From Paludibacter sp. (GTDB taxonomy: Bacteria > Bacteroidota > Bacteroidia > Bacteroidales > Paludibacteraceae): a stretch of 64,000 nucleotides of DNA. A program made the translations under genes and the position numbers. Shown here in pieces: positions 1 through 64,000 of the stretch (its first letter is position 1; each line of letters begins with the position of its first letter). Location of the stretch: the NCBI GenBank assembly GCA_031292575.1, contig JARLGX010000033.1:1-64000 (forward strand), in the 5' to 3' direction. The notes under the pieces were generated by a model. It saw nothing but the letters and a program-made list of their open reading frames with translations. It had not been told where the DNA came from and ran no database searches.

Positions 1-58
1 CTTATAATTTCGAATTCCAAGATAGTAGACGTTTTTTTTCTGAAATTTTTTCTGTTAT

Positions 59-167
59 GACCCCCAAACCCCCAAATGGGGGCTCAAGAGTGATTCTAAG
101 AAAAGAATATCATTAAAGAGAATTTTACATACTTGGTCTTAAAGCCCCCATTTGGGGGTTTGGGGGT
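59..167. repeat. CCCC/GGGG inverted-repeat element (class B), copy 1
   Basis: Two arms in inverted orientation (59-90 and 132-167). Each contains a short palindrome, CCCCCAAATGGGGG or its complement, next to a second C or G run, and they are separated by about 40 bp. The right arm begins with CTTGGTCTTAAAGCCCC, the same words as the right arms before modA, nifI2 and nifN. It lies just downstream of the small minus-strand lipoprotein gene and so shows that the repeat family is not confined to the nif region. No coding function is visible here, and nothing else is recognisable in positions 1-225. Confidence 0.8.
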
Positions 168-225
168 AAATAAAAAACTAACTTATATAAACTCTAGTAT
201 TACCGGGATGTATAATTTTTGTTTA

Positions 226-432
226 TCAATTATCATCATTATGATCGCGATGATCTCTATCACCCGATCCAATTATAAGTACAGCACCTTTATTATCCCG
301 ATGGTCATCATGTTTGTGAAACCATCCTCTATGTCTTCCTTCATCCGAACGCCGACTTACTTCGCACGAAGTCATTCCTACTAAGATCATGGAAAGGAGA
401 AAAATTGTTACTACGTTTCTAAGCTTTTTCAT
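226..432 (-). CDS. Small putative lipoprotein
   Basis: A 68-residue product with an N-terminal lysine/arginine pair, a hydrophobic stretch (about residues 7-20) and a cysteine at residue 23 in the context VGMTSC, which resembles a lipobox; signal peptidase II processing and membrane anchoring are inferred. The mature part is rich in His, Asp and Arg (HKHDDHRDN, DRDHRDHNDDN), which suggests metal or surface charge binding but proves nothing. The family is not recognised. The plus-strand reading frame over the same bases looks like a shadow because it has no plausible protein features. Confidence 0.55.
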   Translation of the reverse strand: MKKLRNVVTIFLLSMILVGMTSCEVSRRSDEGRHRGWFHKHDDHRDNKGAVLIIGSGDRDHRDHNDDN

Positions 433-615
433 ATCATTTATTTTTTATACAAAGTACGCCCTATTTATGCCTTACTATGTTACATAATTTCCTGAATATG
501 TTACATGATTCACAGATTTGGTTTTTGAAGAACCTTTTGGAGAAAGATAATTTCTTTTGAATCATTTACTCAAGGGCGATAGCTCGCTATTTCTATAGAT
601 AGCAGCTAAATACAT

Positions 616-1086
616 TTAAATGTTCAGCGATATCAACGTATTACTTTTATCATTTTTCTGGGTTGGAATAATTAAGAGCGGAATAGCGGTTTGTTGTAGG
701 GATTCATTGCTAACTCTTCCCAAAACTATTTCCTCCAACCACTTTGTGCTATGCGATCCCATAACCATCATATCCACCTTCATTTCTTCGGCTGTATTGA
801 AAACAAATTCTGCAAAATCTCCCTCCATTACTAAGGTTTCAATCATATTATTTTCAATGTGGCATTTTGATTTTTCAAGAAAATCATGAGCTGCAAGTTC
901 TAAATCGGCCATGCTGTCTAACTTCATCGATCCTACCTTTTTATATATCAATGAATAATTGACAAGTTGGCTTTTCACATACAACAGTACTACGTTTGCC
1001 TCCATTGCCTTAGCCATTAACAGGCCGGCTTCAATTATTTTTGTTGCCGAAGGATGAAAGTCTAATGCAATCAGTATCTTTTTCAT
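616..1086 (-). CDS. Universal stress protein, UspA family
   Basis: A 156-residue single Usp domain, the usual length for this family. It starts MKKILIALDF, the typical first strand, and the C-terminal part has the ATP-binding signature MGSHSTKWLEEIVLGRVSNE (a G-S-x9-G-x2-S pattern), so nucleotide binding is likely. Usp proteins are cytoplasmic stress and starvation proteins of mostly unknown biochemical role. It follows the acidic protein gene at 1116-1466 with a 29-bp gap on the same strand, so the two may be co-transcribed. A short Ser/Asn-rich tail follows the domain. Confidence 0.88.
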   Translation of the reverse strand: MKKILIALDFHPSATKIIEAGLLMAKAMEANVVLLYVKSQLVNYSLIYKKVGSMKLDSMADLELAAHDFLEKSKCHIENNMIETLVMEGDFAEFVFNTAEEMKVDMMVMGSHSTKWLEEIVLGRVSNESLQQTAIPLLIIPTQKNDKSNTLISLNI

Positions 1087-1115
1087 GTTGTAAAGTTTTT
1101 AATCGTTTTTTTGAG

Positions 1116-1466
1116 TTATTTTTCTAAGTCCTCTTCAAAATCATCATGGTTATCGCCACCCAGACTGTACAGGTTGTTTTCTTCATCTTCATTGCCGGTT
1201 TCTTCTTCCTGATCATCCAATTCAGAACCGGGCACATCTAAATCATCGCCCGTAACATCATCCATGAAATCTTTTTCATTGTTTTTACCTGCTTCTTCAT
1301 TCTCTTTATCTCTGGTTATTTGTTCGGGGTCAATTTCTTCCTCTTCTTTTCCCTGATTGTAAATATCTTCACTAACGGGATGAGTTGGATATCCGGGTAG
1401 GATGATTTTCTTTTCGTTACCTTCTTGTCTGACAAGCGGGTACTTGTTATCGGTTAGTTTTTCCAT
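1116..1466 (-). CDS. Acidic hypothetical protein
   Basis: A 116-residue protein with a strongly acidic, low-complexity composition (EEEEIDPEQ, DDQEEETGNEDEENN). The N-terminal third has a more ordinary motif around ILPGYPTHPVSEDIYNQ, reminiscent of small acidic proteins seen beside stress genes in Bacteroidetes, but I cannot name the family. No signal peptide or membrane segment is visible. Its neighbour downstream is a universal stress protein, so a stress role is a weak inference. Probably intrinsically disordered. Confidence 0.6.
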   Translation of the reverse strand: MEKLTDNKYPLVRQEGNEKKIILPGYPTHPVSEDIYNQGKEEEEIDPEQITRDKENEEAGKNNEKDFMDDVTGDDLDVPGSELDDQEEETGNEDEENNLYSLGGDNHDDFEEDLEK

Positions 1467-1490
1467 TGTTGTTTTAATTATGAATTAGAC

Positions 1491-1662
1491 ATTATGAATT
1501 ATGAATCAATGTCGTTTAATTAAGGATTTTGATTGAATTCAATCTTTATGAAACTTAGTGTTTTTGAGACTTAGTGGCTATTATTTTCTTGCCACAAAGA
1601 CTCTAAGTCTCAAAGTTCCACAAAGTAATACACTAACTGAACGACATTGAATTATGAATTAT
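1491..1662. repeat. Short palindromic MITE-like element
   Basis: The outer ends are inverted repeats: CAATGTCGT at 1507-1515 matches ACGACATTG at 1641-1649, with partial similarity extending into the flanking ATTATGAATTAT words. An inner inverted repeat, GAGACTTAGTGGC around 1566 with GCCAC and CTAAGTCTC around 1591-1611, would form a long hairpin. There is no room for a transposase. The right end runs into the stop codon of the glycosidase-like gene (1652). It looks like a non-autonomous or structural intergenic repeat. Confidence 0.5.
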
Positions 1663-2836
1663 CTTTCTGATTTCGTATTTCATCAAAAAACGGTGTACTT
1701 TTTAATTCCACACATTTGGCAGCATACAAGTAAAGTGCTGCACTCCATGTTTGCCAGTCTTGCCCCATAGGTTTTCCATCTTGTGCTTTTATCCACTCAT
1801 TAAATCCAAAATCAACATTGCCGGTTCTTGATACTTTTACAAAATGAGTCAACACACCAAGTTTCTCTTCGGCAAGCGTGTACTTTTTAGCCGCTACCAG
1901 AGCAGCAATATATATTCCGCTGATAAAGGGCCAAATACCACCGTTATGATAATCGCCGGGGTTGTTATATTCGGCATAGCGCTCATTCCATTCAGGGTCC
2001 TGTGGTTTTACAAAAGGGAAGAAGTTAGGGGGTAAACCAACTACCAGGTCGCCTTTTGCACGCATGGCAGCACATTCTTCTTCAATCCACGAAATCATCT
2101 CGTTGGCTCGTGTAGGGGAGGCAACTCCCGATAAAATGGCTAAGCTATTGCCCAATAAATCGAATCGTTCGCTGCTTAGGATTTTATACGACCATATGGC
2201 GTAGTAAGGTTTGTGTTTTACCACCAATCCTTCGTGCACATGGCGATGTATACTCCCCTCGGTAATTGTAAACTTACTCATTTCCTGTTGCATATAGTCG
2301 GCTCTTTCGTTTAAACCCAGCAATCGGAGGTAACTGTAAACAATTGTGTTTACAAATAATCCGTAACCCAGCACCCATTGTTCGTCACGCCAATCGCTGG
2401 TGGGCTGTTGTGCCACCATATATCGGTCGGACGGGCTTTGATATTCCATCCATACAAGTGCTTTTTCCACTGCTTCGTGCAGGAACTCCAACTCTCCGGT
2501 AAGTTTCCGAAAAATGGCTGTGCCAAGTAAAAACAAGGGCGTGGTATCACTCGAACCCCTGTCTTCACTATCGTGAACCAACGAAGGTATATGCCCGTGC
2601 ACACTTTGATTCTTTGCCAGGGTTTTCAATACCTTTCGAATGCTTTCCAACAACGATTTATTCCCACTCACGGCAATTCCGAAAATAGAAAACATTAAGT
2701 CGCGTGTGTAAGGTTCGGGATAGCCCCAACCTGCCGTGCGTGGAAGTCCCATAAATGGTCCGTGTGCATTGTGAAGCAACACTTCTAATGCTGCTTTCTT
2801 AGCTTCTTCAATTTCTTGTAAATCTGTTGTTTTCAT
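1652..2836 (-). CDS. Glycosidase-like protein (glycogen-debranching / amylo-alpha-1,6-glucosidase type)
   Basis: 394 residues. The N-terminal half carries GLPRTAGWGYPEPYTRDLMF and later SEDRGSSDTTPLFLLG and TSDWRDEQWVLGYG. These Asp/Trp-rich motifs suit an (alpha/alpha)6-barrel glycoside hydrolase related to the C-terminal domain of glycogen debranching enzymes or to GH100-like invertases. The exact substrate cannot be read from the sequence. There is no signal peptide, so it is probably cytoplasmic. It is the last gene of a minus-strand run with GT4, PIG-L and GH130 genes, which suggests turnover of the same glycan. The gene ends inside a palindromic repeat. Confidence 0.6.
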   Translation of the reverse strand: MKTTDLQEIEEAKKAALEVLLHNAHGPFMGLPRTAGWGYPEPYTRDLMFSIFGIAVSGNKSLLESIRKVLKTLAKNQSVHGHIPSLVHDSEDRGSSDTTPLFLLGTAIFRKLTGELEFLHEAVEKALVWMEYQSPSDRYMVAQQPTSDWRDEQWVLGYGLFVNTIVYSYLRLLGLNERADYMQQEMSKFTITEGSIHRHVHEGLVVKHKPYYAIWSYKILSSERFDLLGNSLAILSGVASPTRANEMISWIEEECAAMRAKGDLVVGLPPNFFPFVKPQDPEWNERYAEYNNPGDYHNGGIWPFISGIYIAALVAAKKYTLAEEKLGVLTHFVKVSRTGNVDFGFNEWIKAQDGKPMGQDWQTWSAALYLYAAKCVELKSTPFFDEIRNQKDNS

Positions 2837-2847
2837 GTAGTTTATTT

Positions 2848-2880
2848 GACCCCTAACCCCCTAAAGGGGGCTTTAAGACT
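2848..2880. repeat. Single arm of the CCCC/GGGG repeat (class B)
   Basis: One arm with the words ACCCCTAACCCCC, TAAAGGGGG and CTTTAAGACT, matching the left arms found after nifD and before nifN. No inverted partner is visible within the next few hundred bases; instead an 8-bp tandem repeat follows directly. It sits 11 bp upstream of the start codon of the glycosidase-like gene, so it would be in the leader or the intergenic part of that transcript. Confidence 0.7.
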
Positions 2881-3003
2881 GGCATATTAAGTTATTGGCA
2901 CATTAGCACATTAGCACATTGGCACATTAGCACATTGGCACATTGGCATATTAAGTTATTGACACATTGGCACATTGGCACATTGGCATATTGGCATATT
3001 AGC
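2881..3003. repeat. 8-bp tandem repeat (GCACATTR)n
   Basis: A microsatellite made of the unit GCACATTA/GCACATTG, degenerate in places to GCATATTR and interrupted twice by TTAAGTTATT. It starts directly after a CCCC/GGGG repeat arm and ends inside the last codons of the GT4 gene (whose stop is at 2999-3001), so the terminal residues of that protein may derive from the repeat. Copy-number change here would alter spacing between the two genes and possibly the GT4 C-terminus. Confidence 0.85.
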
Positions 3004-4141
3004 AAATCCCCAATCGGTCATTGATTATCTGCACAAACTTTTTAGCTACCACCCGGTAGTCGAAATTTGCCACAACCCGTTCACGTCCCGCTTTTCCCAT
3101 TTTTTCGCGCAGAGGTGCATCGTTCATCAGTGTTTCCATATAATTGGCAATGTCCGGCACATCGGCGCGGTAATCAACAATGCGTGGAGTATCAAACACC
3201 ACTTTATGGCCTTCTTCGTATCCGGCTGCGACACCAAGTATTACTTCGTTCACCACTATTTTCTGTGCCACTCCGGCCAATAAAGCTGTTTCGCCGTGTA
3301 CCAAGGTGTCCAGCATTCCCATAGCGTTAATGCTCAAAACCGGTTTACCGCAGGCTCCGGCTTCTACTTGCGGCATTCCGAATCCTTCCAGACGAGATGG
3401 TGCTGCATAAATATCGCACGCACCAATCAGGTATGGCATAAAGGTACGCGAAATGGTATTGACGGCATAAATAATCTTTTTCTCAATACCAAGGCTTTCG
3501 GCCAATTCCTCGTCGGATGCATCTTGAATACTGGTGCGCTGCTGTGGCCATACTTTGCACACATATTTCCATTTTGGAACTTTAGTATCAATCATGGCAA
3601 GTGCCTGCATAACTTCCCTCCCACCCTTGGAAGCAGCATCTCCACCAACAGTCAGAATCATTAATTCATCCGGAGCAATGCCAAGCGATTCACGTACGGC
3701 TAAAATTTTAGGATCATTCTTGCTGCATGGCTTAAAGCCGTCGGTATCGCAACCTACGGGTAAAACTTCTATTTTGTCGCCATTAATTCCATCGCGTACA
3801 TACATTTCCTTTACCCAATTGGAAGTAACCAAAATAAGTGGTAACGCATTTAGTACATCCTGGTAATTAGCAATGTATCCATCAGAAACTAACCACGGAA
3901 CAGCCAACGCTCCAAATTTTTGAGGATTGAGAATTAAATGAGGTGTATAACCCCAATAACCTATTCCAACCACAACATCGGGTTTAAACCAACGGTAATA
4001 CCACTCTTTTTCCTGATCCGATTCGAAATGCGCTGCATGAACATCAACTCCCAATTCCTGCAGGCCTTTATAGAGTAAATCTCCCTGCGTTGCTAATCCA
4101 CCCGGCGTTGGGGGATATTCATACAATACCAATACTTTCAT
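2999..4141 (-). CDS. GT4-type glycosyltransferase
   Basis: 380 residues, GT-B fold by pattern: the N-terminus KVLVLYEYPPTPGGLATQGD is the usual donor-side glycine loop of family 4 glycosyltransferases, and the C-terminal domain has APSRLEGFGMPQVEAGACGK, with the two glutamates of the E-x7-E motif that contact the nucleotide sugar. It probably transfers a hexose from a nucleotide-sugar donor, retaining configuration; donor and acceptor are unknown. Its first codons overlap the end of the PIG-L gene by 23 bp, indicating translational coupling in one operon. The 3' end lies in a microsatellite. Confidence 0.82.
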   Translation of the reverse strand: MKVLVLYEYPPTPGGLATQGDLLYKGLQELGVDVHAAHFESDQEKEWYYRWFKPDVVVGIGYWGYTPHLILNPQKFGALAVPWLVSDGYIANYQDVLNALPLILVTSNWVKEMYVRDGINGDKIEVLPVGCDTDGFKPCSKNDPKILAVRESLGIAPDELMILTVGGDAASKGGREVMQALAMIDTKVPKWKYVCKVWPQQRTSIQDASDEELAESLGIEKKIIYAVNTISRTFMPYLIGACDIYAAPSRLEGFGMPQVEAGACGKPVLSINAMGMLDTLVHGETALLAGVAQKIVVNEVILGVAAGYEEGHKVVFDTPRIVDYRADVPDIANYMETLMNDAPLREKMGKAGRERVVANFDYRVVAKKFVQIINDRLGIC

Positions 4142-5171
4142 AATACGATGTTTTTAATGTTTCAATAGTTGGTGTTTTAAAAATTCCCAATTCTTTTTCA
4201 AGTTTATCCAGCGACTTCTTTACAATTGGTTCAATGATTTTTGTTGAAACCTTTTCAAAATAATTTGTTTCTGTTTCAAATCTGCTTTTATTCTGTAAGT
4301 ACGCTTTACTTTTATAATAGAGCAATTTCAAAATTTCAATACTGGAAGTTTTGAATATACTCAGCTCCTTTCCTTTTTTTGACATTGATTTTATTGCCTG
4401 AAATGGATTTATAGATTGCCGCATTGCTTTAGTTGAATAATTTGTATCTGTATCAGAACAGATGGTATCAAGTTCATTAACAAAACTATCATTGTACAAC
4501 AGTTTAATGATTGCGAGTTTGGATACTTTAATATCATCTTTAAATTGGTTTAAAGACTTAATTGCTTTATGTGGACTTTTAAATTGCCAAAATGCTTCTG
4601 CCAACGGAGTCGTTTCCGCTTCCCAGCTGCTTTCTCCGAACCCATAGGTTTGGGTAATCAGTTTATATTTTTTCAACCATGTTTTTTCCGAAAGCGATTC
4701 GAACATATTGGCACTTTCAATTGCCTTTGGAAAATACTCTTTATTCCCATCTTCGTAAGCAAATGTCCAAAGTTCATTGGTCGTTATTTTTTCATCGTGC
4801 CAGAGTGTTACTACAGCTTTGTTGACTTCTTCGTGTCGCAAATGTTTGGTATATTCACCGGCAGAATCGTGAGTCAGAATTAAATCGAAATGGGTTTTTG
4901 GCAATAATTTTAATATCTCTTTTTCCACTTCCTTCTCATCCAATGGATGTTGATCGGGGCCATCATCCAAGTTGCCCATTATACCTTTGGCTTTAAGTTT
5001 TATCAGTGCATTTTTAAACCTCTCGGCCCGCTCTTTATCATCGGCACGACAAAGACACACAATAAACCAATCGTTCATTGAATGATCCAGAATTGTTCCA
5101 CCTGCCCACAATGTTTCATCATCGGGATGAGCCACAATAACTGCAACTGACTTTCTGTTTTTATTGTTCAT
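4119..5171 (-). CDS. PIG-L family deacetylase with a helical C-terminal extension
   Basis: 350 residues. The first ~200 match the LmbE/PIG-L family: AHPDDETLWAGG near residue 15 (zinc-binding H-x-D-D and catalytic Asp) and THDSAGEYTKHLRHEEV with the later zinc histidine. These enzymes remove acetyl groups from N-acetylhexosamine-containing substrates using Zn2+. The remaining ~150 residues are unusual: helical, Lys/Ser-rich, with a ~25-residue segment appearing twice (about 269-293, ELSIFKTSSIEILK, and 327-350, ELGIFKTPTIETLK). Overlaps with both neighbours (11 bp and 23 bp) tie it to the two glycosyltransferases, so the acetylated sugar is probably in the same glycan. Confidence 0.8.
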   Translation of the reverse strand: MNNKNRKSVAVIVAHPDDETLWAGGTILDHSMNDWFIVCLCRADDKERAERFKNALIKLKAKGIMGNLDDGPDQHPLDEKEVEKEILKLLPKTHFDLILTHDSAGEYTKHLRHEEVNKAVVTLWHDEKITTNELWTFAYEDGNKEYFPKAIESANMFESLSEKTWLKKYKLITQTYGFGESSWEAETTPLAEAFWQFKSPHKAIKSLNQFKDDIKVSKLAIIKLLYNDSFVNELDTICSDTDTNYSTKAMRQSINPFQAIKSMSKKGKELSIFKTSSIEILKLLYYKSKAYLQNKSRFETETNYFEKVSTKIIEPIVKKSLDKLEKELGIFKTPTIETLKTSYYESIGIV

Positions 5172-7503
5172 TTTTATATTTTTCTACGGTTAAGCGCGCC
5201 ATAAGGTAACTTACAGTCGACTCTGCTCCCTGGTTTAAGTTCACATGTGTTTCTTCCAGTCCGTCGTAACAACCACCGGTACATGGATTGTAAATAATCT
5301 GATGTAAACGGTTATCACCCAAAAACCAATTGAAAGCTATTTCCATTTTCTTATGGTACTCTTCGTCCATAAATACATCGTAAAATTTACTTAAAGTCAT
5401 AATGGTGTAAGCAACATCAATGGGTTGTTCGCCAAATTGCCCTGCTTCCTGTCCTTTTTGCAACCAGCCTTTGTTGGAAATCACTTCAATTCCATTTTTG
5501 TTGAATGTCAACGATAACAGAAAATTAAATGATGTCCGGGCAATGTCTTTATAAATACTTTCGCCGGTCATCAACCAGGCATATAGCATGGCTTCGGGCA
5601 AAATACTGTTGGCATAGGTCATATAACTTTCAAACCATTCCCAAATCATGTTCGATTCATGCTTATACATCCCAAGTAACCGGTTGGCATACAGTTGCAC
5701 TAACTCCAGGTAATCGGTTGATTTTTTCCCTTTATGAAAATAAAATATTCCTTTCAGGACAAAAGCCATTGCCCGGGGCGATTTTACCGAACTCATATTG
5801 AGCATGGCATGTTCAAAAATAGTAATGGCTTCAGCAATAATCGTTTTAGGTAAAATATCTTTCAAAGAAACCACATACCCCAATGCCCAAAGTGCTCTGC
5901 CATTAGAGTCATCTAAATTGACATCATTGTTTTGCTCTGTAAAGTTTTGTTCCTGATCCACATAATTTAAAAAGTTACCCATTGGTTGTTGGCAGAACTT
6001 TATAAATGCAAGATATTTACCTATATCGTCAATGCTTGCCTTTTCGCGGGATAACTTGTAACACATACAGGTAGCCACCAATGCGCGTGCATTATCGTCG
6101 AGCGTATAACCCGATTTGATATTGGGTTGATTAATCTTCGAAAACTGAATCATACCAAATTCAGTTGTCATAGCCTTGAAGTGGCTTAAATTTATTTCCG
6201 GCAAATTAAATTGAAGCTGGATTCTATTTCCCGACATATTTTGAAATAACATGGCATGTGCCACTGCCGAATTTTCCCAGGCGGTAGAAACTATCTTTTG
6301 GAGTGTATTGGTGATAATACTTTTGCGTAAAGGATAATCGTTCAACAAAAGATTGACACCTTCGGCCAATTGCTTGGAACTTTTGAAGTCAATTATAATA
6401 CCTGTATCTTTTGTCAATACTTCTTTGGCATGAGGGATGGGCGTAGAAATAATAGGGCAACCGCAACTCATAGCATAAGCAAATGTACCACTTACAGCCT
6501 GGTTCGGGTCATTGGTGGTAAAAAGATATATATCGGTGAGTTGCAGGTATTCAAGCAACGTAGGCAAATCGAGGTATTTGTTGATAAATTTCACATGATC
6601 TTTTATTCCAAGTTCTTTTACTTTTTCAATAAGACTATTCCGATACACCTCCCCGTCATTTTTTACTACTTCAGGATGTGTTTTTCCGATTACCAGAAAT
6701 ATCACTTCGGGACATTGCTTAATTATGGCCGGTAAGGCATTTAGGGTTGTTTCGATGCTTTTTCCTGAACTAAGCAATCCAAAAGTTGTGAGTACTTTAC
6801 GATTGGTTAACCCATATTTTTCTTTCAAAAACATTTCGCTTAAATGAGGCACTAAGTGTGTTCCATGAGCTATTACGTTTATTTTTTGCTTCGAAATGCC
6901 ATAATCATTCATCAGTATTTCAGCTGAAGTTTTAGTCATAACAATTATTGATTTACTGGCTGCAACTATGTTTTTTACTTCCAGCTTCAACCGTGCATCC
7001 GGATGGGGAAGCACAGTGTGAAAGACCACCACTACCGGTTTAATCAGTTCGTACAATAATTGCAGAAATGCTTGTTCCTGATCCTTGTAGAAACCAAACT
7101 CATGCTGAATAAGAACGAGTTGGATATGGTCATCGTCGTTAATTTTTCCGGCTAAATCCAGGTATGATGTCACGTGCGATGTGTCAAGCCTATATTTAAC
7201 CTCCCCGGGATAATCGTAACTATCTTTCCCATTTTCCAACGCACAAATTTTAATGGATAATGAGTTACTGAATTTCTTATTCAATGCCGTAATCAAATCT
7301 TGCGAATAGGTTGCTATGCCACATTCGCGTGGTGGATATGATGTTACAACTAAAATTTCAGCCTGATTAATTGTGTGATTAACCGGGGCATGATACCTGT
7401 TCTTCCGAATTGTATTGGGCGAAAGAGTTGTGCTGTCATAACTAAATATGGCTTCCTGACTGATAAGTCTGTCTATCTTTCGGGTAATATTTTCATTTTT
7501 CAT
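5161..7503 (-). CDS. GT4 glycosyltransferase fused to an alpha/alpha-toroid-like domain
   Basis: 780 residues, about twice the usual GT4 length. Residues ~45-420 form a GT-B unit: VVTSYPPRECGIATYSQDL at the N-terminus, VLTTFGLLSSGKSIETTL at the start of the second half-domain and a C-terminal nucleotide-sugar region around SGTFAYAMSCGCPIIS. Residues ~440-780 form a second domain with TLDDNARALVATCMCYKLS, DDSNGRALWALGYVVS and later WEWFESYMTYANSILPEAMLY, a repeated helical-hairpin pattern typical of (alpha/alpha)6 glycosidase-like folds. Synthesis and trimming, or binding, of one glycan may be combined in a polypeptide; this is inference. It overlaps GH130 by 11 bp upstream and PIG-L by 11 bp downstream. 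Confidence 0.75.
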   Translation of the reverse strand: MKNENITRKIDRLISQEAIFSYDSTTLSPNTIRKNRYHAPVNHTINQAEILVVTSYPPRECGIATYSQDLITALNKKFSNSLSIKICALENGKDSYDYPGEVKYRLDTSHVTSYLDLAGKINDDDHIQLVLIQHEFGFYKDQEQAFLQLLYELIKPVVVVFHTVLPHPDARLKLEVKNIVAASKSIIVMTKTSAEILMNDYGISKQKINVIAHGTHLVPHLSEMFLKEKYGLTNRKVLTTFGLLSSGKSIETTLNALPAIIKQCPEVIFLVIGKTHPEVVKNDGEVYRNSLIEKVKELGIKDHVKFINKYLDLPTLLEYLQLTDIYLFTTNDPNQAVSGTFAYAMSCGCPIISTPIPHAKEVLTKDTGIIIDFKSSKQLAEGVNLLLNDYPLRKSIITNTLQKIVSTAWENSAVAHAMLFQNMSGNRIQLQFNLPEINLSHFKAMTTEFGMIQFSKINQPNIKSGYTLDDNARALVATCMCYKLSREKASIDDIGKYLAFIKFCQQPMGNFLNYVDQEQNFTEQNNDVNLDDSNGRALWALGYVVSLKDILPKTIIAEAITIFEHAMLNMSSVKSPRAMAFVLKGIFYFHKGKKSTDYLELVQLYANRLLGMYKHESNMIWEWFESYMTYANSILPEAMLYAWLMTGESIYKDIARTSFNFLLSLTFNKNGIEVISNKGWLQKGQEAGQFGEQPIDVAYTIMTLSKFYDVFMDEEYHKKMEIAFNWFLGDNRLHQIIYNPCTGGCYDGLEETHVNLNQGAESTVSYLMARLTVEKYKNEQ

Positions 7504-8659
7504 TTTTTCTAGTTTTTGAATTTTTCTTTGTTTTAGCTACCTTCTTCACTGTAGGAATTTCCTTTACTTTCGGGGTGTCTTCAAATTTTGATTTTATTCC
7601 ATTGATTGTGTCAATATTGTTCTCTTTAACCTTAATACAATCTAATAACTCTTTTACTAAATCTGATAACTTCAACGAAGCACAAGCAATGTGTGAATCA
7701 GCTGCACCGTAATAAATAAATAAAGTATCGCCAAATATAGCTGTACCGGTAGGGAAGCAAACATTGTTCACATCGCCTTCTCTTTCCCATTCGTATTCAG
7801 GTGTAAATAACACATTGGGTAGCCGTGCCAATTCTTTTAGCGGATCATTTAAATCGAGTAAAGCCGCACAGGCCGAATAAACAAGTCCGTCCTCTGTTTC
7901 TTCAACGCCATGATAAATTAAAACCCAACCTAGTTCAGTTTCAATAGGCGGACAGCCACTCCCAATATAACTCGACTCATGTTGATAGACTGGATCCAGA
8001 ACAATATGATCCTGAAAGTTTTGAAAATAGTCATTCCAAAACTTTGGAGTTAAATCTTCAATATTTTTAATAGATACAAGTTGAATTCCCGGTCTGATAC
8101 GATGTAAAAACACCAGATTCCCATTAATCCTGCGTGGGAAAAAAACTACGTTTTTATCCCACAAAAGAATCTTTTCTTCCGGGTCGGACTCCTGGTAATA
8201 AAATTTATGATTGTGGTAATAATTCTCATTTACCCTTCCGGCCGATTCTACCAGAAAAACAAAATGCGCATAAGAAATCGGCGGTACAATCATTCCCTGT
8301 TTCTCAAAATGAATTAAATCTTTCGATGTAGCTAAAGCACCACGGGCATTAACCCCATCGTAACCGGTATAAGACATATAATACGTATCGTCAATTTTAG
8401 TAATTCGAGGATCTTCAATTCCGTGCGATTCATAATCAAATTCAGGAATCATGAAGGGTTTTTCCCAACGTTCAGCTACAGTCAGCGGCCCATCTAACCT
8501 GCAATATCCAATCGTTGATTGATTCCAAAGTTGAACTGCACGATAAAAAATATAAACACTATCGCCAACACGCATTACGGCTGGATTCAACACACCCTCA
8601 TTTTCAAATTCCGATTCGGTTTTTGATAAAATAATTCCTTCTTTTCTAACTTCTATCAT
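7493..8659 (-). CDS. GH130 family glycoside phosphorylase (mannoside type)
   Basis: 388 residues with the five-bladed propeller motifs of GH130: NPAVMRVGDSVYIFYRAV, the catalytic-Asp segment SHGIEDPRITKIDDTYYMSY, and GSGCPPIETELGWVLIYHG. Known members phosphorolyse beta-mannosides such as mannosylglucose or mannooligosaccharides, releasing mannose 1-phosphate, so mannose is probably a constituent of the glycan handled by this operon. The last ~40 residues are a Lys/Thr-rich tail (KKVAKTKKNSKTRKNEK) beyond the catalytic fold. It appears to be the first gene of the overlapping run down to 1652. Confidence 0.85.
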   Translation of the reverse strand: MIEVRKEGIILSKTESEFENEGVLNPAVMRVGDSVYIFYRAVQLWNQSTIGYCRLDGPLTVAERWEKPFMIPEFDYESHGIEDPRITKIDDTYYMSYTGYDGVNARGALATSKDLIHFEKQGMIVPPISYAHFVFLVESAGRVNENYYHNHKFYYQESDPEEKILLWDKNVVFFPRRINGNLVFLHRIRPGIQLVSIKNIEDLTPKFWNDYFQNFQDHIVLDPVYQHESSYIGSGCPPIETELGWVLIYHGVEETEDGLVYSACAALLDLNDPLKELARLPNVLFTPEYEWEREGDVNNVCFPTGTAIFGDTLFIYYGAADSHIACASLKLSDLVKELLDCIKVKENNIDTINGIKSKFEDTPKVKEIPTVKKVAKTKKNSKTRKNEK

Positions 8660-8720
8660 GATATTTATATTTTGTAATTTATTTAGCTATAATTGTGTCA
8701 TACCTTTAGCATATTTACCC

Positions 8721-9800
8721 TTATTTCTTGTTCTTTTGAAAAACCGGCAAAGTATCTCCTAATAAAAATCCCCAGGGTTTCATTGAATCCAGATGATCGA
8801 ATATTACTTTGACTATAGCCAATAATGGAAGGGAAAGAAACATGCCTGGAATACCCCACAATGCATTTCCAACAAGTACTACAAGTATGGAGAACAATGC
8901 ATTTATTTTTACTTTCGAAGCTACAATTTTCGGGACAATGAAATCATTGTCTATTATCTGTATAAACGTATGAATTCCAAAAACATAAAGGGCAAACCAG
9001 GGTGATGACTTGGTAACCAAAGCTACCATCATAAATAATGCAACTGCAATGATTCCGCCAATGTATGGTATGATATTAAGCAAAGCCCCCAGTACGCCCA
9101 GTAAAATGGCATATTCAATACCAAGCAGTAGAAATCCAACGGTATTCAATGTACCCACAATAACTGCTTCAATTATCAATCCAACCAGATAGTGTTGAAT
9201 AACTGATTTGGTTTGAGTAACTATTTCACTTACCTGACTTTGATGTGTTGCATTAAAAAGCCGATGGATAAATTCGATTAAAAGTGGTTTATAATAAAGT
9301 ATTACAAAAATGTAAACAGGAACTAAAAGCAATGTTACCAGGCTGCTTCCTACAGTCATAATAGTTTGTCCCAAAAAAGTACCGTCAATGGTTATTAGTT
9401 CGTGTTGAGTTTTGGCAATCCATTTATAGATAATTGACGGTCTGATATTTAAATAATCAGAAGCAGAACCAATTGTTTGATTGAGAATAAGCGTAAACTT
9501 ATTAACAAAAATAGGCCAGGAATTACTAAAGCTAACAGCCCTGGTATAGATAAATGCAATAAAAGCAAGTAAAAGCAAAACTGTAAGAAGTAATGTAATA
9601 CAAATTGCAACTATTCTGTTTATCTTCATACGTTCAAGAAAACGAACTACTGGGTCAAGTAGAATGGCTATTATAAATGCAAAAACTAATGGAACAATAA
9701 TGCCCTGAGCGATATATAATATTGCTAACAGGGCAGATAGACCGATAAAGAAAATGCCGGCTTTTGCGTAAAAGGGTAATATGGATTTTTCGAAAATCAC
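8721..9800 (-). CDS. AI-2E family transporter (PerM-like permease)
   Basis: 359 residues with the usual seven or eight hydrophobic segments: two at the N-terminus, one near residue 65-85, and a C-terminal block containing LLGIEYAILLGVLGALLNIIPYIGG, whose NIIPYIGG part is the most conserved sequence of the AI-2E/PerM family, then FIVPKIV and GIPGMFLSLPLLAI. It lies in the inner membrane. Members export autoinducer-2 or ions such as Na+; the substrate here is unknown. It overlaps the next upstream gene by four bases (ATGA), so it is translated in one operon with the two small genes at 9797-10544. Confidence 0.85.
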   Translation of the reverse strand: MIFEKSILPFYAKAGIFFIGLSALLAILYIAQGIIVPLVFAFIIAILLDPVVRFLERMKINRIVAICITLLLTVLLLLAFIAFIYTRAVSFSNSWPIFVNKFTLILNQTIGSASDYLNIRPSIIYKWIAKTQHELITIDGTFLGQTIMTVGSSLVTLLLVPVYIFVILYYKPLLIEFIHRLFNATHQSQVSEIVTQTKSVIQHYLVGLIIEAVIVGTLNTVGFLLLGIEYAILLGVLGALLNIIPYIGGIIAVALFMMVALVTKSSPWFALYVFGIHTFIQIIDNDFIVPKIVASKVKINALFSILVVLVGNALWGIPGMFLSLPLLAIVKVIFDHLDSMKPWGFLLGDTLPVFQKNKK

Positions 9801-10195
9801 GTCTTTTGTGTATTAACTTCGTGTTTATGGAAAATTTTACTTATCAAAAAATGACCGACTGATTTTACGGTCTCCGGGCGTTTGGCTATAAACTCTGTAA
9901 CTCCAAATTGTAATACCAAACCTAAAAGCTTCTTTAAAGGATTGTGTGTTGAACCTAATGTTATTTTTTTCGACAAATAACCTGTAAGTAAGCCTACTGA
10001 TGAGCCTAATACGTTATCTATCAGAAACTGTGATGAAGATATTTCAGTTAGTGTATTTTTGAGAATGCTTAAAGGCTTCAAATTTTCGTAAACCCGAAAT
10101 AAATCTTCCTTGAATAACTCCCCTTGAATATCACGTTCTAACTCTAATTTTTGAATGGCAATTTTTAAATCGGCAGCACAGGTTATATTTTCCAT
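9797..10195 (-). CDS. Hypothetical small envelope-associated protein
   Basis: 132 residues, family not recognised. The N-terminal ~50 residues are charged and probably helical; the middle contains small-residue-rich segments (NVLGSSVGLLTGYLSKK, LLGLVLQFGVTEFIAK) that could insert into or lie on the membrane. Its stop overlaps the AI-2E permease start, and the holin-X-like gene lies 7 bp from its own start, so all three are likely one transcript. In related bacteria such trios accompany stress-induced envelope genes; here that is only inference. Confidence 0.6.
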   Translation of the reverse strand: MENITCAADLKIAIQKLELERDIQGELFKEDLFRVYENLKPLSILKNTLTEISSSQFLIDNVLGSSVGLLTGYLSKKITLGSTHNPLKKLLGLVLQFGVTEFIAKRPETVKSVGHFLISKIFHKHEVNTQKT

Positions 10196-10202
10196 TTTGT
10201 TT

Positions 10203-10544
10203 TTATTTTAGGAGTTGTTTTATCATATAATCATAAAAAATTCTCTTTAACCATTTATACATAAAATGATGCATTATTATTGCAACAAATCCATAAAAGG
10301 CCGCAACCACTAAAAATCCAAAATAAAATTCGCCCAAGATTTCTCCAAGCCAAAATGCAATACCCAAATTGAGAAAAAGCATAATAAATCCACCTATTGC
10401 AACGACAATTAGTTGAGGTAGAAATGAAGAAAATCTGTCGGAAGCTTTATCAACGACATTCAAACTTGCCAGTTCGTAGCTTGCTTTGCCGTACGCTGTA
10501 GCCCTTTCAAGAAGCGATTCTATTAATTTCGTATTATCTTCCAT
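10203..10544 (-). CDS. Phage-holin-family-like membrane protein
   Basis: About 113 residues if translation begins at MEDNTKLIESLLERATAYG (10544). A longer frame reaches 10583, but its extra 13 residues are AT-rich leader-like sequence, so I prefer the inner start. Two transmembrane helices (LIVVAIGGFIMLFLNLGIAF and FYFGFLVVAAFYGFVAIIM) follow an amphipathic N-terminal helix and end in a basic segment. This matches the small 'holin superfamily III' proteins of Bacteroidetes, which are not phage genes in practice. It is grouped with a YtxH-like gene and the AI-2E permease, a typical stress-response envelope set. Confidence 0.6.
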   Translation of the reverse strand: MEDNTKLIESLLERATAYGKASYELASLNVVDKASDRFSSFLPQLIVVAIGGFIMLFLNLGIAFWLGEILGEFYFGFLVVAAFYGFVAIIMHHFMYKWLKRIFYDYMIKQLLK

Positions 10545-10599
10545 GATATTTATTTCAATTAAATCTGAGTTTGTAAATCTCATTTTATTAAATTAATTA

Positions 10600-10662
10600 A
10601 GTCCACTCCGAAAATCCTAAGGCAGGTCAATTTTATTTAGAAATTACTTTTCGGAGCAGACT
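10600..10662. repeat. Inverted repeat between the YtxH-like and holin-like genes
   Basis: CTCCGAAAA (10606-10614) pairs with TTTTCGGAG (10648-10656), and the pairing continues after a CA mismatch into AGTC/GACT on the outside. The loop is about 33 nt. It has no U-run in either direction, so it may stabilise or process the transcript rather than terminate it. Confidence 0.5.
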
Positions 10663-10684
10663 CAATATGCAAATGTTTCAAAAC

Positions 10685-10963
10685 TTACTTTTTAGCAGTT
10701 TTTTGATCTTTTGTAACCTCTTCAACTTTTAACTCTACGTCATCAATCAAATCGGTAACATCATCTTTTACTTTTTCGAACCTTTCGGTGATACTGTCTA
10801 CAAAATCACTGAATTTATTTTTCAATGCATCTACCTCACGTTCACCTTTGCGGTAAATTGTTCTGCGAGTTACGGCACCACGTGCCGGAGCAATTAAAAT
10901 TCCTACCAATGCTCCGGTGGCTGCACCGGCAATTACACCTAATACTACTTTTCCTGTACTCAT
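10685..10963 (-). CDS. YtxH domain-containing protein
   Basis: 92 residues: a glycine/alanine-rich transmembrane helix at the N-terminus (VVLGVIAGAATGALVGILIAPARG, residues ~6-29) followed by a short basic stretch (TRRTIYRKGER) and a charged helical or coiled-coil tail ending KDQKTAKK. This is the classic layout of YtxH (gas-vesicle-protein-like) stress proteins, which are membrane-anchored and of unknown function. The promoter-like words upstream (11008-11034) fit independent transcription of this gene. Confidence 0.78.
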   Translation of the reverse strand: MSTGKVVLGVIAGAATGALVGILIAPARGAVTRRTIYRKGEREVDALKNKFSDFVDSITERFEKVKDDVTDLIDDVELKVEEVTKDQKTAKK

Positions 10964-11007
10964 AATGTTTTTGTTTTTTATATTGATTTATACCTTATTG
11001 AATAATG

Positions 11008-11034
11008 CAAATGTATGCTTATTTATACCTTCAA
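11008..11034 (-). promoter_or_regulatory. Possible Bacteroidetes-type promoter of the YtxH-like gene
   Basis: On the minus strand, TTG (11032-11034) is followed after a 16-bp spacer by TACATTTG (11008-11015), fitting the -7 consensus TAnnTTTG. The spacer is shorter than the usual 19-20 bp, so this is a tentative call. Transcription would start about 40 bp before the start codon at 10963. Confidence 0.4.
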
Positions 11035-11132
11035 AAGTTACATTATTATTAGGGAGAATTGCATAATTCACACATCGAAATACCTGATAATTAGTCTGAA
11101 ATACTATTTACACAGTAGTTAAAAACAATCAA

Positions 11133-11165
11133 CCCTTCTCTTTGTCAATCGACAATAGAGAAGGG
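11133..11165 (-). terminator. Rho-independent terminator after the small basic protein gene
   Basis: CCCTTCTCT-TTGTC pairs with GACAA-TAGAGAAGGG around a four-base AATC loop. On the minus strand the hairpin is followed after a few bases by a T-rich stretch (GTTTTTAACT). It lies 56 bp downstream of the stop codon at 11221 and probably ends the transcript that starts before 11892. Confidence 0.65.
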
Positions 11166-11220
11166 CTGCCATAAACTGAACTTTTCAGAATATCTAAACA
11201 ACATAGTCTTTAAGTACAAA

Positions 11221-11343
11221 TTATACCTCGCTTATTTTGCTTTTATCTTTACGTTTCAATGCTTTTTCAGCACGTTTTTCTTTCAGGTTCTTGACGGGTT
11301 CTTTTTTGCCCAGTTTATCATTTCCCTCTTTTCCTTTTGACAC
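11221..11343 (-). CDS. Small lysine-rich basic protein
   Basis: A 40-residue frame beginning with GTG at 11341-11343: SKGKEGNDKLGKKEPVKNLK, followed by a Lys/Arg/Ala helix with EKRAEKALKRK, and ending KISEV. No ATG is available in frame between the preceding stop codon and this GTG. Lysine-rich mini-proteins containing 'LKEKRAEK' are common in Bacteroidetes genomes, as far as I recall, and are of unknown function, possibly nucleic-acid binding. It lies only 12 bp after the outer-membrane protein gene (ending at 11356) and before a terminator, so it is probably the last gene of that transcript. Confidence 0.5.
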   Translation of the reverse strand: MSKGKEGNDKLGKKEPVKNLKEKRAEKALKRKDKSKISEV

Positions 11344-11355
11344 AATGTTGTTGAT

Positions 11356-11892
11356 TTAACGAATAGAAATACCAATAGTTGAAACTCCGGTTGATAGGTC
11401 GAGAAATAGTCCGATGTTATTTGATACATGATATCTTGTTCCAATGCTAAAATCGAGATACAATGGATTTGCTGCAGTATAGTAGCTTCGGTCACCTGTA
11501 TAATTAGCATTCCATGAAGTATTAACAATTGCTATACCCAACGAACCTGCCATGTAAAAATTCCATCTCGATCCGGCATGGAGTAATTGATCCAAATAGT
11601 AAGAACCCTTAACCCCAATTGGAGTAACTAAAGCAGTATAATTTGGATCAGAATATGAATATAAAGTCAAGAATGGAGCCAATGTAAAATTTCGGGCTAC
11701 TTCAAATTCGTAATTAATATCAAATACCGGCAAAGTATGCCCTATGTAACCATAATATCCGGAATAACCACCAATTCCTAATCCAAGATTTAACGTATGA
11801 CCATATTCATCTGAATATGAATGACGCTGAGCCGAAAGGTTAGTTCCGAAAGTTAATAGAACTAATGCGATTGTAAAAGTTAATGTCTTCAT
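11356..11892 (-). CDS. Predicted outer-membrane beta-barrel protein
   Basis: 178 residues with a clear signal peptide (MKTLTFTIALVLLTFGTNLSAQ, cleavage after AQ) and then alternating aromatic/glycine-rich strands (LNLGLGIGGYSGYYGYIGH, FEVARNFTLAPFLTLYSY, SIGTRYHVSNNIGLFLDLS) typical of small eight-stranded barrels in the Bacteroidetes outer membrane. No enzymatic motif is visible. It is alone in its transcript except for the 40-residue basic protein behind it. An alternative reading frame at 11283-11528 is a shadow. Confidence 0.7.
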   Translation of the reverse strand: MKTLTFTIALVLLTFGTNLSAQRHSYSDEYGHTLNLGLGIGGYSGYYGYIGHTLPVFDINYEFEVARNFTLAPFLTLYSYSDPNYTALVTPIGVKGSYYLDQLLHAGSRWNFYMAGSLGIAIVNTSWNANYTGDRSYYTAANPLYLDFSIGTRYHVSNNIGLFLDLSTGVSTIGISIR

Positions 11893-11937
11893 TTTTTTTA
11901 ATTTATTGAAAATTATATTCTATGTTTTAAGTTGAAA

Positions 11938-12480
11938 TTAGTTTCTGTTACCGTTATCATGACCATCTTTCTTGTCATTACCACGTCCCTGGCCTTTGTT
12001 ATTTCCATGGTCATGATTGTTGTTTCTCATCTGCCTGTCGTTATTACCTCTGTTATCTCTATTTTGCTGAAATTCATTATGCTTCTCCTGACGATTATTT
12101 CTTTCGCCTACATTTCTTTGAGGATTACCACGGTATCCACGGGCATATTTCATTCTATATTCCCTGAAATGAGTGTAAGGGGTGTTACCACGATAACCAT
12201 TCATTGGAACTTTATAACCTCCGTATAAATCGTAATTTCGGTAACGTCCAGGTAAATTTCTGCTATGTATCCATCTGTTACCTGAGTAATAAATAAACAT
12301 GGAAGATTGTACATCGTAATAGCTTTCAATATCGGGAAGATAGTAATAATGTACATCATTATACCCTGCCGGACCCCATGCCGGAGGTGTTCCAATATTC
12401 AATCTGACAGATAATTGACTTTGAGCTGAACCAGCAAGCATCAACATCAATGCAAAAGCAAGCAATTTTAGTTTTTTCAT
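11938..12480 (-). CDS. Secreted Asn/Arg/Gly/His-rich protein
   Basis: About 180 residues from MKKLKLLAFALMLMLAGSAQS (12480), a good Sec signal peptide; a longer frame to 12531 would bury the signal, so the inner ATG is preferred. Residues ~25-100 contain PAWGPAGYNDVHYYYLPDIE and an aromatic-rich region, and the C-terminal third is a low-complexity N/R/H/G/D segment (NRDNRGNNDRQMRNNNHDHG). The layout resembles exported stress proteins of Bacteroidetes with a disordered polar tail. Function unknown. Confidence 0.65.
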   Translation of the reverse strand: MKKLKLLAFALMLMLAGSAQSQLSVRLNIGTPPAWGPAGYNDVHYYYLPDIESYYDVQSSMFIYYSGNRWIHSRNLPGRYRNYDLYGGYKVPMNGYRGNTPYTHFREYRMKYARGYRGNPQRNVGERNNRQEKHNEFQQNRDNRGNNDRQMRNNNHDHGNNKGQGRGNDKKDGHDNGNRN

Positions 12481-12630
12481 TTTATTTGTTTTAAAAATAT
12501 TATTTAATTTTTCTGTACAAAGGTGAGGCATTTAAATGACGGGTGCGTTACATAATTTTATTCAATAGTTACAAAATTCACACATTGTAAGATGCTAAGG
12601 ATAACTATAGCCGGACAAATTAAGACCAAC

Positions 12631-12663
12631 AATTCAGCCTCACATTTAGTGTGGGGCTGAATT
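12631..12663. other. Stable hairpin in an intergenic region
   Basis: AATTCAGCC and CACA pair with TGTG and GGCTGAATT around TTTAG. Neither side is followed by a clear U-run, so it is not a convincing terminator. In the gap 12481-12844 this hairpin and the terminator at 12776 are the only structures I see. Confidence 0.4.
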
Positions 12664-12775
12664 GCAGGTTTATTAAGCAGTGTTGAGTTAATAAGAAACT
12701 ACATTAAAAATTGTGAATTTTATGGACCAATTTATGGTTTAAGAAATAGTTATATTTCGTGGCAGGATGATGAAA

Positions 12776-12807
12776 AAACCCTACAAAACGTTTATTTTGT
12801 AGGGTTT
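12776..12807 (-). terminator. Terminator of the tRNA-Val transcript
   Basis: AAACCCTACAAAA pairs with TTTTGTAGGGTTT around a six-base loop. On the minus strand the hairpin ends in a T-run (GGGTTTTTTC). It lies about 40 bp past the 3' end of the second tRNA-Val gene. Confidence 0.7.
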
Positions 12808-12844
12808 ATCTTTTTTGTAAAATACCTTTCGGCTTTACTTTTCG

Positions 12845-12919
12845 TGGGCGTTGAGGGATTCGAACCCCCGACCCTCTGCTTGTAAGGCAGATGCTCTGAA
12901 CCAGCTGAGCTAAACGCCC
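12845..12919 (-). tRNA. tRNA-Val(UAC), distal copy
   Basis: A complete cloverleaf on the minus strand: acceptor GGGCGTT/AACGCCC with discriminator A, D arm GCTC/GAGC, anticodon stem TCTGC/GCAGA with loop CTTACAA (anticodon TAC) and T arm GGGGG/CCCTC around TTCGAAT. CCA is not encoded. It is identical in body to the next copy upstream and is presumably processed from the same precursor. Confidence 0.95.
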
Positions 12920-12953
12920 GAAATGTGTATTCTTATTATATTGAATTTGATAG

Positions 12954-13028
12954 TGGGCGTTGAGGGATTCGAACCCCCGACCCTCTGCTTGTAAGGCAGA
13001 TGCTCTGAACCAGCTGAGCTAAACGCCC
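12954..13028 (-). tRNA. tRNA-Val(UAC), proximal copy
   Basis: Same 75-base cloverleaf as the copy at 12845-12919, anticodon TAC, decoding GUN valine codons. The two genes are separated by 34 bp. The upstream promoter at 13079-13108 should drive both, and the hairpin at 12776 should end the transcript. Confidence 0.95.
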
Positions 13029-13078
13029 GAATCTCTTTTTATGTATTCGGATTGTAATACCTTTCTCCAAAAGCGTTG

Positions 13079-13108
13079 CAAAGATACTGCTTTTTTTATA
13101 TTCTGCAA
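13079..13108 (-). promoter_or_regulatory. Promoter of the tRNA-Val pair
   Basis: On the minus strand TTG (13106-13108), a 19-bp spacer and TATCTTTG (13079-13086) match the Bacteroidetes -33/-7 consensus exactly. The start of transcription would be about 45 bp before the first tRNA. Confidence 0.7.
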
Positions 13109-13244
13109 GTGCCCTAAACGAAATTTTATTGAAAGTCAAACTAAAGCCGAATGAATAGCTTTTAATACATTCAAAATCACAGAACTTATATAATATGTTT
13201 AATATAATAACTTTTGAAAATTAGTTCATTGATTCTTTAGTACG

Positions 13245-13274
13245 TTGGCATATTGATTAATTTCCGTACCTTTG
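13245..13274 (+). promoter_or_regulatory. Promoter of der
   Basis: TTG (13245-13247), a 19-bp spacer and TACCTTTG (13267-13274) match the Bacteroidetes promoter consensus, about 100 bp before the der start codon. Apart from this and the divergent tRNA promoter, the 13029-13373 gap shows nothing else. Confidence 0.65.
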
Positions 13275-13373
13275 CAGCTGAAAATATTTGCACCCGCTGT
13301 TCAGCTTTGCGAAAACCTGAACTGATTTAAATAAATGGAATGTAAATATCTAACTTATTAGATATAAAAAATA

Positions 13374-14687
13374 ATGGGAAATATTGTAGCAATTGTTGGT
13401 CGCCCAAACGTGGGAAAATCGACCCTTTTTAATCGGCTCACGAACAGTCGTAGAGCCATCGTAAATGAAGAAGCCGGAACCACCCGCGATCGCCAATATG
13501 GCAAATGCGAATGGGATGGTCGTGAATTTTCAGTTATCGACACAGGAGGCTGGGTTGTAAATTCGTCGGATATATTTGAAGGCGAGATTAAACGACATGT
13601 GGTTTTAGCCATTGAGGAAGCTGATGTGATTTTATTTTTGGTTGACATTCAGAACGGAATAACTGATTATGACCTTGAAGTAGCTCAAATTCTTCGTCAT
13701 TATACAAAACCGGTACTGTTAGTTGCTAACAAATCTGATACTTTTGAATGGCAATACCAAGCGGCCGAGTTTTACAAACTCGGATTAGGAGAACCGCTAA
13801 TTATTTCTGCCATAAATGGACTTGGCTCTGGAGATTTACTTGACAATCTTCTCACCCATTTCAATCCCGATGTAAAGGAAGAAATTGAAGAAGAGTTACC
13901 TCGTTTTGCTGTAGTTGGCAGACCTAATGCCGGAAAATCATCCATAATTAATGCATTTATTGGTGAAGATAGAACTATTGTAACCGACATTGCCGGCACT
14001 ACAAGAGATTCAATTTATACCCGTTTTAATAAGTTTGGACACGATTTTTATTTGGTCGATACAGCAGGAATTCGTAAAAAAGCCAAAGTCAATGAAGATT
14101 TGGAATACTATTCGGTGGTTCGATCAATTCGCGCTATCGAAAACTGCGATGTATGTATTTTAATGATTGATGCCACACGAGGTATTGAAAGTCAGGATTT
14201 AAACATATTTTCCTTGATTCAGAAAAACAAAAAAGGTTTTGTGCTTTGTGTAAACAAATGGGATTTAATTGAAAACAAAGAATCAAATGATATTAAAAAC
14301 TACGAAAAAACGATTCGCGAACGATTAGCTCCCTTTGTTGATTTCCCAATTATATTTACTTCGGCTACTACCAAACAACGCATTTTGAAAGTGTTGGAAA
14401 CTGCAGTTGAAGTTTTTGAAAACAAACAACGTAAGGTACCAACTGCCAAATTGAACGAATATATGTTGCCGGCAATTGAAAATTATCCACCTCCGGCGCT
14501 GAAAGGCAAATATATTAGAATTAAATATGTTACTCAATTACCAAATACCCAGATTCCTACTTTCCTGTTTTTTGCCAACTTACCTCAATATGTAAAAGAT
14601 CCATATCGAAGGTTTTTGGAAAATAAACTTCGTTCTAAATACGATTTTACAGGAACTCCAATTCAAATTTTTATTCGTCAAAAATAG
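13374..14687 (+). CDS. der: Ribosome-biogenesis GTPase Der (EngA)
   Basis: 437 residues, the normal length. Two consecutive G domains are visible: GRPNVGKST (residue ~8) with DTGG and NKSD for the first, and GRPNAGKSS (~182) with DTAG and NKWD for the second, followed by the KH-like C-terminal domain that ends in a region including [17 protein letters not shown]. Der binds the 50S subunit and is essential for its maturation. The gene is monocistronic here, with its own promoter, and ends at a bidirectional terminator shared with the convergent DUF4270 gene. Confidence 0.97.
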
Positions 14688-14711
14688 TCCTCAAAAATAT
14701 AACTATAAAAA

Positions 14712-14747
14712 AATGCAGCAGAAAATTATTTCTGCTGCATTTTTTTA
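14712..14747. terminator. Bidirectional terminator between der and the DUF4270 gene
   Basis: ATGCAGCAGAAA pairs with TTTCTGCTGCAT, flanked by A-run on the left and T-run on the right, so it works for both convergent genes. Confidence 0.85.
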
Positions 14748-14763
14748 TAGTTCCAAACGCATT

Positions 14764-16128
14764 TTAAAAGCCACTGTAAACCACATTTATTCTCATTGGC
14801 GAATATGTATTTATTCCACTTCTGAGAGTCACAGCACTCATTAAATAGCTTTGTTTAATTTTCGTAATGGTTCCGCTTGTATTAAAAGTAATTTTTACAG
14901 GCACTAATCTTAATGCTAATTTCTCTGGTGGATTTGCTCCATCGTTTTTCAACTCGTTAGCAATAAGTTTTGCTATACTAAAAGTATAATACTGTTGATA
15001 AACTCCGGTAGTACCAATTTGTACAGAATTATATTGGGCATAAATCGCGCATGTGTCAGAGGGCAATTCGTTATTATTAAAGAATCGATTCATCGACGAT
15101 TCTTTAATAAGCAGCATATAAGTTACTACTGGATGTAAAACAGTATCTTGCTCCGTTTGAGTTACTTCAACTTTCATCAATGCACTATTCACAGTTACTT
15201 TTTTGCCATTAACACCGGCATCCATGTGTTGTTTAATTCGCATCAATGGTACGTTCACACGTGTTTGTAAGTTAGCAGGCGAAGCCACATAATTTATACT
15301 GTCTACTTGCTGAACAACTTTAGCTCTATCTGGATGTAAAAATCGATTTACCTGACGTACTTCTGAATTAGCTGGAAAGACAATATAATTTTTCACAATT
15401 ACAGTTGAATCTCCCCCACTCACGTTTTTTGTAGTGTAAGTGTAATGAAAGAAATAACTTAAATCAATTTGGCTTATATTCAACAGTGTAGCAGCACCAT
15501 AATTTGCCGTTATATAAATTCCTTTAAATTCATTCAAAAAATTTGTTGGATTTGAATAATAAGGGGAATTATTGATAAACGTTTTAACAAAATCGCTTGA
15601 CAATTTAAATCGTATAGCGGTTGAATCAGCCCGCATTGCAACTGCATCTTTCGCTGAAAAAATTCTTTCTCCCAATTTTATTGATCTATCAGTATAAACC
15701 GTAGGGTCCAAATTAGTTGGATATAATGATGAATAACTGAAAGTGCTTAAATTCATCTGATATATATTCACATCCAAAGGAGCGTATTTATCGCCTACCC
15801 ATGTTTTATAATACATTACAACAACTGCTGAATCAGGAACCGATGAAGGTGGGTATATATAACCTATTGGACAATTGACTTGTGCTAAAATATCAGCCTG
15901 AGTAGAACCAAATTTAGCATCATAAAAATTACCCAGTAAAAATGAATCTGGTCTTGAAGTAATGTAATCAACAAAAATATTTTCAGTAGTTAAATGAAAA
16001 GTATCTGTTCCAATCTTAATCTGATCTGACGAAGGTTGAATGTTGCTACCAATATTAGCCAAATTATCCGTACAGGAAAAAACAAATAGTGATACTAAAA
16101 AAAGCAGGATTAGTTGATAAGATTTCAT
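14764..16128 (-). CDS. DUF4270 family lipoprotein
   Basis: 454 residues with a lipoprotein signal (LLFLVSLFVFSC, cysteine at residue 19), then TDNLANIGSNIQP and DTFHLTTENIFVDYITSRP, the usual start of DUF4270 proteins. The rest is beta-rich, with no catalytic motif. The family is restricted to Bacteroidetes and is typically encoded next to a glycogen-synthase-like gene and panC, exactly as here. Its role is unknown; it is probably an outer-membrane-anchored surface or periplasmic protein. Confidence 0.85.
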   Translation of the reverse strand: MKSYQLILLFLVSLFVFSCTDNLANIGSNIQPSSDQIKIGTDTFHLTTENIFVDYITSRPDSFLLGNFYDAKFGSTQADILAQVNCPIGYIYPPSSVPDSAVVVMYYKTWVGDKYAPLDVNIYQMNLSTFSYSSLYPTNLDPTVYTDRSIKLGERIFSAKDAVAMRADSTAIRFKLSSDFVKTFINNSPYYSNPTNFLNEFKGIYITANYGAATLLNISQIDLSYFFHYTYTTKNVSGGDSTVIVKNYIVFPANSEVRQVNRFLHPDRAKVVQQVDSINYVASPANLQTRVNVPLMRIKQHMDAGVNGKKVTVNSALMKVEVTQTEQDTVLHPVVTYMLLIKESSMNRFFNNNELPSDTCAIYAQYNSVQIGTTGVYQQYYTFSIAKLIANELKNDGANPPEKLALRLVPVKITFNTSGTITKIKQSYLMSAVTLRSGINTYSPMRINVVYSGF

Positions 16129-16191
16129 GTAAAATGAAAAAAAGAATGACTTAATTGAAAGTTAAAAAACACTTGGAATTTAATTATTTTT

Positions 16192-17001
16192 TTAAAGATT
16201 ATCGTAAAATTGAACATAAGCATCAGCATAATCTTCATCCTTTTGAAAAGGCAAAAACTTTATTTTTTTGGAAGAAATATATTTCAACACTTCCTCATTT
16301 ACAACAGGGCTGGATTGAATTACAGCATCTGAATAATCAATTGCTAATTTTGAAAGAGCTACAAAATCAATTACTTTATCTTTTACCTGAACTACATGTC
16401 TTTTTTCAATACCTTCCAGCAAAAGACGTTCGGCAAATAAGCTTCTAAACGGTTTTACAAAGTCATCGTTAAAAACAGAGTAAACAACTTTTGAATGCTT
16501 AAAAAAAGGATCATCATTAAAAGCTTTCTTAATATATAGCGGCGCTAAAGCAGTCATCCAACCCTGACAATGTATAATATCCGGAGTCCAACGAAGCTTT
16601 TTTACTGTTTCCATAACGCCTCGAACAAAGAAAATTGTTCGTTCATCGTTATCTTCATATTCTTCACCACTTTCATCTGCAATTGTATTTTTTCTATGAA
16701 AATAATCATCATTATCGATAAAATAAACTTGCATTCTCGCCGATTGAATTGAAGCCACCTTTATAATCAGGGGATGATCAGTATCATCAATTATCAAATT
16801 CATCCCTGACAACCTAATAACTTCATGAAGCTGGTTTCTTCTTTCGTTTACGGCACCAAACTTTGGCATAAATGTTCGGGTTTCACGCCCCCGGTCTTGT
16901 ACTGCTTGAGGTAAATACCTCCCCATATTCGACATTTCGGATTCAGGTAAATACGGAAATATCTCTTGCGAAATATACAAAACTTTTGTAATCTTTTTCA
17001 T
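16192..17001 (-). CDS. Glycogen/starch synthase catalytic-domain-like protein
   Basis: 269 residues from MKKITKVLYISQEIFPYLPE (17001); the frame extends upstream to 17088, but those residues are leader-like and cross the promoter region. It corresponds to only the N-terminal (GT5) half of glycogen synthase: SEMSNMGRYLPQAVQDRGRE replaces the usual GGLGDV loop, and PDIIHCQGWMTALAPLYIK matches the PDIVHxHDW region. The C-terminal GT-B half is missing. This truncated form is conserved in Bacteroidetes beside panC, so it is not a broken gene; whether it is catalytic is doubtful. Co-transcribed with the DUF4270 gene. Confidence 0.75.
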   Translation of the reverse strand: MKKITKVLYISQEIFPYLPESEMSNMGRYLPQAVQDRGRETRTFMPKFGAVNERRNQLHEVIRLSGMNLIIDDTDHPLIIKVASIQSARMQVYFIDNDDYFHRKNTIADESGEEYEDNDERTIFFVRGVMETVKKLRWTPDIIHCQGWMTALAPLYIKKAFNDDPFFKHSKVVYSVFNDDFVKPFRSLFAERLLLEGIEKRHVVQVKDKVIDFVALSKLAIDYSDAVIQSSPVVNEEVLKYISSKKIKFLPFQKDEDYADAYVQFYDNL

Positions 17002-17041
17002 GCTCTTCTGATCGGATGCTTTTGAGATAAATTTCGGAATG

Positions 17042-17074
17042 CAAAGATATATAAAAAAAATCGGATATACACAA
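17042..17074 (-). promoter_or_regulatory. Possible promoter of the glycogen-synthase-like/DUF4270 operon
   Basis: Minus strand: TTG (17072-17074), 22-bp spacer, TATCTTTG (17042-17049). The -7 element is perfect and the spacer slightly long. The start would be about 35 bp before the chosen ATG at 17001, which supports that start codon. Confidence 0.5.
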
Positions 17075-17378
17075 GCAGGCAAACTCAAAATGTTAAGTGC
17101 ACTTATCAGAAAAAGAACTTATATAAAAAGCATAAACACACAAACTCGGCTTATGGTACACGCAATCAAATATTTATGAATTTAAGTTCCTGAAACAATT
17201 TTCTCAAATCAGCTTCCTATTTATAAAAGTTTAACCAAGAATTATTTAGTATATCTAAATCGTAAAAAAAATTATACTAAGTGCTTTTTGTTAAACTAAA
17301 AAAATCACTTTAGAGAGTTGTAACAAATCCTTACTGATATATGTTTAAGAATAGGATGATTAAACAAATAAGTTTTAC

Positions 17379-17386
17379 TACTTTTG
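17379..17386 (+). promoter_or_regulatory. -7 element upstream of panC
   Basis: TACTTTTG matches TAnnTTTG, about 60 bp before the panC start. No good -33 TTG is seen at the proper distance. The rest of the 17075-17446 gap is AT-rich and without recognisable features. Confidence 0.4.
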
Positions 17387-17446
17387 CACGCAATTTTTTA
17401 CCGGTGTTGAAACCTTTAAATTCATCAGACTTTTATTAAACCAAAG

Positions 17447-18304
17447 ATGAAAATAATTCGATTAAAAACAGAACTTGAAGCTGAAATTGAATCACTTAAG
17501 TCGGAGAACAAAACGATAGGATTTGTCCCTACAATGGGAGCATTGCACGATGGGCACAAAACTTTGGTAGAACGATGTGTCGCTGAAAATGATATCTGTA
17601 TCGTAAGCATTTTTGTAAATCCTACGCAGTTCAATAATGCAGCGGATTTAGAAAAATATCCACGAGATTTATACAGGGATTCAGAATTTCTTGAAAATGT
17701 TGGTTGCCAATATGTATTTGCGCCCAATCCTGACGAAATTTATGAAGCCGATGAACTGAAAAATCAATTTGAGTTTGACTTTGGAGGACTTGATAAAGTT
17801 ATGGAAGGAAAGTTTCGACCTGGACATTTTAATGGTGTAGTACAGATTGTAAGCAAACTCTTTAAACTTGTTCAGCCTGACAAAGCTTATTTCGGCGAAA
17901 AAGATTTTCAACAATTATCAATTATTCACCACATGGTTAACAGTTTGAAAATCAATGTTGAAATTATTGATTGCCCAATAGTTCGCGAACAAAACGGATT
18001 GGCAATGAGTAGTAGAAATGAACGTTTAACCGAAGATCAACGTAAAAAAGCGGTAGAAATATCCAAAGTTCTATTCGAAAGTCGTAACTTTGCAGGCCAA
18101 TTATCTCCAAAAGAACTTACTAACTGGGTGATTGAAAAAATAAATGCAGTTTCGGAATTAAATGTCGAATACTACGAAATTGTAAATACTAAAACCCTTC
18201 AACCAATTAACTCCTGGTCAGAACATACTGTTGGTTGTATTGCAGTATTTTGTGGTGAAGTGAGGCTAATAGACAATATCAGATACAACTCACTTAATAA
18301 CTAA
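17447..18304 (+). CDS. panC: Pantothenate synthetase
   Basis: 285 residues. It condenses pantoate and beta-alanine with ATP. The class-I-tRNA-synthetase-like motifs are present: PTMGALHDGHKTLVERC (HxGH-type, residues ~28-40), FVNPTQFN, GEKDFQQL and the C-terminal-side AMSSRNERL that acts as the KMSKS equivalent. It is followed after ~50 bp by panD, which provides beta-alanine, so the two complete the pantothenate branch in one operon. Confidence 0.96.
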   Translation: MKIIRLKTELEAEIESLKSENKTIGFVPTMGALHDGHKTLVERCVAENDICIVSIFVNPTQFNNAADLEKYPRDLYRDSEFLENVGCQYVFAPNPDEIYEADELKNQFEFDFGGLDKVMEGKFRPGHFNGVVQIVSKLFKLVQPDKAYFGEKDFQQLSIIHHMVNSLKINVEIIDCPIVREQNGLAMSSRNERLTEDQRKKAVEISKVLFESRNFAGQLSPKELTNWVIEKINAVSELNVEYYEIVNTKTLQPINSWSEHTVGCIAVFCGEVRLIDNIRYNSLNN

Positions 18305-18355
18305 ATAAAGAAAAACAAGTTAACCAATTACTGTTAACTGAAAACTGATACATAT

Positions 18356-18706
18356 ATGTTAGTACATATCGTAAAATCAAAAATTCATAGGGTTTCGGTT
18401 ACAGAAGCCAATCTAAATTATATAGGAAGCATTACTATCGACGAAGATTTGATGGATGCAGCCAATGTGATTGCAAACGAAAAAGTTAGCATTGTGAACA
18501 ATAATAATGGCGAAAGATTTGAAACTTACGTTATCCCTGGAAAGCGTGGTTCTGGAGTTATTTGCTTGAATGGAGCCGCAGCTCGAAAAGTACAACAAGG
18601 TGATATCGTGATTATTATGGCTTATGCCATGATGGAAATGGAAGAAGCACGAACATTCAAACCTGCAATAATTTTTCCTGATACCGCTACAAATAAACTC
18701 ATTTAA
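18356..18706 (+). CDS. panD: Aspartate 1-decarboxylase
   Basis: 116 residues, pyruvoyl-dependent. The self-cleavage site Gly24-Ser25 is seen in NYIGSITID, and the following parts [20 protein letters not shown] are typical of PanD. Autocleavage would yield a ~2.7-kDa beta chain and an alpha chain carrying the pyruvoyl group. It makes beta-alanine for PanC, which is encoded just upstream. Confidence 0.96.
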
Positions 18707-18783
18707 AATAGTTTAGTTGTTTATTAAGCAGGAAAAAACCTTGTTTACTTAACTAACTTGTCGCATTAAAAATTTTATTATTA

Positions 18784-19371
18784 ATGAAAGTAGTCATCAT
18801 CAAATACAATGCTGGAAATATTCGTTCAGTGCTTTTTGCACTTGAAAGAATTGGTATTAATGCCATTGTTTCCGATGATCATGAAGAAATTCGTTCTGCC
18901 GATAGGGTTATTTTTCCAGGAGTTGGTGAAGCCTCTTCGGCAATGAGTTATCTGAAAGATAAAGGACTCGACAAATTAATTTGTTCGCTCACTCAGCCTG
19001 TCTTGGGAATTTGCCTTGGTATGCAATTAATGTGCGCGCATTCTGAAGAAAATGATACACAGTGCCTTGGAATCTTTAACCAAAAAGTAAAACTTTTTCC
19101 AAGTTTAGGACTTAAAATTCCACAAATCGGTTGGAATAACATAACGCATTTAGAATCAAACTTATTTAATAACGTAAATGAAAATTCATATATGTATTTC
19201 GTTCACAGTTATTACGTTGAGAATTGCGATGATGCCATTTCCAAAACAGATTACGGTTTAGAATTTAGTTCGGCTGTTCAAAAAAATAATTTCTATGCCG
19301 TTCAATTTCACCCTGAAAAATCGGGCGAAGTAGGACAAAAAATATTGGAAAATTTTATAAAAGGAGAATAA
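18784..19371 (+). CDS. hisH: Imidazole glycerol phosphate synthase glutaminase subunit HisH
   Basis: 195 residues, class-I glutamine amidotransferase: nucleophile in LGICLGMQLM (Cys near residue 78), oxyanion strand region FPGVGEASSAM, and the His-Glu pair in VQFHPEKSG. HisH supplies ammonia to HisF in histidine synthesis. The PHMGWN-like element reads IPQIGWN. It is odd that no other his gene is adjacent: the neighbours are panD and tgt. A partner hisF must therefore lie elsewhere, or this glutaminase serves another synthase. Confidence 0.85.
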   Translation: MKVVIIKYNAGNIRSVLFALERIGINAIVSDDHEEIRSADRVIFPGVGEASSAMSYLKDKGLDKLICSLTQPVLGICLGMQLMCAHSEENDTQCLGIFNQKVKLFPSLGLKIPQIGWNNITHLESNLFNNVNENSYMYFVHSYYVENCDDAISKTDYGLEFSSAVQKNNFYAVQFHPEKSGEVGQKILENFIKGE

Positions 19372-19466
19372 AGGGTTCTTTAAGTTCTGCATTTTTTAGA
19401 GCAGGCATATATTTCAATATAGAATTTCCCCAATTCTTATATTCTTGCTCATATTTAATATTAAAA

Positions 19467-20597
19467 ATGACTTTCGAAATACAGAATACCGATCCAAATT
19501 CAAATGCTCGTGCAGGTAAAATAACTACAGATCATGGAGTTATCGAAACACCTATTTTTATGCCTGTGGGAACAGTTGCCTCGGTAAAAGCAGTTCATTT
19601 TCACGAACTAAAAGAAGATATTAAAGCTCAAATTATATTAGGAAATACTTATCATTTGTATTTACGCCCTGGGATTGATACGTTGGAACGAGCCGGCGGA
19701 TTGCACAAATTCAATGGTTGGGACAAACCGATATTGACTGATAGTGGTGGCTATCAGGTCTTTTCTTTATCTGAAAACCGGAAACTAAAAGAAGAAGGAG
19801 CCACTTTTCGTTCACATATCGACGGGAGCAAACACCTTTTTACTCCTGAAAATGTTGTTGAAATTCAGCGAATAATTGGTGCTGATATTATTATGGCTTT
19901 TGATGAATGTACGCCCGGAACTGCTGATTATCAGTATGCAAAAAAATCGATGGAATTGACACACCGGTGGTTAGATAGAGGGTTGAAACATTTTGATAAA
20001 ACTGAACCCAAATATGGATATTCTCAGACTTATTTTCCAATCGTTCAAGGCTGTATTTATACTGACTTACGAAAACAATCAGCAGAATTTATTGCCTCTC
20101 AAAATCGTGATGGGAATGCAATTGGTGGATTGGCAGTAGGCGAACCAACTGAAATAATGTATGAAATGATTGAAGTTGTAAATGAGATATTGCCAAAAGA
20201 TAAACCACGATATTTAATGGGTGTAGGAACTCCTCAGAATATTTTGGAAGCAATAGAACGCGGTGTTGACATGTTTGATTGTGTAATGCCCACCCGAAAT
20301 GGTCGGAATGGAATGCTTTTCACTTCTCAGGGAATTATAAATATAAAGAATGAAAAATGGAAAAATGATTTTTCAGTGCTCGATGAATTTGGGACATCGT
20401 ACGTAGATCAAGCTTACTCAAGAGCTTATTTACGTCATCTTTTTATCAGTAAAGAATTGTTAGCTTTGCAAATAGCTTCCATTCATAACCTTGCATTTTA
20501 CCTTTGGTTAGTTGGTGAGGCAAGAAAGCATATTCAAACAGGTGATTTTTCAACTTGGAAAAAAGGAATGATTGAACAACTTGGACGAAGAATTTAA
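19467..20597 (+). CDS. tgt: tRNA-guanine (queuine) transglycosylase
   Basis: 376 residues. It exchanges guanine-34 of GUN anticodons for preQ1. The TIM-barrel motifs are present: LTDSGGYQVFSL (first catalytic Asp), FDECTPG, GGLAVGEP, and DMFDCVMPTRNGRNGMLFTS (nucleophilic Asp). The usual zinc-binding C-x-C-x2-C preceding YSRAYL is absent: the sequence reads FGTSYVDQAYSRAYLRHL, although the downstream IHNL His is kept. I infer a lineage-specific zinc-free form rather than loss of function. lptG/F follows after 5 bp, so the two are co-transcribed. Confidence 0.93.
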   Translation: MTFEIQNTDPNSNARAGKITTDHGVIETPIFMPVGTVASVKAVHFHELKEDIKAQIILGNTYHLYLRPGIDTLERAGGLHKFNGWDKPILTDSGGYQVFSLSENRKLKEEGATFRSHIDGSKHLFTPENVVEIQRIIGADIIMAFDECTPGTADYQYAKKSMELTHRWLDRGLKHFDKTEPKYGYSQTYFPIVQGCIYTDLRKQSAEFIASQNRDGNAIGGLAVGEPTEIMYEMIEVVNEILPKDKPRYLMGVGTPQNILEAIERGVDMFDCVMPTRNGRNGMLFTSQGIINIKNEKWKNDFSVLDEFGTSYVDQAYSRAYLRHLFISKELLALQIASIHNLAFYLWLVGEARKHIQTGDFSTWKKGMIEQLGRRI

Positions 20598-20602
20598 AAA
20601 AA

Positions 20603-21706
20603 ATGAAAAAAATAAATTATCATATTTTTGGCTTAAAAAGAATTGACACGTATATCATCAAAAAGTTTTTGGGGACATACTTTTTCTCCATCATACTTAT
20701 TTTGAGTATTGCAGTTGTATTTGATTTAACAGAGAAACTTGATAATTTTGTTGAACATAATGCGCCTTTGAAAGCCATTATTTTTGATTATTACTTCAAT
20801 TTTATTCCCTATTACATGAATATGTTCAGTCCGCTGTTCACATTCATAGCGGTTATTTTCTTCACTTCGAAAATGGCTTCTAATACCGAAATCATTGCCA
20901 TCCTTTCCAGTGGAGTCAGTTTTCGCAGATTAATGCTTCCTTATTTTCTTTCTGCAGCTGTTATTGGTTCAATTTCATTTGTTGTAGGTGGATATATCAT
21001 TCCTCCTGCAAATAAGAAGATGCTAAACTTTGAAGACAAATATGTTCGTCCCATTAAACAAACAAATGCCCAAAATGTACAAATGGAAGTTGAAAAAGGG
21101 GTAATTATGTATATCGAGCGCTTTGAAGTTTCGAACAACACTGGTTATAGATTCTCATTAGAAAAATTTAATGGAAAAACATTAGTTTCTCGTCTTACTG
21201 CTCAAACAATTACATGGGATTCAGCATATCATTGGAGAATAACAGATTATCTACAACGGAATTTCAATGGAATGCGCGAAAAAATTACAAAAGGTAGCAG
21301 TAAAGACACAACTATCATGGTTCAACCGGAAGAGTTTTTCATTACTGCTCAGGAAGCTCCACAAATGAACAATCACAAACTTGGAAGTTATCTCAGTAAA
21401 CAAAGGAAAAGAGGTGTAGGGAATATTCAAGGATTTGAAGATGAGTATTATAAACGATTTTCTATGCCTTTGGCTGCTTTTATTATGACTTTAATAGGAG
21501 TTTCTCTATCATCCAGAAAAGTACGTGGAGGAATGGGAATTCATTTAGGAATAGGTCTTGCATTAAGTTCAATTTATATTTTATTTTCAACCATGTCAAC
21601 CAGTTTTTCTGTTAGCGGAAGTATGACATCTTTCCAAGCTGTTTGGTTACCAAATGTCGTTTTTCTGTTAATTGGAATTTATTTATACAGAACCGCCCCA
21701 AAATAA
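20603..21706 (+). CDS. LptF/LptG family permease (YjgP/YjgQ)
   Basis: 367 residues with three N-terminal helices (for example FFSIILILSIAVVFDLTE and FSPLFTFIAVIFFTSKMA), a ~130-residue periplasmic beta-jellyroll domain, and three C-terminal helices after YKRFSMPLAAFIMTLIGVSLS. The motif SNTEIIAILSSGVSFRRL is diagnostic. These proteins form the membrane part of the LptB2FG lipopolysaccharide extractor. Whether it is F or G is not decidable here. Nearly contiguous with tgt, as in many Bacteroidetes. Confidence 0.88.
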   Translation: MKKINYHIFGLKRIDTYIIKKFLGTYFFSIILILSIAVVFDLTEKLDNFVEHNAPLKAIIFDYYFNFIPYYMNMFSPLFTFIAVIFFTSKMASNTEIIAILSSGVSFRRLMLPYFLSAAVIGSISFVVGGYIIPPANKKMLNFEDKYVRPIKQTNAQNVQMEVEKGVIMYIERFEVSNNTGYRFSLEKFNGKTLVSRLTAQTITWDSAYHWRITDYLQRNFNGMREKITKGSSKDTTIMVQPEEFFITAQEAPQMNNHKLGSYLSKQRKRGVGNIQGFEDEYYKRFSMPLAAFIMTLIGVSLSSRKVRGGMGIHLGIGLALSSIYILFSTMSTSFSVSGSMTSFQAVWLPNVVFLLIGIYLYRTAPK

Positions 21707-21726
21707 CAATTACGGAATTTATTCTC

Positions 21727-21769
21727 AACAAAACAGGTATTTCAGAATATCTGAAATGCCTGTTTTGTT
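21727..21769. terminator. Terminator between lptF/G and rfbB
   Basis: AACAAAACAGG-ATTTCAGA pairs with TCTGAAAT-CCTGTTTTGTT with a tiny loop, a stem of about 20 bp. It serves the convergent genes on both sides. Confidence 0.75.
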
Positions 21770-21791
21770 ACATATAAAACTAAAAATATAT

Positions 21792-22847
21792 TTATCTTTC
21801 AGAATATTGTTTCTCGTAATATTTTTGATAATCTCCATTAATGATATTATCCATCCAAGCTTGGTTTGCCAAATACCAATCAACAGTTTTTTCAAGACCC
21901 TCTTCAAATTGTAATGAAGGTTTCCATCCTAATTCACGTTGTAGCTTTGTAGAATCTATCGCGTAACGCAAATCGTGTCCGGCACGGTCTTTTACAAAAG
22001 TTATCAACTTTGCTGATTCACCAGGTTCGCGATTTAACTTTTTATCCATAATTTTACAAAGTTCACGAATCAGATCAATGTTAGTCCATTCGTTATTTCC
22101 TCCAATATTGTACGTTTCACCTACTACTCCTTTGTGGAAAATAGTATCGATAGCCCGTGCATGATCATTAACCCACAACCAATCGCGGATATTCTCACCT
22201 TTACCATATATCGGAATTGGCTTTTTATTTTTAATATTATTAATGGAAAGTGGAATTAATTTTTCAGGAAAATGATTAGCGCCATAGTTGTTCGAACAAT
22301 TTGAAACCACCACCGGCAAACCGTAAGTATGATAGTAAGCACGAACAAAATGATCTGAACTTGCTTTTGCTGCCGAATATGGACTACGTGGATCGTAAGC
22401 AGTTTCCTCGGTGAAAAAGCCAGTCTCACCCAGCGACCCATATACCTCATCTGTGGAAATATGATAAAAACGCTTTCCGTCCATATTTCCTTTCCAAGCT
22501 TCTTTAGCAGCATTCAACAAATTAGCTGTTCCGAAAACATTTGTTCGAATAAATGCAAAAGGGTCAGTAATTGAACGGTCAACATGCGACTCGGCGGCTA
22601 AATGAACTACCCCATCAAAATTATGCGTTTTAAACAATTCGGTAATGAATACCTCATCTGTAATATCACCTTTTACAAACTTGTAATTCGGTGCTAAAGC
22701 AACATCTTTCAAGTTTTCTAAATTACCGGCATAGGTCAATGCATCCAAGTTAATAATTTTATATTCAGGGTATTTAGTAACGAATAGCCGAACAACATGT
22801 GATCCAATAAACCCCGCACCTCCTGTAATTAAAACCGTTTTATTCAT
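21792..22847 (-). CDS. rfbB: dTDP-glucose 4,6-dehydratase
   Basis: 351 residues, extended short-chain dehydrogenase: NAD-binding GGAGFIGSHVV at the N-terminus, STDEVYGSLG (catalytic Thr-Asp-Glu), and YSAAKASSDHFV (YxxxK). It makes dTDP-4-keto-6-deoxyglucose, the precursor of dTDP-rhamnose and other O-antigen sugars. No rfbA, rfbC or rfbD lies next to it in this window. The gene has its own promoter at 22883-22913. Confidence 0.95.
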   Translation of the reverse strand: MNKTVLITGGAGFIGSHVVRLFVTKYPEYKIINLDALTYAGNLENLKDVALAPNYKFVKGDITDEVFITELFKTHNFDGVVHLAAESHVDRSITDPFAFIRTNVFGTANLLNAAKEAWKGNMDGKRFYHISTDEVYGSLGETGFFTEETAYDPRSPYSAAKASSDHFVRAYYHTYGLPVVVSNCSNNYGANHFPEKLIPLSINNIKNKKPIPIYGKGENIRDWLWVNDHARAIDTIFHKGVVGETYNIGGNNEWTNIDLIRELCKIMDKKLNREPGESAKLITFVKDRAGHDLRYAIDSTKLQRELGWKPSLQFEEGLEKTVDWYLANQAWMDNIINGDYQKYYEKQYSER

Positions 22848-22882
22848 GCTCGTTTCATTTAAATTATTTTGTTAAAGTTGCA

Positions 22883-22913
22883 CAAAGATACATCGATTTC
22901 TTTGGTCTAACAA
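22883..22913 (-). promoter_or_regulatory. Promoter of rfbB
   Basis: Minus strand: TTG (22911-22913), 20-bp spacer, TATCTTTG (22883-22890), a good match to the Bacteroidetes consensus. Transcription would begin about 30 bp upstream of the ATG. Confidence 0.6.
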
Positions 22914-22964
22914 GTTGTTGATAACTTTTAGGCTAAAAAATAATCCACTTCAATTCCTTTAAAC

Positions 22965-22972
22965 TACTTTTG
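22965..22972 (+). promoter_or_regulatory. -7 element directly in front of the HU/SPOR gene
   Basis: TACTTTTG ends only 4 bp before the GTG start codon at 22977. If it is used, the transcript would begin at or immediately beside the start codon and be leaderless. No TTG is seen at the standard -33 position, which lowers confidence. Confidence 0.4.
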
Positions 22973-22976
22973 CAAG

Positions 22977-23873
22977 GTGGAAAAAATATTTCAACATATC
23001 GAAAAACTTTTGATGCAACATGACTATGTTGTAGTTCCAAATTTAGGTGGCTTTGTAATACAAATGCAATCTGCACTTTTTTTGTCTGATCGGATAATTC
23101 CTCCACATGCTACAATTGGTTTTAACCCGCTGATGAACCAATCCGATGGATTATTAGCCATCGAAATATCCAGATCTGAGCAAATTAGTTACAGAAAAGC
23201 AGTTGAATATCTCGACAATGAAGTTGAAAATTTAAAAAGTCGCCTCAATACTTCAGAAAATATTGTAATTGGAAAATTAGGAATTTTGCATAGGAATAAT
23301 ACTGGTTCATTGACATTTAACCCAATATATAATGCAAATTTCTTACCTCAGAATTTTGGATTATCAGATTTATATATTTCAAAAAGAGCCAGTAAATCAA
23401 CCGATGAACAAAGAAAAGTAACAATTAATCTTCCCTCGACTCGAATATATAAATATGTCGCAGCTGCAATGCTTGTGTTTGGGTTGTTCTTTTTTTCGCC
23501 ACGTGTTGATGATTTGAAATACTCCAATAGTGCAGGTTTAATAACTATTCCAATTGCAAATAATATAGAAAAAAATGACTCGTTAAAAAAAACGCAGAAA
23601 AACAATACTAAAGACTCTATTACTTCAATTAATATATTGACGAATAATCAGTTTCATGTAATTGTAGCTAGTCTGGCTGATAAGAAATCAGCAGAGAAAT
23701 TCTGCAAAGAACTAATCTCCGAGAAATACACAAACGCCCATATTTTATCTCCCATAAGAAACTATAGAGTTGCAATCCAATCATTTCCAACCAAAGACAA
23801 GGCATACCAATTTATGGAGAACCTTCGAAAATCTGACAATCGTTTTAAAACTGCCTGGGTATTCGGTGATTGA
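22977..23873 (+). CDS. HU-CCDC81/SPOR domain protein
   Basis: 298 residues starting with GTG (reads MEKIFQHIEKLLMQHDYVVV). Residues 1-~110 resemble the HU-like, CCDC81-type domain: HDYVVVPNLGGFVIQ is its signature. One transmembrane helix follows (YVAAAMLVFGLFFFS, ~155-170), then a polar linker and a C-terminal SPOR domain (FHVIVASLADKKSAEKFCKE and YRVAIQSFPTKDKAYQFM), which binds denuded glycan strands at division sites. It is thus a bitopic membrane protein probably involved in cell division or cell-wall recognition. An alternative start is Met13. Confidence 0.82.
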   Translation: MEKIFQHIEKLLMQHDYVVVPNLGGFVIQMQSALFLSDRIIPPHATIGFNPLMNQSDGLLAIEISRSEQISYRKAVEYLDNEVENLKSRLNTSENIVIGKLGILHRNNTGSLTFNPIYNANFLPQNFGLSDLYISKRASKSTDEQRKVTINLPSTRIYKYVAAAMLVFGLFFFSPRVDDLKYSNSAGLITIPIANNIEKNDSLKKTQKNNTKDSITSINILTNNQFHVIVASLADKKSAEKFCKELISEKYTNAHILSPIRNYRVAIQSFPTKDKAYQFMENLRKSDNRFKTAWVFGD

Positions 23874-23919
23874 AAAAATTCTTTTACGATAAATACTTTT
23901 AAGTTCCAAATAAAAATAC

Positions 23920-23927
23920 TACCTTTG
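23920..23927 (+). promoter_or_regulatory. -7 element of the rpsP promoter
   Basis: TACCTTTG, with TTT at the expected -33 place (23898-23900) after a 19-bp spacer. It is about 50 bp upstream of the rpsP start codon. Confidence 0.5.
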
Positions 23928-23979
23928 CAACCGCTTTTCGAGAAAAAGCATTAGGTATAATCAATTAATAATTCAAAAA

Positions 23980-24513
23980 ATGCCCGTAAAAATTAGATTG
24001 CAACGTCACGGTCGCAAAGGATATGCTTATTATCATATCGTAATCGCAGACAGCAGAGCGCCACGCGATGGCAAATTTATCGAACGAATCGGTTCTTATA
24101 ACCCAAACACCAATCCTGCAACGATCGACTTAAAATTCGAAAAAGCATTATATTGGTTGCAAACAGGTGCACAACCAACCGACACAACAAGAAACATTCT
24201 TTCTTCAGAAGGTGTATTAATGAAAAAACACTTGCTTGAAGGAGTAAAAAAAGGAGCATTCGATGCTGCCGAAGCTGACAAACGTTTTGCAGCATGGAAA
24301 GCAAGCAAAGAATCAAGTATCACTAAAACTAAAGAACAACTTGCTGCTGAAAAACAAGCGGATTTGAAAGCTCGAATGAAAGCTGAAACTGATGTTAATA
24401 AAGCAAAAGCTGCCGAATTGGCAAAGAAAAAAGCTGATGCAATTGCAGCAACAATTGAAGCAGTTGCAGAAGAAACACCTGCTGAAACAACTGAAGAAGT
24501 TGTTGCAGAATAA
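23980..24513 (+). CDS. rpsP: 30S ribosomal protein S16
   Basis: 177 residues. The first ~80 are the S16 core ([39 protein letters not shown]), followed by a long Ala/Lys/Glu-rich tail ([20 protein letters not shown] and [14 protein letters not shown]). S16 is about 80-90 residues in most bacteria; the extended acidic/basic tail is usual in Bacteroidetes. It is monocistronic and ends at the hairpin at 24539. Confidence 0.97.
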
Positions 24514-24538
24514 TTTTCAGCAAATTTGAAATAATTAA

Positions 24539-24565
24539 GACCCGAAAGAAATTTCGGGTCTTTTT
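24539..24565 (+). terminator. Terminator of rpsP
   Basis: GACCCGAAA pairs with TTTCGGGTC around GAAA, followed by TTTTT. Confidence 0.9.
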
Positions 24566-24651
24566 GTTTAAAACAATTTAAATAATAGCTTTACAAATTC
24601 TATTCGTGATTTTTTACTTTACATATTAACACCCAAACTAAATCAATCAAA

Positions 24652-24942
24652 ATGAATAAAACAGTTAACATTGCTCTCCAAATTTTACCCAGTTCTCATT
24701 CTATACATCCTTATGTCTTGGTTGATAAAGCTATTGAGGTTATCGCAGCTTCAGGAATCAGATATAAAGTTACTCCTTTCGAAACTGTCATGGAAGGGAG
24801 TTATGACGATATAATGGAAATAGTAAAACAAGCCCAAGAAGCCTGTTATGAAGCCGGAGCTGAAAGTTTAATGACATATATTAAAATTCAAAGTTCACTT
24901 CAGGATGTTAGTATTGAAGATAAAATGGAAAAATACGAATAG
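24652..24942 (+). CDS. Thiamine-binding/YqgV (MTH1187) family protein
   Basis: 96 residues. The pattern VNIALQILPSSHSIHPYVLV, followed by AIEVIAASGIRYKVTPFETVMEG and YDDIMEIVKQAQEAC, is characteristic of the MTH1187/YkoF-like ferredoxin-fold family. Members bind thiamine or related hydroxymethylpyrimidines and form oligomers; the physiological role is unclear. No transporter is adjacent. Confidence 0.78.
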   Translation: MNKTVNIALQILPSSHSIHPYVLVDKAIEVIAASGIRYKVTPFETVMEGSYDDIMEIVKQAQEACYEAGAESLMTYIKIQSSLQDVSIEDKMEKYE

Positions 24943-25014
24943 GAAAACACTTTTTACTAATCCGGTTTTCAAAATTACTTGTGATAAATTTATACAATTA
25001 ATTCTTAAAAGTTT

Positions 25015-25830
25015 ATGTCAGTAAATGTTTCCATAGTTCTTTACAAACATAAATTATCGGAAATAATTCCTTTAGTAGAAACTTTGCGAAAATCGGAAGC
25101 AGTTTCGCAGATTTTTCTTATCGATAACTCACCAACTGAAAATCCTGAGTTCACGTCATTATACGTAAATTACTCGTTTACAGGAAAAAACATTGGATAC
25201 GGAGCAGGACACAATATTGCCATTAAACAAACACTTGAACAAAATATTAGTTATCATTTGGTCATTAACCCTGATATTAATTTTGAACCTGAAATCCTTT
25301 TAAAAATTGAGGATTTTATGAATAATAATTCAGAAATTGGATTATTAATGCCTAAAATACGCTATCCAAATGGAGAAATTCAGTATCTTTGTAAACTAAT
25401 TCCAACACCTTTCGATTTAATTTTCAGGCGCTTCTTACCAAAAAGCTGGACAACAAAACGTACTGAAAAATTTGAACTTAGAGCTTCGGGTTATAACCGT
25501 ATGTTGGAAGTTCCTTATTTATCAGGCTGTTTTATGTTTTTAAAAACTGAAGCTATTCGCAGAGTTGGTTTGTTTGACGAGCGATTTTTTATGTATCCTG
25601 AAGATATTGATTTATCAAGGCGAATTCATAGAAACTATAAAACAATATACTATCCAAACGTAGAAGTTGTTCATTTTCATGAACAAAGCTCATATTTGAA
25701 TTTAAAAATGCTTATCATTCATAGTGTGAACATGATTAAATATTTCAACAAATGGGGCTGGATTTTTGACAGAAATCGAAGAAAAATCAACAAAAACACT
25801 CTTAAACAATTAACAAGTAAGATAGGTTGA
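25015..25830 (+). CDS. GT2-type glycosyltransferase (rhamnosyltransferase-like)
   Basis: 271 residues. GT-A features: NVSIVLYKHKLSEI at the N-terminus, the NIGYGAGHNIAIKQ segment, NPDINF as the metal-binding DxD equivalent, and FFMYPEDIDLSRRIHRNYK with the ED catalytic motif. The C-terminal HFHEQSSYLNL is seen in WbbL-like rhamnosyltransferases. It probably acts on a lipid-linked cell-surface polysaccharide. MarC follows after 25 bp in the same direction. Confidence 0.85.
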   Translation: MSVNVSIVLYKHKLSEIIPLVETLRKSEAVSQIFLIDNSPTENPEFTSLYVNYSFTGKNIGYGAGHNIAIKQTLEQNISYHLVINPDINFEPEILLKIEDFMNNNSEIGLLMPKIRYPNGEIQYLCKLIPTPFDLIFRRFLPKSWTTKRTEKFELRASGYNRMLEVPYLSGCFMFLKTEAIRRVGLFDERFFMYPEDIDLSRRIHRNYKTIYYPNVEVVHFHEQSSYLNLKMLIIHSVNMIKYFNKWGWIFDRNRRKINKNTLKQLTSKIG

Positions 25831-25855
25831 TAAATTGAAAATAAAAGAATAAAAA

Positions 25856-26437
25856 ATGAATAATTTCAGTTTCATACAAATTACGAGTGCTTTTATGGTT
25901 CTTTTTGCCATTATTGATATTTTAGGTTCAATCCCTATCATACTCAACATCAAGCGGAAAGGCGAAAAAGTTTATTCTTTTAGAGCAAGCATCGTAGCAT
26001 TCTTAATTCTAATCGCATTTCTGTTTTCAGGTGAGGCTGTTCTCAGATTATTTAATGTTGACATTCAATCATTTGCGGTAGCCGGCGCATTGATAATCTT
26101 TATTTTTTCATTGGAAATGATTCTTGACGTGGAAATTTTCAGAAATCATGGTCCGGAAGGAGGTTCATCCATTGTTCCAATCGCTTTTCCTTTAATAGCC
26201 GGTCCAGGTTCTTTCACAACATTACTTTCGTTAAGAGCTGAATATGCAACTGAAAATATAATTATAGCATTGGTTTTGAATATGATTTTTGTCTATATCG
26301 TACTAAAATCAACATCAAAAATTGAAAAAATTTTCGGCGAAGGTGGCATTTACATTCTTCGTAAATTTTTTGGAATTATTCTACTTGCCATTGCTGTAAA
26401 ACTTTTCACGACGAATATTGGTTCACTGCTTAAATGA
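25856..26437 (+). CDS. MarC family integral membrane protein
   Basis: 193 residues with six hydrophobic segments. The conserved MarC words are present: ITSAFMVLFAIIDILGSIPI in helix 1 and VPIAFPLIAGPGSFTTLLSL in the middle. The family is found in inner membranes; despite its name, a role in multiple antibiotic resistance is not supported. No substrate is known. Confidence 0.88.
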   Translation: MNNFSFIQITSAFMVLFAIIDILGSIPIILNIKRKGEKVYSFRASIVAFLILIAFLFSGEAVLRLFNVDIQSFAVAGALIIFIFSLEMILDVEIFRNHGPEGGSSIVPIAFPLIAGPGSFTTLLSLRAEYATENIIIALVLNMIFVYIVLKSTSKIEKIFGEGGIYILRKFFGIILLAIAVKLFTTNIGSLLK

Positions 26438-26448
26438 TTAAAATAAAA

Positions 26449-26495
26449 AAACTGAGGAGCAAGTAATTTATTATACTTGCTCCTCAGCTTTTTTT
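26449..26495. terminator. Bidirectional terminator between marC and purM
   Basis: CTGAGGAGCAAGTA pairs with TACTTGCTCCTCAG, preceded by an A-run and followed by a T-run; it serves both convergent genes. Confidence 0.88.
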
Positions 26496-26509
26496 AGTTT
26501 CACTATTTC

Positions 26510-27676
26510 CTAATATTCAAATTTGCCGAATTCACTTTCAATTATCAATTCCTTTTTATCAGACGCTTCGCAATAGCCCACTATTTGAGCATCAATATTG
26601 AAAGATTTAGAAATCTCAATTACTTTTTGTGCAAACTCGGCTGGCAAATATACTTCCAACCGATGACCCATATTAAACACTTTGTACATTTCTTTCCAAT
26701 CTGTTCCCGATTCTTTTTGAATCAACTGAAATAATGGAGGTATAGGAAAAAGATTATTTTTTACAACCTTTAAATTATCAACAAAGTGTAGAATCTTTGT
26801 TTGAGCTCCGCCTGAGCAATGTACCATTCCATGAATATTCTGATGAAGTTCAGTCAAAAGTTTCTTTACAACCGGTGCATAAGTTCTTGTCGGTGATAAC
26901 ACTAGTTTTCCTGCATCAATTCCCAAATTCTCAATTTGATCTGTCAATTTACAAGAACCCGAATAGGCTAATTCCTTTGGAATTTCGGTATTATAACTTT
27001 CAGGATATTTAATTGCCAGATAGTTGGCAAATACGTCGTGACGAGCCGAAGTTAAGCCATTGCTACCCATACCTCCATTATATTCCTTCTCATAAGTTGC
27101 TTGACCACTTGAAGAAAGACCAACAATAACATCTCCGGGTTTAATATTCCCATTGTCAATCACATCGGCGCGTTTCATGCGGCAAGTCACTGTACTATCA
27201 ACGATGATTGTCCTCACCAAGTCACCCACATCAGCTGTTTCACCGCCTGTAGGATAAATATTTACTCCCATTAGACGAAGTTCTTCAACTAATTCATTCG
27301 TTCCATTAATTATAGCAGAAATAACTTCTCCTGTGATTATGTTTTTATTCCTTCCGATAGTTGACGAAAGTAAGATATTATCCGTCGCCCCAACGCACAA
27401 CAAATCATCGATATTCATTATCAGTGCATCCTGAGCAATTCCTTTCCATACCGACAAATCACCTGTTTCCTTCCAATAGACATAAGCTAAAGCAGATTTT
27501 GTACCTGCTCCATCAGCATGCATTATGTTACAATAGTCGGGATCATCTCCCAAAAAATCGGGAATTATTTTACAAAAAGCTTTAGGATAAAGACCTTTAT
27601 CAATATTCTTAATCGCATTATGCACATCTTCTTTCGACGCTGATACGCCTCTTAAATTATACCGTTGATCACTCAT
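26510..27676 (-). CDS. purM: Phosphoribosylformylglycinamidine cyclo-ligase (AIR synthase), Bacteroidetes form
   Basis: 388 residues, longer and divergent from the ~345-residue enterobacterial enzyme. N-terminal SDQRYNLRGVSASKEDVHNA, then HADGAGTKSALAYVYW (the DGVGTK-like metal/ATP loop), MNIDDLLCVGATDNILLSST and GGETADVGDLVRTIIVDST (GGETAEMP equivalent). It catalyses ATP-dependent closure of FGAM to AIR in purine synthesis. The divergent sequence leads some annotations to call it only 'AIR synthase related'. It is a single gene, 61 bp from the end of malQ at 27738. Confidence 0.88.
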   Translation of the reverse strand: MSDQRYNLRGVSASKEDVHNAIKNIDKGLYPKAFCKIIPDFLGDDPDYCNIMHADGAGTKSALAYVYWKETGDLSVWKGIAQDALIMNIDDLLCVGATDNILLSSTIGRNKNIITGEVISAIINGTNELVEELRLMGVNIYPTGGETADVGDLVRTIIVDSTVTCRMKRADVIDNGNIKPGDVIVGLSSSGQATYEKEYNGGMGSNGLTSARHDVFANYLAIKYPESYNTEIPKELAYSGSCKLTDQIENLGIDAGKLVLSPTRTYAPVVKKLLTELHQNIHGMVHCSGGAQTKILHFVDNLKVVKNNLFPIPPLFQLIQKESGTDWKEMYKVFNMGHRLEVYLPAEFAQKVIEISKSFNIDAQIVGYCEASDKKELIIESEFGKFEY

Positions 27677-27737
27677 TTTTAAATTTGTTATCTTGCTTCG
27701 CGTTTATATTATTTTTTTACTTAAGACAAAGTATGAA

Positions 27738-30416
27738 CTACCTTCCTGAGTTTTTAATCATCTCGGCTATTTTTTCATTAAAAGAGTCTTCTTTTAAAAG
27801 TTGTTCTAATGTCATGTGCATTCTATAGCACCAAAAATTACGTGGATTGCTGGGAACATTAATCCTTTCAGCAAAAGGATGTTCAAGGCATAATTTACTT
27901 TCCAAAGCCATCCAATCCTGCCAGGGCAGAATAATCCACATGGCATTTGAGTCCAAATGTTGTTCAATAATTCTTTCCGCAATCCATGTTTCACAAGTAG
28001 CTGGTGCAGGTCCTTGCATGCCAAGCGCATGATTATAAAACCTTTGTGTTAGTATGGCATCTTCTTCCCACCATGCACGAATCGGATTCATGTCGTGAGT
28101 TGAAGTTGTACAAACCGAGCGATATGGAGCATCAGCTGGCATAGCAAATTCTGTATTTGGCTTCTTTGGCATACGCTGAATTTCAAGGCTAAGAATTTCT
28201 AGCGCATTCATCACAGAAGGAACTGAATCTGGAACCATACCTAAATCTTCGCCACAAACCAACATATTTGTTGAAGAAATAAGAGCAGGCAATTTTTTTA
28301 AAGCTTGCTGTTTCCAAAACTCCGTATGTCGGTGGTAAAAATAATCTACATATATCTTATCGAGTAACCTGCGGGTATTATCAGGTAAATCGCGGAAAGA
28401 AGCAGAACTATGCATCGAAATGCGTGGATGGAACTTATCAGTTTGACGCATATCGCGCACAAAAAGAACTTCACAATGCAAAGCATACAATCCATCTCGG
28501 ATTAACACTTCTTTATTTCCAAAATTATATCCAAGCGAAGCAAAATGCGCTTCAATCTTTTTCTGTGTATTAAATTCGGGCTTAAATTTGAAATTCTGCC
28601 AACCATCCGGTAATAAATACTCACGAATCACGTCATCGGTATATTTTCCAAAAGTTGCATAAAGCACATGTTCTTTCAAATAGGGTTTTAAGTAACGATT
28701 TTCATCCCACCAAAGCCCCTTGTTTTCAAGCTCTTTTATTGAAAAAGGTAATGCTGGGAGAAAACTGCCGGTTAAACCCCAAACTGCATCAGCAGGGATT
28801 TCCCAAATACGGAAGAATCCTAAAATATGATCGATGCGATAGGCATCAAAATATTCTGCTAATTTTTGAAAACGTTTTTTCCACCATTGATAACCATCTT
28901 TTTCCATTGATTCCCAGTTATACGTTGGGAAACCCCAATTCTGACCTGTAGCCGAAAAATCATCCGGTGGAGCACCTGCTTGTCCATTAAGATTAAATAA
29001 CTCAGGTTCTACCCATGCATCTACACTTCTTGGGCTCACACCAATAGGAATATCGCCTTTTATAGCAACACCATTTTTTCTGGCATAATCATGTACTTCA
29101 ATCAATTGTTTATGTAAATGATATTGAAGGAAGTAATAGAATGCTATTTCTTTGTAATGTAAAAACTCGGGATTGGAAAAGTCTTCGATTTGAGATTTAT
29201 CGTAAATGCTAAATTCTTTCCACTTGCCAAATTCAGGTGTTCCATTTAAGTCGCGCAAGTAAGAGAATGCAGCATATGGAACCAACCACTCTTTATTTGT
29301 GCTGAAGAATGTTTTATATTCGTCTGAAGCCAAAACGGAAGTACCATCCTGTAAATAAATTATTTTGAAAAACTCCCACTTTGTATTTAAAACGTTTTGA
29401 TAGTCGGAAAAAGACAACGAATTTAGCTCTGTTTTCTTTGATTGAAAATAATCTTTTAATTTCTTTGTTTTAAGCTTGCCAAGGCTCTCCAAATGTAAAT
29501 AAATTGGGTGAAGCGCATAAACCGAAACGGCATTGTAAGGATACGAATCGTAATTTGTGTGGAATAAAATTGTGTCGTTGATAGGTAAAATCTGAATTAT
29601 TCGTTGACCGGTTTTTTTAGCCCAGTCAATCATTTTCTTCAAATCATTGAATTCTCCAATGCCAAAACCATCCTCGCTTCGTAGTGAAAATACAGGAATA
29701 GCCACACCAGTTCCCTTCCATGAAGGGATTGTTCTGATAAAATGTTCATCGGTTACTACCGTTAAAACCTCTTTGTTTACTGCTTCAACCAAACGGTTTG
29801 GTCCCCCACCCCATGCCAGAACTTCGTCAGTCAGGGTGTCGACAATAAGATATTTATATTCTAATGGAAATTTAATTTTACTGGCATCAAGTGATATACT
29901 CCAAACAGGAAACTGTGATTCATCAAGTTTAACCTTTTTGGAGACATCCCAATTGCCCAAAACATCTTGATTACCCACAATTGCAAAGTGCCTATTCGGC
30001 TCCATCTGAGGACAATTAACCCTTAGGATAAAGTTGTTAATTGATTGTTGATATTCAATTTTTAATGGTTCCCGTTTAAAAAAACATTCGGTAAAAGCTG
30101 TTTTGGTGAAAGGACTATCACCGTATGACTCTCTCCAATTGTCGTAAATAGTTACATTCTTTTTTGTATCATGAAATTCAACCACTCGATTGGCTCCATA
30201 TTCACTGGTAAATGTCTTATCCTGATTTTGAATGACGTATCTATATGAAATATTTGAGACTGAATCTACTGAAATTTCTGTTTCCCATTCAGATTTTTCG
30301 TTACAATGCATCACGTATGTCTGAAATGAAATTAAATTTTCATCTAAGGAATTCACTAACACACATAAAGTTTGACCCCATTGTGTTTTGAAATGTATAT
30401 TAAATTGAATTTTCAT
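27738..30416 (-). CDS. malQ: 4-alpha-glucanotransferase with N-terminal CBM20 domains
   Basis: 892 residues. Residues 1-~250 hold two CBM20-like starch-binding modules (KIQFNIHFKTQWGQTLCVLV and NNFILRVNCPQ...VGNQDVLGNWD); the rest is a GH77 catalytic domain: YFDAYRIDHILGFFRIWEIP with the nucleophilic Asp, LVCGEDLGMVPDSVP with the acid/base Glu, and TTSTHDMNPIRAWWE with the stabilising Asp. This is the DPE2-like architecture: it transfers glucosyl units from maltose or maltodextrins to glycan acceptors in the cytoplasm. It has no signal peptide. Length is normal for the CBM20-GH77 type. Confidence 0.93.
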   Translation of the reverse strand: MKIQFNIHFKTQWGQTLCVLVNSLDENLISFQTYVMHCNEKSEWETEISVDSVSNISYRYVIQNQDKTFTSEYGANRVVEFHDTKKNVTIYDNWRESYGDSPFTKTAFTECFFKREPLKIEYQQSINNFILRVNCPQMEPNRHFAIVGNQDVLGNWDVSKKVKLDESQFPVWSISLDASKIKFPLEYKYLIVDTLTDEVLAWGGGPNRLVEAVNKEVLTVVTDEHFIRTIPSWKGTGVAIPVFSLRSEDGFGIGEFNDLKKMIDWAKKTGQRIIQILPINDTILFHTNYDSYPYNAVSVYALHPIYLHLESLGKLKTKKLKDYFQSKKTELNSLSFSDYQNVLNTKWEFFKIIYLQDGTSVLASDEYKTFFSTNKEWLVPYAAFSYLRDLNGTPEFGKWKEFSIYDKSQIEDFSNPEFLHYKEIAFYYFLQYHLHKQLIEVHDYARKNGVAIKGDIPIGVSPRSVDAWVEPELFNLNGQAGAPPDDFSATGQNWGFPTYNWESMEKDGYQWWKKRFQKLAEYFDAYRIDHILGFFRIWEIPADAVWGLTGSFLPALPFSIKELENKGLWWDENRYLKPYLKEHVLYATFGKYTDDVIREYLLPDGWQNFKFKPEFNTQKKIEAHFASLGYNFGNKEVLIRDGLYALHCEVLFVRDMRQTDKFHPRISMHSSASFRDLPDNTRRLLDKIYVDYFYHRHTEFWKQQALKKLPALISSTNMLVCGEDLGMVPDSVPSVMNALEILSLEIQRMPKKPNTEFAMPADAPYRSVCTTSTHDMNPIRAWWEEDAILTQRFYNHALGMQGPAPATCETWIAERIIEQHLDSNAMWIILPWQDWMALESKLCLEHPFAERINVPSNPRNFWCYRMHMTLEQLLKEDSFNEKIAEMIKNSGR

Positions 30417-30521
30417 CTTACTAAGAATAAATTATTTGGTACAAATTTACAAAAATTATACACAATATGAAAGTTGAACTAAAAGACAACAGAAAAATTC
30501 AGTGCAAACGATTGAAAATGA

Positions 30522-30560
30522 AAAGCCTTCTTAATTGTCAAACGACAATATTAAGAAGGC
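30522..30560 (-). terminator. Terminator of tRNA-Cys
   Basis: AGCCTTCTTAAT-TTGTC pairs with GACAA-ATTAAGAAGGCT; on the minus strand the hairpin is followed by TTTTC. It begins 5 bp past the tRNA 3' end. Confidence 0.75.
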
Positions 30561-30564
30561 TATG

Positions 30565-30635
30565 AGGTACTTGGCGGATTCGAACCGCCGTGAACGGTTT
30601 TGCAGACCGGCGCCTAACCACTTGGCTAAAGTACC
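30565..30635 (-). tRNA. tRNA-Cys(GCA)
   Basis: A 71-base cloverleaf on the minus strand: acceptor GGTACTT/AAGTACC with discriminator U73 (a cysteine identity element), anticodon stem around loop CTGCAAA (anticodon GCA), and T arm GGCGG/CCGCC around TTCGAAT. CCA is not encoded. Confidence 0.95.
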
Positions 30636-30648
30636 TTGTTTCGGTGTG

Positions 30649-30678
30649 CAAAGGTAGTATAATTTCGCGTCAATCCAA
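30649..30678 (-). promoter_or_regulatory. Promoter of tRNA-Cys
   Basis: Minus strand TTG (30676-30678), 19-bp spacer, TACCTTTG (30649-30656): a perfect Bacteroidetes promoter only ~13 bp from the mature tRNA. Confidence 0.7.
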
Positions 30679-30722
30679 CGATATTGTAGTAAAAAAAGGA
30701 AAAAACTTAAATGAAAAGTTTT

Positions 30723-31184
30723 TTATTTATTATCGTGAGGTTTGTGTCCTGGTAAATCCTGCAACAATTTACGTTTAAAGCTCCGTTCTGCTTTGTAATA
30801 CTTAAACAGGGTTTCTGGCTCCATCAGTTTGCGTAATTGAAGGTGATAGTTTCTGAATAATTGGACTTCTTTGAACTCATATTCCACATATCTATCGTTT
30901 AATTCGGCATAATTTGGTTTAATATTCTTTGCGTTTTTAAGTGCAGATTTAAAGAAATCTCTCTTTTGTTGATGTAATTTCCAAACCGAACTTTCGTATT
31001 CCATAAAGACCGGATGAACAGCCTCAATTTCTTTGGGTGTTAATTGTGCTTCTGTTACCAAAATTTGCCATTTATGCATATGCATTTCTTCAATTTGGTC
31101 AGGAGAATCATAGCACTGAAAAGCACTTAAAAAACCACTTACAGTTAGTAACAACCCTAGTAATACAAATTTCATCGGTTTCAT
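30723..31184 (-). CDS. Periplasmic Spy/CpxP-like protein of an ECF module
   Basis: About 153 residues from MKPMKFVLLGLLLTVSGFLS (31184), which is a signal peptide; the frame extends to 31244 but would then precede the signal with 20 polar residues. The mature part is all-helical and charged (QLTPKEIEAVHPVFMEYESS, LHQQKRDFFKSALK, LRKLMEPETLFKYYKAERS), like heavy-metal-resistance/CpxP/Spy proteins that often accompany Bacteroidetes ECF sigma factors. Probably a periplasmic sensor or chaperone; not proven. Confidence 0.65.
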   Translation of the reverse strand: MKPMKFVLLGLLLTVSGFLSAFQCYDSPDQIEEMHMHKWQILVTEAQLTPKEIEAVHPVFMEYESSVWKLHQQKRDFFKSALKNAKNIKPNYAELNDRYVEYEFKEVQLFRNYHLQLRKLMEPETLFKYYKAERSFKRKLLQDLPGHKPHDNK

Positions 31185-31221
31185 ATTATTTATCTTGAAA
31201 TGATTATATTCTCTAATAATT

Positions 31222-31539
31222 TTATTTTTTGGACTGTTCAACATAATAATCCATTAACGTCGACTCATCAACTTGCGAAAGCACATATGATTCATAATTC
31301 TCAGCATTTTTTGTTAAATTGTTTTGATGAATAGTATAAAATATCTGACTCATAATCAAAATTCCTACAAACATAGCTGTCATATACATCCAGGGTTTTA
31401 GCAATTTTCTTTTTAATGTATTCCCATAACCTATTTGATCTTCAATTTTTAAAGCAAATTGATTAAAATAATTTTCAGGAACTGTAAACGGCAATTCCTT
31501 TCCAATTTCATCTATTAATATGTTTTTTCTATCATTCAT
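31222..31539 (-). CDS. Putative anti-sigma factor, single-pass membrane protein
   Basis: 105 residues: a cytoplasmic N-terminal segment (~45 residues, GKELPFTVPENYFNQFALKI), one transmembrane helix (PWMYMTAMFVGILIMSQIFY) and a ~35-residue outer tail. It stands directly downstream of the ECF sigma gene, where an anti-sigma is expected, but it lacks an obvious zinc anti-sigma HxxxCxxC motif. The 'VPENYF' motif is common to small membrane proteins in Bacteroidetes ECF operons. Confidence 0.6.
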   Translation of the reverse strand: MNDRKNILIDEIGKELPFTVPENYFNQFALKIEDQIGYGNTLKRKLLKPWMYMTAMFVGILIMSQIFYTIHQNNLTKNAENYESYVLSQVDESTLMDYYVEQSKK

Positions 31540-31648
31540 ACTGTTTGTTTGACTAATTAGAATTCATTAGGTTTAATCGTAAATGTATTTTTGTAATTGT
31601 TTTAAGTTTGTAATTTTGCATAAGCTTTAATCATCAAACATAATTTAA

Positions 31649-32197
31649 TTAATCTTCCTCAGAGAAAAACTTTTCTATTTTTTTTACTGCATGATGATAA
31701 GACGCTTTCAAGGCTCCAACTGTCGTTCCAAGAATTGGTTCCATCTGTTCATAGGTAATATCGTCGAAATATTTCATATTAAAAACCAATCTTTGTTTTT
31801 CTGGCAAGGTCATTATTGCTTTTTGTAATTTCAATTGTAGCTCATTTCCACTAAAATAAGTATCAGACTGTAAATTCTGTATCATTACTTCTTCAATATT
31901 ATCAATAGAATTCTGATTTCTCATACGTTTGTTTGTCAGAAAAGTGATAGTTTCGTTAGTAGCAATGCGATATAGCCATGTTGAAACTTGCGAATCGCCT
32001 CTAAAACCATCTAAGCCATTCCAAGCTTTCATAAATGTATTTTGCAAAACATCATTAGCATCATCGTGCGAAAGCACCATTTTGCGAATGTGCCAATAAA
32101 GACGTTCCTGATAGGTACGAACTACAACAGAAAATGCTTTGCTACGGCTAACCGCCTGACTAAGTTGAAAAACTAATTCTTCTTCAGCTGAATTCAT
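31649..32197 (-). CDS. ECF-type RNA polymerase sigma factor (sigma-70 family)
   Basis: 182 residues. Region 2: FSVVVRTYQERLYWHIRKMV and SHDDANDVLQNTFMKAWNGL with STWLYRIATNETITFL (regions 2.3-2.4); region 4: ALPEKQRL-like TLPEKQRLVFNMKYFDDITY followed by YEQMEPILGTTVGALKASYHHA, the helix-turn-helix. ECF sigma factors direct polymerase to stress or envelope regulons. The two downstream genes look like its regulator and a target. The 87 bp between this gene and the dehydrogenase show no clear promoter. Confidence 0.9.
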   Translation of the reverse strand: MNSAEEELVFQLSQAVSRSKAFSVVVRTYQERLYWHIRKMVLSHDDANDVLQNTFMKAWNGLDGFRGDSQVSTWLYRIATNETITFLTNKRMRNQNSIDNIEEVMIQNLQSDTYFSGNELQLKLQKAIMTLPEKQRLVFNMKYFDDITYEQMEPILGTTVGALKASYHHAVKKIEKFFSEED

Positions 32198-32284
32198 ACA
32201 TTATCACATGAGATTCTTTCTCAAATTTCATTATTAATATAGTTGTTAGACTGTTATAAATGAAAATAGTTTAATTTATATAAC

Positions 32285-33265
32285 TTAATTTACTCGTGTT
32301 ATATCCGATTTTCCATCAAAAAATCGAATTATATTCTGTGAAACAAATCTACTCATTTCATTTCGGGCTTCAATCGTTGCAGTTCCATTGTGTGGCGATA
32401 AAACCACATTGTCGAGTTCAAAAAGTTCTTTACTAATATTTGGTTCAAACTCATAAACATCTAAAGCCGCAGCTGCAATCCTTTTATTTTGTAATGCGTC
32501 AATAAGTGCAATTTCATCTACAACTGGTCCGCGAGAAGTATTTACCAGAATGACTGTGGGTTTCATTTCTTTAAAACTATCCTGATTTATAATATGATAT
32601 GTTCTTTCGGTTAAAGGTGTATGTAACGTCACAACATCACTAATTTTAAGCAATTCATCAAGGTCTAATCTTTGTGCTTGATATGCAAGTTCTATGTTTG
32701 GTGTCAATTTGGTTCGATTATAATAAACAATTTTCATACCATTTGCAATGGCTCGGCGAGCAACCGCCCGACCAATCCGCCCCATTCCAATGATTCCAAG
32801 TGTTTTACCATACAATGATTGTCCAAGATTTTCCATAACTCCCCATTTTAATCCATGCGGAAGGCGAATTTTTCGGTCACATTCTGCTATTCGACGTGCT
32901 GCAACTAACATTAAACCAAAGGTATGCTCTGCAGTTGGTTCAACTACGGGATTCGGTGTGTTGGTAACCACAATTGCATTACGAGTTGCACATTCTACAT
33001 CTATATTGTCAAATCCAACTCCATAATTTGCAATAATTTTCAATTTCCCTTTTGTAGCTTCAATAACCTCTTTATCCACTTTAAACTGAAAAGTAGAAAC
33101 CAAAGCATCAAAGCCAGATATAGTTTCAATGACCTCTTTCTTTGAAAAGAAATCATTTGTTGGAAAAACAACGTCGAAATCTTCATTCAAAGATGAAAAA
33201 CCTTCTGAAAACAATTTTGTAGTAACCAGAACCCGTAATTTAGATTTAATCTCCACAACAATCAA
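32285..33265 (-). CDS. NAD-dependent D-2-hydroxyacid dehydrogenase
   Basis: 326 residues. Rossmann loop GIIGMGRIGRAVARRA (GxGxxG), catalytic Arg in NTSRGPVVDE, catalytic Glu in AALDVYEFEPN and catalytic His in LSPHNGTAT; the substrate-side NYGVGFDNIDV is also typical. It reduces or oxidises a 2-hydroxyacid such as glycerate/hydroxypyruvate or glyoxylate; exact substrate open. Met at residue 1 fits its promoter 20-50 bp upstream. Single gene. Confidence 0.88.
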   Translation of the reverse strand: MIVVEIKSKLRVLVTTKLFSEGFSSLNEDFDVVFPTNDFFSKKEVIETISGFDALVSTFQFKVDKEVIEATKGKLKIIANYGVGFDNIDVECATRNAIVVTNTPNPVVEPTAEHTFGLMLVAARRIAECDRKIRLPHGLKWGVMENLGQSLYGKTLGIIGMGRIGRAVARRAIANGMKIVYYNRTKLTPNIELAYQAQRLDLDELLKISDVVTLHTPLTERTYHIINQDSFKEMKPTVILVNTSRGPVVDEIALIDALQNKRIAAAALDVYEFEPNISKELFELDNVVLSPHNGTATIEARNEMSRFVSQNIIRFFDGKSDITRVN

Positions 33266-33281
33266 AGTTTAGATAATAGTA

Positions 33282-33312
33282 CAAAAGTAGATTGTTTCAA
33301 ATGAAAAGTCAA
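33282..33312 (-). promoter_or_regulatory. Promoter of the 2-hydroxyacid dehydrogenase
   Basis: Minus strand: TTG (33310-33312), 20-bp spacer, TACTTTTG (33282-33289). A good match to the Bacteroidetes consensus; it overlaps the upstream edge of the OmpA terminator. Confidence 0.6.
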
Positions 33313-33348
33313 AAAAAATCCCCATTAATTATTTAAAATTAATGGGGA
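33311..33348 (-). terminator. Terminator of the OmpA gene
   Basis: TCCCCATTAATT pairs with AATTAATGGGGA around ATTTAA; on the minus strand it is followed by a run of eight T. It lies 20 bp past the OmpA stop codon. Confidence 0.88.
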
Positions 33349-33368
33349 CATTTATTTAATTAGAGAAT

Positions 33369-34895
33369 TTAGAAGTTTACTTTAAATTCTACTCTTCTGT
33401 TTTTAGCTCTTCCTGCAGCAGTTCCGTTATCGGCAATTGGCATAGTTTGACCAAAACCCTTGGCAGTTAGTCTTGAAGCATCAATACCATTTTTTGTTAA
33501 GTATGCTTTAACTGCTTCTGCACGTCTTTGAGATAAATCAAGATTCTTTGCGGCAACACCTTGACTATCTGTATGACCATTGATTTCTACATTATAAGAT
33601 GGGTTTTCTTTCAAAACCTTTACAACTTGATTCAAAATTGAATAAGATGATTTTTTAATGACATCTTTACTTGATTCAAATTGAATGCCTTGCAATGCCT
33701 GAGCAAATATTTTCTTAGTTTCAGCCTTTACTTCAGGACATCCTTTATTAGCTGCTACACCAGGTACATCAGGACATTTATCCAAGTAATCTGGAATTCC
33801 ATCACCGTCTCTATCTAATGGACAACCGTTAGCATCTACCGCTACGCCTTTTGGTGTATTTGGGCATTTATCAAGATAATCAGCAACTCCATCACCGTCA
33901 GTATCTAATGGACAACCTTCAGCATTAACTTGTACGCCAGCTGGTGTATCAGGGCATTTATCAAGATAATCGGCAACACCATCACCATCTGAATCAAATG
34001 GACAGCCGTTGGCATCAACTTTAACTCCGGCTGGAGTATCAGGACATTTATCAAGATAATCGGCAACTCCATCACCATCAGTATCTAATGGGCAACCGTT
34101 AGCATCTACTTTAACTCCGGCTGGAGTATTAGGGCATTTGTCTTGATAATCGGCAACTCCATCGCCATCAGTATCAACTGGACAGCCAAATGCATCTACT
34201 TTAACACCTTTAGGGGTATTTGGACATTTGTCCAATTTGTCAGGAACTCCATCACCATCAGCATCTTTTGGAGCACCAAAAGAAAAAATGATACCCAGTG
34301 AATGCTCTGCATATGCGTCATTTTCAAGGTTAGTGTAAGACCTATCACGTTTATCGTGATTTGTAAAGTTGTAAACAAACTTATACTGTAATGCTAATGT
34401 TTTATTAAATTGATATTTCAAACCTACACCAACCGGAATAATAAAGTCAGCTGGACCCGAAGTGTTAATTCTTCCAGCTTGGGATACACCACCCTGAGTA
34501 CCTGAACTGTATCCGGCTAAACCCATGCCAACTTCGATAAATGGAGATAATTTGGCACTTTCTTTAAAAATGTATCCATTATTTAATTTATAGTGTAAAA
34601 ATAATGTACCTTCTGTTTTATGTCCCCAGAAGTTCAAAGTGCTGTTTGAATAACCATAATCTCCCATATTTCCCTGGATTCCTAAGTCGAAGGAAGGAGT
34701 AAGGTAAGTAGCTACTGACAAGCCCCAAAATCCATAATAAGTTTTGGAAAAATCAAAAACACCATTTCCAAGGTCTCCATTGTACTCATTTTTTCCACCG
34801 TACAATCCAACAGCAATCTTACTATCAACTGTTTGAGCATTCGTAAAGAATATTACAGATAGTAATCCTAGTAATAGCAAACTTTTTCTTTTCAT
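33369..34895 (-). CDS. OmpA-family outer-membrane protein with type-3 thrombospondin repeats
   Basis: 508 residues. Signal peptide (MKRKSLLLLGLLSVIFFTNAQ), N-terminal eight-stranded barrel (~25-210), six 30-residue calcium-binding repeats of the form DTDGDGVADYLDKCPDTPAG (DNA 33735-34265), and a C-terminal OmpA/MotB peptidoglycan-binding domain with INGHTDSQGVAAKNLDLSQR and RVEFKVNF. The barrel anchors the protein in the outer membrane and the C-terminus holds the wall. The abundant Asp loops bind Ca2+ in related proteins. It has a strong promoter and terminator and is likely highly expressed. Confidence 0.93.
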   Translation of the reverse strand: MKRKSLLLLGLLSVIFFTNAQTVDSKIAVGLYGGKNEYNGDLGNGVFDFSKTYYGFWGLSVATYLTPSFDLGIQGNMGDYGYSNSTLNFWGHKTEGTLFLHYKLNNGYIFKESAKLSPFIEVGMGLAGYSSGTQGGVSQAGRINTSGPADFIIPVGVGLKYQFNKTLALQYKFVYNFTNHDKRDRSYTNLENDAYAEHSLGIIFSFGAPKDADGDGVPDKLDKCPNTPKGVKVDAFGCPVDTDGDGVADYQDKCPNTPAGVKVDANGCPLDTDGDGVADYLDKCPDTPAGVKVDANGCPFDSDGDGVADYLDKCPDTPAGVQVNAEGCPLDTDGDGVADYLDKCPNTPKGVAVDANGCPLDRDGDGIPDYLDKCPDVPGVAANKGCPEVKAETKKIFAQALQGIQFESSKDVIKKSSYSILNQVVKVLKENPSYNVEINGHTDSQGVAAKNLDLSQRRAEAVKAYLTKNGIDASRLTAKGFGQTMPIADNGTAAGRAKNRRVEFKVNF

Positions 34896-35070
34896 ATTTT
34901 TTTATTTTAAAGATTAATAAATTTCAGAGTGTCGATTGAAAAATAATTAACAAAATGCCAATTTTATAGTTTTTATAATATTGTTTAATATTTCGGTTTA
35001 TCTACTGGAATATGACTTTTTAAATTAAAGCTTATAGATTAATTATTACATATGGCTGCAATAATTGCTA

Positions 35071-35100
35071 CAAAGATAGATAAACTAATATTAATTTCAA
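35071..35100 (-). promoter_or_regulatory. Promoter of the OmpA gene
   Basis: Minus strand: TTG (35098-35100), 19-bp spacer, TATCTTTG (35071-35078). It gives a leader of about 170 nt. The rest of the 34896-35761 gap is very AT-rich; apart from a TATATTTG word at 35461-35468, which could be a -7 element for sucC, I see nothing in it. Confidence 0.6.
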
Positions 35101-35761
35101 TGTAAATTTGTTCATAAATAATAATTATTTAGATATGTGTTATATTTACTTAATTGTATAGATTTCATTTTAGGGCATAATTTGAATGTAAATATAAATA
35201 TGAAATGCCACGCTAAATATACAATTTATTCTTATACAATAATTTAGATAAAAAGGAACATAAAATAAACAAATGCCCAAAACAATATTAATACTCCATA
35301 CTTAAATGTAGTTTCAATTTAAACAAGCCTGAAAATCATTAAGTAATCATTCTAAAATTAATATTAATTACACATGAATTATGTTTAAGGTATTAGTCCA
35401 TAAATCTTTTAAAAAAATAGATTTTATAAATATTCATATATGAATTCATTTTTGAATTACTATATTTGTGCGGCTGTTGAATATTTATTTTAAAATGCAA
35501 GCTTAATTAATTATATCTCATAGGTTTATCATTTATAAGATGAGCATCATATTTAAAAGTTTTCGCTATTGTTTAAATAAATATTTTGTATTCTTAAATT
35601 TTAAAGATTAAACTTTGTATTTCTAAAATTAAAGAATTTAATCAAACAACTTTTACATATATAACGTTAACCCTATATTAAATTAGAAATTGGTAAATTT
35701 AAAAGCAAACCGTATTTTTAAAATATCCTTAAATTCAAATTAAAACCATAATAAAATTTAT

Positions 35762-36895
35762 ATGAAGATTCATGAATATCAAGCCAGACAACTCTTTAGG
35801 AAGTATGAAATACCAGTTCCTGAAGATGTATTATGCTACACTGTTAGCGAAGTAGAAAAAGCTGCACGCGATTTAAATCGTATGGTGGTAGTAAAAGCAC
35901 AAGTTTTAGTAGGTGGGCGTGGAAAAGCGGGAGGTGTTAAACTTGCACGAAACGTAGATGAAGCTGTATCTGCCGCAAAGCAAATACTGGGAATGGATAT
36001 AAAAGGATTTAAAGTTGAAAAAGTATTAGTTGCTGATGCAGTAGATATTACGAAAGAATATTATGTCGGCTTAATTAATGACCGGAACACTAAAACAGTA
36101 ACTTTGATGGTTAGCTCCGAAGGTGGAGTTGAAATAGAAGAAGTAGCCAAAACAAATCCGGAAAAAATCATTAAATTTCACATAAATCCTCTTACCGGAT
36201 TACTTGATTACCAGGCCAGAGATATTGCTTTACAACTTTTTAGCGATATAAAAGTTGCACAAAAAGCAGCTTCAATTTTCAAGAAACTTTATAAACTATA
36301 TGTAGAAACTGATGCAACTATTGCTGAAATTAATCCGCTGGTATTGACTCCTGATAATGAAGTATTAGCAATTGATGGGAAAATGAATTTTGATGATAAC
36401 GCACTTTTCCGTCAACCTGAGATATTGGCAATGCGCGAACCTGACGAAGATGAATTGGTTGAAATTGACGCTCATAACAAAGGGCTATCATACATACGAT
36501 TGGATGGAAATATTGGTTGCATGGTAAACGGTGCAGGACTGGCAATGGCTACCATGGATATGATAAAATTATATGGTGGAGAACCTGCTAATTTTCTTGA
36601 TATTGGAGGCAGTTCAAGTCCTCAAAAAGTGATTGATGCCATGAATATTTTATTAAATGATAAACATGTGAAGGCAGTAATGATTAATATTTTCGGTGGA
36701 ATTACACGATGCGATGATGTGGCAAAAGGATTGATTAAAGCAATGGAAGTCATTTCAACTGACATTCCAATTGTGGTACGACTTTCAGGCACAAATGCGG
36801 CTGAAGGATTAGAATTATTAAAACAAACTAATCTCCCAACTGTAAGTTCCATGAGCGAAGCAGCTCAAAAAGCTATCGAATTAAGCAGATTATAA
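35762..36895 (+). CDS. sucC: Succinyl-CoA synthetase beta subunit (ADP-forming type)
   Basis: 377 residues, ATP-grasp fold: MKIHEYQARQLFRKYEIPVP at the N-terminus, VVKAQVLVGGRGKAGGVKLA for nucleotide binding, EINPLVLT (metal) and the C-terminal CoA-ligase part ANFLDIGGSSSPQKVIDAM with INIFGGITRCDDVAKGL. It binds succinate and nucleotide; SucD carries the phospho-His. In fermentative Bacteroidales this step links succinyl-CoA to the propionate/succinate pathway. 29 bp separate it from sucD. Confidence 0.95.
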   Translation: MKIHEYQARQLFRKYEIPVPEDVLCYTVSEVEKAARDLNRMVVVKAQVLVGGRGKAGGVKLARNVDEAVSAAKQILGMDIKGFKVEKVLVADAVDITKEYYVGLINDRNTKTVTLMVSSEGGVEIEEVAKTNPEKIIKFHINPLTGLLDYQARDIALQLFSDIKVAQKAASIFKKLYKLYVETDATIAEINPLVLTPDNEVLAIDGKMNFDDNALFRQPEILAMREPDEDELVEIDAHNKGLSYIRLDGNIGCMVNGAGLAMATMDMIKLYGGEPANFLDIGGSSSPQKVIDAMNILLNDKHVKAVMINIFGGITRCDDVAKGLIKAMEVISTDIPIVVRLSGTNAAEGLELLKQTNLPTVSSMSEAAQKAIELSRL

Positions 36896-36924
36896 CCATT
36901 TTGATACAATAAAAACATAACATT

Positions 36925-37797
36925 ATGAGCATATTAGTCAATAAAAATACAAAATTAGTTATTCAGGGAATAACCGGGCGAGATGGTAAATTTCATACCG
37001 GAAAAATGAAAGAATACGGAACAAACATTGTAGCAGGAGTTTCGCCAGGCAAAGAAGGTCTTATACTCGATGGAGTTCCTGTTTTTAATTCAGTGGCAGC
37101 AGCTGTTAAAGCAACCGGTGCCAATACATCTATCATTTTTGTACCCGCGCCATTTGCAGCTGACGCCATATTAGAAGCTTCGGAAGCAGGGATAGAACTG
37201 GTTGTGGCTATCAGTGAAGGTTTACCCATTCAAGATATGATTCGGATAACACCTATTCTGAAAATGAATGGAACCCTGTTAATCGGACCAAATTGCCCTG
37301 GTTTAATTACTCCCGACGAAGCACTTGTAGGAATTTTACCTGCCAATATCTTCAAAAAAGGGAATATCGGATTCATTTCACGCAGTGGCACATTAACTTA
37401 CGAAGTTGTAAATTTACTAACTTTAAATGATTTTGGGCAAACTACCTGTGTAGGAATTGGTGGTGATCCTGTTGCAGGTCTATATTTTATCGATTTACTG
37501 CAACGTTTTGAAGATGATCCGGAAACAATTGCGGTTGTAGTTATTGGCGAAATTGGTGGAGATGCAGAAGAGCAGGCTGCACAGTTTATTGCCGATAAAA
37601 TGACAAAACCTGTGGTAGCATTCATTGCAGGTCAAACTGCCCCTCCCGGAAAACGAATGGGACATGCCGGTGCCATCATTTCAAGTGGTTCGGGAACTGC
37701 GGCAGAGAAAATTGCCGCATTCAATAAAGCCGGCGTTCCAGTGGCCAAAGAACCGAATGAAATTCCTGAATTATTGAGACAAAAACTGAAAAAATAA
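36925..37797 (+). CDS. sucD: Succinyl-CoA synthetase alpha subunit
   Basis: 290 residues: CoA-binding Rossmann domain ([20 protein letters not shown]), [20 protein letters not shown], and the phosphorylated His in [20 protein letters not shown] (GHAGA). It ends at a strong terminator. Operon with sucC. Confidence 0.96.
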
Positions 37798-37820
37798 AGC
37801 TTAATAAAATATTTAATAAA

Positions 37821-37854
37821 GACTCAAAGTTTAGTTACTTTGAGTCTTTTTTTC
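37821..37854 (+). terminator. Terminator of sucCD
   Basis: GACTCAAAGTA pairs with TACTTTGAGTC, followed by a run of T. Confidence 0.9.
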
Positions 37855-37904
37855 TCCTAAAATAGAATCAGAGAATTAGTTCATTATTTCCTACCTTTTG
37901 GTAA

Positions 37905-37935
37905 TTACACATTGTTTTTCTCAACATTTGTGTAA
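37905..37935 (+). promoter_or_regulatory. Possible activator site upstream of modE
   Basis: TTACACA (37905-37911) and TGTGTAA (37929-37935) form an inverted repeat with a 17-bp spacer, 66-96 bp upstream of the sigma-54-like element at 38001. Just before it, TTTCCTACCTTTTGGTAATTA resembles the block upstream of nifH and nifE. It may be a binding site for NifA or another enhancer-binding protein; inference only. Confidence 0.4.
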
Positions 37936-38000
37936 CTTCTAAGCCACACTCTTTCATTTTAAATACACTTAAATATCTATTTATAAGCACATTGAAACAA

Positions 38001-38016
38001 TGGCACAGGAATTGAA
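38001..38016 (+). promoter_or_regulatory. Sigma-54-like promoter of modE
   Basis: TGGCACAGGAATTGAA has the invariant -24 GG (TGGCAC) and, 10 bp further, a G in TTGAA. The canonical -12 is TTGCA, so the last conserved C is replaced by A. The same departure occurs before nifH and nifE. Confidence 0.5.
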
Positions 38017-38092
38017 ATGCCTTGTCCGGAATAAGAAACTTTTTGGTGCACAAAAATAGGTTCCGATTTCCAACAACAAATATGCAAGAACA

Positions 38093-38446
38093 ATGAACCA
38101 TCAGATTTTCAACATGGGTGCAGAACTTTCATTCTATCGCGAAGGTGAATTATTTCTCGGCTCAATACAAATCCGACTCTTAAAACAAGTAGCGATTGAT
38201 GGATCAATACACGCAGCAGCTAAAAACCTGAAAATGTCATATCAACATGCCTGGCATATTCTCGATAAACTTAATCTTTTGTCGCCTGTGCCAATAATTA
38301 TTAGACAAAAAGGTGGCAAAGACGGTGGCGGTTGCAGGATAAGTCCGTACGGTATGAAACTTATACAGACTTACGAGAAAAAAGTGGTCGACATTATTCA
38401 GTTTCTTGCTCAAAGTAACAGCGAATTAGAAAGCTGTTTTTTTTAG
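38093..38446 (+). CDS. modE: ModE-type molybdate-responsive regulator (DNA-binding domain only)
   Basis: 117 residues corresponding to the N-terminal winged helix of ModE: FLGSIQIRLLKQVAIDGSIH, AAAKNLKMSYQHAWHILDKL (recognition helix) and GGKDGGGCRISPYGMKLI. The molybdate-binding di-Mop part of full-length ModE is absent; a separate 68-residue Mop protein is encoded at 42352. It likely controls the adjacent porin-modABC operon. Preceded by a sigma-54-like promoter and followed by a hairpin. Confidence 0.85.
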   Translation: MNHQIFNMGAELSFYREGELFLGSIQIRLLKQVAIDGSIHAAAKNLKMSYQHAWHILDKLNLLSPVPIIIRQKGGKDGGGCRISPYGMKLIQTYEKKVVDIIQFLAQSNSELESCFF

Positions 38447-38448
38447 AA

Positions 38449-38478
38449 TAGCGATATTCTTATTTATGAATATCGCTA
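38449..38478 (+). terminator. Hairpin after modE
   Basis: TAGCGATATTC pairs with GAATATCGCTA around eight AT-only bases, followed by AAAAATTT. The stem could end the modE transcript; its CGATAT/ATATCG arms could alternatively be an operator. Confidence 0.5.
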
Positions 38479-38491
38479 AAAATTTAATTAG

Positions 38492-38515
38492 CGTTGTTCT
38501 TTTTAGGTTATAACG
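38492..38515 (+). promoter_or_regulatory. Possible ModE box before the porin-modABC operon
   Basis: A 24-bp site starting CGTT and ending ATAACG, the same length and ends as the Escherichia coli modA operator as I recall it (CGTTATAT...ACATAACG). The right half (ATAACG) fits well, the left half only in CGTT. It lies 16 bp before the start codon at 38532. Confidence 0.4.
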
Positions 38516-38531
38516 AAAAAAAAATAAAAGT

Positions 38532-39824
38532 ATGAAATCAATTAAAGTAAAAAAGATTTTAGTCGTTTGTATAATGAGTTTTATCTCAGTCATTACATTT
38601 GCTCAAACAGTAATAATCGATGGAGAAATTCGTCCGCGTATTGAAAATCGCGATGGCTTTACCAAACCGTTACTCACAACTAATGATCCGGGAGTTTCCG
38701 CAATTCAACGTACACGTATTGGAATGACTTTTACAAGTGCAGCTATGAGCACACAAATCACGTTGCAGGATTCCAGAACATACGGACAAACTCCAAATTC
38801 ATCGAGCGTTGCTACAACCGGAATTTTTGAAGCATGGGCACAAATGCTTGTAGCACCTGGCGTTTCTTTTAAAATAGGTCGTCAGGCGTTGCAGTACGAC
38901 GATGGTCGTCTTTTCTCAGCCTCCGATTGGAGTAATACGGGAACTTCGCACGATGTGGCATTAATAAAATACTGTGTGAACGATTTTCAGGGACATTTAG
39001 GGTTGGCTTATAACAACAATTCAATTATTTCTTCCGAAACTTATTATAGTCCAATATCAAATTATCGATATATGGGGTACGTATGGTTAACTAAAAACAT
39101 TGCTGATGCTTTAAATCTTAGCATTCTCGGTGTAGATGAAGGAGTTCAAGATACAACCAAAACAAAAAATGGAGTAAACTATCTTAAAACCAACATGTAC
39201 CATGCTTACACTTTTGGTGGAAATTTAAAGTATTCAAATGAATCTTTGCCAGTAAGCGCCTTGGCAACAGCTTATTTCCAAGCTGGAAAGAACAGCGCAG
39301 GGTCAAAAATGAACGGAAAGATGCTGGCAATAAAAATTAATTATAAATTTTCGGATATAATTTCGGCAAATATTGGAACCGACTATGTTTCGGGCGATAA
39401 TAATACAACTGATGGAACCCAATCGAATTTCAAGAAATTATATGGTAGTGACCATACTTTCTATGGATTAATGGATTATTGGGATGTGGCTTTGACACAG
39501 GGATTGCTGGACTATTACGCCGGTGTAACAGGTAAAATTGGAAAGAATTTAAGTTTAACTGGAACTTATCATCTTTTTAACTCTGAATTTTCGGGGAAAA
39601 ATAGCAAAGGAATTGCCTTCGGCAAAGATTTGGGTTCTGAATTTGATTTAATTGTAAATTACAAATTAAATACCTGGACATCCGTTCAAGCTGGTTGGTG
39701 TACCTATTTTACTACTAACAATACCCTTGTGGCTAAAAATATAATAACTTCTGCAACAATACCAGCCATCCGAACTCCTCAATGGGCGTATGTAATGTTC
39801 TCTATCAAACCAAAGTTTCTATAA
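38532..39824 (+). CDS. Outer-membrane porin-like protein of the molybdate operon
   Basis: 430 residues. Signal peptide (KILVVCIMSFISVITFAQ) and a long beta-barrel pattern: IDGEIRPRIENRDGFTKPL, AIQRTRIGMTFTS, ARTYGQ-like turns, and aromatic residues at strand ends, finishing with YVMFSIKPKF. It resembles alginate-export/porin-like barrels of Bacteroidetes, in which RTRIG and the mid-barrel GRQALQYDDGRLFS (AGRQxxxYDDxR-type) occur. Position directly before modA suggests an outer-membrane route for molybdate; inferred from context only. Confidence 0.72.
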   Translation: MKSIKVKKILVVCIMSFISVITFAQTVIIDGEIRPRIENRDGFTKPLLTTNDPGVSAIQRTRIGMTFTSAAMSTQITLQDSRTYGQTPNSSSVATTGIFEAWAQMLVAPGVSFKIGRQALQYDDGRLFSASDWSNTGTSHDVALIKYCVNDFQGHLGLAYNNNSIISSETYYSPISNYRYMGYVWLTKNIADALNLSILGVDEGVQDTTKTKNGVNYLKTNMYHAYTFGGNLKYSNESLPVSALATAYFQAGKNSAGSKMNGKMLAIKINYKFSDIISANIGTDYVSGDNNTTDGTQSNFKKLYGSDHTFYGLMDYWDVALTQGLLDYYAGVTGKIGKNLSLTGTYHLFNSEFSGKNSKGIAFGKDLGSEFDLIVNYKLNTWTSVQAGWCTYFTTNNTLVAKNIITSATIPAIRTPQWAYVMFSIKPKFL

Positions 39825-39827
39825 GCC

Positions 39828-39918
39828 CTCCCCCTTAAAGGAGAATAAGATATATACACTTTGATAAAACTTTAAAAAATAAATTTGGTCTTTAAGCCCC
39901 TATAGGGGTTTGGGGTCA
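39828..39918. repeat. CCCC/GGGG element (class B) before modA
   Basis: Left arm CCCTCCCCCTTAAAGGAG (39835-39842 region) and right arm TTGGTCTTTAAGCCCC followed by TATAGGGGTTTGGGG (39885-39915), separated by AT-rich sequence. The right arm is nearly the same as those before nifI2 and nifN. The modA start codon is 15 bp behind it, so this element forms the whole porin-modA junction. Confidence 0.8.
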
Positions 39919-39932
39919 TAAAAATTCAAATT

Positions 39933-40688
39933 ATGAAACGAATAATCATCTCATTAACGATATTGCTCAGTACAATATCCATGTCGGCTCAAAAAGTAAA
40001 TGTAGCCGCAGCAGCCAACTTACGTTATGTGTTGGAAGAAATTAAAACAGTTTATGTAAAGCAAAATCCTAAAGCGAAAGTCAATCTGACTTTTGGAAGT
40101 TCAGGAATGTTGATTCAACAAATTCAAAATGGTGCAGCCTTCGATTTTTTTATGGCTGCCGACAATGAGTTTCCGTTGAAGTTGAAAGAAAAAGGGCTTA
40201 CCACCGGATCTATGACAACCTACGCTTTTGGAAAATTAGTTATGTACAGCAGCACTTTAGAACTCAATAATAAAGGATTGGAAGTTCTAAAAAGTCCATC
40301 AATAAGAAAAATAGCCATTGCCAATCCCGAAACCGCACCTTATGGCGAACGGGCTTTAGAGTTGCTGAAAAGCCAGAAACTATATGATGGATTAAAATCG
40401 AAAATTGTTTTTGGCAACGATATCTCACAAACAGCACAATTTGCTTTTACCGGAAATGCCGAGATTGGTTTTATCGCCCTTTCGCTGGCTTTGGCTCCCG
40501 AAATGGCCGGGAAAGGAAGTTATTACATTATTCCACAAAAAATGTATAAACCAATAGAACAGGCTTGTATCCTTATCAAAACACCTGTTTTAAATACTGA
40601 AGCATCAAAATTCAAAAAGTTTGTACTCTCGCCTGCAACAAAAGGGATTTGGGAGAAATGGGGATATGGATTAGTTGGAAGTCGGTAA
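39933..40688 (+). CDS. modA: Molybdate ABC transporter substrate-binding protein
   Basis: 251 residues. Signal peptide (MKRIIISLTILLSTISMSAQ), then the ModA signature VNVAAAANLRYVLEEIK, TFGSSGMLIQQIQNGAAFDF (oxyanion-binding Ser) and ADNEFPLKLKEKGL. In the periplasm it binds molybdate and delivers it to ModB. Molybdenum is needed for FeMo-cofactor, explaining its place next to nif. Confidence 0.93.
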   Translation: MKRIIISLTILLSTISMSAQKVNVAAAANLRYVLEEIKTVYVKQNPKAKVNLTFGSSGMLIQQIQNGAAFDFFMAADNEFPLKLKEKGLTTGSMTTYAFGKLVMYSSTLELNNKGLEVLKSPSIRKIAIANPETAPYGERALELLKSQKLYDGLKSKIVFGNDISQTAQFAFTGNAEIGFIALSLALAPEMAGKGSYYIIPQKMYKPIEQACILIKTPVLNTEASKFKKFVLSPATKGIWEKWGYGLVGSR

Positions 40689-40772
40689 CTTTTCCAAAGT
40701 TTAGGACTTTGGAAAAATCGGATTAAATAAATAGTAATAATCGCGATTTAGAAATCGCGAAACCGAAGTAAG

Positions 40773-41450
40773 ATGATGGATCAGGACTTTATAAATACAC
40801 TTTTACTTACCGGCAAATTGGCCGGTTGGACTACGGCAATACTGTTTGTCGTTGGGTTTCCATTGGCCTATTTGCTGGCGTATAAACGGTTTTGGGTAAA
40901 ACCGGTCGTGGAAGCGTTGATTAGTATGCCAATGGTTTTACCTCCAACAGTATTAGGTTTCTACATGTTAGTAGCTTACAGCCCACAAAATGCATTTGGC
41001 AGGTTCTTATCAGACCATTTCAACACTCGGTTGGCATTTAGTTTCGAGGGTGTGCTAATTGCCAGTGTACTTTTTAGTCTGCCGTTCATGATTCAGCCTT
41101 TACAAAACGGACTGACCAGTATTCCGAAAAGTCTTCGTGAAACTTCGTATACGCTTGGGAAATCCGAATTCACAACTTTTATTCGTGTCTTAATTCCAAA
41201 TATGATTCCATCAATCATTACAGCTGCCGCCATGACTTTTGCACATTGTATCGGCGAATTTGGCGTGGTGATTATGGTTGGTGGTAACATGCCGGGCGAA
41301 ACACGTGTGGCTTCCATTGCCATATTCGATGAGGTTCAGGCACTGAATTATCACACTGCCAATCAGTATTCAGTCGTGTTATTTATTATATCATTGGTAA
41401 TACTTACATTGGTTTATAGTATTAATAAAAGAAACCCAATAAACTTATAA
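40773..41450 (+). CDS. modB: Molybdate ABC transporter permease
   Basis: 225 residues, five transmembrane helices (for example LAGWTTAILFVVGFPLAYLL and ALISMPMVLPPTVLGFYML). The cytoplasmic loop SLRETSYTLGKSEFTTFIRV and AMTFAHCIGEFGVVIMVGGN is typical of ModB/CysTW-type permeases. Upstream, ATCGCGATTT pairs with AAATCGCGA (40739-40760), a palindrome of unknown role. Confidence 0.93.
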   Translation: MMDQDFINTLLLTGKLAGWTTAILFVVGFPLAYLLAYKRFWVKPVVEALISMPMVLPPTVLGFYMLVAYSPQNAFGRFLSDHFNTRLAFSFEGVLIASVLFSLPFMIQPLQNGLTSIPKSLRETSYTLGKSEFTTFIRVLIPNMIPSIITAAAMTFAHCIGEFGVVIMVGGNMPGETRVASIAIFDEVQALNYHTANQYSVVLFIISLVILTLVYSINKRNPINL

Positions 41451-41452
41451 AA

Positions 41453-41568
41453 CGACCCCCGTTCCCTAAAGAGGAGGAAGAGATTACATTAGTTCAATAG
41501 AAATATGAATATAGAAAATTTAAGAGACAAAACTAACTTCGACTCCCCTTTAGGGGTTGGGGGTTCTT
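41453..41568. repeat. Degenerate repeat carrying the modC start codon
   Basis: The left arm is worn (ACCCCCGTTCCCTAAAGAGG, 41455-41474), the right arm is intact (CTCCCCTTTAGGGGTTGGGG, 41543-41562). The start ATG at 41505 lies between them, and translation runs through the right arm, giving TNFDSPLGVGGSL at the N-terminus of ModC. Compare the intact copies at nifE, nifB and nifV. Confidence 0.8.
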
Positions 41569-42263
41569 TATGTATTACAATAACAAAAGCCATGCTAACC
41601 TCTGAAGGCACGACAAATTTAGAAGTCTGCACCGAAATTAACGACAATGAATTACTTTGTCTGTTTGGACATTCAGGTGCCGGTAAAACCACGTTGTTGC
41701 GTATACTTGCCGGACTTACAAAACCTGACAAAGGACTAATTGTGTTTAATGGTATGGTTTGGTTCGATTCTGAAAAAAAAATAAATATTCCGCCACAACA
41801 GCGGAACGTGGGTTATATGTTTCAGGATTATGCGCTTTTTCCAAACATGACAGTAGAACATAATATCCGCTTTGCACAAAAAACAAAAGATAAAAATGAA
41901 GTCGATCAATTGATAAAACTTTTTGATTTAGAAGCATTGAAAAACCAACATCCCGCAAAACTTTCGGGCGGTCAGAAACAACGTGTGGCATTGGCCCGGG
42001 CATTAGCTGCCAAACCTAATGTATTGTTACTTGACGAACCGCTTTCGGCTCTTGATTTTGACATGCGGCTGGCATTACAACATGAAATCCGGAAAGCACA
42101 CGAACTATTAAACACTATTACTTTAATGGTCACACATGATTTGCAGGAAGTATTTCATTTGGCAACTTCGGTAGTAATACTTAAAAACGGAAATGTAATA
42201 AATCAAGGCAAACCAGTAGATGTGTTTAGTCAGGATAAAACTCCTTACCTTTATTTAAAATAG
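41505..42263 (+). CDS. modC: Molybdate ABC transporter ATP-binding protein with a repeat-derived N-terminus
   Basis: 252 residues. ATPase motifs: FGHSGAGKTTLLRILAGL (Walker A), KLSGGQKQRVALARALA (signature) and VLLLDEPLSALDFDM (Walker B), with VTHDLQEVFHLA. It lacks the C-terminal di-Mop domain of enterobacterial ModC. The first ~25 residues (DKTNFDSPLGVGGSLCITIT) are not part of the family: they are encoded by a CCCC/GGGG repeat which also provides the start region. The natural family start would be close to CITITKAML. Confidence 0.92.
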   Translation: MNIENLRDKTNFDSPLGVGGSLCITITKAMLTSEGTTNLEVCTEINDNELLCLFGHSGAGKTTLLRILAGLTKPDKGLIVFNGMVWFDSEKKINIPPQQRNVGYMFQDYALFPNMTVEHNIRFAQKTKDKNEVDQLIKLFDLEALKNQHPAKLSGGQKQRVALARALAAKPNVLLLDEPLSALDFDMRLALQHEIRKAHELLNTITLMVTHDLQEVFHLATSVVILKNGNVINQGKPVDVFSQDKTPYLYLK

Positions 42264-42351
42264 ATTTTTGAGAGTACAATATAAATTTAAGTCAACAAAT
42301 AATGATATAGACACAACTATCAATTATAAATTATTTAAAAATCAGTAAATT

Positions 42352-42558
42352 ATGGAAATCAGTGCAAGAAACAAAATCAAGGGAACCATTGAAGAAATTA
42401 CATTGGGTAGTGTAATGGCTAAAGTAAAAATCAACATTGGCAATGGAAATGTAATCAGTTCAGTAATAACTATTGAAAGTGTGACCGATTTAAAGCTTAA
42501 AGTTGGAGACGTGGTTTATGCTATCGTGAAATCAACTGAAGTTATGATAGGTAAATAA
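42352..42558 (+). CDS. Mop domain protein (molbindin)
   Basis: 68 residues, one Mop domain: MEISARNKIKGTIEEITLGS, then AKVKINIGNGNVISSVIT and VGDVVYAIVKSTEVMIGK. Molbindins bind molybdate or tungstate as hexamers and store or sense it. Here it may substitute for the sensor domains missing from ModE and ModC. Confidence 0.92.
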   Translation: MEISARNKIKGTIEEITLGSVMAKVKINIGNGNVISSVITIESVTDLKLKVGDVVYAIVKSTEVMIGK

Positions 42559-42634
42559 ATTAAACAATACACAAAAGATGAAGTCAATGGGCGTTTTTTT
42601 GTCGCTATATTATTCATTTTAAAAATAAAAGCAA

Positions 42635-43120
42635 ATGGAAGATATCATCATTAAACCAATTGGAATAATACATACACCACACACCGATGTAAAAAATATG
42701 CCAATTCAACCTATTGCTGCCGACGGCGTAAAAGGTTATATCGAACTGTTACCGGAATTTGCAGCCGGATTAAAAGACCTGGAGGGATTCTCACACATAA
42801 CGCTGATTTATCATTTTCACAAAATAACTGGTTATGAACTTACTGTAGTTCCATTTATGGATATCGAGACGCATGGTATTTTTGCAACTAAAGCCCCGAA
42901 AAGACCCAATGCCATTGGTATTTCTACTGTAAAACTAATTGGTATTGAAGGAAATGTTGTACAAATAGAACAAGTAGATATGCTCGATGGAACTCCGCTG
43001 ATTGATATAAAACCGTTCTATCCACGATATGATAATCGAGAAAACGTAAAAATCGGTTGGCTTGAAAAAAATAAGAATCTCCCCTTGGAAAAACTACGCT
43101 CCGATGAGCGGTTTAAATAA
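42635..43120 (+). CDS. TrmO/TsaA-like SAM-dependent methyltransferase family protein
   Basis: 161 residues: KPIGIIHTPHTDVKNMPIQP, DLEGFSHITLIYHFH and GIFATKAPKRPNAIGISTVK are the signature of the YaeB/TrmO fold, which in E. coli methylates N6 of t6A37 in tRNA. The usual S-P-x-R-P-N-P/x-I-G-L-S appears as APKRPNAIGIS. Members of this divergent branch are often found next to molybdenum genes, so the substrate may differ from tRNA. Unclear whether it is truly TrmO. Confidence 0.7.
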   Translation: MEDIIIKPIGIIHTPHTDVKNMPIQPIAADGVKGYIELLPEFAAGLKDLEGFSHITLIYHFHKITGYELTVVPFMDIETHGIFATKAPKRPNAIGISTVKLIGIEGNVVQIEQVDMLDGTPLIDIKPFYPRYDNRENVKIGWLEKNKNLPLEKLRSDERFK

Positions 43121-43130
43121 CATTTTTTTC

Positions 43131-43316
43131 CTACTTTTTAAGTATAATTCCCTACATGAATGTAGGATTCGTTACTTTTCCAACTATTGAAAATGCCCTA
43201 CTGTACCTTTTTTATACATCATAAAATATTTTTTTATTCCATTTGTAATCAGAACATTACAAGTCCATAAACAGGATCAAAAACGAGCACGAAATGTTAA
43301 TGGCACGATAAATGAA
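43131..43316 (+). promoter_or_regulatory. nifH regulatory region (upstream block and sigma-54-like promoter)
   Basis: At 43151-43166, CCTACAT and ATGTAGG form a palindrome with a GA centre, preceded by CCTACTTTTTAAGTATAATT (from 43130). ATTACAAGT at 43256 and TGGCACGATAAATGAA at 43301-43316 follow. The last has TGGCAC for -24 and, 10 bp beyond the GG, TGA rather than TGC for -12. The same blocks occur in the same order before nifE. I read this as enhancer sites for NifA and a sigma-54 promoter; the transcript would start ~50 bp before nifH. Confidence 0.55.
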
Positions 43317-43342
43317 TAACAGGTTGCAGGTTTAAAAGTTAA

Positions 43343-44203
<861 letters not shown>

Positions 44204-44208
44204 TTTAT

Positions 44209-44248
44209 TGGTTAACCGGTTAATCGGTTAACTGGTTAATTGGTTAGG
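44209..44248. repeat. 8-bp tandem repeat after nifH
   Basis: Five units: TGGTTAAC, CGGTTAAT, CGGTTAAC, TGGTTAAT, TGGTTAGG, beginning 5 bp after the nifH stop codon. Adjacent units can pair (GGTTAACC), giving hairpins. It may stabilise the nifH message relative to downstream genes, or vary in copy number. Confidence 0.85.
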
Positions 44249-44281
44249 AAGTAGAAAATTAATTATAAACATAGCCTTCTT

Positions 44282-44307
44282 ACTCCCCTTTAGGGGTTGG
44301 GGGTAGG
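44282..44307. repeat. CCCC/GGGG repeat arm before nifI1
   Basis: A right-hand arm (ACTCCCCTTTAGGGGTTGGG) ending 19 bp before the nifI1 start codon. No left arm is visible; the 8-bp repeat after nifH takes its place. Confidence 0.8.
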
Positions 44308-44325
44308 TATTAAAACATTTATTAT

Positions 44326-44652
44326 ATGTATTTATTAAGAGCAATTGTTCGTCCTGAGAAATCAGCTGTTGTTATGAAAGCGTTATTTGACGCAGGCTTT
44401 CCGGCAGTAACTAAATTAGCCGTTTTTGGTCGTGGTAAACAACGTGGTATCAAAGTAGGAAATGTAACATACGATGAGCTACCAAAAGATTTGCTGATGA
44501 TAACCATTCCTGCAAAAGATAAAGATTTTGTGATCGAAACTATTATGGAATCAGCTCGTACTGGAGAACAAGGCCAGTTTGGTGATGGTAAAATATTTGT
44601 TACCCAAGTAGACGAAAGCTACACCATTTCCAGTGGTAGAAAAGAAGTTTGA
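44326..44652 (+). CDS. nifI1: P-II-like nitrogenase regulator NifI1
   Basis: 108 residues, GlnB fold: MYLLRAIVRPEKSAVVMKAL, the T-loop region FGRGKQRGIKVGNVTYDELP, and GQFGDGKIFVTQVDESYTIS (GDGKIFV ATP-binding). With NifI2 it forms a complex that binds dinitrogenase and blocks electron transfer when ammonium (low 2-oxoglutarate) is present. It lacks the uridylylated Tyr context of classical GlnB. Confidence 0.93.
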   Translation: MYLLRAIVRPEKSAVVMKALFDAGFPAVTKLAVFGRGKQRGIKVGNVTYDELPKDLLMITIPAKDKDFVIETIMESARTGEQGQFGDGKIFVTQVDESYTISSGRKEV

Positions 44653-44657
44653 AAGTA

Positions 44658-44808
44658 CTCTAACCCCTAAAGGGGAAATAAAAAAGGACCCCTAACCCCT
44701 ATAAAGGGGGATAAGACTTAGTTTCTGAAATGGGGACAGGGTAGTATATAAAAAAAACTTGGTCTTGCACCCCTTTAGGGGCTGGGGGTCTCCCCTTAAA
44801 GGACCAGG
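44658..44808. repeat. Compound CCCC/GGGG element between nifI1 and nifI2
   Basis: Two left arms (ACCCCTAAAGGGGAAAT at 44663-44679 and GGACCCCTAACCCC at 44687-44700), then ACTTGGTCTTGCACCCCTTT (44758-44777) and AGGGGCTGGGGGTC (44778-44791) as the right arm plus TCTCCCCTTAAAGGACC. The pieces are nested in inverted orientation. The only DNA between the two P-II genes besides ~25 bp at the nifI2 start. Confidence 0.8.
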
Positions 44809-44832
44809 AGTCATCATTAAAAAAGAATTTAT

Positions 44833-45198
44833 ATGAAATTAATATTAGCAATGATACGAATCTCAAAAATGAGCGAGACCAAACTGGCACTTTCGGATGT
44901 TGGACTGCCATCGTTCACTGCCATGCCCGTATTGGGCAGGGGAATGGGAAAAGGTGGATTTGAAAAAGCCGCCAATTTAGATCCTGACCAACAGGAGCTC
45001 ATTGTAGAGATGCCTCGCTTAAAATCAAAACGCATGATAACACTGGTTGTAACCGACGAGAAAAAAGATCTTGCAGTTGAAACATTGATTAAAGCGAATC
45101 AAACAGGTAAAAGTGGAGATGGAAAAATTTTTGTGATTGACACAATTGATTCTATTCGGGTAAGAACAGGAGAAAAAGGCGATATCACTCTAGACTAA
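44833..45198 (+). CDS. nifI2: P-II-like nitrogenase regulator NifI2
   Basis: 121 residues, the second GlnB-type subunit: KLILAMIRISKMSETKLALS, the T-loop with the GMGKGGFEKAANLD insertion, and GKSGDGKIFVIDTIDSIRVR. NifI2 carries the T-loop that contacts the nitrogenase; with NifI1 it mediates reversible ammonia switch-off known in methanogens. Followed by nifD after 17 bp with a strong Shine-Dalgarno sequence. Confidence 0.93.
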   Translation: MKLILAMIRISKMSETKLALSDVGLPSFTAMPVLGRGMGKGGFEKAANLDPDQQELIVEMPRLKSKRMITLVVTDEKKDLAVETLIKANQTGKSGDGKIFVIDTIDSIRVRTGEKGDITLD

Positions 45199-45200
45199 TC

Positions 45201-45206
45201 AGGAGG
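45201..45206 (+). promoter_or_regulatory. Canonical Shine-Dalgarno sequence of nifD
   Basis: AGGAGG lies 9 bp before the nifD ATG at 45216. Such a strong SD is unusual, because the other genes of this window have AT-rich leaders as in other Bacteroidetes. It could raise nifD translation or be a leftover from an ancestor that uses SD. Confidence 0.75.
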
Positions 45207-45215
45207 AAAAAAACA

Positions 45216-46850
45216 ATGGAAAAGAAAATTAAAAAAGAATTGGATTTGACAAACTTCACTGACGAGGTTGTAGCTGCCTACCCTTCGAAAGTAGGGAAGA
45301 AAAGAGCAAAATCAATTGTCATAAATGATCCGGATTCAATTCCTAAAATACAGGCAAACGTACGCACCATTCCGGGTATTATCACCCAACGTGGTTGTAC
45401 ATATGCAGGATGTAAGGGTGTGGTTCTCGGTCCTACAAGGGATATTGTAAACATTACGCACGGACCAATCGGTTGTGGATATTACTCGTGGTTAACACGC
45501 CGTAACCAAACCCGTGCCGACAAACCCGAAATGGAAAACTATATTCCGTATGCCTTCTCTACCGACATGCAGGATTCGAATATCGTATTCGGTGGCGAGG
45601 AAAAGTTGAAACAGGCTATTCGCGAAGCGCACGAATTGTTCCACCCAAAAGGGATAGCTATTTTCTCTACTTGTCCGGTTGGATTGATCGGTGATGATGT
45701 TCACCGTGTAGCACGCCAAATGAAAGAAGAGTTTCCCGAAGTAAACATTTTTGGTTTCTCATGCGAAGGGTACCGTGGAGTATCACAGTCGGCCGGTCAC
45801 CACATTGCCAACAACGGGTTATACAAAAACTTAATTGGGAATAATGATAATCCTACACGCAAACATAAATATGCAGTAAACGTACTGGGTGAATACAATA
45901 TTGGTGGTGATGCTTTTGTTATCGAAGATTTATTCGAAAGAATAGGGGTTGATATTATTGCCACTATGTCGGGCAACTCTACCCTGGAGCAATTTGAAAC
46001 AGCACACACAGCCGATTTCAGTTTGGTAATGTGCCACCGCTCCATCAATTACGTTGCCGAGATGTTGGAAACATCATTCGGTATTCCATGGGCAAAAGCA
46101 AACTTTATCGGTGCTGACGCAACCGCAAAAACATTGCGCAAAGTGGGTCAATACTTTGGCGACCAGGAATTGATAGATCGTATTGAAGTAGTCATTGCCG
46201 AAGAAATGGAAACTGTAAAAACAGCTATTGCAAAAGCAAAAGCTAAGACAGAAGGCAAAACTGCCATGATGTTCGTAGGTGGTTCACGTGCCCACCACTA
46301 TCAGGAATTATTTACGGAACTTGGTATGGAAACACTTGTAGCAGGGTACGAATTCGGACACAGGGACGACTATGAAGGTCGCCGCGTAATGCCAACTATT
46401 CAGATTGATGCCGACAGTCGTAACATTGAGGAAATAACGGTTGTACCAGACCCAACACGTTTCAATCCACGCAAAAGCGAAGAAGAGCTGGCCCAACTGA
46501 AGGAAGCATTTGATATTGAATTCAACGAGTACAAAGGAATGATGACCGACATGAAAAAAGGCACATTGGTTATCGACGATTTGAGTCATTTCGAAATGGA
46601 AAAGCTCATCGAACTTTACAAACCTGATGTATTCTGTGCCGGTATTAAAGAAAAGTATGTAGTTCAAAAAATGGGAATCCCAATGAAACAGCTACACAAC
46701 TACGATAACGGCGGACCATATGCAGGTTTCAAAGGAGCTATCAACTTTTACAAGGACATAGAAATGATTGCTTGCAGCACCATTTTCAAACAAATGAAAG
46801 CTCCCTGGGAAAACGAAGCATTTGTAACTGCGGAATACGTATTTAATTAG
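45216..46850 (+). CDS. nifD: Nitrogenase molybdenum-iron protein alpha chain
   Basis: 544 residues, the long form of the anaerobe group (with an insertion of ~50 residues in the second half compared with the Azotobacter chain). P-cluster ligands: Cys61 (QRGCTYAGCKG), Cys87 (HGPIGCGYYSW) and Cys153 (STCPVGLIGDD). FeMo-cofactor ligands: Cys in LVMCHRSINYV (Azotobacter Cys275) and His494 in QLHNYDNGGPYAGF (Azotobacter His442). All essential residues are kept, so the enzyme should be functional Mo-nitrogenase. Partner of NifK, encoded after ~170 bp. Confidence 0.97.
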   Translation: MEKKIKKELDLTNFTDEVVAAYPSKVGKKRAKSIVINDPDSIPKIQANVRTIPGIITQRGCTYAGCKGVVLGPTRDIVNITHGPIGCGYYSWLTRRNQTRADKPEMENYIPYAFSTDMQDSNIVFGGEEKLKQAIREAHELFHPKGIAIFSTCPVGLIGDDVHRVARQMKEEFPEVNIFGFSCEGYRGVSQSAGHHIANNGLYKNLIGNNDNPTRKHKYAVNVLGEYNIGGDAFVIEDLFERIGVDIIATMSGNSTLEQFETAHTADFSLVMCHRSINYVAEMLETSFGIPWAKANFIGADATAKTLRKVGQYFGDQELIDRIEVVIAEEMETVKTAIAKAKAKTEGKTAMMFVGGSRAHHYQELFTELGMETLVAGYEFGHRDDYEGRRVMPTIQIDADSRNIEEITVVPDPTRFNPRKSEEELAQLKEAFDIEFNEYKGMMTDMKKGTLVIDDLSHFEMEKLIELYKPDVFCAGIKEKYVVQKMGIPMKQLHNYDNGGPYAGFKGAINFYKDIEMIACSTIFKQMKAPWENEAFVTAEYVFN

Positions 46851-47000
46851 ACCCCTAAATCCCCTAAAGGGGACTTTAAGTGCCCCCAAACCCCTAGGGG
46901 CTTGAAGACACGTATTATTTGATAATTTATCACAATAAGAATGATATTTATAAACTAAAGAGCCAAAGTAACTCAGTTCCCCTTTAGGGGTTAGGGGTGG
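46851..47000. repeat. CCCC/GGGG element between nifD and nifK
   Basis: It starts directly after the nifD stop codon: ACCCCTAAATCCCCTAAAGG (46851-46870), then CCCCCAAACCCCTAGGGG (46883-46900), AT-rich sequence, and the right arm AGTTCCCCTTTAGGGGTTAG (46975-46994). The right arm is preceded by AAAGTAACT, the same word as in the start-carrying class at nifE, nifB and nifV, but here translation begins after the element, at 47023. Confidence 0.85.
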
Positions 47001-47022
47001 TTCATAAAAAAATAAAAACATT

Positions 47023-48402
47023 ATGTTACTTAGACATACCACTGCATTAGAAATAGACAGGAAGGCACTGACCATTAACCCGGCCAAAACCTGCCAACCT
47101 GTAGGCGCAATGTTTGCAGCATTGGGTATCCACGGATGCCTGCCACATAGCCACGGTTCACAAGGGTGTTGCTCTTATCACCGAAGTGCTTTGTCGCGCC
47201 ACTTTCGCGAACCAATCATGGCCGGAACAAGCTCATTCTCCGAAGGTTCATCCGTATTTGGCGGGTCGGCTAACTTAGTTCAGGCTATCGACACCATGTT
47301 CACGGTGTATAAACCCGAAGTTATTGCCGTACACACTACTTGTTTGTCGGAAACGATTGGTGATGACCTTGTTCAAATCGTATCAAAAGCCAACGAGGAT
47401 AAACTCATTCCCGAAGGGAAATATGTGATTCATTGCAATACGCCAAGTTATGTTGGAACTCACGTAACCGGATACTCCAATCAGGTTGCTGCTTTTGTGA
47501 AATTTTTCTCAACGGCAACACCAAAGAAACGTAACGTTATCAATATAGCTGCCGGATGGATGGAACCATCGGATATGCGTGAAATCAAACGATTGACAAC
47601 GGTTATGGAAGCCCGTACAATTATGTTTCCGGATATGACCGACGTGCTGGATGCTCCATTGGATGGACATTACAAAATGTATCCAACAGGTGGAACAACC
47701 ATCGAAGACATGAAACTGACCGGCGACAGCAAATTTACATTAGGTCTTGGACAATCGTGCACCGAAGATGCTTGTATTAAACTCGACAATAAATGTAAAG
47801 TAAAATTCGAGATGTTGGATATCCCGATTGGTTTTAAAGCTACCGACCGCTTTCTGATGTCGTTGAGCCGCCATGCCAATGTGCCGATTCCTCAAAGCCT
47901 GAGTGATGAACGTGGCCGCTTGATCGACCTGATTTCAGATAGTTCGAAATACCTGTACGGAAAACGTGTTGCACTGTGGGGCGATCCTGACACACTGATT
48001 CCTTTGGTAGAGTTTTTAGTAAGCATGGATATGAAACCGGTGTATGTTGTTACAGGGACTCCAAGTAAGTATTTCGATGCTAAAATGCCGGAGTTACTGA
48101 AAGATATACCTGAAGCAAAATTCAAGAGCGGTGAATTGGCCGATATGTTCCGCATGCACCAATGGATCAAACAAGAAGGGGTAGATTTATTAATCGGAAA
48201 TACATACGGTAAATACATTGCACGCGACGAAAACACGCCTTTTGTTCGCTTCGGGTTCCCCATTGCCGACCGTCCCGGACACAATTACTTTGCTAAAACA
48301 GGTTACGAAGGTGGAGCCAATTTGGTAAAACAAATCATGGATGCATTCCTTGACCATTACGATCGCACTTGTTTGGAAGAAAAAGTCGAATTCCAATTGT
48401 AA
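47023..48402 (+). CDS. nifK: Nitrogenase molybdenum-iron protein beta chain
   Basis: 459 residues, the short form without the N-terminal extension of Azotobacter NifK. P-cluster ligands: Cys24 (AKTCQPVGAM), Cys49 (HGSQGCCSYH) and the Cys in HTTCLSETIGDD; Ser in the region STSFSEGSSVFGG-like is present (GTSSFSEGSSVFGGS). It completes the alpha2beta2 MoFe protein. The transcript probably ends at the hairpins at 48406 and 48689. Confidence 0.97.
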   Translation: MLLRHTTALEIDRKALTINPAKTCQPVGAMFAALGIHGCLPHSHGSQGCCSYHRSALSRHFREPIMAGTSSFSEGSSVFGGSANLVQAIDTMFTVYKPEVIAVHTTCLSETIGDDLVQIVSKANEDKLIPEGKYVIHCNTPSYVGTHVTGYSNQVAAFVKFFSTATPKKRNVINIAAGWMEPSDMREIKRLTTVMEARTIMFPDMTDVLDAPLDGHYKMYPTGGTTIEDMKLTGDSKFTLGLGQSCTEDACIKLDNKCKVKFEMLDIPIGFKATDRFLMSLSRHANVPIPQSLSDERGRLIDLISDSSKYLYGKRVALWGDPDTLIPLVEFLVSMDMKPVYVVTGTPSKYFDAKMPELLKDIPEAKFKSGELADMFRMHQWIKQEGVDLLIGNTYGKYIARDENTPFVRFGFPIADRPGHNYFAKTGYEGGANLVKQIMDAFLDHYDRTCLEEKVEFQL

Positions 48403-48405
48403 TTC

Positions 48406-48473
48406 AAAAACCCGGGGACGTTGAACATAGTTGTTAGTTAACTTTTCTCAGTAATAAAACGTCCTTGGGTTTT
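48406..48473 (+). terminator. Long hairpin after nifK
   Basis: AAAACCCGGGGACGTT (48406-48421 region) pairs with AACGTCCTTGGGTTTT (48458-48473) around a ~36-nt loop. It begins right after the nifK stop and ends in a TTTT tract, which fits a terminator or a 3'-end stabiliser for nifHDK mRNA. Confidence 0.5.
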
Positions 48474-48581
48474 CATTTATATTGTGAATATGTTCTACTG
48501 GTTTATACAACAAGGTTTTTATAGATAATATCAAACGATAAAAAGCACCTGTAAAAAAGTAATTTAATTCTATTAGTCCAA

Positions 48582-48623
48582 ACGACACATGACGCCAGTC
48601 GATAAGACGCATGACACCAGTCG
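48582..48623. repeat. Direct repeat in the nifK-nifE interval
   Basis: CATGACGCCAGTCG (48588-48601) and CATGACACCAGTCG (48610-48623), with the context GACACATGAC/GACGCATGAC, form two imperfect direct copies 22 bp apart. The spacing equals that of the 22-bp array further downstream. Confidence 0.6.
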
Positions 48624-48651
48624 GAGCGACTATTATTTTTCATCATATATC

Positions 48652-48659
48652 TAAATTTG
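48652..48659 (+). promoter_or_regulatory. Weak -7-like element before the 48689 terminator
   Basis: TAAATTTG fits TAnnTTTG; a start ~7 bp further would give an RNA of ~60 nt ending at 48725. No -33 TTG is seen, so this is only suggestive of a small RNA. Confidence 0.2.
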
Positions 48660-48688
48660 TCCTATCTTTTATTACTGAAAAAAGTCCG

Positions 48689-48725
48689 GCTACGGCTTCA
48701 CCACAAGTGAAGCCGTAGCTTTTTT
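48689..48725 (+). terminator. Strong rho-independent terminator upstream of nifE
   Basis: GCTACGGCTTCAC pairs perfectly with GTGAAGCCGTAGC around CACAA, followed by TTTTTT. It separates the nifH-nifK transcript from nifE-nifV. Confidence 0.92.
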
Positions 48726-48790
48726 GATAGATTTATAATTGATGATACTTCAAGACAAGGCATCAAACCTACCGTATAAGACATATTAAA

Positions 48791-48878
48791 GTGGCGTATA
48801 ATAATGATGGCAGTACAGTATAGTACTGATGGATGTATCGTATAATACCGATGATAGTATCGTATAATATAAAACGCC
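48791..48878. repeat. Four tandem 22-bp repeats upstream of nifE
   Basis: Units start at 48791, 48813, 48835 and 48857. The common core is GTAT-CGTATAATA-TGATG: unit 1 has GTGGCGTATAATAATGATGG, unit 2 GTACAGTATAGTACTGATGG, unit 3 GTATCGTATAATACCGATGA, unit 4 GTATCGTATAATATAAAACG. Units 2 and 3 are near-palindromic (GTACAG/TAGTAC; ATCGTAT/ATACCGAT). A period of 22 bp is about two helical turns, so a protein could bind all copies on one face. They lie ~20 bp before the conserved block that nifE shares with nifH. Confidence 0.8.
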
Positions 48879-48900
48879 CTTAAATTCCAGCCTTACTTCT

Positions 48901-49088
48901 TCCTACATTTTAAGTATAATTACCTACCTAAATGTATGATTTCGACAAGTCATACAACAGCAAAAACTCACGTCCCTCCTACGCTATATCATAAAAAATA
49001 AAAACACACAACATTCATTACAAGTAGATTACATAGCACTATCAACGCTGAAAATTGCAACTAATTTGTTAATGGCACGATAAATGAA
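48901..49088 (+). promoter_or_regulatory. nifE regulatory region (upstream block and sigma-54-like promoter)
   Basis: TCCTACATTTTAAGTATAAT followed by TACCTAC and AATGTATG (48901-48938) matches the block at 43129-43166 before nifH, with the second palindrome half slightly altered. ATTACAAGT (49017-49025) and TGGCACGATAAATGAA (49073-49088) also recur, the latter identical at all 16 positions to the nifH copy. Only 15 bp lie between this promoter and the start of the repeat that carries the nifE start codon. Confidence 0.55.
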
Positions 49089-49103
49089 TAAAGGGGAAAG
49101 ACA

Positions 49104-49224
49104 ACCCCTAACCCCTAAAGGGGAAAAGAGATATTACAACCAATTATTGAAAAATTGAATTATGAGTAATATAAAAAACAGAACAGACGGAAGTAACTTC
49201 AGTTCCCCTTTAGGGGCTAGGGGT
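49104..49224. repeat. 121-bp inverted-repeat element carrying the nifE start codon (class A)
   Basis: Left arm at 49104-49125 and right arm at 49203-49224, 22 bp each and complementary with one mismatch; each arm holds CCCCTAAAGGGG or its complement. The 77-bp loop has ATATTACAACCAATTATTG, GAATTATGAGTAAT (start at 49162) and GGAAGTAACT. Loops at nifB, nifV and the GNAT gene are alike in sequence and length. Coding continues through the right arm, giving SSPLGARG. Confidence 0.92.
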
Positions 49225-50547
49225 ATATTATTAGATGATAGACAAAAGCAAGTATCGATAGCCGGCGCCAATGAGCGCACGATTGATTGCAACAAAGCAA
49301 GCCTGGCTGGAAGTGTTAGCCAACGAGCTTGTGTCTTTTGCGGATCGCGGGTGGTGCTTTACCCCATAGTGGATGCTCTTCATATTATTCATGGACCGAT
49401 AGGTTGTGCTGCCTATACCTGGGACATACGAGGTTCACTCTCGTCGGGACCCGAATTGCACCGGTTGAGTTATAGTACAGATTTGCAGGAACGGGATGTA
49501 ATTTTTGGCGGAGAAAAGAAACTCTACGCATCCATTATTGAACTTATCGAGCTGCATAATCCTAAAGCTGCCTTTATTTATACTACCTGTATTGTTGGTG
49601 TTATTGGCGACGATGTAGAACAAATTTGCCGTACGGTAGAAAAAGAAAAAGGCATCCCCATCATCCCTGTTCAGGCACCCGGATTTCAGGGTTCCAAAAA
49701 AGACGGATACAAAGTGGCTTGTGAAGCCATCTTTACCCTGGTCGGAACAAAAAGCAAACCTTTCACACCTGCTAAAAGTATCAACATTCTGGGCGATTTC
49801 AACCTTGCCGGTGAACTTTGGATACTATTGGAATACTACAAAAAAATGGGCGTTCATGTCAATGCCACCATTACAGGCGATGGCCGCGTAGATGATATTT
49901 GCAATGCACATAATGCCGCGCTAAACGTGGTTCAATGTTCGGGCTCAATGAACTATCTGGCTAAGATGATGAAAGACGAATATGGAATTCCTTCGATGCG
50001 GGTTTCGTATTTTGGAATTGAAGATATGAGTGATGCGCTGTACGATGTAGCCCGCTTTTTCAAGGACGATGATATGATGGACAAAGCCCGTGAGTTGGTA
50101 AAAGAAGAATTTACAAGACTTATTCCGCAACTGGCCTGGTATAAGGAACGGTTAACAGGGAAAAAAGCCGCCATTTATGTAGGCGGGGCATTTAAAGCCA
50201 TATCATTGGTAAAAGCATTACGATTGATTGGCGTTCAATCGGTGATTGTGGGTTCGCAAACTGGCACAACCGAAGATTATGAATTGATAAAACAGCTTTG
50301 CGACGAAGGCACCATCATTGTTGATGACTCGAACCCTGTGGAGCTTTCGCATTTCGTGAAAGAAAAGCAAGCTGACATTTTTATCGGGGGTGTAAAAGAG
50401 CGCCCCATTGCTCATAAAATAGGACTCGGATTCTGCGACCACAATCACGAACGCAAAGAACCATTGGCAGGTTACGAAGGCATGTTGAACTTTGCCAAAG
50501 AAATTTATGCAACAGCCATGAGCCCGGTGTGGAAGTTTACAAAGTAG
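49162..50547 (+). CDS. nifE: Nitrogenase cofactor scaffold protein NifE with a repeat-derived N-terminus
   Basis: 461 residues. Cluster ligands as in the family: RACVFCGSRVVLYP, HGPIGCAAYTWDIRG and YTTCIVGVIGDDVEQ; the C-terminal CDHNHERKEPLAGYEG (His near the cofactor). With NifN it forms the scaffold on which NifB-co is converted to FeMo-co. Residues 1-~25 (NRTDGSNFSSPLGARGILL) are foreign to NifE and come from the repeat element; the family sequence begins at about DRQKQVSIAGAN. No in-frame start after the repeat is convincing, so the hybrid N-terminus is probably real. Confidence 0.95.
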   Translation: MSNIKNRTDGSNFSSPLGARGILLDDRQKQVSIAGANERTIDCNKASLAGSVSQRACVFCGSRVVLYPIVDALHIIHGPIGCAAYTWDIRGSLSSGPELHRLSYSTDLQERDVIFGGEKKLYASIIELIELHNPKAAFIYTTCIVGVIGDDVEQICRTVEKEKGIPIIPVQAPGFQGSKKDGYKVACEAIFTLVGTKSKPFTPAKSINILGDFNLAGELWILLEYYKKMGVHVNATITGDGRVDDICNAHNAALNVVQCSGSMNYLAKMMKDEYGIPSMRVSYFGIEDMSDALYDVARFFKDDDMMDKARELVKEEFTRLIPQLAWYKERLTGKKAAIYVGGAFKAISLVKALRLIGVQSVIVGSQTGTTEDYELIKQLCDEGTIIVDDSNPVELSHFVKEKQADIFIGGVKERPIAHKIGLGFCDHNHERKEPLAGYEGMLNFAKEIYATAMSPVWKFTK

Positions 50548-50548
50548 A

Positions 50549-50598
50549 GGCGCATTGCATGCGCCTAATAACTAAAAAAGCATGCGCCTAATAATTAG
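50549..50598. repeat. 18-bp direct repeat with GGCGCA palindrome
   Basis: GCATGCGCCTAATAACTA (50557-50574) and GCATGCGCCTAATAATTA (50580-50597) differ at one base. The first copy is part of a palindrome, GGCGCA-TTGCA-TGCGCC. It follows the nifE stop codon by two bases and precedes the class B element before nifN. Confidence 0.75.
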
Positions 50599-50604
50599 AG
50601 AAAC

Positions 50605-50709
50605 CGCTCCTAAATCCCATAAAGGGGACTTTAAGACGCAGTTTCTAAAAGAAAATTGTATTGAATAAAACAAACTTGGTCTTTAAGCCCCTTTAGGGGT
50701 TTGGGGCAG
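50605..50709. repeat. CCCC/GGGG element (class B) before nifN
   Basis: Left arm with CTCCTAAATCCCATAAAGGG and GACTTTAAGAC; right arm TTGGTCTTTAAGCCCC, TTTAGGGGTTTGGGGC. The sequences GACTTTAAGAC and GTCTTTAAG lengthen the stem compared with class A. The loop is about 40 bp and has no start codon; nifN starts 18 bp behind. Confidence 0.85.
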
Positions 50710-50727
50710 TAGAAAAAAACAATCATC

Positions 50728-52035
50728 ATGATCGAAGCAAAAACATATACATCCACCCGCAACTCCTGCAAACTGTGTGCTCCATTAGGTGCATCGATGG
50801 TGTTCAAGGGAATCGAGGGTTGCGTGCCATTAATTCATGGAAGTCAGGGTTGTGCCACCTACATTCGCCGATACATGATTAGTCATTACAAAGAACCGGT
50901 TGATATTGCTTCGAGTAATTTCAGCGAAGAGTCGACAGTTTTTGGCGGAAGCAAAAATTTCATCACCGGAATTGAAAATATAGTAAAACAATACAAACCA
51001 AATGTCATTGGTATAGCTTCAACATGCTTATCGGAAACGATTGGTGAAGATATTCCGGGACATATACGACATTATAAAGAATCTCATGAAGCCGATGGAA
51101 GTGTCATACCTACTTTCATCCACACTTCAACCCCCAGCTATAGCGGCAGCCACGCCGAAGGTTTCCATAACACTGTCCTGGCTGCCGTGAAAGCTATTGC
51201 AAAACATAAAAAAACCGTTGAGACACTAAACATCTTTCCGGGTATGGTTTCTCCTGCCGACATTCGCTATCTGAAAGAATTGCTGGAAGACTTTGGTATG
51301 AAGTACGTGCTTTTCCCCGATTTCAGTGAAACACTCGACAACGAATACACGGCGGAATATCAGTTGATACCAACCGGCGGAACACCAATGATTGACATAG
51401 AACATATTGGTGATTCTAAAGCAACCATTGAATTTGGAACTTCGTTCAACAAAACGGTAAACCGTACAAAAGATAGCGGCTCACTGCAAACTGCAGGCGA
51501 ATGGCTCCAATCGACATATTACATTAGAAACCACCAAATGCAGTTACCAATAGGTATAGAAACTTCCGATAAATTTATTAAAACGTTGGAAGAAATAAGT
51601 GGAAAACCAATGCCCGAAAAGCACCGGAAAGAACGTGGACGCTTAGTAGATGCATATGTAGATGCTCATAAATATGTATTTGGAAAAAAAGCATTGATTT
51701 ACGGTGAAGAAGATTTTGTAACTGCCATGGCCGATTGGTTGAAAGAAATTGGAATAGAAGCCTTCTGGATTAAAGGTGCCGACTTTGAAACATTACGCGA
51801 AAAGGCTGATGAGTTTAAACCGGACTTTTTATTGGGAAACAGCAAAGGCTATTACATTGCCCGCGAACTCAAAATACCGTTGGTACGGGTAGGTTTTCCT
51901 ATTCACGATCGCTTCGGTGCAACACGCATACATCACATTGGATACCGTGGTACTCAGGAACTTTTTGACCTTGTAGTGAATGCATTGATAGATTACAAAC
52001 AAGAAAATTCACCGATTGGATATAAATATTTATAA
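50728..52035 (+). CDS. nifN: Nitrogenase cofactor scaffold protein NifN
   Basis: 435 residues; NifK-like: RNSCKLCAPLGASMVFKGIE with the cysteines, GSQGCATYIRRYMISHYKEP, SNFSEESTVFGGSKNF and STCLSETIGEDIP. Partner of NifE in FeMo-co assembly. It starts normally (IEAKTYTSTRNSC), 18 bp after a repeat element, without repeat-derived residues. Confidence 0.95.
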   Translation: MIEAKTYTSTRNSCKLCAPLGASMVFKGIEGCVPLIHGSQGCATYIRRYMISHYKEPVDIASSNFSEESTVFGGSKNFITGIENIVKQYKPNVIGIASTCLSETIGEDIPGHIRHYKESHEADGSVIPTFIHTSTPSYSGSHAEGFHNTVLAAVKAIAKHKKTVETLNIFPGMVSPADIRYLKELLEDFGMKYVLFPDFSETLDNEYTAEYQLIPTGGTPMIDIEHIGDSKATIEFGTSFNKTVNRTKDSGSLQTAGEWLQSTYYIRNHQMQLPIGIETSDKFIKTLEEISGKPMPEKHRKERGRLVDAYVDAHKYVFGKKALIYGEEDFVTAMADWLKEIGIEAFWIKGADFETLREKADEFKPDFLLGNSKGYYIARELKIPLVRVGFPIHDRFGATRIHHIGYRGTQELFDLVVNALIDYKQENSPIGYKYL

Positions 52036-52045
52036 CAGAAGACCT

Positions 52046-52167
52046 ACCCCTAACCCCTAAAGGGGAACAAGAAATATTACTAACGATTATTAAACGAGTA
52101 GATTATGAGTAATTTAAAAAATACAGGAGACACAAGTAACTCCAATTCCCCTTTAGGGGTTAGGGGT
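52046..52167. repeat. 122-bp inverted-repeat element carrying the nifB start codon (class A)
   Basis: The arms 52046-52067 and 52146-52167 are perfect 22-bp inverted repeats; total length 122 bp, loop 78 bp. The start ATG at 52105 is 59 bp from the left end, almost the same offset as in the nifE (58), nifV (60) and GNAT (58) copies. Coding continues out through the right arm (SNSPLGVRGLQ). Confidence 0.93.
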
Positions 52168-53421
52168 CTACAAGCACATCCTTGTTTCAACGAAGAAGCA
52201 AAGCATACCAATGCACGTGTTCACCTGCCAGTAGCTCCAAAATGCAACATACAGTGTAATTATTGTAATCGCAAATACGACTGCGTCAACGAAAGTCGTC
52301 CGGGTGTAACTTCATCTGTGTTAGCACCATTCCAGGCAGTTGATTATTTGAAAGACTTGGACGGTCGTATTGAAAATCTGGCAGTAATTGGCATCGCGGG
52401 TCCCGGTGATCCATTTGCAAACCCCGAAGAAACCCTTGAAACTATGCGTCGTGTAAGTGCTGAGTTTCCCGATAAAATCTTCTGTCTTTCCACCAACGGA
52501 TTGAATTTAGAACCATATATTGATGAAATTGCCAAGATGAACGTTACTCACGTAACCATCACTATCAATGCCATTGACCCAAAAATAACAGCCCAAATAT
52601 ATAAATGGGTTCGCTATAACAAAAAGGTGTATCGTGGCGAAGAAGGTGCAGCTATCCTGTTGGAACGCCAACTGGCCTGCATTCCTAAATTGAAAGCTTG
52701 CGGAATTACTGTAAAGATCAATTCCATTATCATCCCGGGAATCAACGAGAATCATATCCCTGAAGTGGCACGAGTATGCGCCGAACTCGGAGCTGATGTG
52801 ATCAACTGTATTCCATTGATACCTACTGCTGAAACTCCGTTTGAATCGGTGGAAAAGCCGGATACAAAAATGATTTTCAAAACCCGCACATTGTGTTCGG
52901 ATCATTTGAAGATAATGAGCCATTGCGCCCGCTGTCGTGCCGATGCAGCAGGATTATTGGGACAGGATTTAAGCGAAACCCATGCTTTGCTTAAAGAATA
53001 TTCATCGCGTGCCGAAGAAATGGACACCACCAGCCGCCCTTATGTAGCAGTTGCTACCAACGAAGGGTTGTTAGTGAACCTACACCTGGGCGAAGCACGT
53101 AACGTATATATTTTCGAACAAACGAAAAATGGATTCAAAAACGTAGAAGTTCGTGATATGCCACCTAAAGGAAAAGGCGATGAACGCTGGTTGAATATGG
53201 CCCGTGACTTAAAAGATTGTCGAGCAATTTTGGTTAGCGGCGTAGGCGAAAACCCCAAAGCAATGCTTAAAGGTTGTGGAATACATGTGGTAGAAATGAC
53301 CGGACTTATCGACGAAGGATTAGAAGGCATTTACAATAACAAAGTGATTCGCTCTATTGCCAAACCCGATGCATTCAAATGTGGTACAAGCTGCAAAGGT
53401 GAAGCAAAAGGATGCGGGTAA
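52105..53421 (+). CDS. nifB: FeMo-cofactor biosynthesis radical SAM protein NifB, repeat-derived N-terminus
   Basis: 438 residues. Radical SAM motif Cys47-x3-Cys51-x2-Cys54 (KCNIQCNYCNRKYDC), then GIAGPGDPFANPEETLETMR, and a C-terminal NifX-like domain from ~residue 320 (SRPYVAVATNEGLLVNLHLG). It makes the 8Fe-9S-C NifB-co precursor. The family sequence starts at about HPCFNEEAKHTNARVHLPVA; residues 1-~23 (GDTSNSNSPLGVRGLQA) come from the repeat. Ends with a Cys-rich FKCGTSCKGEAKGCG tail. Confidence 0.96.
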   Translation: MSNLKNTGDTSNSNSPLGVRGLQAHPCFNEEAKHTNARVHLPVAPKCNIQCNYCNRKYDCVNESRPGVTSSVLAPFQAVDYLKDLDGRIENLAVIGIAGPGDPFANPEETLETMRRVSAEFPDKIFCLSTNGLNLEPYIDEIAKMNVTHVTITINAIDPKITAQIYKWVRYNKKVYRGEEGAAILLERQLACIPKLKACGITVKINSIIIPGINENHIPEVARVCAELGADVINCIPLIPTAETPFESVEKPDTKMIFKTRTLCSDHLKIMSHCARCRADAAGLLGQDLSETHALLKEYSSRAEEMDTTSRPYVAVATNEGLLVNLHLGEARNVYIFEQTKNGFKNVEVRDMPPKGKGDERWLNMARDLKDCRAILVSGVGENPKAMLKGCGIHVVEMTGLIDEGLEGIYNNKVIRSIAKPDAFKCGTSCKGEAKGCG

Positions 53422-53519
53422 TAACCCCAAACCCCTAAAGGGGCTTAAAGACAATATTTACCACACAATTATAAAAACAGAGACGAAGTGACTTAGTTCC
53501 ACTTTAGGGGCTAGGGTCG
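53422..53519. repeat. CCCC/GGGG element before the ferredoxin gene
   Basis: ACCCCAAACCCCTAAAGGGG (53424-53443) starts 2 bp after the nifB stop; the right arm GTTCCACTTTAGGGGCTAGG (53496-53515) has one worn C-run. The preceding word GAAGTGACTTA recalls the GAAGTAACT of class A. No start codon in its loop. Confidence 0.8.
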
Positions 53520-53536
53520 TTATTAAAATTACTCGT

Positions 53537-53845
53537 ATGAAAAAGCCAGATTATCACATTTTAGTATGCAACTCGTTTCGTGTTGCAGGAGATGCTCAAG
53601 GAGCATGTAACAAAAAAGGGGCAAGTTCATTGCTTCAGTATATTTCAGAAGAAGCTTCAGACCGCGGCTTGGACGTGGCAGTCAGCACCACCGCTTGCCT
53701 GAACGTATGTTCACAAGGTCCGGTAATGGTCATTCATCCAAATAATTTTTGGTATGGTGGGGTAGAATCGGAAGCAGTCATCGATGAAATCTTGGATTCA
53801 TTGGAAGACGGTGAACTTTGCGAGAAATATTCCATTGCGGACTAA
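53537..53845 (+). CDS. Thioredoxin-like [2Fe-2S] ferredoxin
   Basis: 102 residues: HILVCNSFRVAGDAQGACNK (Cys11 and Cys24) and TTACLNVCSQGPVMVIHP (Cys54 and Cys58), the C-x12-C / C-x3-C ligand set of thioredoxin-fold 2Fe-2S ferredoxins. Such ferredoxins occur in nif operons, where they may supply electrons for cofactor assembly or protect the enzyme. Its position between nifB and nifV points to a role in FeMo-co synthesis. Confidence 0.9.
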   Translation: MKKPDYHILVCNSFRVAGDAQGACNKKGASSLLQYISEEASDRGLDVAVSTTACLNVCSQGPVMVIHPNNFWYGGVESEAVIDEILDSLEDGELCEKYSIAD

Positions 53846-53853
53846 TAAAAACA

Positions 53854-54003
53854 ACCCCTAACCCCTAAAGGGGAACAAAAAAATATTACAACTGATTATT
53901 GAAAATTTGAATTATGAACAATAGAAGGAATACATCAGACGAAAGTAACTTTGTTCCCCTTCAGGGGCTAGGGGTAGATTCCCCCTTAGGGAATGGGGGT
54001 TCT
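53854..54003. repeat. 122-bp element carrying the nifV start codon, plus an extra arm (class A)
   Basis: Left arm 53854-53875 and right arm 53954-53975 with CCCCTTCAGGGG; start ATG at 53914. A second right-arm-like piece, TTCCCCCTTAGGGAATGGGG (53979-53998), is inserted directly behind it. Both are translated in frame, giving VPLQGLG and then SPLGNGG. Confidence 0.9.
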
Positions 54004-55146
54004 CTTTACCCATACTTTATTGACACTACATTACGCGATGGTGAGCAATCACCGGGAGTTGTATTTTCTCTGACTGAGAAGATTCACATTGCGGAATTAT
54101 TAGAAAGTGCTGGCGTTCCCGAAATTGAAATCGGTACACCGGCCATGGGTGAAACAGAAGTTCATGACATTCGCACAATTTGCGAAATGCATTTCAGCTT
54201 TAAAACGCTTTCATGGTGTCGTGCAACTAAAAATGATATCCTTGCAGCCAAGTCGGCTGGAACAAACGGTGTACATATTTCATTCCCTGTTTCACCAATA
54301 TTAATGAAAGCAATGGGCAAAGATCCAAACTGGGTTTTTCAACAATTGGAAGAACTCATAGAATTTGCTTACCCCATGTTCGACTATGTAACCATCGGAG
54401 CTCAGGATGCTTCGCGAGCTGAAATTAAATTCTTGAAAGAATTTGTTTCTGCAGCCAGTGCTTTTGGTGCTTCACGTGTCCGGCTAGCCGATACGGTTGG
54501 TTTATTAAATCCAATCACAACCTTTGAAATGGTTTCGTCCATTCGAAGTGTAGAAAAATATATTCCAATAGAAATTCATGCACACAATGATTTGGGAATG
54601 GCAACAGCAAATACATTGGCCGCTTATATGGCCGGAGCAAATTGCCTCAGCACTACCATAAACGGTTTGGGCGAACGGGCAGGAAATGCTGCGATGGAAG
54701 AAGTAGCAATGGCTTTAGAACTTAGCGCGGGTATCAAAAGCACGCTGCGTACCGAGAGTTTTTCGGAACTAAGTGCGTATGTTGCACAGGTATCAAATCG
54801 CGCACTCAGCGAAAGCAAACCAATTACCGGAAGCATGGTGCTGACACACGAAAGTGGTATTCATACAAACCTGTTGTCCAAAAACCGGAGTACCTATCAA
54901 CTTATTTCGGCCGAGAAAATAGGGAAAACCGAGCAGAGATTCTTGATTGGCAAACATAGTGGCAAAGCAACCATTGTATATTATCTGACAGAAGCAAATT
55001 TACCTTTTACGGATGAAGGCTGCACTTTGCTGCTACAAAAAGTAAAAGAATGTGCCGATGCATTAAAGCGTACAATAACAAAAGATGAATTGCTGGATTT
55101 GTACGTAGAAGTTTTTATCCGAAAAAATCAATTCCAATTTAATTGA
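53914..55146 (+). CDS. nifV: Homocitrate synthase NifV with a repeat-derived N-terminus
   Basis: 410 residues. The catalytic TIM barrel begins at FIDTTLRDGEQSPGVVFS (residue ~33; RDGEQ binds 2-oxoglutarate and metal); further motifs are VRLADTVGLLNP, EIHAHNDLGMATAN and NGLGERAGNAAMEE. NifV condenses acetyl-CoA with 2-oxoglutarate to R-homocitrate, the organic ligand of FeMo-co. The first ~32 residues are encoded by two consecutive repeat pieces and have no counterpart in typical NifV. Confidence 0.95.
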   Translation: MNNRRNTSDESNFVPLQGLGVDSPLGNGGSLYPYFIDTTLRDGEQSPGVVFSLTEKIHIAELLESAGVPEIEIGTPAMGETEVHDIRTICEMHFSFKTLSWCRATKNDILAAKSAGTNGVHISFPVSPILMKAMGKDPNWVFQQLEELIEFAYPMFDYVTIGAQDASRAEIKFLKEFVSAASAFGASRVRLADTVGLLNPITTFEMVSSIRSVEKYIPIEIHAHNDLGMATANTLAAYMAGANCLSTTINGLGERAGNAAMEEVAMALELSAGIKSTLRTESFSELSAYVAQVSNRALSESKPITGSMVLTHESGIHTNLLSKNRSTYQLISAEKIGKTEQRFLIGKHSGKATIVYYLTEANLPFTDEGCTLLLQKVKECADALKRTITKDELLDLYVEVFIRKNQFQFN

Positions 55147-55203
55147 TTCATCAACGGCTTTATTGTAAATAGAAAATAAACAAATAGTAATAAATTAAAA
55201 ATT

Positions 55204-55632
55204 ATGGCAACAGAAAAATTTATCCCCGATGAAGACATGCGCAAACAAGCAGTAAGCAGTTTGCATTATGCCAATGGTTTTTATTCCACCTTACGGAAGA
55301 GTCTGGACAATGAGAACTCACGTTTCGATAATGATTTACGATATAATTTTGCTGTAATAAGTATCGAAAAATACTTTGTGGCTCTTCTTGCCCGGTACGA
55401 TTGGAATGCATCGCACCATATGCCCATTGCTCTGTATAATGAAGCTTTAACATTTGATTCGGAATTGACGGATTCAATGAAACAAACGGCAATTTTAGCC
55501 GGAAAATTTGAAGCAATCTGTTCGCTCGAAGGATTTGGATACAGAACTCCTTCTTTTGAAGAGCTGGAAGCAATGGCAACAGGAATAAACGAAATAAAAA
55601 TGTTGGTAGAAAAACGGATAGCAGAAATATAA
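55204..55632 (+). CDS. Unrecognised helical protein, possibly HEPN-like
   Basis: 142 residues, all-helical and acidic. Segments DMRKQAVSSLHYANGFYSTL, FDNDLRYNFAVISIEKYFVA and LLARYDWNASHHMP suggest a four-helix bundle; Arg64 and His71 form an R-x6-H arrangement, like that of HEPN domains, many of which are RNases or nucleotidyltransferase partners. That is a pattern-level guess. It follows nifV after 57 bp and shares no repeat, so it may belong to the nif transcript. Function unknown. Confidence 0.55.
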   Translation: MATEKFIPDEDMRKQAVSSLHYANGFYSTLRKSLDNENSRFDNDLRYNFAVISIEKYFVALLARYDWNASHHMPIALYNEALTFDSELTDSMKQTAILAGKFEAICSLEGFGYRTPSFEELEAMATGINEIKMLVEKRIAEI

Positions 55633-55638
55633 AGACTC

Positions 55639-55998
55639 ATGAATGCAAATAAAATAAAAGCAATGAAACAACTAAAAGTAACCAAAGTTCCATTTTACGA
55701 TTTAGAAATTGTTCGCTTTCTAATTAAAGATGGTTGTGATTTAGATATTGCTTATGCTTATGAAGATCTGGTTTTTTCAGAACACGGACTTTTTATACTT
55801 CAGTTTATCGGGGAATCGAGTCAAAGCTTTGCTTGTTGGTTTAATAAGGATTGCATTGAAAATGACCGAATAAACATATTTAAATCACTAACTAAAACTG
55901 CAACACTCAATGGGTTGGAATTAGAGTATAAAGGTAAATTCGAAATATCTCAAAAAGAAGATTGCGACGAAATTGATATACATTTTGAAGAAGTATAA
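55639..55998 (+). CDS. Unrecognised protein downstream of nifV
   Basis: 119 residues, 6 bp behind the helical gene, so probably co-translated. Start may be Met1 or Met9 (55663, MKQLKVTKVPFYDLEIVRF). Contains DGCDLDIAYAYEDLVFSEHG and FACWFNKDCIEND, with an acidic C-terminus (EDCDEIDIHFEEV). No family is recognised, no membrane segment is seen. It converges on the Nif11-like gene, with 9 bp between the two stop codons. Confidence 0.55.
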   Translation: MNANKIKAMKQLKVTKVPFYDLEIVRFLIKDGCDLDIAYAYEDLVFSEHGLFILQFIGESSQSFACWFNKDCIENDRINIFKSLTKTATLNGLELEYKGKFEISQKEDCDEIDIHFEEV

Positions 55999-56007
55999 AC
56001 TACCCTA

Positions 56008-56247
56008 TTATCTAAATAAAGTAAACCATGCTTTTACTTCTTTTACTCTTCCGGCTTGTTCGTACGTTTGGCATTTAAGTTCCAATACATTAAATGCATC
56101 GGCAATTTCATCCGGCGTAAAACCCATTTTTTGCTTTGCCATGTTTTCTAATAATTCAACTTGCGATTTATTCGCGTAGCATGATTTCCGGAAGTCACTG
56201 TCGGAATCTACCTTTGAAATAAAATCTATTGCGTTTTGTAAGCTCAT
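56008..56247 (-). CDS. Nif11 domain protein
   Basis: 79 residues with the Nif11 pattern: SLQNAIDFISKVDSDSDFRK at the N-terminus, then MAKQKMGFTPDEIADAFNVL (the G-F-x-x-T/F-x-x-E/D-I/L motif). Nif11-type proteins are encoded in nif clusters of several diazotrophs, and the same fold serves as leader of some ribosomal peptides. The C-terminal end (QTYEQAGRVKEVKAWFTLF) is not a core peptide with modification sites. Role in nitrogen fixation unknown. Confidence 0.72.
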   Translation of the reverse strand: MSLQNAIDFISKVDSDSDFRKSCYANKSQVELLENMAKQKMGFTPDEIADAFNVLELKCQTYEQAGRVKEVKAWFTLFR

Positions 56248-56268
56248 GATTTATATTTTCTATTTTTT

Positions 56269-56679
56269 TCAACTCTTCTTTTCCTCTTCGCAATCCGTTT
56301 TACACACATTGCATTCTCCACCACAAACCGAAGCAAATTCCATGGCAGCATCCATATCAAATGGTATTAGTTCGTTTTTAGAAAAAAAATGAATATTGAC
56401 ATCTAACATATCACCTTTAGATTTAAATACATTAAAGCCTCTATTTGCAAGCACTTTTAGAGCCATTGGCTGTATTTGTCTTGTAATAATATTTGAAATA
56501 TTCTCACGTTCAAGAGCAGGAAGTAAATCGCCCATGTTAGAAGCCAAATCAATAGTTTTCATCCAAAGTGCTTCTTGCTTGTCTGTATCATAAATACACA
56601 AATAGCCAATTACACTAAAACCTCCAGCAATGCGGTCTTTCTGCAACTTATTATCTATAACAGGAATAGCTATTTTCAT
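56269..56679 (-). CDS. NifX/NifB-C-terminal-like dinitrogenase cofactor protein
   Basis: 136 residues: MKIAIPVIDNKLQKDRIAGG, GDLLPALERENISNIITRQI and KVLANRGFNVFKSKGDMLDV follow the NifX/VnfX/ NafY-core fold that carries NifB-co or FeMo-co. The C-terminus has four cysteines within 16 residues (SVCGGECNVCKTDCEEE), which could hold an Fe-S cluster or metal; this is not part of classical NifX. Lies 17 bp after the GNAT gene in the nifA operon. Confidence 0.8.
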   Translation of the reverse strand: MKIAIPVIDNKLQKDRIAGGFSVIGYLCIYDTDKQEALWMKTIDLASNMGDLLPALERENISNIITRQIQPMALKVLANRGFNVFKSKGDMLDVNIHFFSKNELIPFDMDAAMEFASVCGGECNVCKTDCEEEKKS

Positions 56680-56696
56680 AATTTCAACTGATTAAT

Positions 56697-57221
56697 TTAT
56701 AATTTTTTTGTCCAAAACAACATAGATGGCTTACATTCTTCAAAACCAAAACTAAGATATAAACCTTGTGCTGCAACGTTATCTTCACGCACTTCAAGTG
56801 TTATTTTGCAATAATCGCGCGATGTTGAAATAGAAATCAATTCTTGCATTAAATTAGTTGCCAATCCTTTACCTCTAAAAGTTGGATGAACAAAGAAGTC
56901 ATGAATATTAAGATATGATTTCACATTAAAAGTAGAAAAATTAATAAAGCAAGTTGCCATCCCTACAATTTCAGCTCTATAAAGCACAAAAAGCACAAAA
57001 GCTGCTGGGTGATTGGCTAATCCATCTACAAGCCGCAATTGCTGTAACTTATTTAACGGTGCAGCATCACCCATTGGGTCAGCCATATACATATTCAACA
57101 AATCTGCTAATGCAGTTAAATGAGCAGGATTTTCAAAATCACAAAATTCAAATGTTATACTCTCAACCCCTGAAGGGGAACTGAATTTACTTTCGGCAGC
57201 TATAATTTTCATATTACTCAT
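56697..57221 (-). CDS. GNAT family acetyltransferase with a repeat-derived N-terminus
   Basis: 174 residues. GNAT core: VGMATCFINFSTFNVKSYLN, DFFVHPTFRGKGLATNLMQE (acetyl-CoA loop RGKGLA) and ITLEVREDNVAAQGLYLSFG. Target unknown. The first ~20 residues, including KFSSPSGVESITF, are encoded by the same inverted-repeat element as in nifE and nifB; the normal domain starts near FEFCDFENPAHL. It stands 59 bp downstream of nifA, with which it should be co-transcribed. Confidence 0.85.
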   Translation of the reverse strand: MSNMKIIAAESKFSSPSGVESITFEFCDFENPAHLTALADLLNMYMADPMGDAAPLNKLQQLRLVDGLANHPAAFVLFVLYRAEIVGMATCFINFSTFNVKSYLNIHDFFVHPTFRGKGLATNLMQELISISTSRDYCKITLEVREDNVAAQGLYLSFGFEECKPSMLFWTKKL

Positions 57222-57279
57222 AATTCAAATTTCAGTAATCGGTTGTAATATCTCTTCTTCCCCTTTAGGAGTTAAGTGT
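57159..57279. repeat. 121-bp element carrying the GNAT start codon (class A, minus strand)
   Basis: Read on the minus strand, the left arm is at 57258-57279 (more worn, CTCCTAAAGGGGAA) and the right arm at 57159-57180 (TTCCCCTTCAGGGGTTGAGA). The loop has ATATTACAACCGATTACTG and GAATTATGAGTAATATGAAA, nearly the same as before nifE, although it lies in the opposite orientation in the chromosome. Confidence 0.88.
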
Positions 57280-57280
57280 C

Positions 57281-58831
57281 TTATACTTTAAATCTTTTCG
57301 GATCAATTTCATATTTTTTAATTCTGATTCCCATCATTCGCTCAGTAATTCCCAAATGCTCGGCGGCTTTTGCACTGTTTCCTTTACTCGAAATAAGTGC
57401 ATCCATAATAATTTGTTTTTCCATTTTGTCTAAAATAATATCTAATGTTCCGCTTTGCATGGTCTTTGAAGTTGATGCAGTTTGCAATGAAGCCGGAAGA
57501 TTATGAGCACGAATAACCTGATCTGTACACAGAATGCATGCTCTTTCAATACAATTTTCAAGTTCACGAATGTTTCCCGGCCAATGGTAAACCATCAATG
57601 TGTCAATTGCCGAGGCAGTTATGCGTTTGATATTTTTACCATGCCGTTTATTAAATTTATCGATAAAGAAATCGGTCAAAACCGGTATATCGTTAATTCG
57701 CTCCCTTAATGAGGGAATGTAAATTGGAAAAACATTAATTCGATAATATAAGTCTTCTCTAAACTGATCTTTGGTGATTAAATCTTCCAGGTTGCGGTTT
57801 GTTGCGCACAAAATCCGAACATCTACTTTTATAGGTTTAGTACTGCCAATACGTTCAATCTCACGCTCCTGCAAAACTCGCAAAAGTTTCACCTGAATGG
57901 AAGACGGGATATCGCCAAATTCATCCAAAAAAATTGTACCACCGTTTGCAGCTTCAAATCTACCTATTCGAGTTGTGGAAGCTCCTGTAAATGAACCTTT
58001 TTCATGTCCAAATAATTCACTTTCAATCAAGCTCTCGGGCAATGCAGCGCAATTTACTTTTATAAATGGTTTTGCTTTTCGCAAACTGTTATAATGTATA
58101 GCATCTGCTACCAACTCCTTTCCCACTCCGCTTTCTCCCCGTATCAATACGGTAGCATCGGTTGTTGCCACACTATCAATAAGTGAAAACACTTCATTCA
58201 TTTTACCGGAATTTCCCTTAATTTTTTCGGGCATAATCCTGTTACGCAATTCTCCTCTTAAACTATTGTTTTCGATACGTAATTGCTCCATTTCTTCGGC
58301 ATATTCCTGCCTTCTACGCATTGTTCTGCCAATCATTGAACCAACAATCTTGAGTAAGCGTACATCGTAATCGAACGAAATAGGGCCTTTGTAAACTTTA
58401 TGAAAACTTAATGTACCTATGTTCTGATCTTTATAACGTATTGGTGTACAAATAAATGACACATCAACTCCATCAATCGCTGTAGGTGCATGAGTTAAAT
58501 TCAAAAAATCATCTGACATAGCTATTTTGGGTATCATCACCGTCAGTCCATCTTTAATAACACTGCCAATAATTCCTTTGCCAATCTGATATACAGCTTT
58601 TTTACGTTCATCTTCCGTAATTCCATAGGAACCTTCAATTATGATCTGTAAACTTTCGCGATTCAAAATGGTCAAAATGATTCGCTCTGCAGTTAGATGT
58701 TCTGCTAAGTTCTTAATAACTTCATCTAAATTAACATCTTTATTACTTAACAAAGAACTTAATTCCAACAAAAAATCAAGTTCTTTTGCTCCATAGCAAT
58801 CCGGCTTATTGTATTTGCAAATTGATTCCAT
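57281..58831 (-). CDS. nifA: NifA-type sigma-54-dependent transcriptional activator
   Basis: 516 residues. GAF domain (~15-170, [20 protein letters not shown]), AAA+ domain with Walker A GESGVGKE (232-239), Walker [12 protein letters not shown] (297-307), and a Fis-type helix-turn-helix at the C-terminus ([20 protein letters not shown]). The sigma-54-contacting loop reads GSFTGA (279-284) instead of GAFTGA. It is the expected activator of nifH, nifE and perhaps modE. Encoded on the opposite strand to the nif genes and followed by GNAT, NifX-like and Nif11-like genes. Confidence 0.9.
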
Positions 58832-58889
58832 AAACCTTATTTTATATACCTATTGATACTATATATGCTATATAACATACTTTCGTCTG

Positions 58890-58897
58890 CAAATATA
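58890..58897 (-). promoter_or_regulatory. -7-like element upstream of nifA
   Basis: Minus strand TATATTTG matches TAnnTTTG, ~60 bp from the nifA start. No clear TTG at -33. Between it and nifA are AT-rich words (ATATATGC) without further recognisable sites. Confidence 0.35.
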
Positions 58898-59050
58898 CGG
58901 ATTTTTAAAGCATTATGACATTAATATCAAATGTTTTTTCGATGTTTATCTCAATTTAACCTTTTAAAAGAAGTTATTTCACTCAAAGTTTTCAGAATTG
59001 AGTAAAAACCGGATGAAACTTTCATTCTTAAAATAACACTACTTTAATTG

Positions 59051-59080
59051 TTGAGCAAAACAAAAAAAAATGTACTTTTG
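59051..59080 (+). promoter_or_regulatory. Promoter of the nucleoside-recognition permease gene
   Basis: TTG (59051-59053), 19-bp spacer, TACTTTTG (59073-59080): a perfect Bacteroidetes promoter, ~59 bp before the start codon at 59139. Confidence 0.68.
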
Positions 59081-59138
59081 CGCTCATTACGAAATAACGA
59101 AGTAACCTTGACTTTAAAAACAGCTAAACTGAAAACAA

Positions 59139-60371
59139 ATGATACTAAACTATATTTGGATTGCATTTTTAGTTATAGCCTTCATAGTGGCTTGTATACA
59201 AGTTATTTTCTTTGGCAATACACAAATATTTACGGATATAATACAAGCTGCATTTGGTTCAGCAAAATCAGGTTTTGAAATTTCACTTGGATTAACTGGT
59301 GTTTTGTCAATGTGGCTGGGAATTATGAAAATTGGAGAGAAAGGCGGAATAATTAACGGTTTATCACGTTTAGTTGCTCCCTTTTTTAGCAAAATATTTC
59401 CAGACATTCCAAAAAATCATCCAGCACTTGCAAGCATATTCATGAATCTGTCCGCTAATATGTTAGGACTCGACAATGCAGCTACGCCCATGGGTTTAAA
59501 AGCAATGAAAGAACTGCAGGAAATAAATCCAAATAAAGATACAGCCTCCAATCCAATGATTATGTTTTTGGTGCTTAATACTGCCGGATTAACGTTAATT
59601 CCTATTAGTGTAATGGTTTTCAGAGCTCAACTTGGAGCTGTCAATCCTGCTGATGTTTTCTTACCAATTCTATTAGCCACTTTTTTTGCAGCACTTACCG
59701 GCTTAATAAGCGTCTCAATTTATCAGAAAATCAACCTTTTTGATAAAACAATTCTTCTTACTTTATTAGGAATGACTTCGCTTATAGGTGGAATAATCTA
59801 TTTTCTGAGTGGAATGCCAAAAGAAGAAATAGCTCGATACTCCAGTTTAACAGCTAACTTTATTCTATTTTCAATCATAATCTCATTTGTGGTGACAGCA
59901 TTTATTCGGAAAATAAATGTTTATGAAGCATTTATTGAAGGAGCGAAAGAAGGATTTCATGTTGCAATAGGTATAGTGCCCTATTTAATTGCTATATTGG
60001 TGGCCATTGGTATGTTTCGGGCTTCGGGTGCAATGACCATGCTCATACAGGGTATTACATGGTTAGTAGGACTTACCGGACTAAATACAGATTTTGTAGG
60101 CGCTTTGCCAACAGCATTTATGAAACCATTGAGTGGAAGCGGAGCACGTGGCATGATGGCAGATGCTATGAAGTTAAACGGTGCAGACTCTTTTGTGGGA
60201 AGACTTTCGAGTATCATTCAAGGTTCAACAGATACTACATTTTTCATTTTGGCAGTTTACTTTGGGTCTGTTGGAATTAAGAACACACGTTACGCCGTTG
60301 TTTGCGGATTAATTGCTGATTTTGCCGGTATTACAGCAGCAATTTTGCTTGGATATTTATTTTTTCATTAA
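59139..60371 (+). CDS. Nucleoside recognition (SpmA-SpmB-like fused) membrane protein
   Basis: 410 residues with about nine to ten transmembrane segments. The first half resembles SpmA (SLGLTGVLSMWLGIMKIGEK, FPDIPKNHPALASIFMNLSA, NMLGLDNAATPMGLKAMKEL), the second SpmB (AIGIVPYLIAILVAIGMFRA, LPTAFMKPLSGSGARGMMAD, IIQGSTDTTFFILAVYFGSV). Both halves carry the Gate/nucleoside-recognition domain. In Bacillus the separate proteins act in spore maturation; in this non-sporulating lineage it is presumably a transporter of unknown substrate. Confidence 0.85.
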   Translation: MILNYIWIAFLVIAFIVACIQVIFFGNTQIFTDIIQAAFGSAKSGFEISLGLTGVLSMWLGIMKIGEKGGIINGLSRLVAPFFSKIFPDIPKNHPALASIFMNLSANMLGLDNAATPMGLKAMKELQEINPNKDTASNPMIMFLVLNTAGLTLIPISVMVFRAQLGAVNPADVFLPILLATFFAALTGLISVSIYQKINLFDKTILLTLLGMTSLIGGIIYFLSGMPKEEIARYSSLTANFILFSIIISFVVTAFIRKINVYEAFIEGAKEGFHVAIGIVPYLIAILVAIGMFRASGAMTMLIQGITWLVGLTGLNTDFVGALPTAFMKPLSGSGARGMMADAMKLNGADSFVGRLSSIIQGSTDTTFFILAVYFGSVGIKNTRYAVVCGLIADFAGITAAILLGYLFFH

Positions 60372-60393
60372 ATATATTAAATAACACAATTAA

Positions 60394-60822
60394 ATGATAT
60401 TATATGTAGCCGAGGATGTTGCACTTCCAAAATTACAAAAACATAAAATAAATAGCTGGATTAAAGAAACGGCTGCTGAATATAACAGAAAAATTGGTGA
60501 AATAGCTTACATTTTCTGCTCTGACAAACGTATTTTAGAAGTTAATAAGCAATATTTGGAACACGATTATTACACAGATATTATTACATTCGACGATAGC
60601 AAAGGCTCTATAATTTCAGGTGACATTTTTATCAGTATTGAAACCATTGCTAGCAATGCGAATGAATTTAAAGTAAGCTTCGAAATTGAGTTGCAACGCA
60701 TTATGATTCATGGGATTTTGCACCTTTGCGGACAAGATGACAAAATGCCTGAGCAAAGAATAGAAATGACAAGAAAAGAAAATTTAGCACTAAAAAGACT
60801 ACACGATATAATGTTTTTTTAA
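60394..60822 (+). CDS. ybeY: Endoribonuclease YbeY
   Basis: 142 residues. Core: EVNKQYLEHDYYTDIITFDD (NxxYRxxDxxTDVLSF equivalent) and IMIHGILHLCGQDDKMPEQR. The zinc motif normally reads HGxLHLxGYDH; here the first two His are present but the third is replaced (GQDDK), which I believe is common in Bacteroidetes. It is needed for 16S rRNA 3'-end maturation. 22 bp behind the permease gene. Confidence 0.9.
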   Translation: MILYVAEDVALPKLQKHKINSWIKETAAEYNRKIGEIAYIFCSDKRILEVNKQYLEHDYYTDIITFDDSKGSIISGDIFISIETIASNANEFKVSFEIELQRIMIHGILHLCGQDDKMPEQRIEMTRKENLALKRLHDIMFF

Positions 60823-60934
60823 GCTTATTTACTTTCTTGAAACTGGAATTACTATTAACTCACTAATTTTGCAATTTAATGTTAAATAAAGCTTTGACTT
60901 GGATGGCATTTTATCATCATTAAAAGATTATCAC

Positions 60935-60942
60935 TACTTTTG
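60935..60942 (+). promoter_or_regulatory. -7-like element upstream of porG
   Basis: TACTTTTG, about 80 bp before the start at 61023; no -33 TTG at the usual spacing. Low confidence. Confidence 0.35.
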
Positions 60943-61022
60943 TTGCAGGAATTCAATTTAAATGATAAAATTAAACCGCGAAATATACGTTCTAAGTCTA
61001 ATTACTTATACAAATTGAATGT

Positions 61023-61688
61023 ATGAAAATAAAACTGCTTAGATTATTGATTCTATGTGTTTTGGGTATAATTTCCGCAAATACTTTAGCACAAGACGAA
61101 TATAAAGCCGAAATAGGCGTATCAGGCGGAGGATCGTATTATCTAGGTGATGCTAACAGTCAACTTTTCAAAAATATGCAACTTGCGGTTGGTGGATTTT
61201 TTCGTTACAAATTTGATCCTCGATTTGCATTAAAAGTTGAAATTATTAGTACAAAAGTGGTGGCAGCACAAAATACAGTCAACAATTCACTGTATTCTAC
61301 CGATTTTTGTGGAGAATTTAATTTCTTTGATTTAGAAGAAAATCAATATAAACAGTTTAGCAAAAAATTCTCACCATATATATTTACAGGTGTTGGAATT
61401 ATGACTGATATGTACGACGGACAAAAATTTCCCGGATTCCTAAGCCTTCCGTTTGGCGTTGGAATAAAAGTTAAGTTAGCGAGCCGTTGGAATTTTAATG
61501 CGCAATGGACCAACAGATTATTATTGTTTTCGGACAATATGGAAAATAATCCGATTTACAATAACACAAATAACCTAAATGGTACAAATGTGCTAAATAA
61601 TGATTTACTTTCAACTTTAACAGTAGGCTTAAGTTTTGATTTTTGGGAAAAATCTTGTAACTGTTTGAATAACAACTTTTCAAAGTAA
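61023..61688 (+). CDS. PorG-like outer-membrane protein (DUF6089)
   Basis: 221 residues: signal peptide (LLRLLILCVLGIISANTLAQ), then EIGVSGGGSYYLGDANSQLF, the hallmark start of the DUF6089/PorG barrel, and later FSPYIFTGVGIM, SLPFGVGIKVKLASRWNFNA and TLTVGLSFDFWEK. PorG is a type IX secretion outer-membrane component in Porphyromonas. The neighbours uppS and bamA are the standard context in Bacteroidetes. Confidence 0.82.
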   Translation: MKIKLLRLLILCVLGIISANTLAQDEYKAEIGVSGGGSYYLGDANSQLFKNMQLAVGGFFRYKFDPRFALKVEIISTKVVAAQNTVNNSLYSTDFCGEFNFFDLEENQYKQFSKKFSPYIFTGVGIMTDMYDGQKFPGFLSLPFGVGIKVKLASRWNFNAQWTNRLLLFSDNMENNPIYNNTNNLNGTNVLNNDLLSTLTVGLSFDFWEKSCNCLNNNFSK

Positions 61689-61718
61689 TTTTTAAAACTT
61701 AGTAAGCTGAAATTTTTT

Positions 61719-62444
61719 ATGCCATCATATATCGAAAAAATAGACAAATCCAGGCTGCCAAAGCACATTGCCATTATAATGGATGGAAATGGACGTTGGG
61801 CAATTGAACGTGGCTATGATCGGGTTTTCGGACATCAGATTGGCGTAACTTCGGTTCGCGAAATAACTGAAACAGCTGCAGAAATTGGGATTGAATACTT
61901 AACACTTTATGCATTTTCTACCGAAAATTGGAGTAGACCACAGTCTGAAGTAGATGCGTTGATGGAGATATTAATTGATACCATTGAAAAGGAAACTCCA
62001 ACTTTACATAAAAATAATATACGTTTGATGGCAATTGGTGATTTAAGCCGATTACCTGGAAATGCAAACGATAAATTACAACGTTGCATTGACCAAACAA
62101 AAAAAAATACCGGATTGGCATTAATTTTAGCTTTAAGTTATTCTTCCAGATGGGAAATTACAAATGCAACAAAACAAATTTGTAAAAAGGTTCAGGATGG
62201 AGAATATACCATTGAAGATATTAGTGATGAATTGATTAGTAACCATTTGACAACCAAATCAATTCCTGACCCTGATTTAATGATCAGAACAAGTGGGGAA
62301 GAACGAATAAGCAATTTTTTGTTATGGCAAGTTGCATATACAGAATTTTACTTTACTCAAACACACTGGCCGGAATTTAGAAAAGAGAATTTATATCAAG
62401 CTATTTATGAATTTCAACAACGAGAACGTCGCTTTGGTAAGTAA
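61719..62444 (+). CDS. uppS: Undecaprenyl diphosphate synthase (isoprenyl transferase)
   Basis: 241 residues: [20 protein letters not shown] with the catalytic Asp, [31 protein letters not shown] and the C-terminal [20 protein letters not shown]. It makes C55-PP, the carrier lipid for cell-wall and surface-glycan synthesis. Located between porG and bamA. Confidence 0.97.
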
Positions 62445-62484
62445 AAAAATCAATTCCACAGTTGCTCTACACTTTAAATATATT

Positions 62485-64000
62485 ATGCAATACAAAACGC
62501 TTTTTTCTTTTTCAATGCTATTCATTTTTAGCCAATTACTTGTAGCACAAACAACTACTGAAAAAGACACTACAAGTTTACCAGTTATTGAATATTCAAA
62601 TTCAGCTCCAAAATATGAAATTGCCGGAATAAAAGTTACCGGAGCAAGTAATTACGAAGATTTCGTTCTTATTGGATTCTCTGGTTTAGCCGTTGGTGAT
62701 GTGGTTAGCGTACCCGGAGATGCAATTACAAATGCAGTAAAAAGGTTCTGGAAACAAGGACTTTTCTCAGATGTAAAGATATTGGCAGATAAAATTAAAG
62801 ATGGAAAAATTTGGTTAACAATTGCTCTAAAACAGCGACCGAGAATTTCTGAAATAAATTATATCGGCTTAAAGAAAAACGAAATCCAGGAACTGGAATT
62901 GCGTGTAGGTCTTGTAAAAGGGAACCAAATCACTCCAAATATCTCTGACAGGGCAAAAAAAGTAATTGAAAAATATCTTGAAGAAAAAGGATTTTTAAAT
63001 GTATTAGTGAACGTTTATCAACGAAATGATCCGAATAAAGCCGGATATGTTATTGTTGATATTAATGTAGATAAAAAGCTTAAAACTAAAATTCATAAAC
63101 TCTATTACATAGGAAACAAAGCCTTATCACATATTCAAATAAATAAAGTAATGAAGAAAACCAATGATAATAATTGGCGAAACTTTTTCAGAACTAAAAA
63201 ATTTGTACGCGAGGAATATGAAAAAGACAAGATAGCTTTAATTGACAAATACAATGAAATAGGGTACCGTGATGCATATATTGTTTCAGATAGTGTTGTT
63301 AAGTTTGATGACAAAAGTGTTGACGTTTATATAACTATAAATGAGGGCAAAAAATATTATTACAGAAATATCAAATGGATTGGTAATACCATTTATCCCT
63401 ATCAATATTTAAACACAGTATTAGGAATCAAAAAAGGTGATGTATATAATCACAAAAATTTAATGGCCAGACTTCAAACAGATGACGATGCCGTTAGTAA
63501 GCTTTATCAAAACCGTGGTTATTTATTTTTTAACGTTGACCCTGTTGAAGTTAGAGTTGATAATGATTCTATCGATTTTGAAATGAGAATGTACGAAGGT
63601 AAACCTGCAACTATTAATGAAGTAGGAATTCAAGGAAATACCCGCGTTTACGATCATGTTGTTCGGAGGGAATTGCGTACAAAACCGGGGCAGCTCTACA
63701 GTCAGGAGGACATCATGCGTTCTTTGCGTGAATTAGCTCAAATGGGTCATTTTGATCCTGAAAAAATCAAACCAGATATTCAACCCGATCCCGAAAATGG
63801 AACTGTTGATATAACTTACGACCTTGAAACCAAAGGTAGCGATCAGATTAATTTTTCTGCAGGTTGGGGTTCCACCGGAGTGGTAGGAAGCATTGGTTTA
63901 AAATTCAGCAACTTTGCCATTCAAAATCTATTTAAGCCAGATACTTACAGAATTGTACCTCAAGGTGAAGGTCAAACTCTTACCTTGAATGGAAGTACAA
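62485..64000 (+). CDS. bamA: Outer-membrane assembly factor BamA, 5' part (runs off the window)
   Basis: Open from ATG at 62485 to the window edge, ~505 codons seen. Signal peptide (YKTLFSFSMLFIFSQLLVAQ) and POTRA domains: YEIAGIKVTGASNYEDFVLI and RPRISEINYIGLKKNEIQEL (POTRA 1-2), IHKLYYIGNKALSHIQINKV (3), WIGNTIYPYQYLNTVLGIKK (4) and TINEVGIQGNTRVYDHVVRR (5), then the barrel begins near NFSAGWGSTGVVGSIGLKFS. BamA inserts beta-barrels into the outer membrane. Position after uppS is conserved. Confidence 0.93.
   Translation, partial: MQYKTLFSFSMLFIFSQLLVAQTTTEKDTTSLPVIEYSNSAPKYEIAGIKVTGASNYEDFVLIGFSGLAVGDVVSVPGDAITNAVKRFWKQGLFSDVKILADKIKDGKIWLTIALKQRPRISEINYIGLKKNEIQELELRVGLVKGNQITPNISDRAKKVIEKYLEEKGFLNVLVNVYQRNDPNKAGYVIVDINVDKKLKTKIHKLYYIGNKALSHIQINKVMKKTNDNNWRNFFRTKKFVREEYEKDKIALIDKYNEIGYRDAYIVSDSVVKFDDKSVDVYITINEGKKYYYRNIKWIGNTIYPYQYLNTVLGIKKGDVYNHKNLMARLQTDDDAVSKLYQNRGYLFFNVDPVEVRVDNDSIDFEMRMYEGKPATINEVGIQGNTRVYDHVVRRELRTKPGQLYSQEDIMRSLRELAQMGHFDPEKIKPDIQPDPENGTVDITYDLETKGSDQINFSAGWGSTGVVGSIGLKFSNFAIQNLFKPDTYRIVPQGEGQTLTLNGST

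Follow-up and report, generated by a model that had tools for sequence, protein, structure and literature searches.

We analysed a 64,000-nucleotide stretch of Paludibacter DNA, referred to below as the window, in which the start codons of unrelated genes lie inside copies of a palindromic repeat. The genome it comes from, our own genome or G000 in what follows, comprises 3.46 Mb in 40 contigs and belongs to the same genus as Paludibacter propionicigenes (G016). The repeat copies and the genes that start inside them are listed by window position.

39824 to 39916, plus strand: copy without start codon, between ORFs 38532-39824 and 39933-40688
41455 to 41564, plus strand: fifth start-supplying element, at an ABC transporter ATP-binding protein gene; ATG 41505; MNIENLRDKTNFDSPLGVGG
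41505 to 42263, plus strand: ABC transporter ATP-binding protein gene, start inside the element; PF00005, all listed specific NCBIfam models below their cut-offs
44656 to 44789, plus strand: copy without start codon, between ORFs 44326-44652 and 44833-45198
46853 to 46998, plus strand: copy without start codon, between ORFs 45216-46850 and 47023-48402
49104 to 49224, plus strand: full nifE element; ATG 49162 inside; encodes MSNIKNRTDGSNFSSPLGARG; counterpart in the near relative G048 has a native start
49162 to 50547, plus strand: nifE, start inside the element; NCBIfam TIGR01283 above cut-off, match begins at residue 34
52046 to 52167, plus strand: full nifB element; ATG 52105 inside; encodes MSNLKNTGDTSNSNSPLGVRG; G048 counterpart has a native start
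52105 to 53421, plus strand: nifB, start inside the element; NCBIfam TIGR01290 above cut-off, match begins at residue 22
53424 to 53518, plus strand: copy without start codon, between nifB (end 53421) and the ORF at 53537
53854 to 53975, plus strand: full element at a nifV-like gene; ATG 53914 inside, VPLQGLG frame; second arm-like stretch to ~54000
53914 to 55146, plus strand: nifV-like homocitrate synthase gene, start inside the element; TIGR02660 436 bits, below the cut-off of 463
56697 to 57221, minus strand: GNAT acetyltransferase gene, start inside the element; PF00583
57159 to 57279, minus strand: full element at the GNAT acetyltransferase gene; ATG 57221 inside; encodes MSNMKIIAAESKFSSPSGVES

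The four copies reported in a preliminary description of this DNA (nifE, nifB, nifV and GNAT) were all present, with lengths of 121, 122, 122 and 121 bp, arms of 22 bp, loops of 77, 78, 78 and 77 bp, and the ATG at a near constant place (element positions 59, 60, 61 and 59). Some details needed correction. The ATG context said to be shared, GAATTATGAGTAAT, is exact in nifE and GNAT, but nifB has GATTATGAGTAAT. An SPLG-type peptide had been ascribed to every copy; at nifV the arm is read as VPLQGLG, and SPLGNGG comes from the second arm-like stretch just downstream, while the actual peptide at GNAT is SPSGVES. The start-supplying copy at 41455-41564 had been overlooked, and the window also holds arm copies without a start codon. 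The core palindrome, with at most two mismatches, gave 46 matches in the window against 2.1 expected from shuffles, both counted on two strands so that many palindromes are scored twice.

The element consists of an AT-rich loop between two 22-bp inverted arms. The left arm carries TAA in two of the three frames, and the loop often has an A-rich start region with an ATG and without a Shine-Dalgarno sequence. In the consensus right arm the SPLG frame is open, and the VPLQ frame is open where TAG became CAG or the like. Other repeats were seen in the window. A 90-bp-period repeat in five overlapping copies (33678-34272) lies inside ORF 33369-34895, an 8-bp tandem repeat of the TGGCACAT type (2856-3023) adjoins a single palindrome arm, and two identical 79-bp copies 109 bp apart (12844-13031) are putatively tRNA-gene-like by look. 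Elsewhere in G000, eight copies with similar arms and a different, non-coding loop lie ~135 bp apart in two runs (contig 14:239935-241456; L045:7936-9457).

A covariance model was built from 23 start-supplying copies and used to search genomes. It found at least 77 places in our own genome down to 31 bits and at least ~64 in P. propionicigenes, of which 61 were analysed; these counts are lower bounds, as 150 first-look candidates were scored per genome. The places in the two genomes span 54-161 bp. Across the set of 40 relatives, the model had matches in 23 of the 24 genus genomes (our own included, two weak) and in 3 of the 16 outside the genus, all weaker. G025, of the same order and another family, gave 35 weak matches (best E 2e-8) and may hold a related repeat family. 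An exact paired-palindrome pattern matched 6 of 395 sampled Bacteroidota genomes, with 45 matches in our own, the sole member of its genus in the sample, and at most two in any other. One pattern sought in named genomes matched 38 stretches titled Paludibacter, Paludibacteraceae or uncultured Bacteroidales, the exceptions being one Bacteroidota, one Bacteroidetes and two Porphyromonas MAG labels; Rickettsia was absent among these 38, all of which are Paludibacter or other Bacteroidota MAGs. Loop likeness was 0.60 for copies less than 20 kb apart and 0.55 otherwise (p 0.008), and the nif-region copies stand out. The family is best read as a genus-restricted palindromic repeat, MITE/REPIN-like in build.

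The preliminary description proposed that the repeat carries the start codon of unrelated neighbouring genes, and the genome-wide search bears this out. An ORF of at least 100 aa leaves the element from a start inside it at 29 of the 77 places in our own genome and at 13 of 61 in P. propionicigenes; a simple script that calls ATG ORFs of this minimum length underlies the start and stop classes, and two of the 29 are doubtful members (C28:79370, with an unlike loop, and C15:101, with a weak score). Because the model was trained on start-supplying copies, an arm-only scan that used no trained model gives a fairer count: in the fetched regions around arm hits of our own genome, a start was supplied at 24 of 54 sites. 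The genes concerned are unrelated to each other and include nifE, nifB, nifV-like, trpE-like, trpG/pabA-type, trpB, trpF, rsmH, murQ and cysN genes, as well as genes for a PAPS-reductase-domain protein, ABC transporter parts, glycoside hydrolases, a peptidase, the GNAT protein and others. The reading frame of one ABC ATPase (L051:15981-17006, minus strand) begins in an element, and further into the same protein an additional stretch resembling an arm, DKSNPVPLQGLGV, looks like an in-frame insertion within the gene.

Open leaders nearly always run into a gene. In the arm-only scan 24 of 25 open ATG leaders were fused to a gene (both strands counted), and among copies found by the model 44 of 49 leaders open in the direction of the gene were fused in frame, 42 of them by script and two by eye where the ORF caller had begun further upstream. 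The chance of 44 such fusions is P ~3e-16 if one frame in three would serve and 2e-4 if two in three would. The preliminary description had named random placement relative to start codons as a refuting condition, and these counts do not refute the idea. The arm is read in the SPLG frame in 27 of the 42 start-supplying copies and in the VPLQ frame, which needs a change at the arm TAG, in 15; none uses the third frame, as expected from the stop that the consensus arm carries there. The idea of a portable initiation module stands insofar as the start codon lies inside the repeat, but not in the sense of a dedicated module, as 96 of 138 classified places supply no start codon. Among the 123 placed copies, the downstream start lies inside the element in 42 and 1-30 bp beyond it in 65 more.

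We compared the nif loci with those of relatives, assigning nifB, nifE, trpB and trpF by eye from the sequences. The nifB gene of G048 keeps its native ATG and reads MEMTEERKQAHPCF, whereas our own reads ...SPLGVRG-L-QAHPCF and has no ATG, GTG or TTG for 50 codons past the element. The flanks match almost base for base, with the element replacing the native ATG. NifE begins MGHILDDRQKQ from a native ATG in G048 and runs ...SPLGARG-ILLDDRQKQ in our own genome, where no start follows for 42 codons past the element; the flanks are somewhat more divergent than at nifB, and the native ATG has been replaced likewise. In both empty-site comparisons the native start codons are lost on our own side. 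At the level of sequence, the repeat has therefore replaced the native start of both genes.

Across the genus, the element forms the N-terminus of NifE in 5 of 17 readable loci and a native start is used in the other 12, one of which (G007) has the element just upstream of the kept ATG. For nifB, 2 of 19 readable loci have a full element as the start and one has a decayed element; in the remaining loci the leader is another palindrome, or palindromes lie ahead of an ATG that has been kept, or there are none. Leaders of other palindrome types at nifB were seen in L134 (G044), L132 (G052) and L138 (G012). The nifE of P. propionicigenes likewise starts inside the element, and the available part of one report states that the type strain reduces acetylene (PMC4356463), which makes the fusion compatible with function.

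The trp genes gave a similar picture with more loci. A leader of this kind supplies the start of trpB in 17 of 28 readable genus loci, and a native start is used in 11. Both arms belong to this family, at 15 or more of 22 matches, in 14 of the 17; in G001 the left arm is lost and the start kept, and G021 and G022 have other palindromes. For trpF, a leader of this general kind was found in 9 of 26 readable loci plus one doubtful, with both arms of this family only in three (G000, G051 and G002); several trpF leaders, like some of trpB and nifB, carry other palindrome types. Such types at trpB include L223-L225 (G017, G041 and G002), and SPLERVGE, SLPLEGLGE and C5/G5-arm leaders were seen at nifB, trpB or trpF. 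Several repeat families may thus share the habit. The trpG and trpB family models begin at residues 23-29, where the leader ends. A quick TrpB tree implied at least seven state changes, three forced by its starred branches; with most branches weak and little clustering of the leader label (as low in 74 of 500 shuffles), the tree does not separate gain from loss.

Genes upstream of the repeat can have their stop codons inside it, a role that the preliminary description, right as to starts, had overlooked. In 44 of the 123 placed copies the element contains the end of the upstream gene, and in 50 more that end lies at most 10 bp away. Of the 44 inside stops, 31 were traced: 19 fall at element position 13, among them 15 where the left arm gives the protein end TPNP-stop. 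A stop and a start occur together at 17 of 126 places. The comparison of supplied stops with relatives covers the trpC-trpF junction, where trpC was named by position and motif: our own upstream protein ends ...EKLKNP-stop and the native ones end slightly earlier, e.g. ...SNLQ-stop and ...NGLK-stop. Both neighbours of the element point the same way in 116 of 121 cases, compared with 361 of 469 gene pairs taken as controls from the same fetched regions (P ~1e-8); this test covers the places other than two tandem arrays (eight copies in our own genome and four in P. propionicigenes), four spanned copies and one at a contig end. The inside stops, the in-frame fusions, the co-directional placement and the presence or absence among relatives can be read directly from the DNA.

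These results are probably best explained by a MITE/REPIN-like repeat of this genus that is tolerated at operon junctions since it carries stops and a start region. It would settle in the spacers between genes of one operon, and an insertion overlapping the junction would take over the upstream stop, commonly as ...TPNP-stop, and the downstream start, with neither gene silenced. Such insertions would be tolerated because the left arm has stops, the loop has a start region and the right arm has open frames. The native start would be gone at insertion or decay afterwards, after which the host would depend on the repeat; copies with a kept native ATG look like the first stage. We infer that the element is mobile and mostly selfish, and that insertion came before decay of the native start. 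Several observations count against this reading: the three Y1 transposase genes of our own genome are not flanked by these arms, target-site duplications are absent, and at nifB and nifE native codons have gone along with the insertion, a loss for which simple transposition does not account.

A rival reading is a REPIN/BIME proper, that is, paired REPs moved by a RAYT transposase. It fits the two inverted palindromic units with a short spacer, the absence of a target-site duplication (at 138 places, direct repeats of 2-9 bases were no more frequent in the flanks than after shuffling) and the presence of three Y1_Tnp (Y1 transposase) genes in our own genome, at C15, C1 and C37. However, none of these genes is flanked by the arms of the repeat. 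The genes at C15 and C1 are bordered by palindromes of other kinds; the closest arm of the CCCCTAAAGGGG type is ~3 kb from the C15 gene, a degenerate single arm lies ~0.4 kb from the C1 gene, and no CCCCTAAAGGGG-type arm was found within the 8-kb stretch around the C37 gene. We regard this reading as possible, if rather unlikely. The side palindromes of the Y1 (REP-type) transposase genes at L046:6484-6825 and L035:4142-4483 differ, e.g. CAACCCGCAGGGTTGA.

It is also conceivable, though doubtful, that the repeat is a mobile operon-punctuation cassette, which would target operon junctions, end the upstream protein with TPNP-stop, begin the downstream one with M...SPLG and be kept because it standardises or insulates downstream translation. 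Whole pathways (nif and trp) would then run on repeat-borne start signals. The restriction to operon junctions and the near absence of unfused ATG leaders could reflect a selected function.

An operon-punctuation device under selection, one that separates cistrons, sets downstream translation by its hairpin or start region and has been spread and homogenised for that use, would account for the co-directional placement and flush fit, the repeated occupation of the same junction at trpB and the scarcity of unfused open leaders. It would also agree with the strong predicted hairpin. As the preliminary description supposed, the arms can pair in RNA: they are paired in the predicted minimum-free-energy fold of all five start-supplying window copies (z -3.9 to -7.4), which is expected of any such palindrome. 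The further suggestion of a regulatory hairpin gained no support. In the 23 start-supplying copies the structure clearly exceeds slid versions, as a palindrome must, but the arms showed no covariation beyond shuffles (48 to 169 of 500 shuffles reached each of five measures). AUG accessibility was not significantly different from that of 160 control starts (0.455 versus 0.436, p 0.57), nor was that of the start region (0.574 versus 0.541, p 0.10). No Rfam family reached its gathering score in window positions 39000-59000; among known RNAs, three microRNA-hairpin matches were rejected, each being below its gathering score.

The leader peptide likewise speaks against selection for such a device. 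Of the 42 leaders, 13 share a length of 63 nt; their pairwise differences were 371/387/379 over the three codon positions, without codon-position bias, and single-base codon differences gave an N/S of 3.9 against 5.8 expected. Constraint on the peptide would be at most weak, and the leader appears to be a passenger peptide, because the differences spread equally over codon positions. In addition, the 11 readable trpB loci without a leader do without the proposed device, and the G001 trpB leader lost its left arm and retained its start. We consider a selected punctuation device unlikely. Least of all do we favour a prediction artefact, in which translation would begin past the repeat and leave the leader as untranslated 5' sequence. 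Room for this exists in the 11 of 42 start-supplying copies with some ATG, GTG or TTG at most 5 codons past the element; 4 of the 42 have an in-frame ATG no more than 3 codons on, and in these the native start might still work. Against it, 17 of 42 have no such codon across 15 codons, NifB, NifE and TrpB orthologues place the conserved core before any other start codon, and the in-frame fusion of 44 of 49 open leaders is improbable by chance under either frame assumption, which makes the artefact highly improbable. The preliminary description had allowed for a start downstream of the repeat; at nifB, nifE, trpB and trpG the empty sites argue against this, as does the finding that no in-frame start precedes the core. 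Translation in the cell presumably begins at the element ATG.

With the tolerated MITE/REPIN-like repeat as the preferred reading, one repeat family holds both punctuation marks of translation at dozens of junctions, whereas ORF-fused repeats were previously known singly. The junctions affected include those of nifE, nifB, nifV-like, trpE-like, trpG, trpB, trpF and rsmH genes, and relatives have native starts at the genes checked. The family offers a natural experiment on how start codons get replaced and shows repeated DNA living inside compact operons. N-terminal annotation and tagging in Paludibacter need care.

Parts of this picture resemble known systems. The Paludibacter repeat is short and has terminal inverted repeats, its 22-bp arms, like a MITE, and in-frame fusions of MITE ORFs are described in the available part of a published account (PMC10969869). 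Unlike a MITE, it has no target-site duplication and no known parent transposase; part of the target is missing instead of duplicated. REPINs and BIMEs are characterised as inverted pairs of short palindromes that are extragenic and of high copy number (PMC3116915, PMC2817692). The Paludibacter repeat shares the two inverted palindromic units, the short spacer and the high copy number, but no Y1 gene of our own genome is flanked by the same palindrome, as would be expected with a RAYT, and the loop is long and coding in many copies.

Rickettsia palindromic elements (RPE) are described in excerpts as ~150 bp long, with a conserved reading frame, and incorporated into unrelated proteins (PMC10969869, PMC2635572). 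The Paludibacter repeat is likewise a palindromic repeat read in frame into unrelated proteins. RPEs, however, are described as insertions into genomic ORFs, whereas the Paludibacter repeat occupies the junctions of genes, with stop and start codons inside it; gene ends account for most copies, and one arm-like stretch is internal (in the ABC ATPase at L051:15981-17006). Host and sequence also differ, the RPE being set apart here by description. Enterobacterial repeats of ERIC/IRU type are fused to N- or C-terminal ORF parts in 24 annotated genes according to the part of the report available (PMC2759123, Delihas 2007). The Paludibacter repeat differs in affecting core metabolic genes that have native starts in relatives and in following an operon-junction rule. 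In-frame fusion of palindromic repeats is thus known; a repeat that systematically takes over both stops and starts where operon genes meet is apparently new, as the titles and abstract openings listed in searches of open-access literature contained nothing on a repeat supplying start or stop codons in Bacteroidota.
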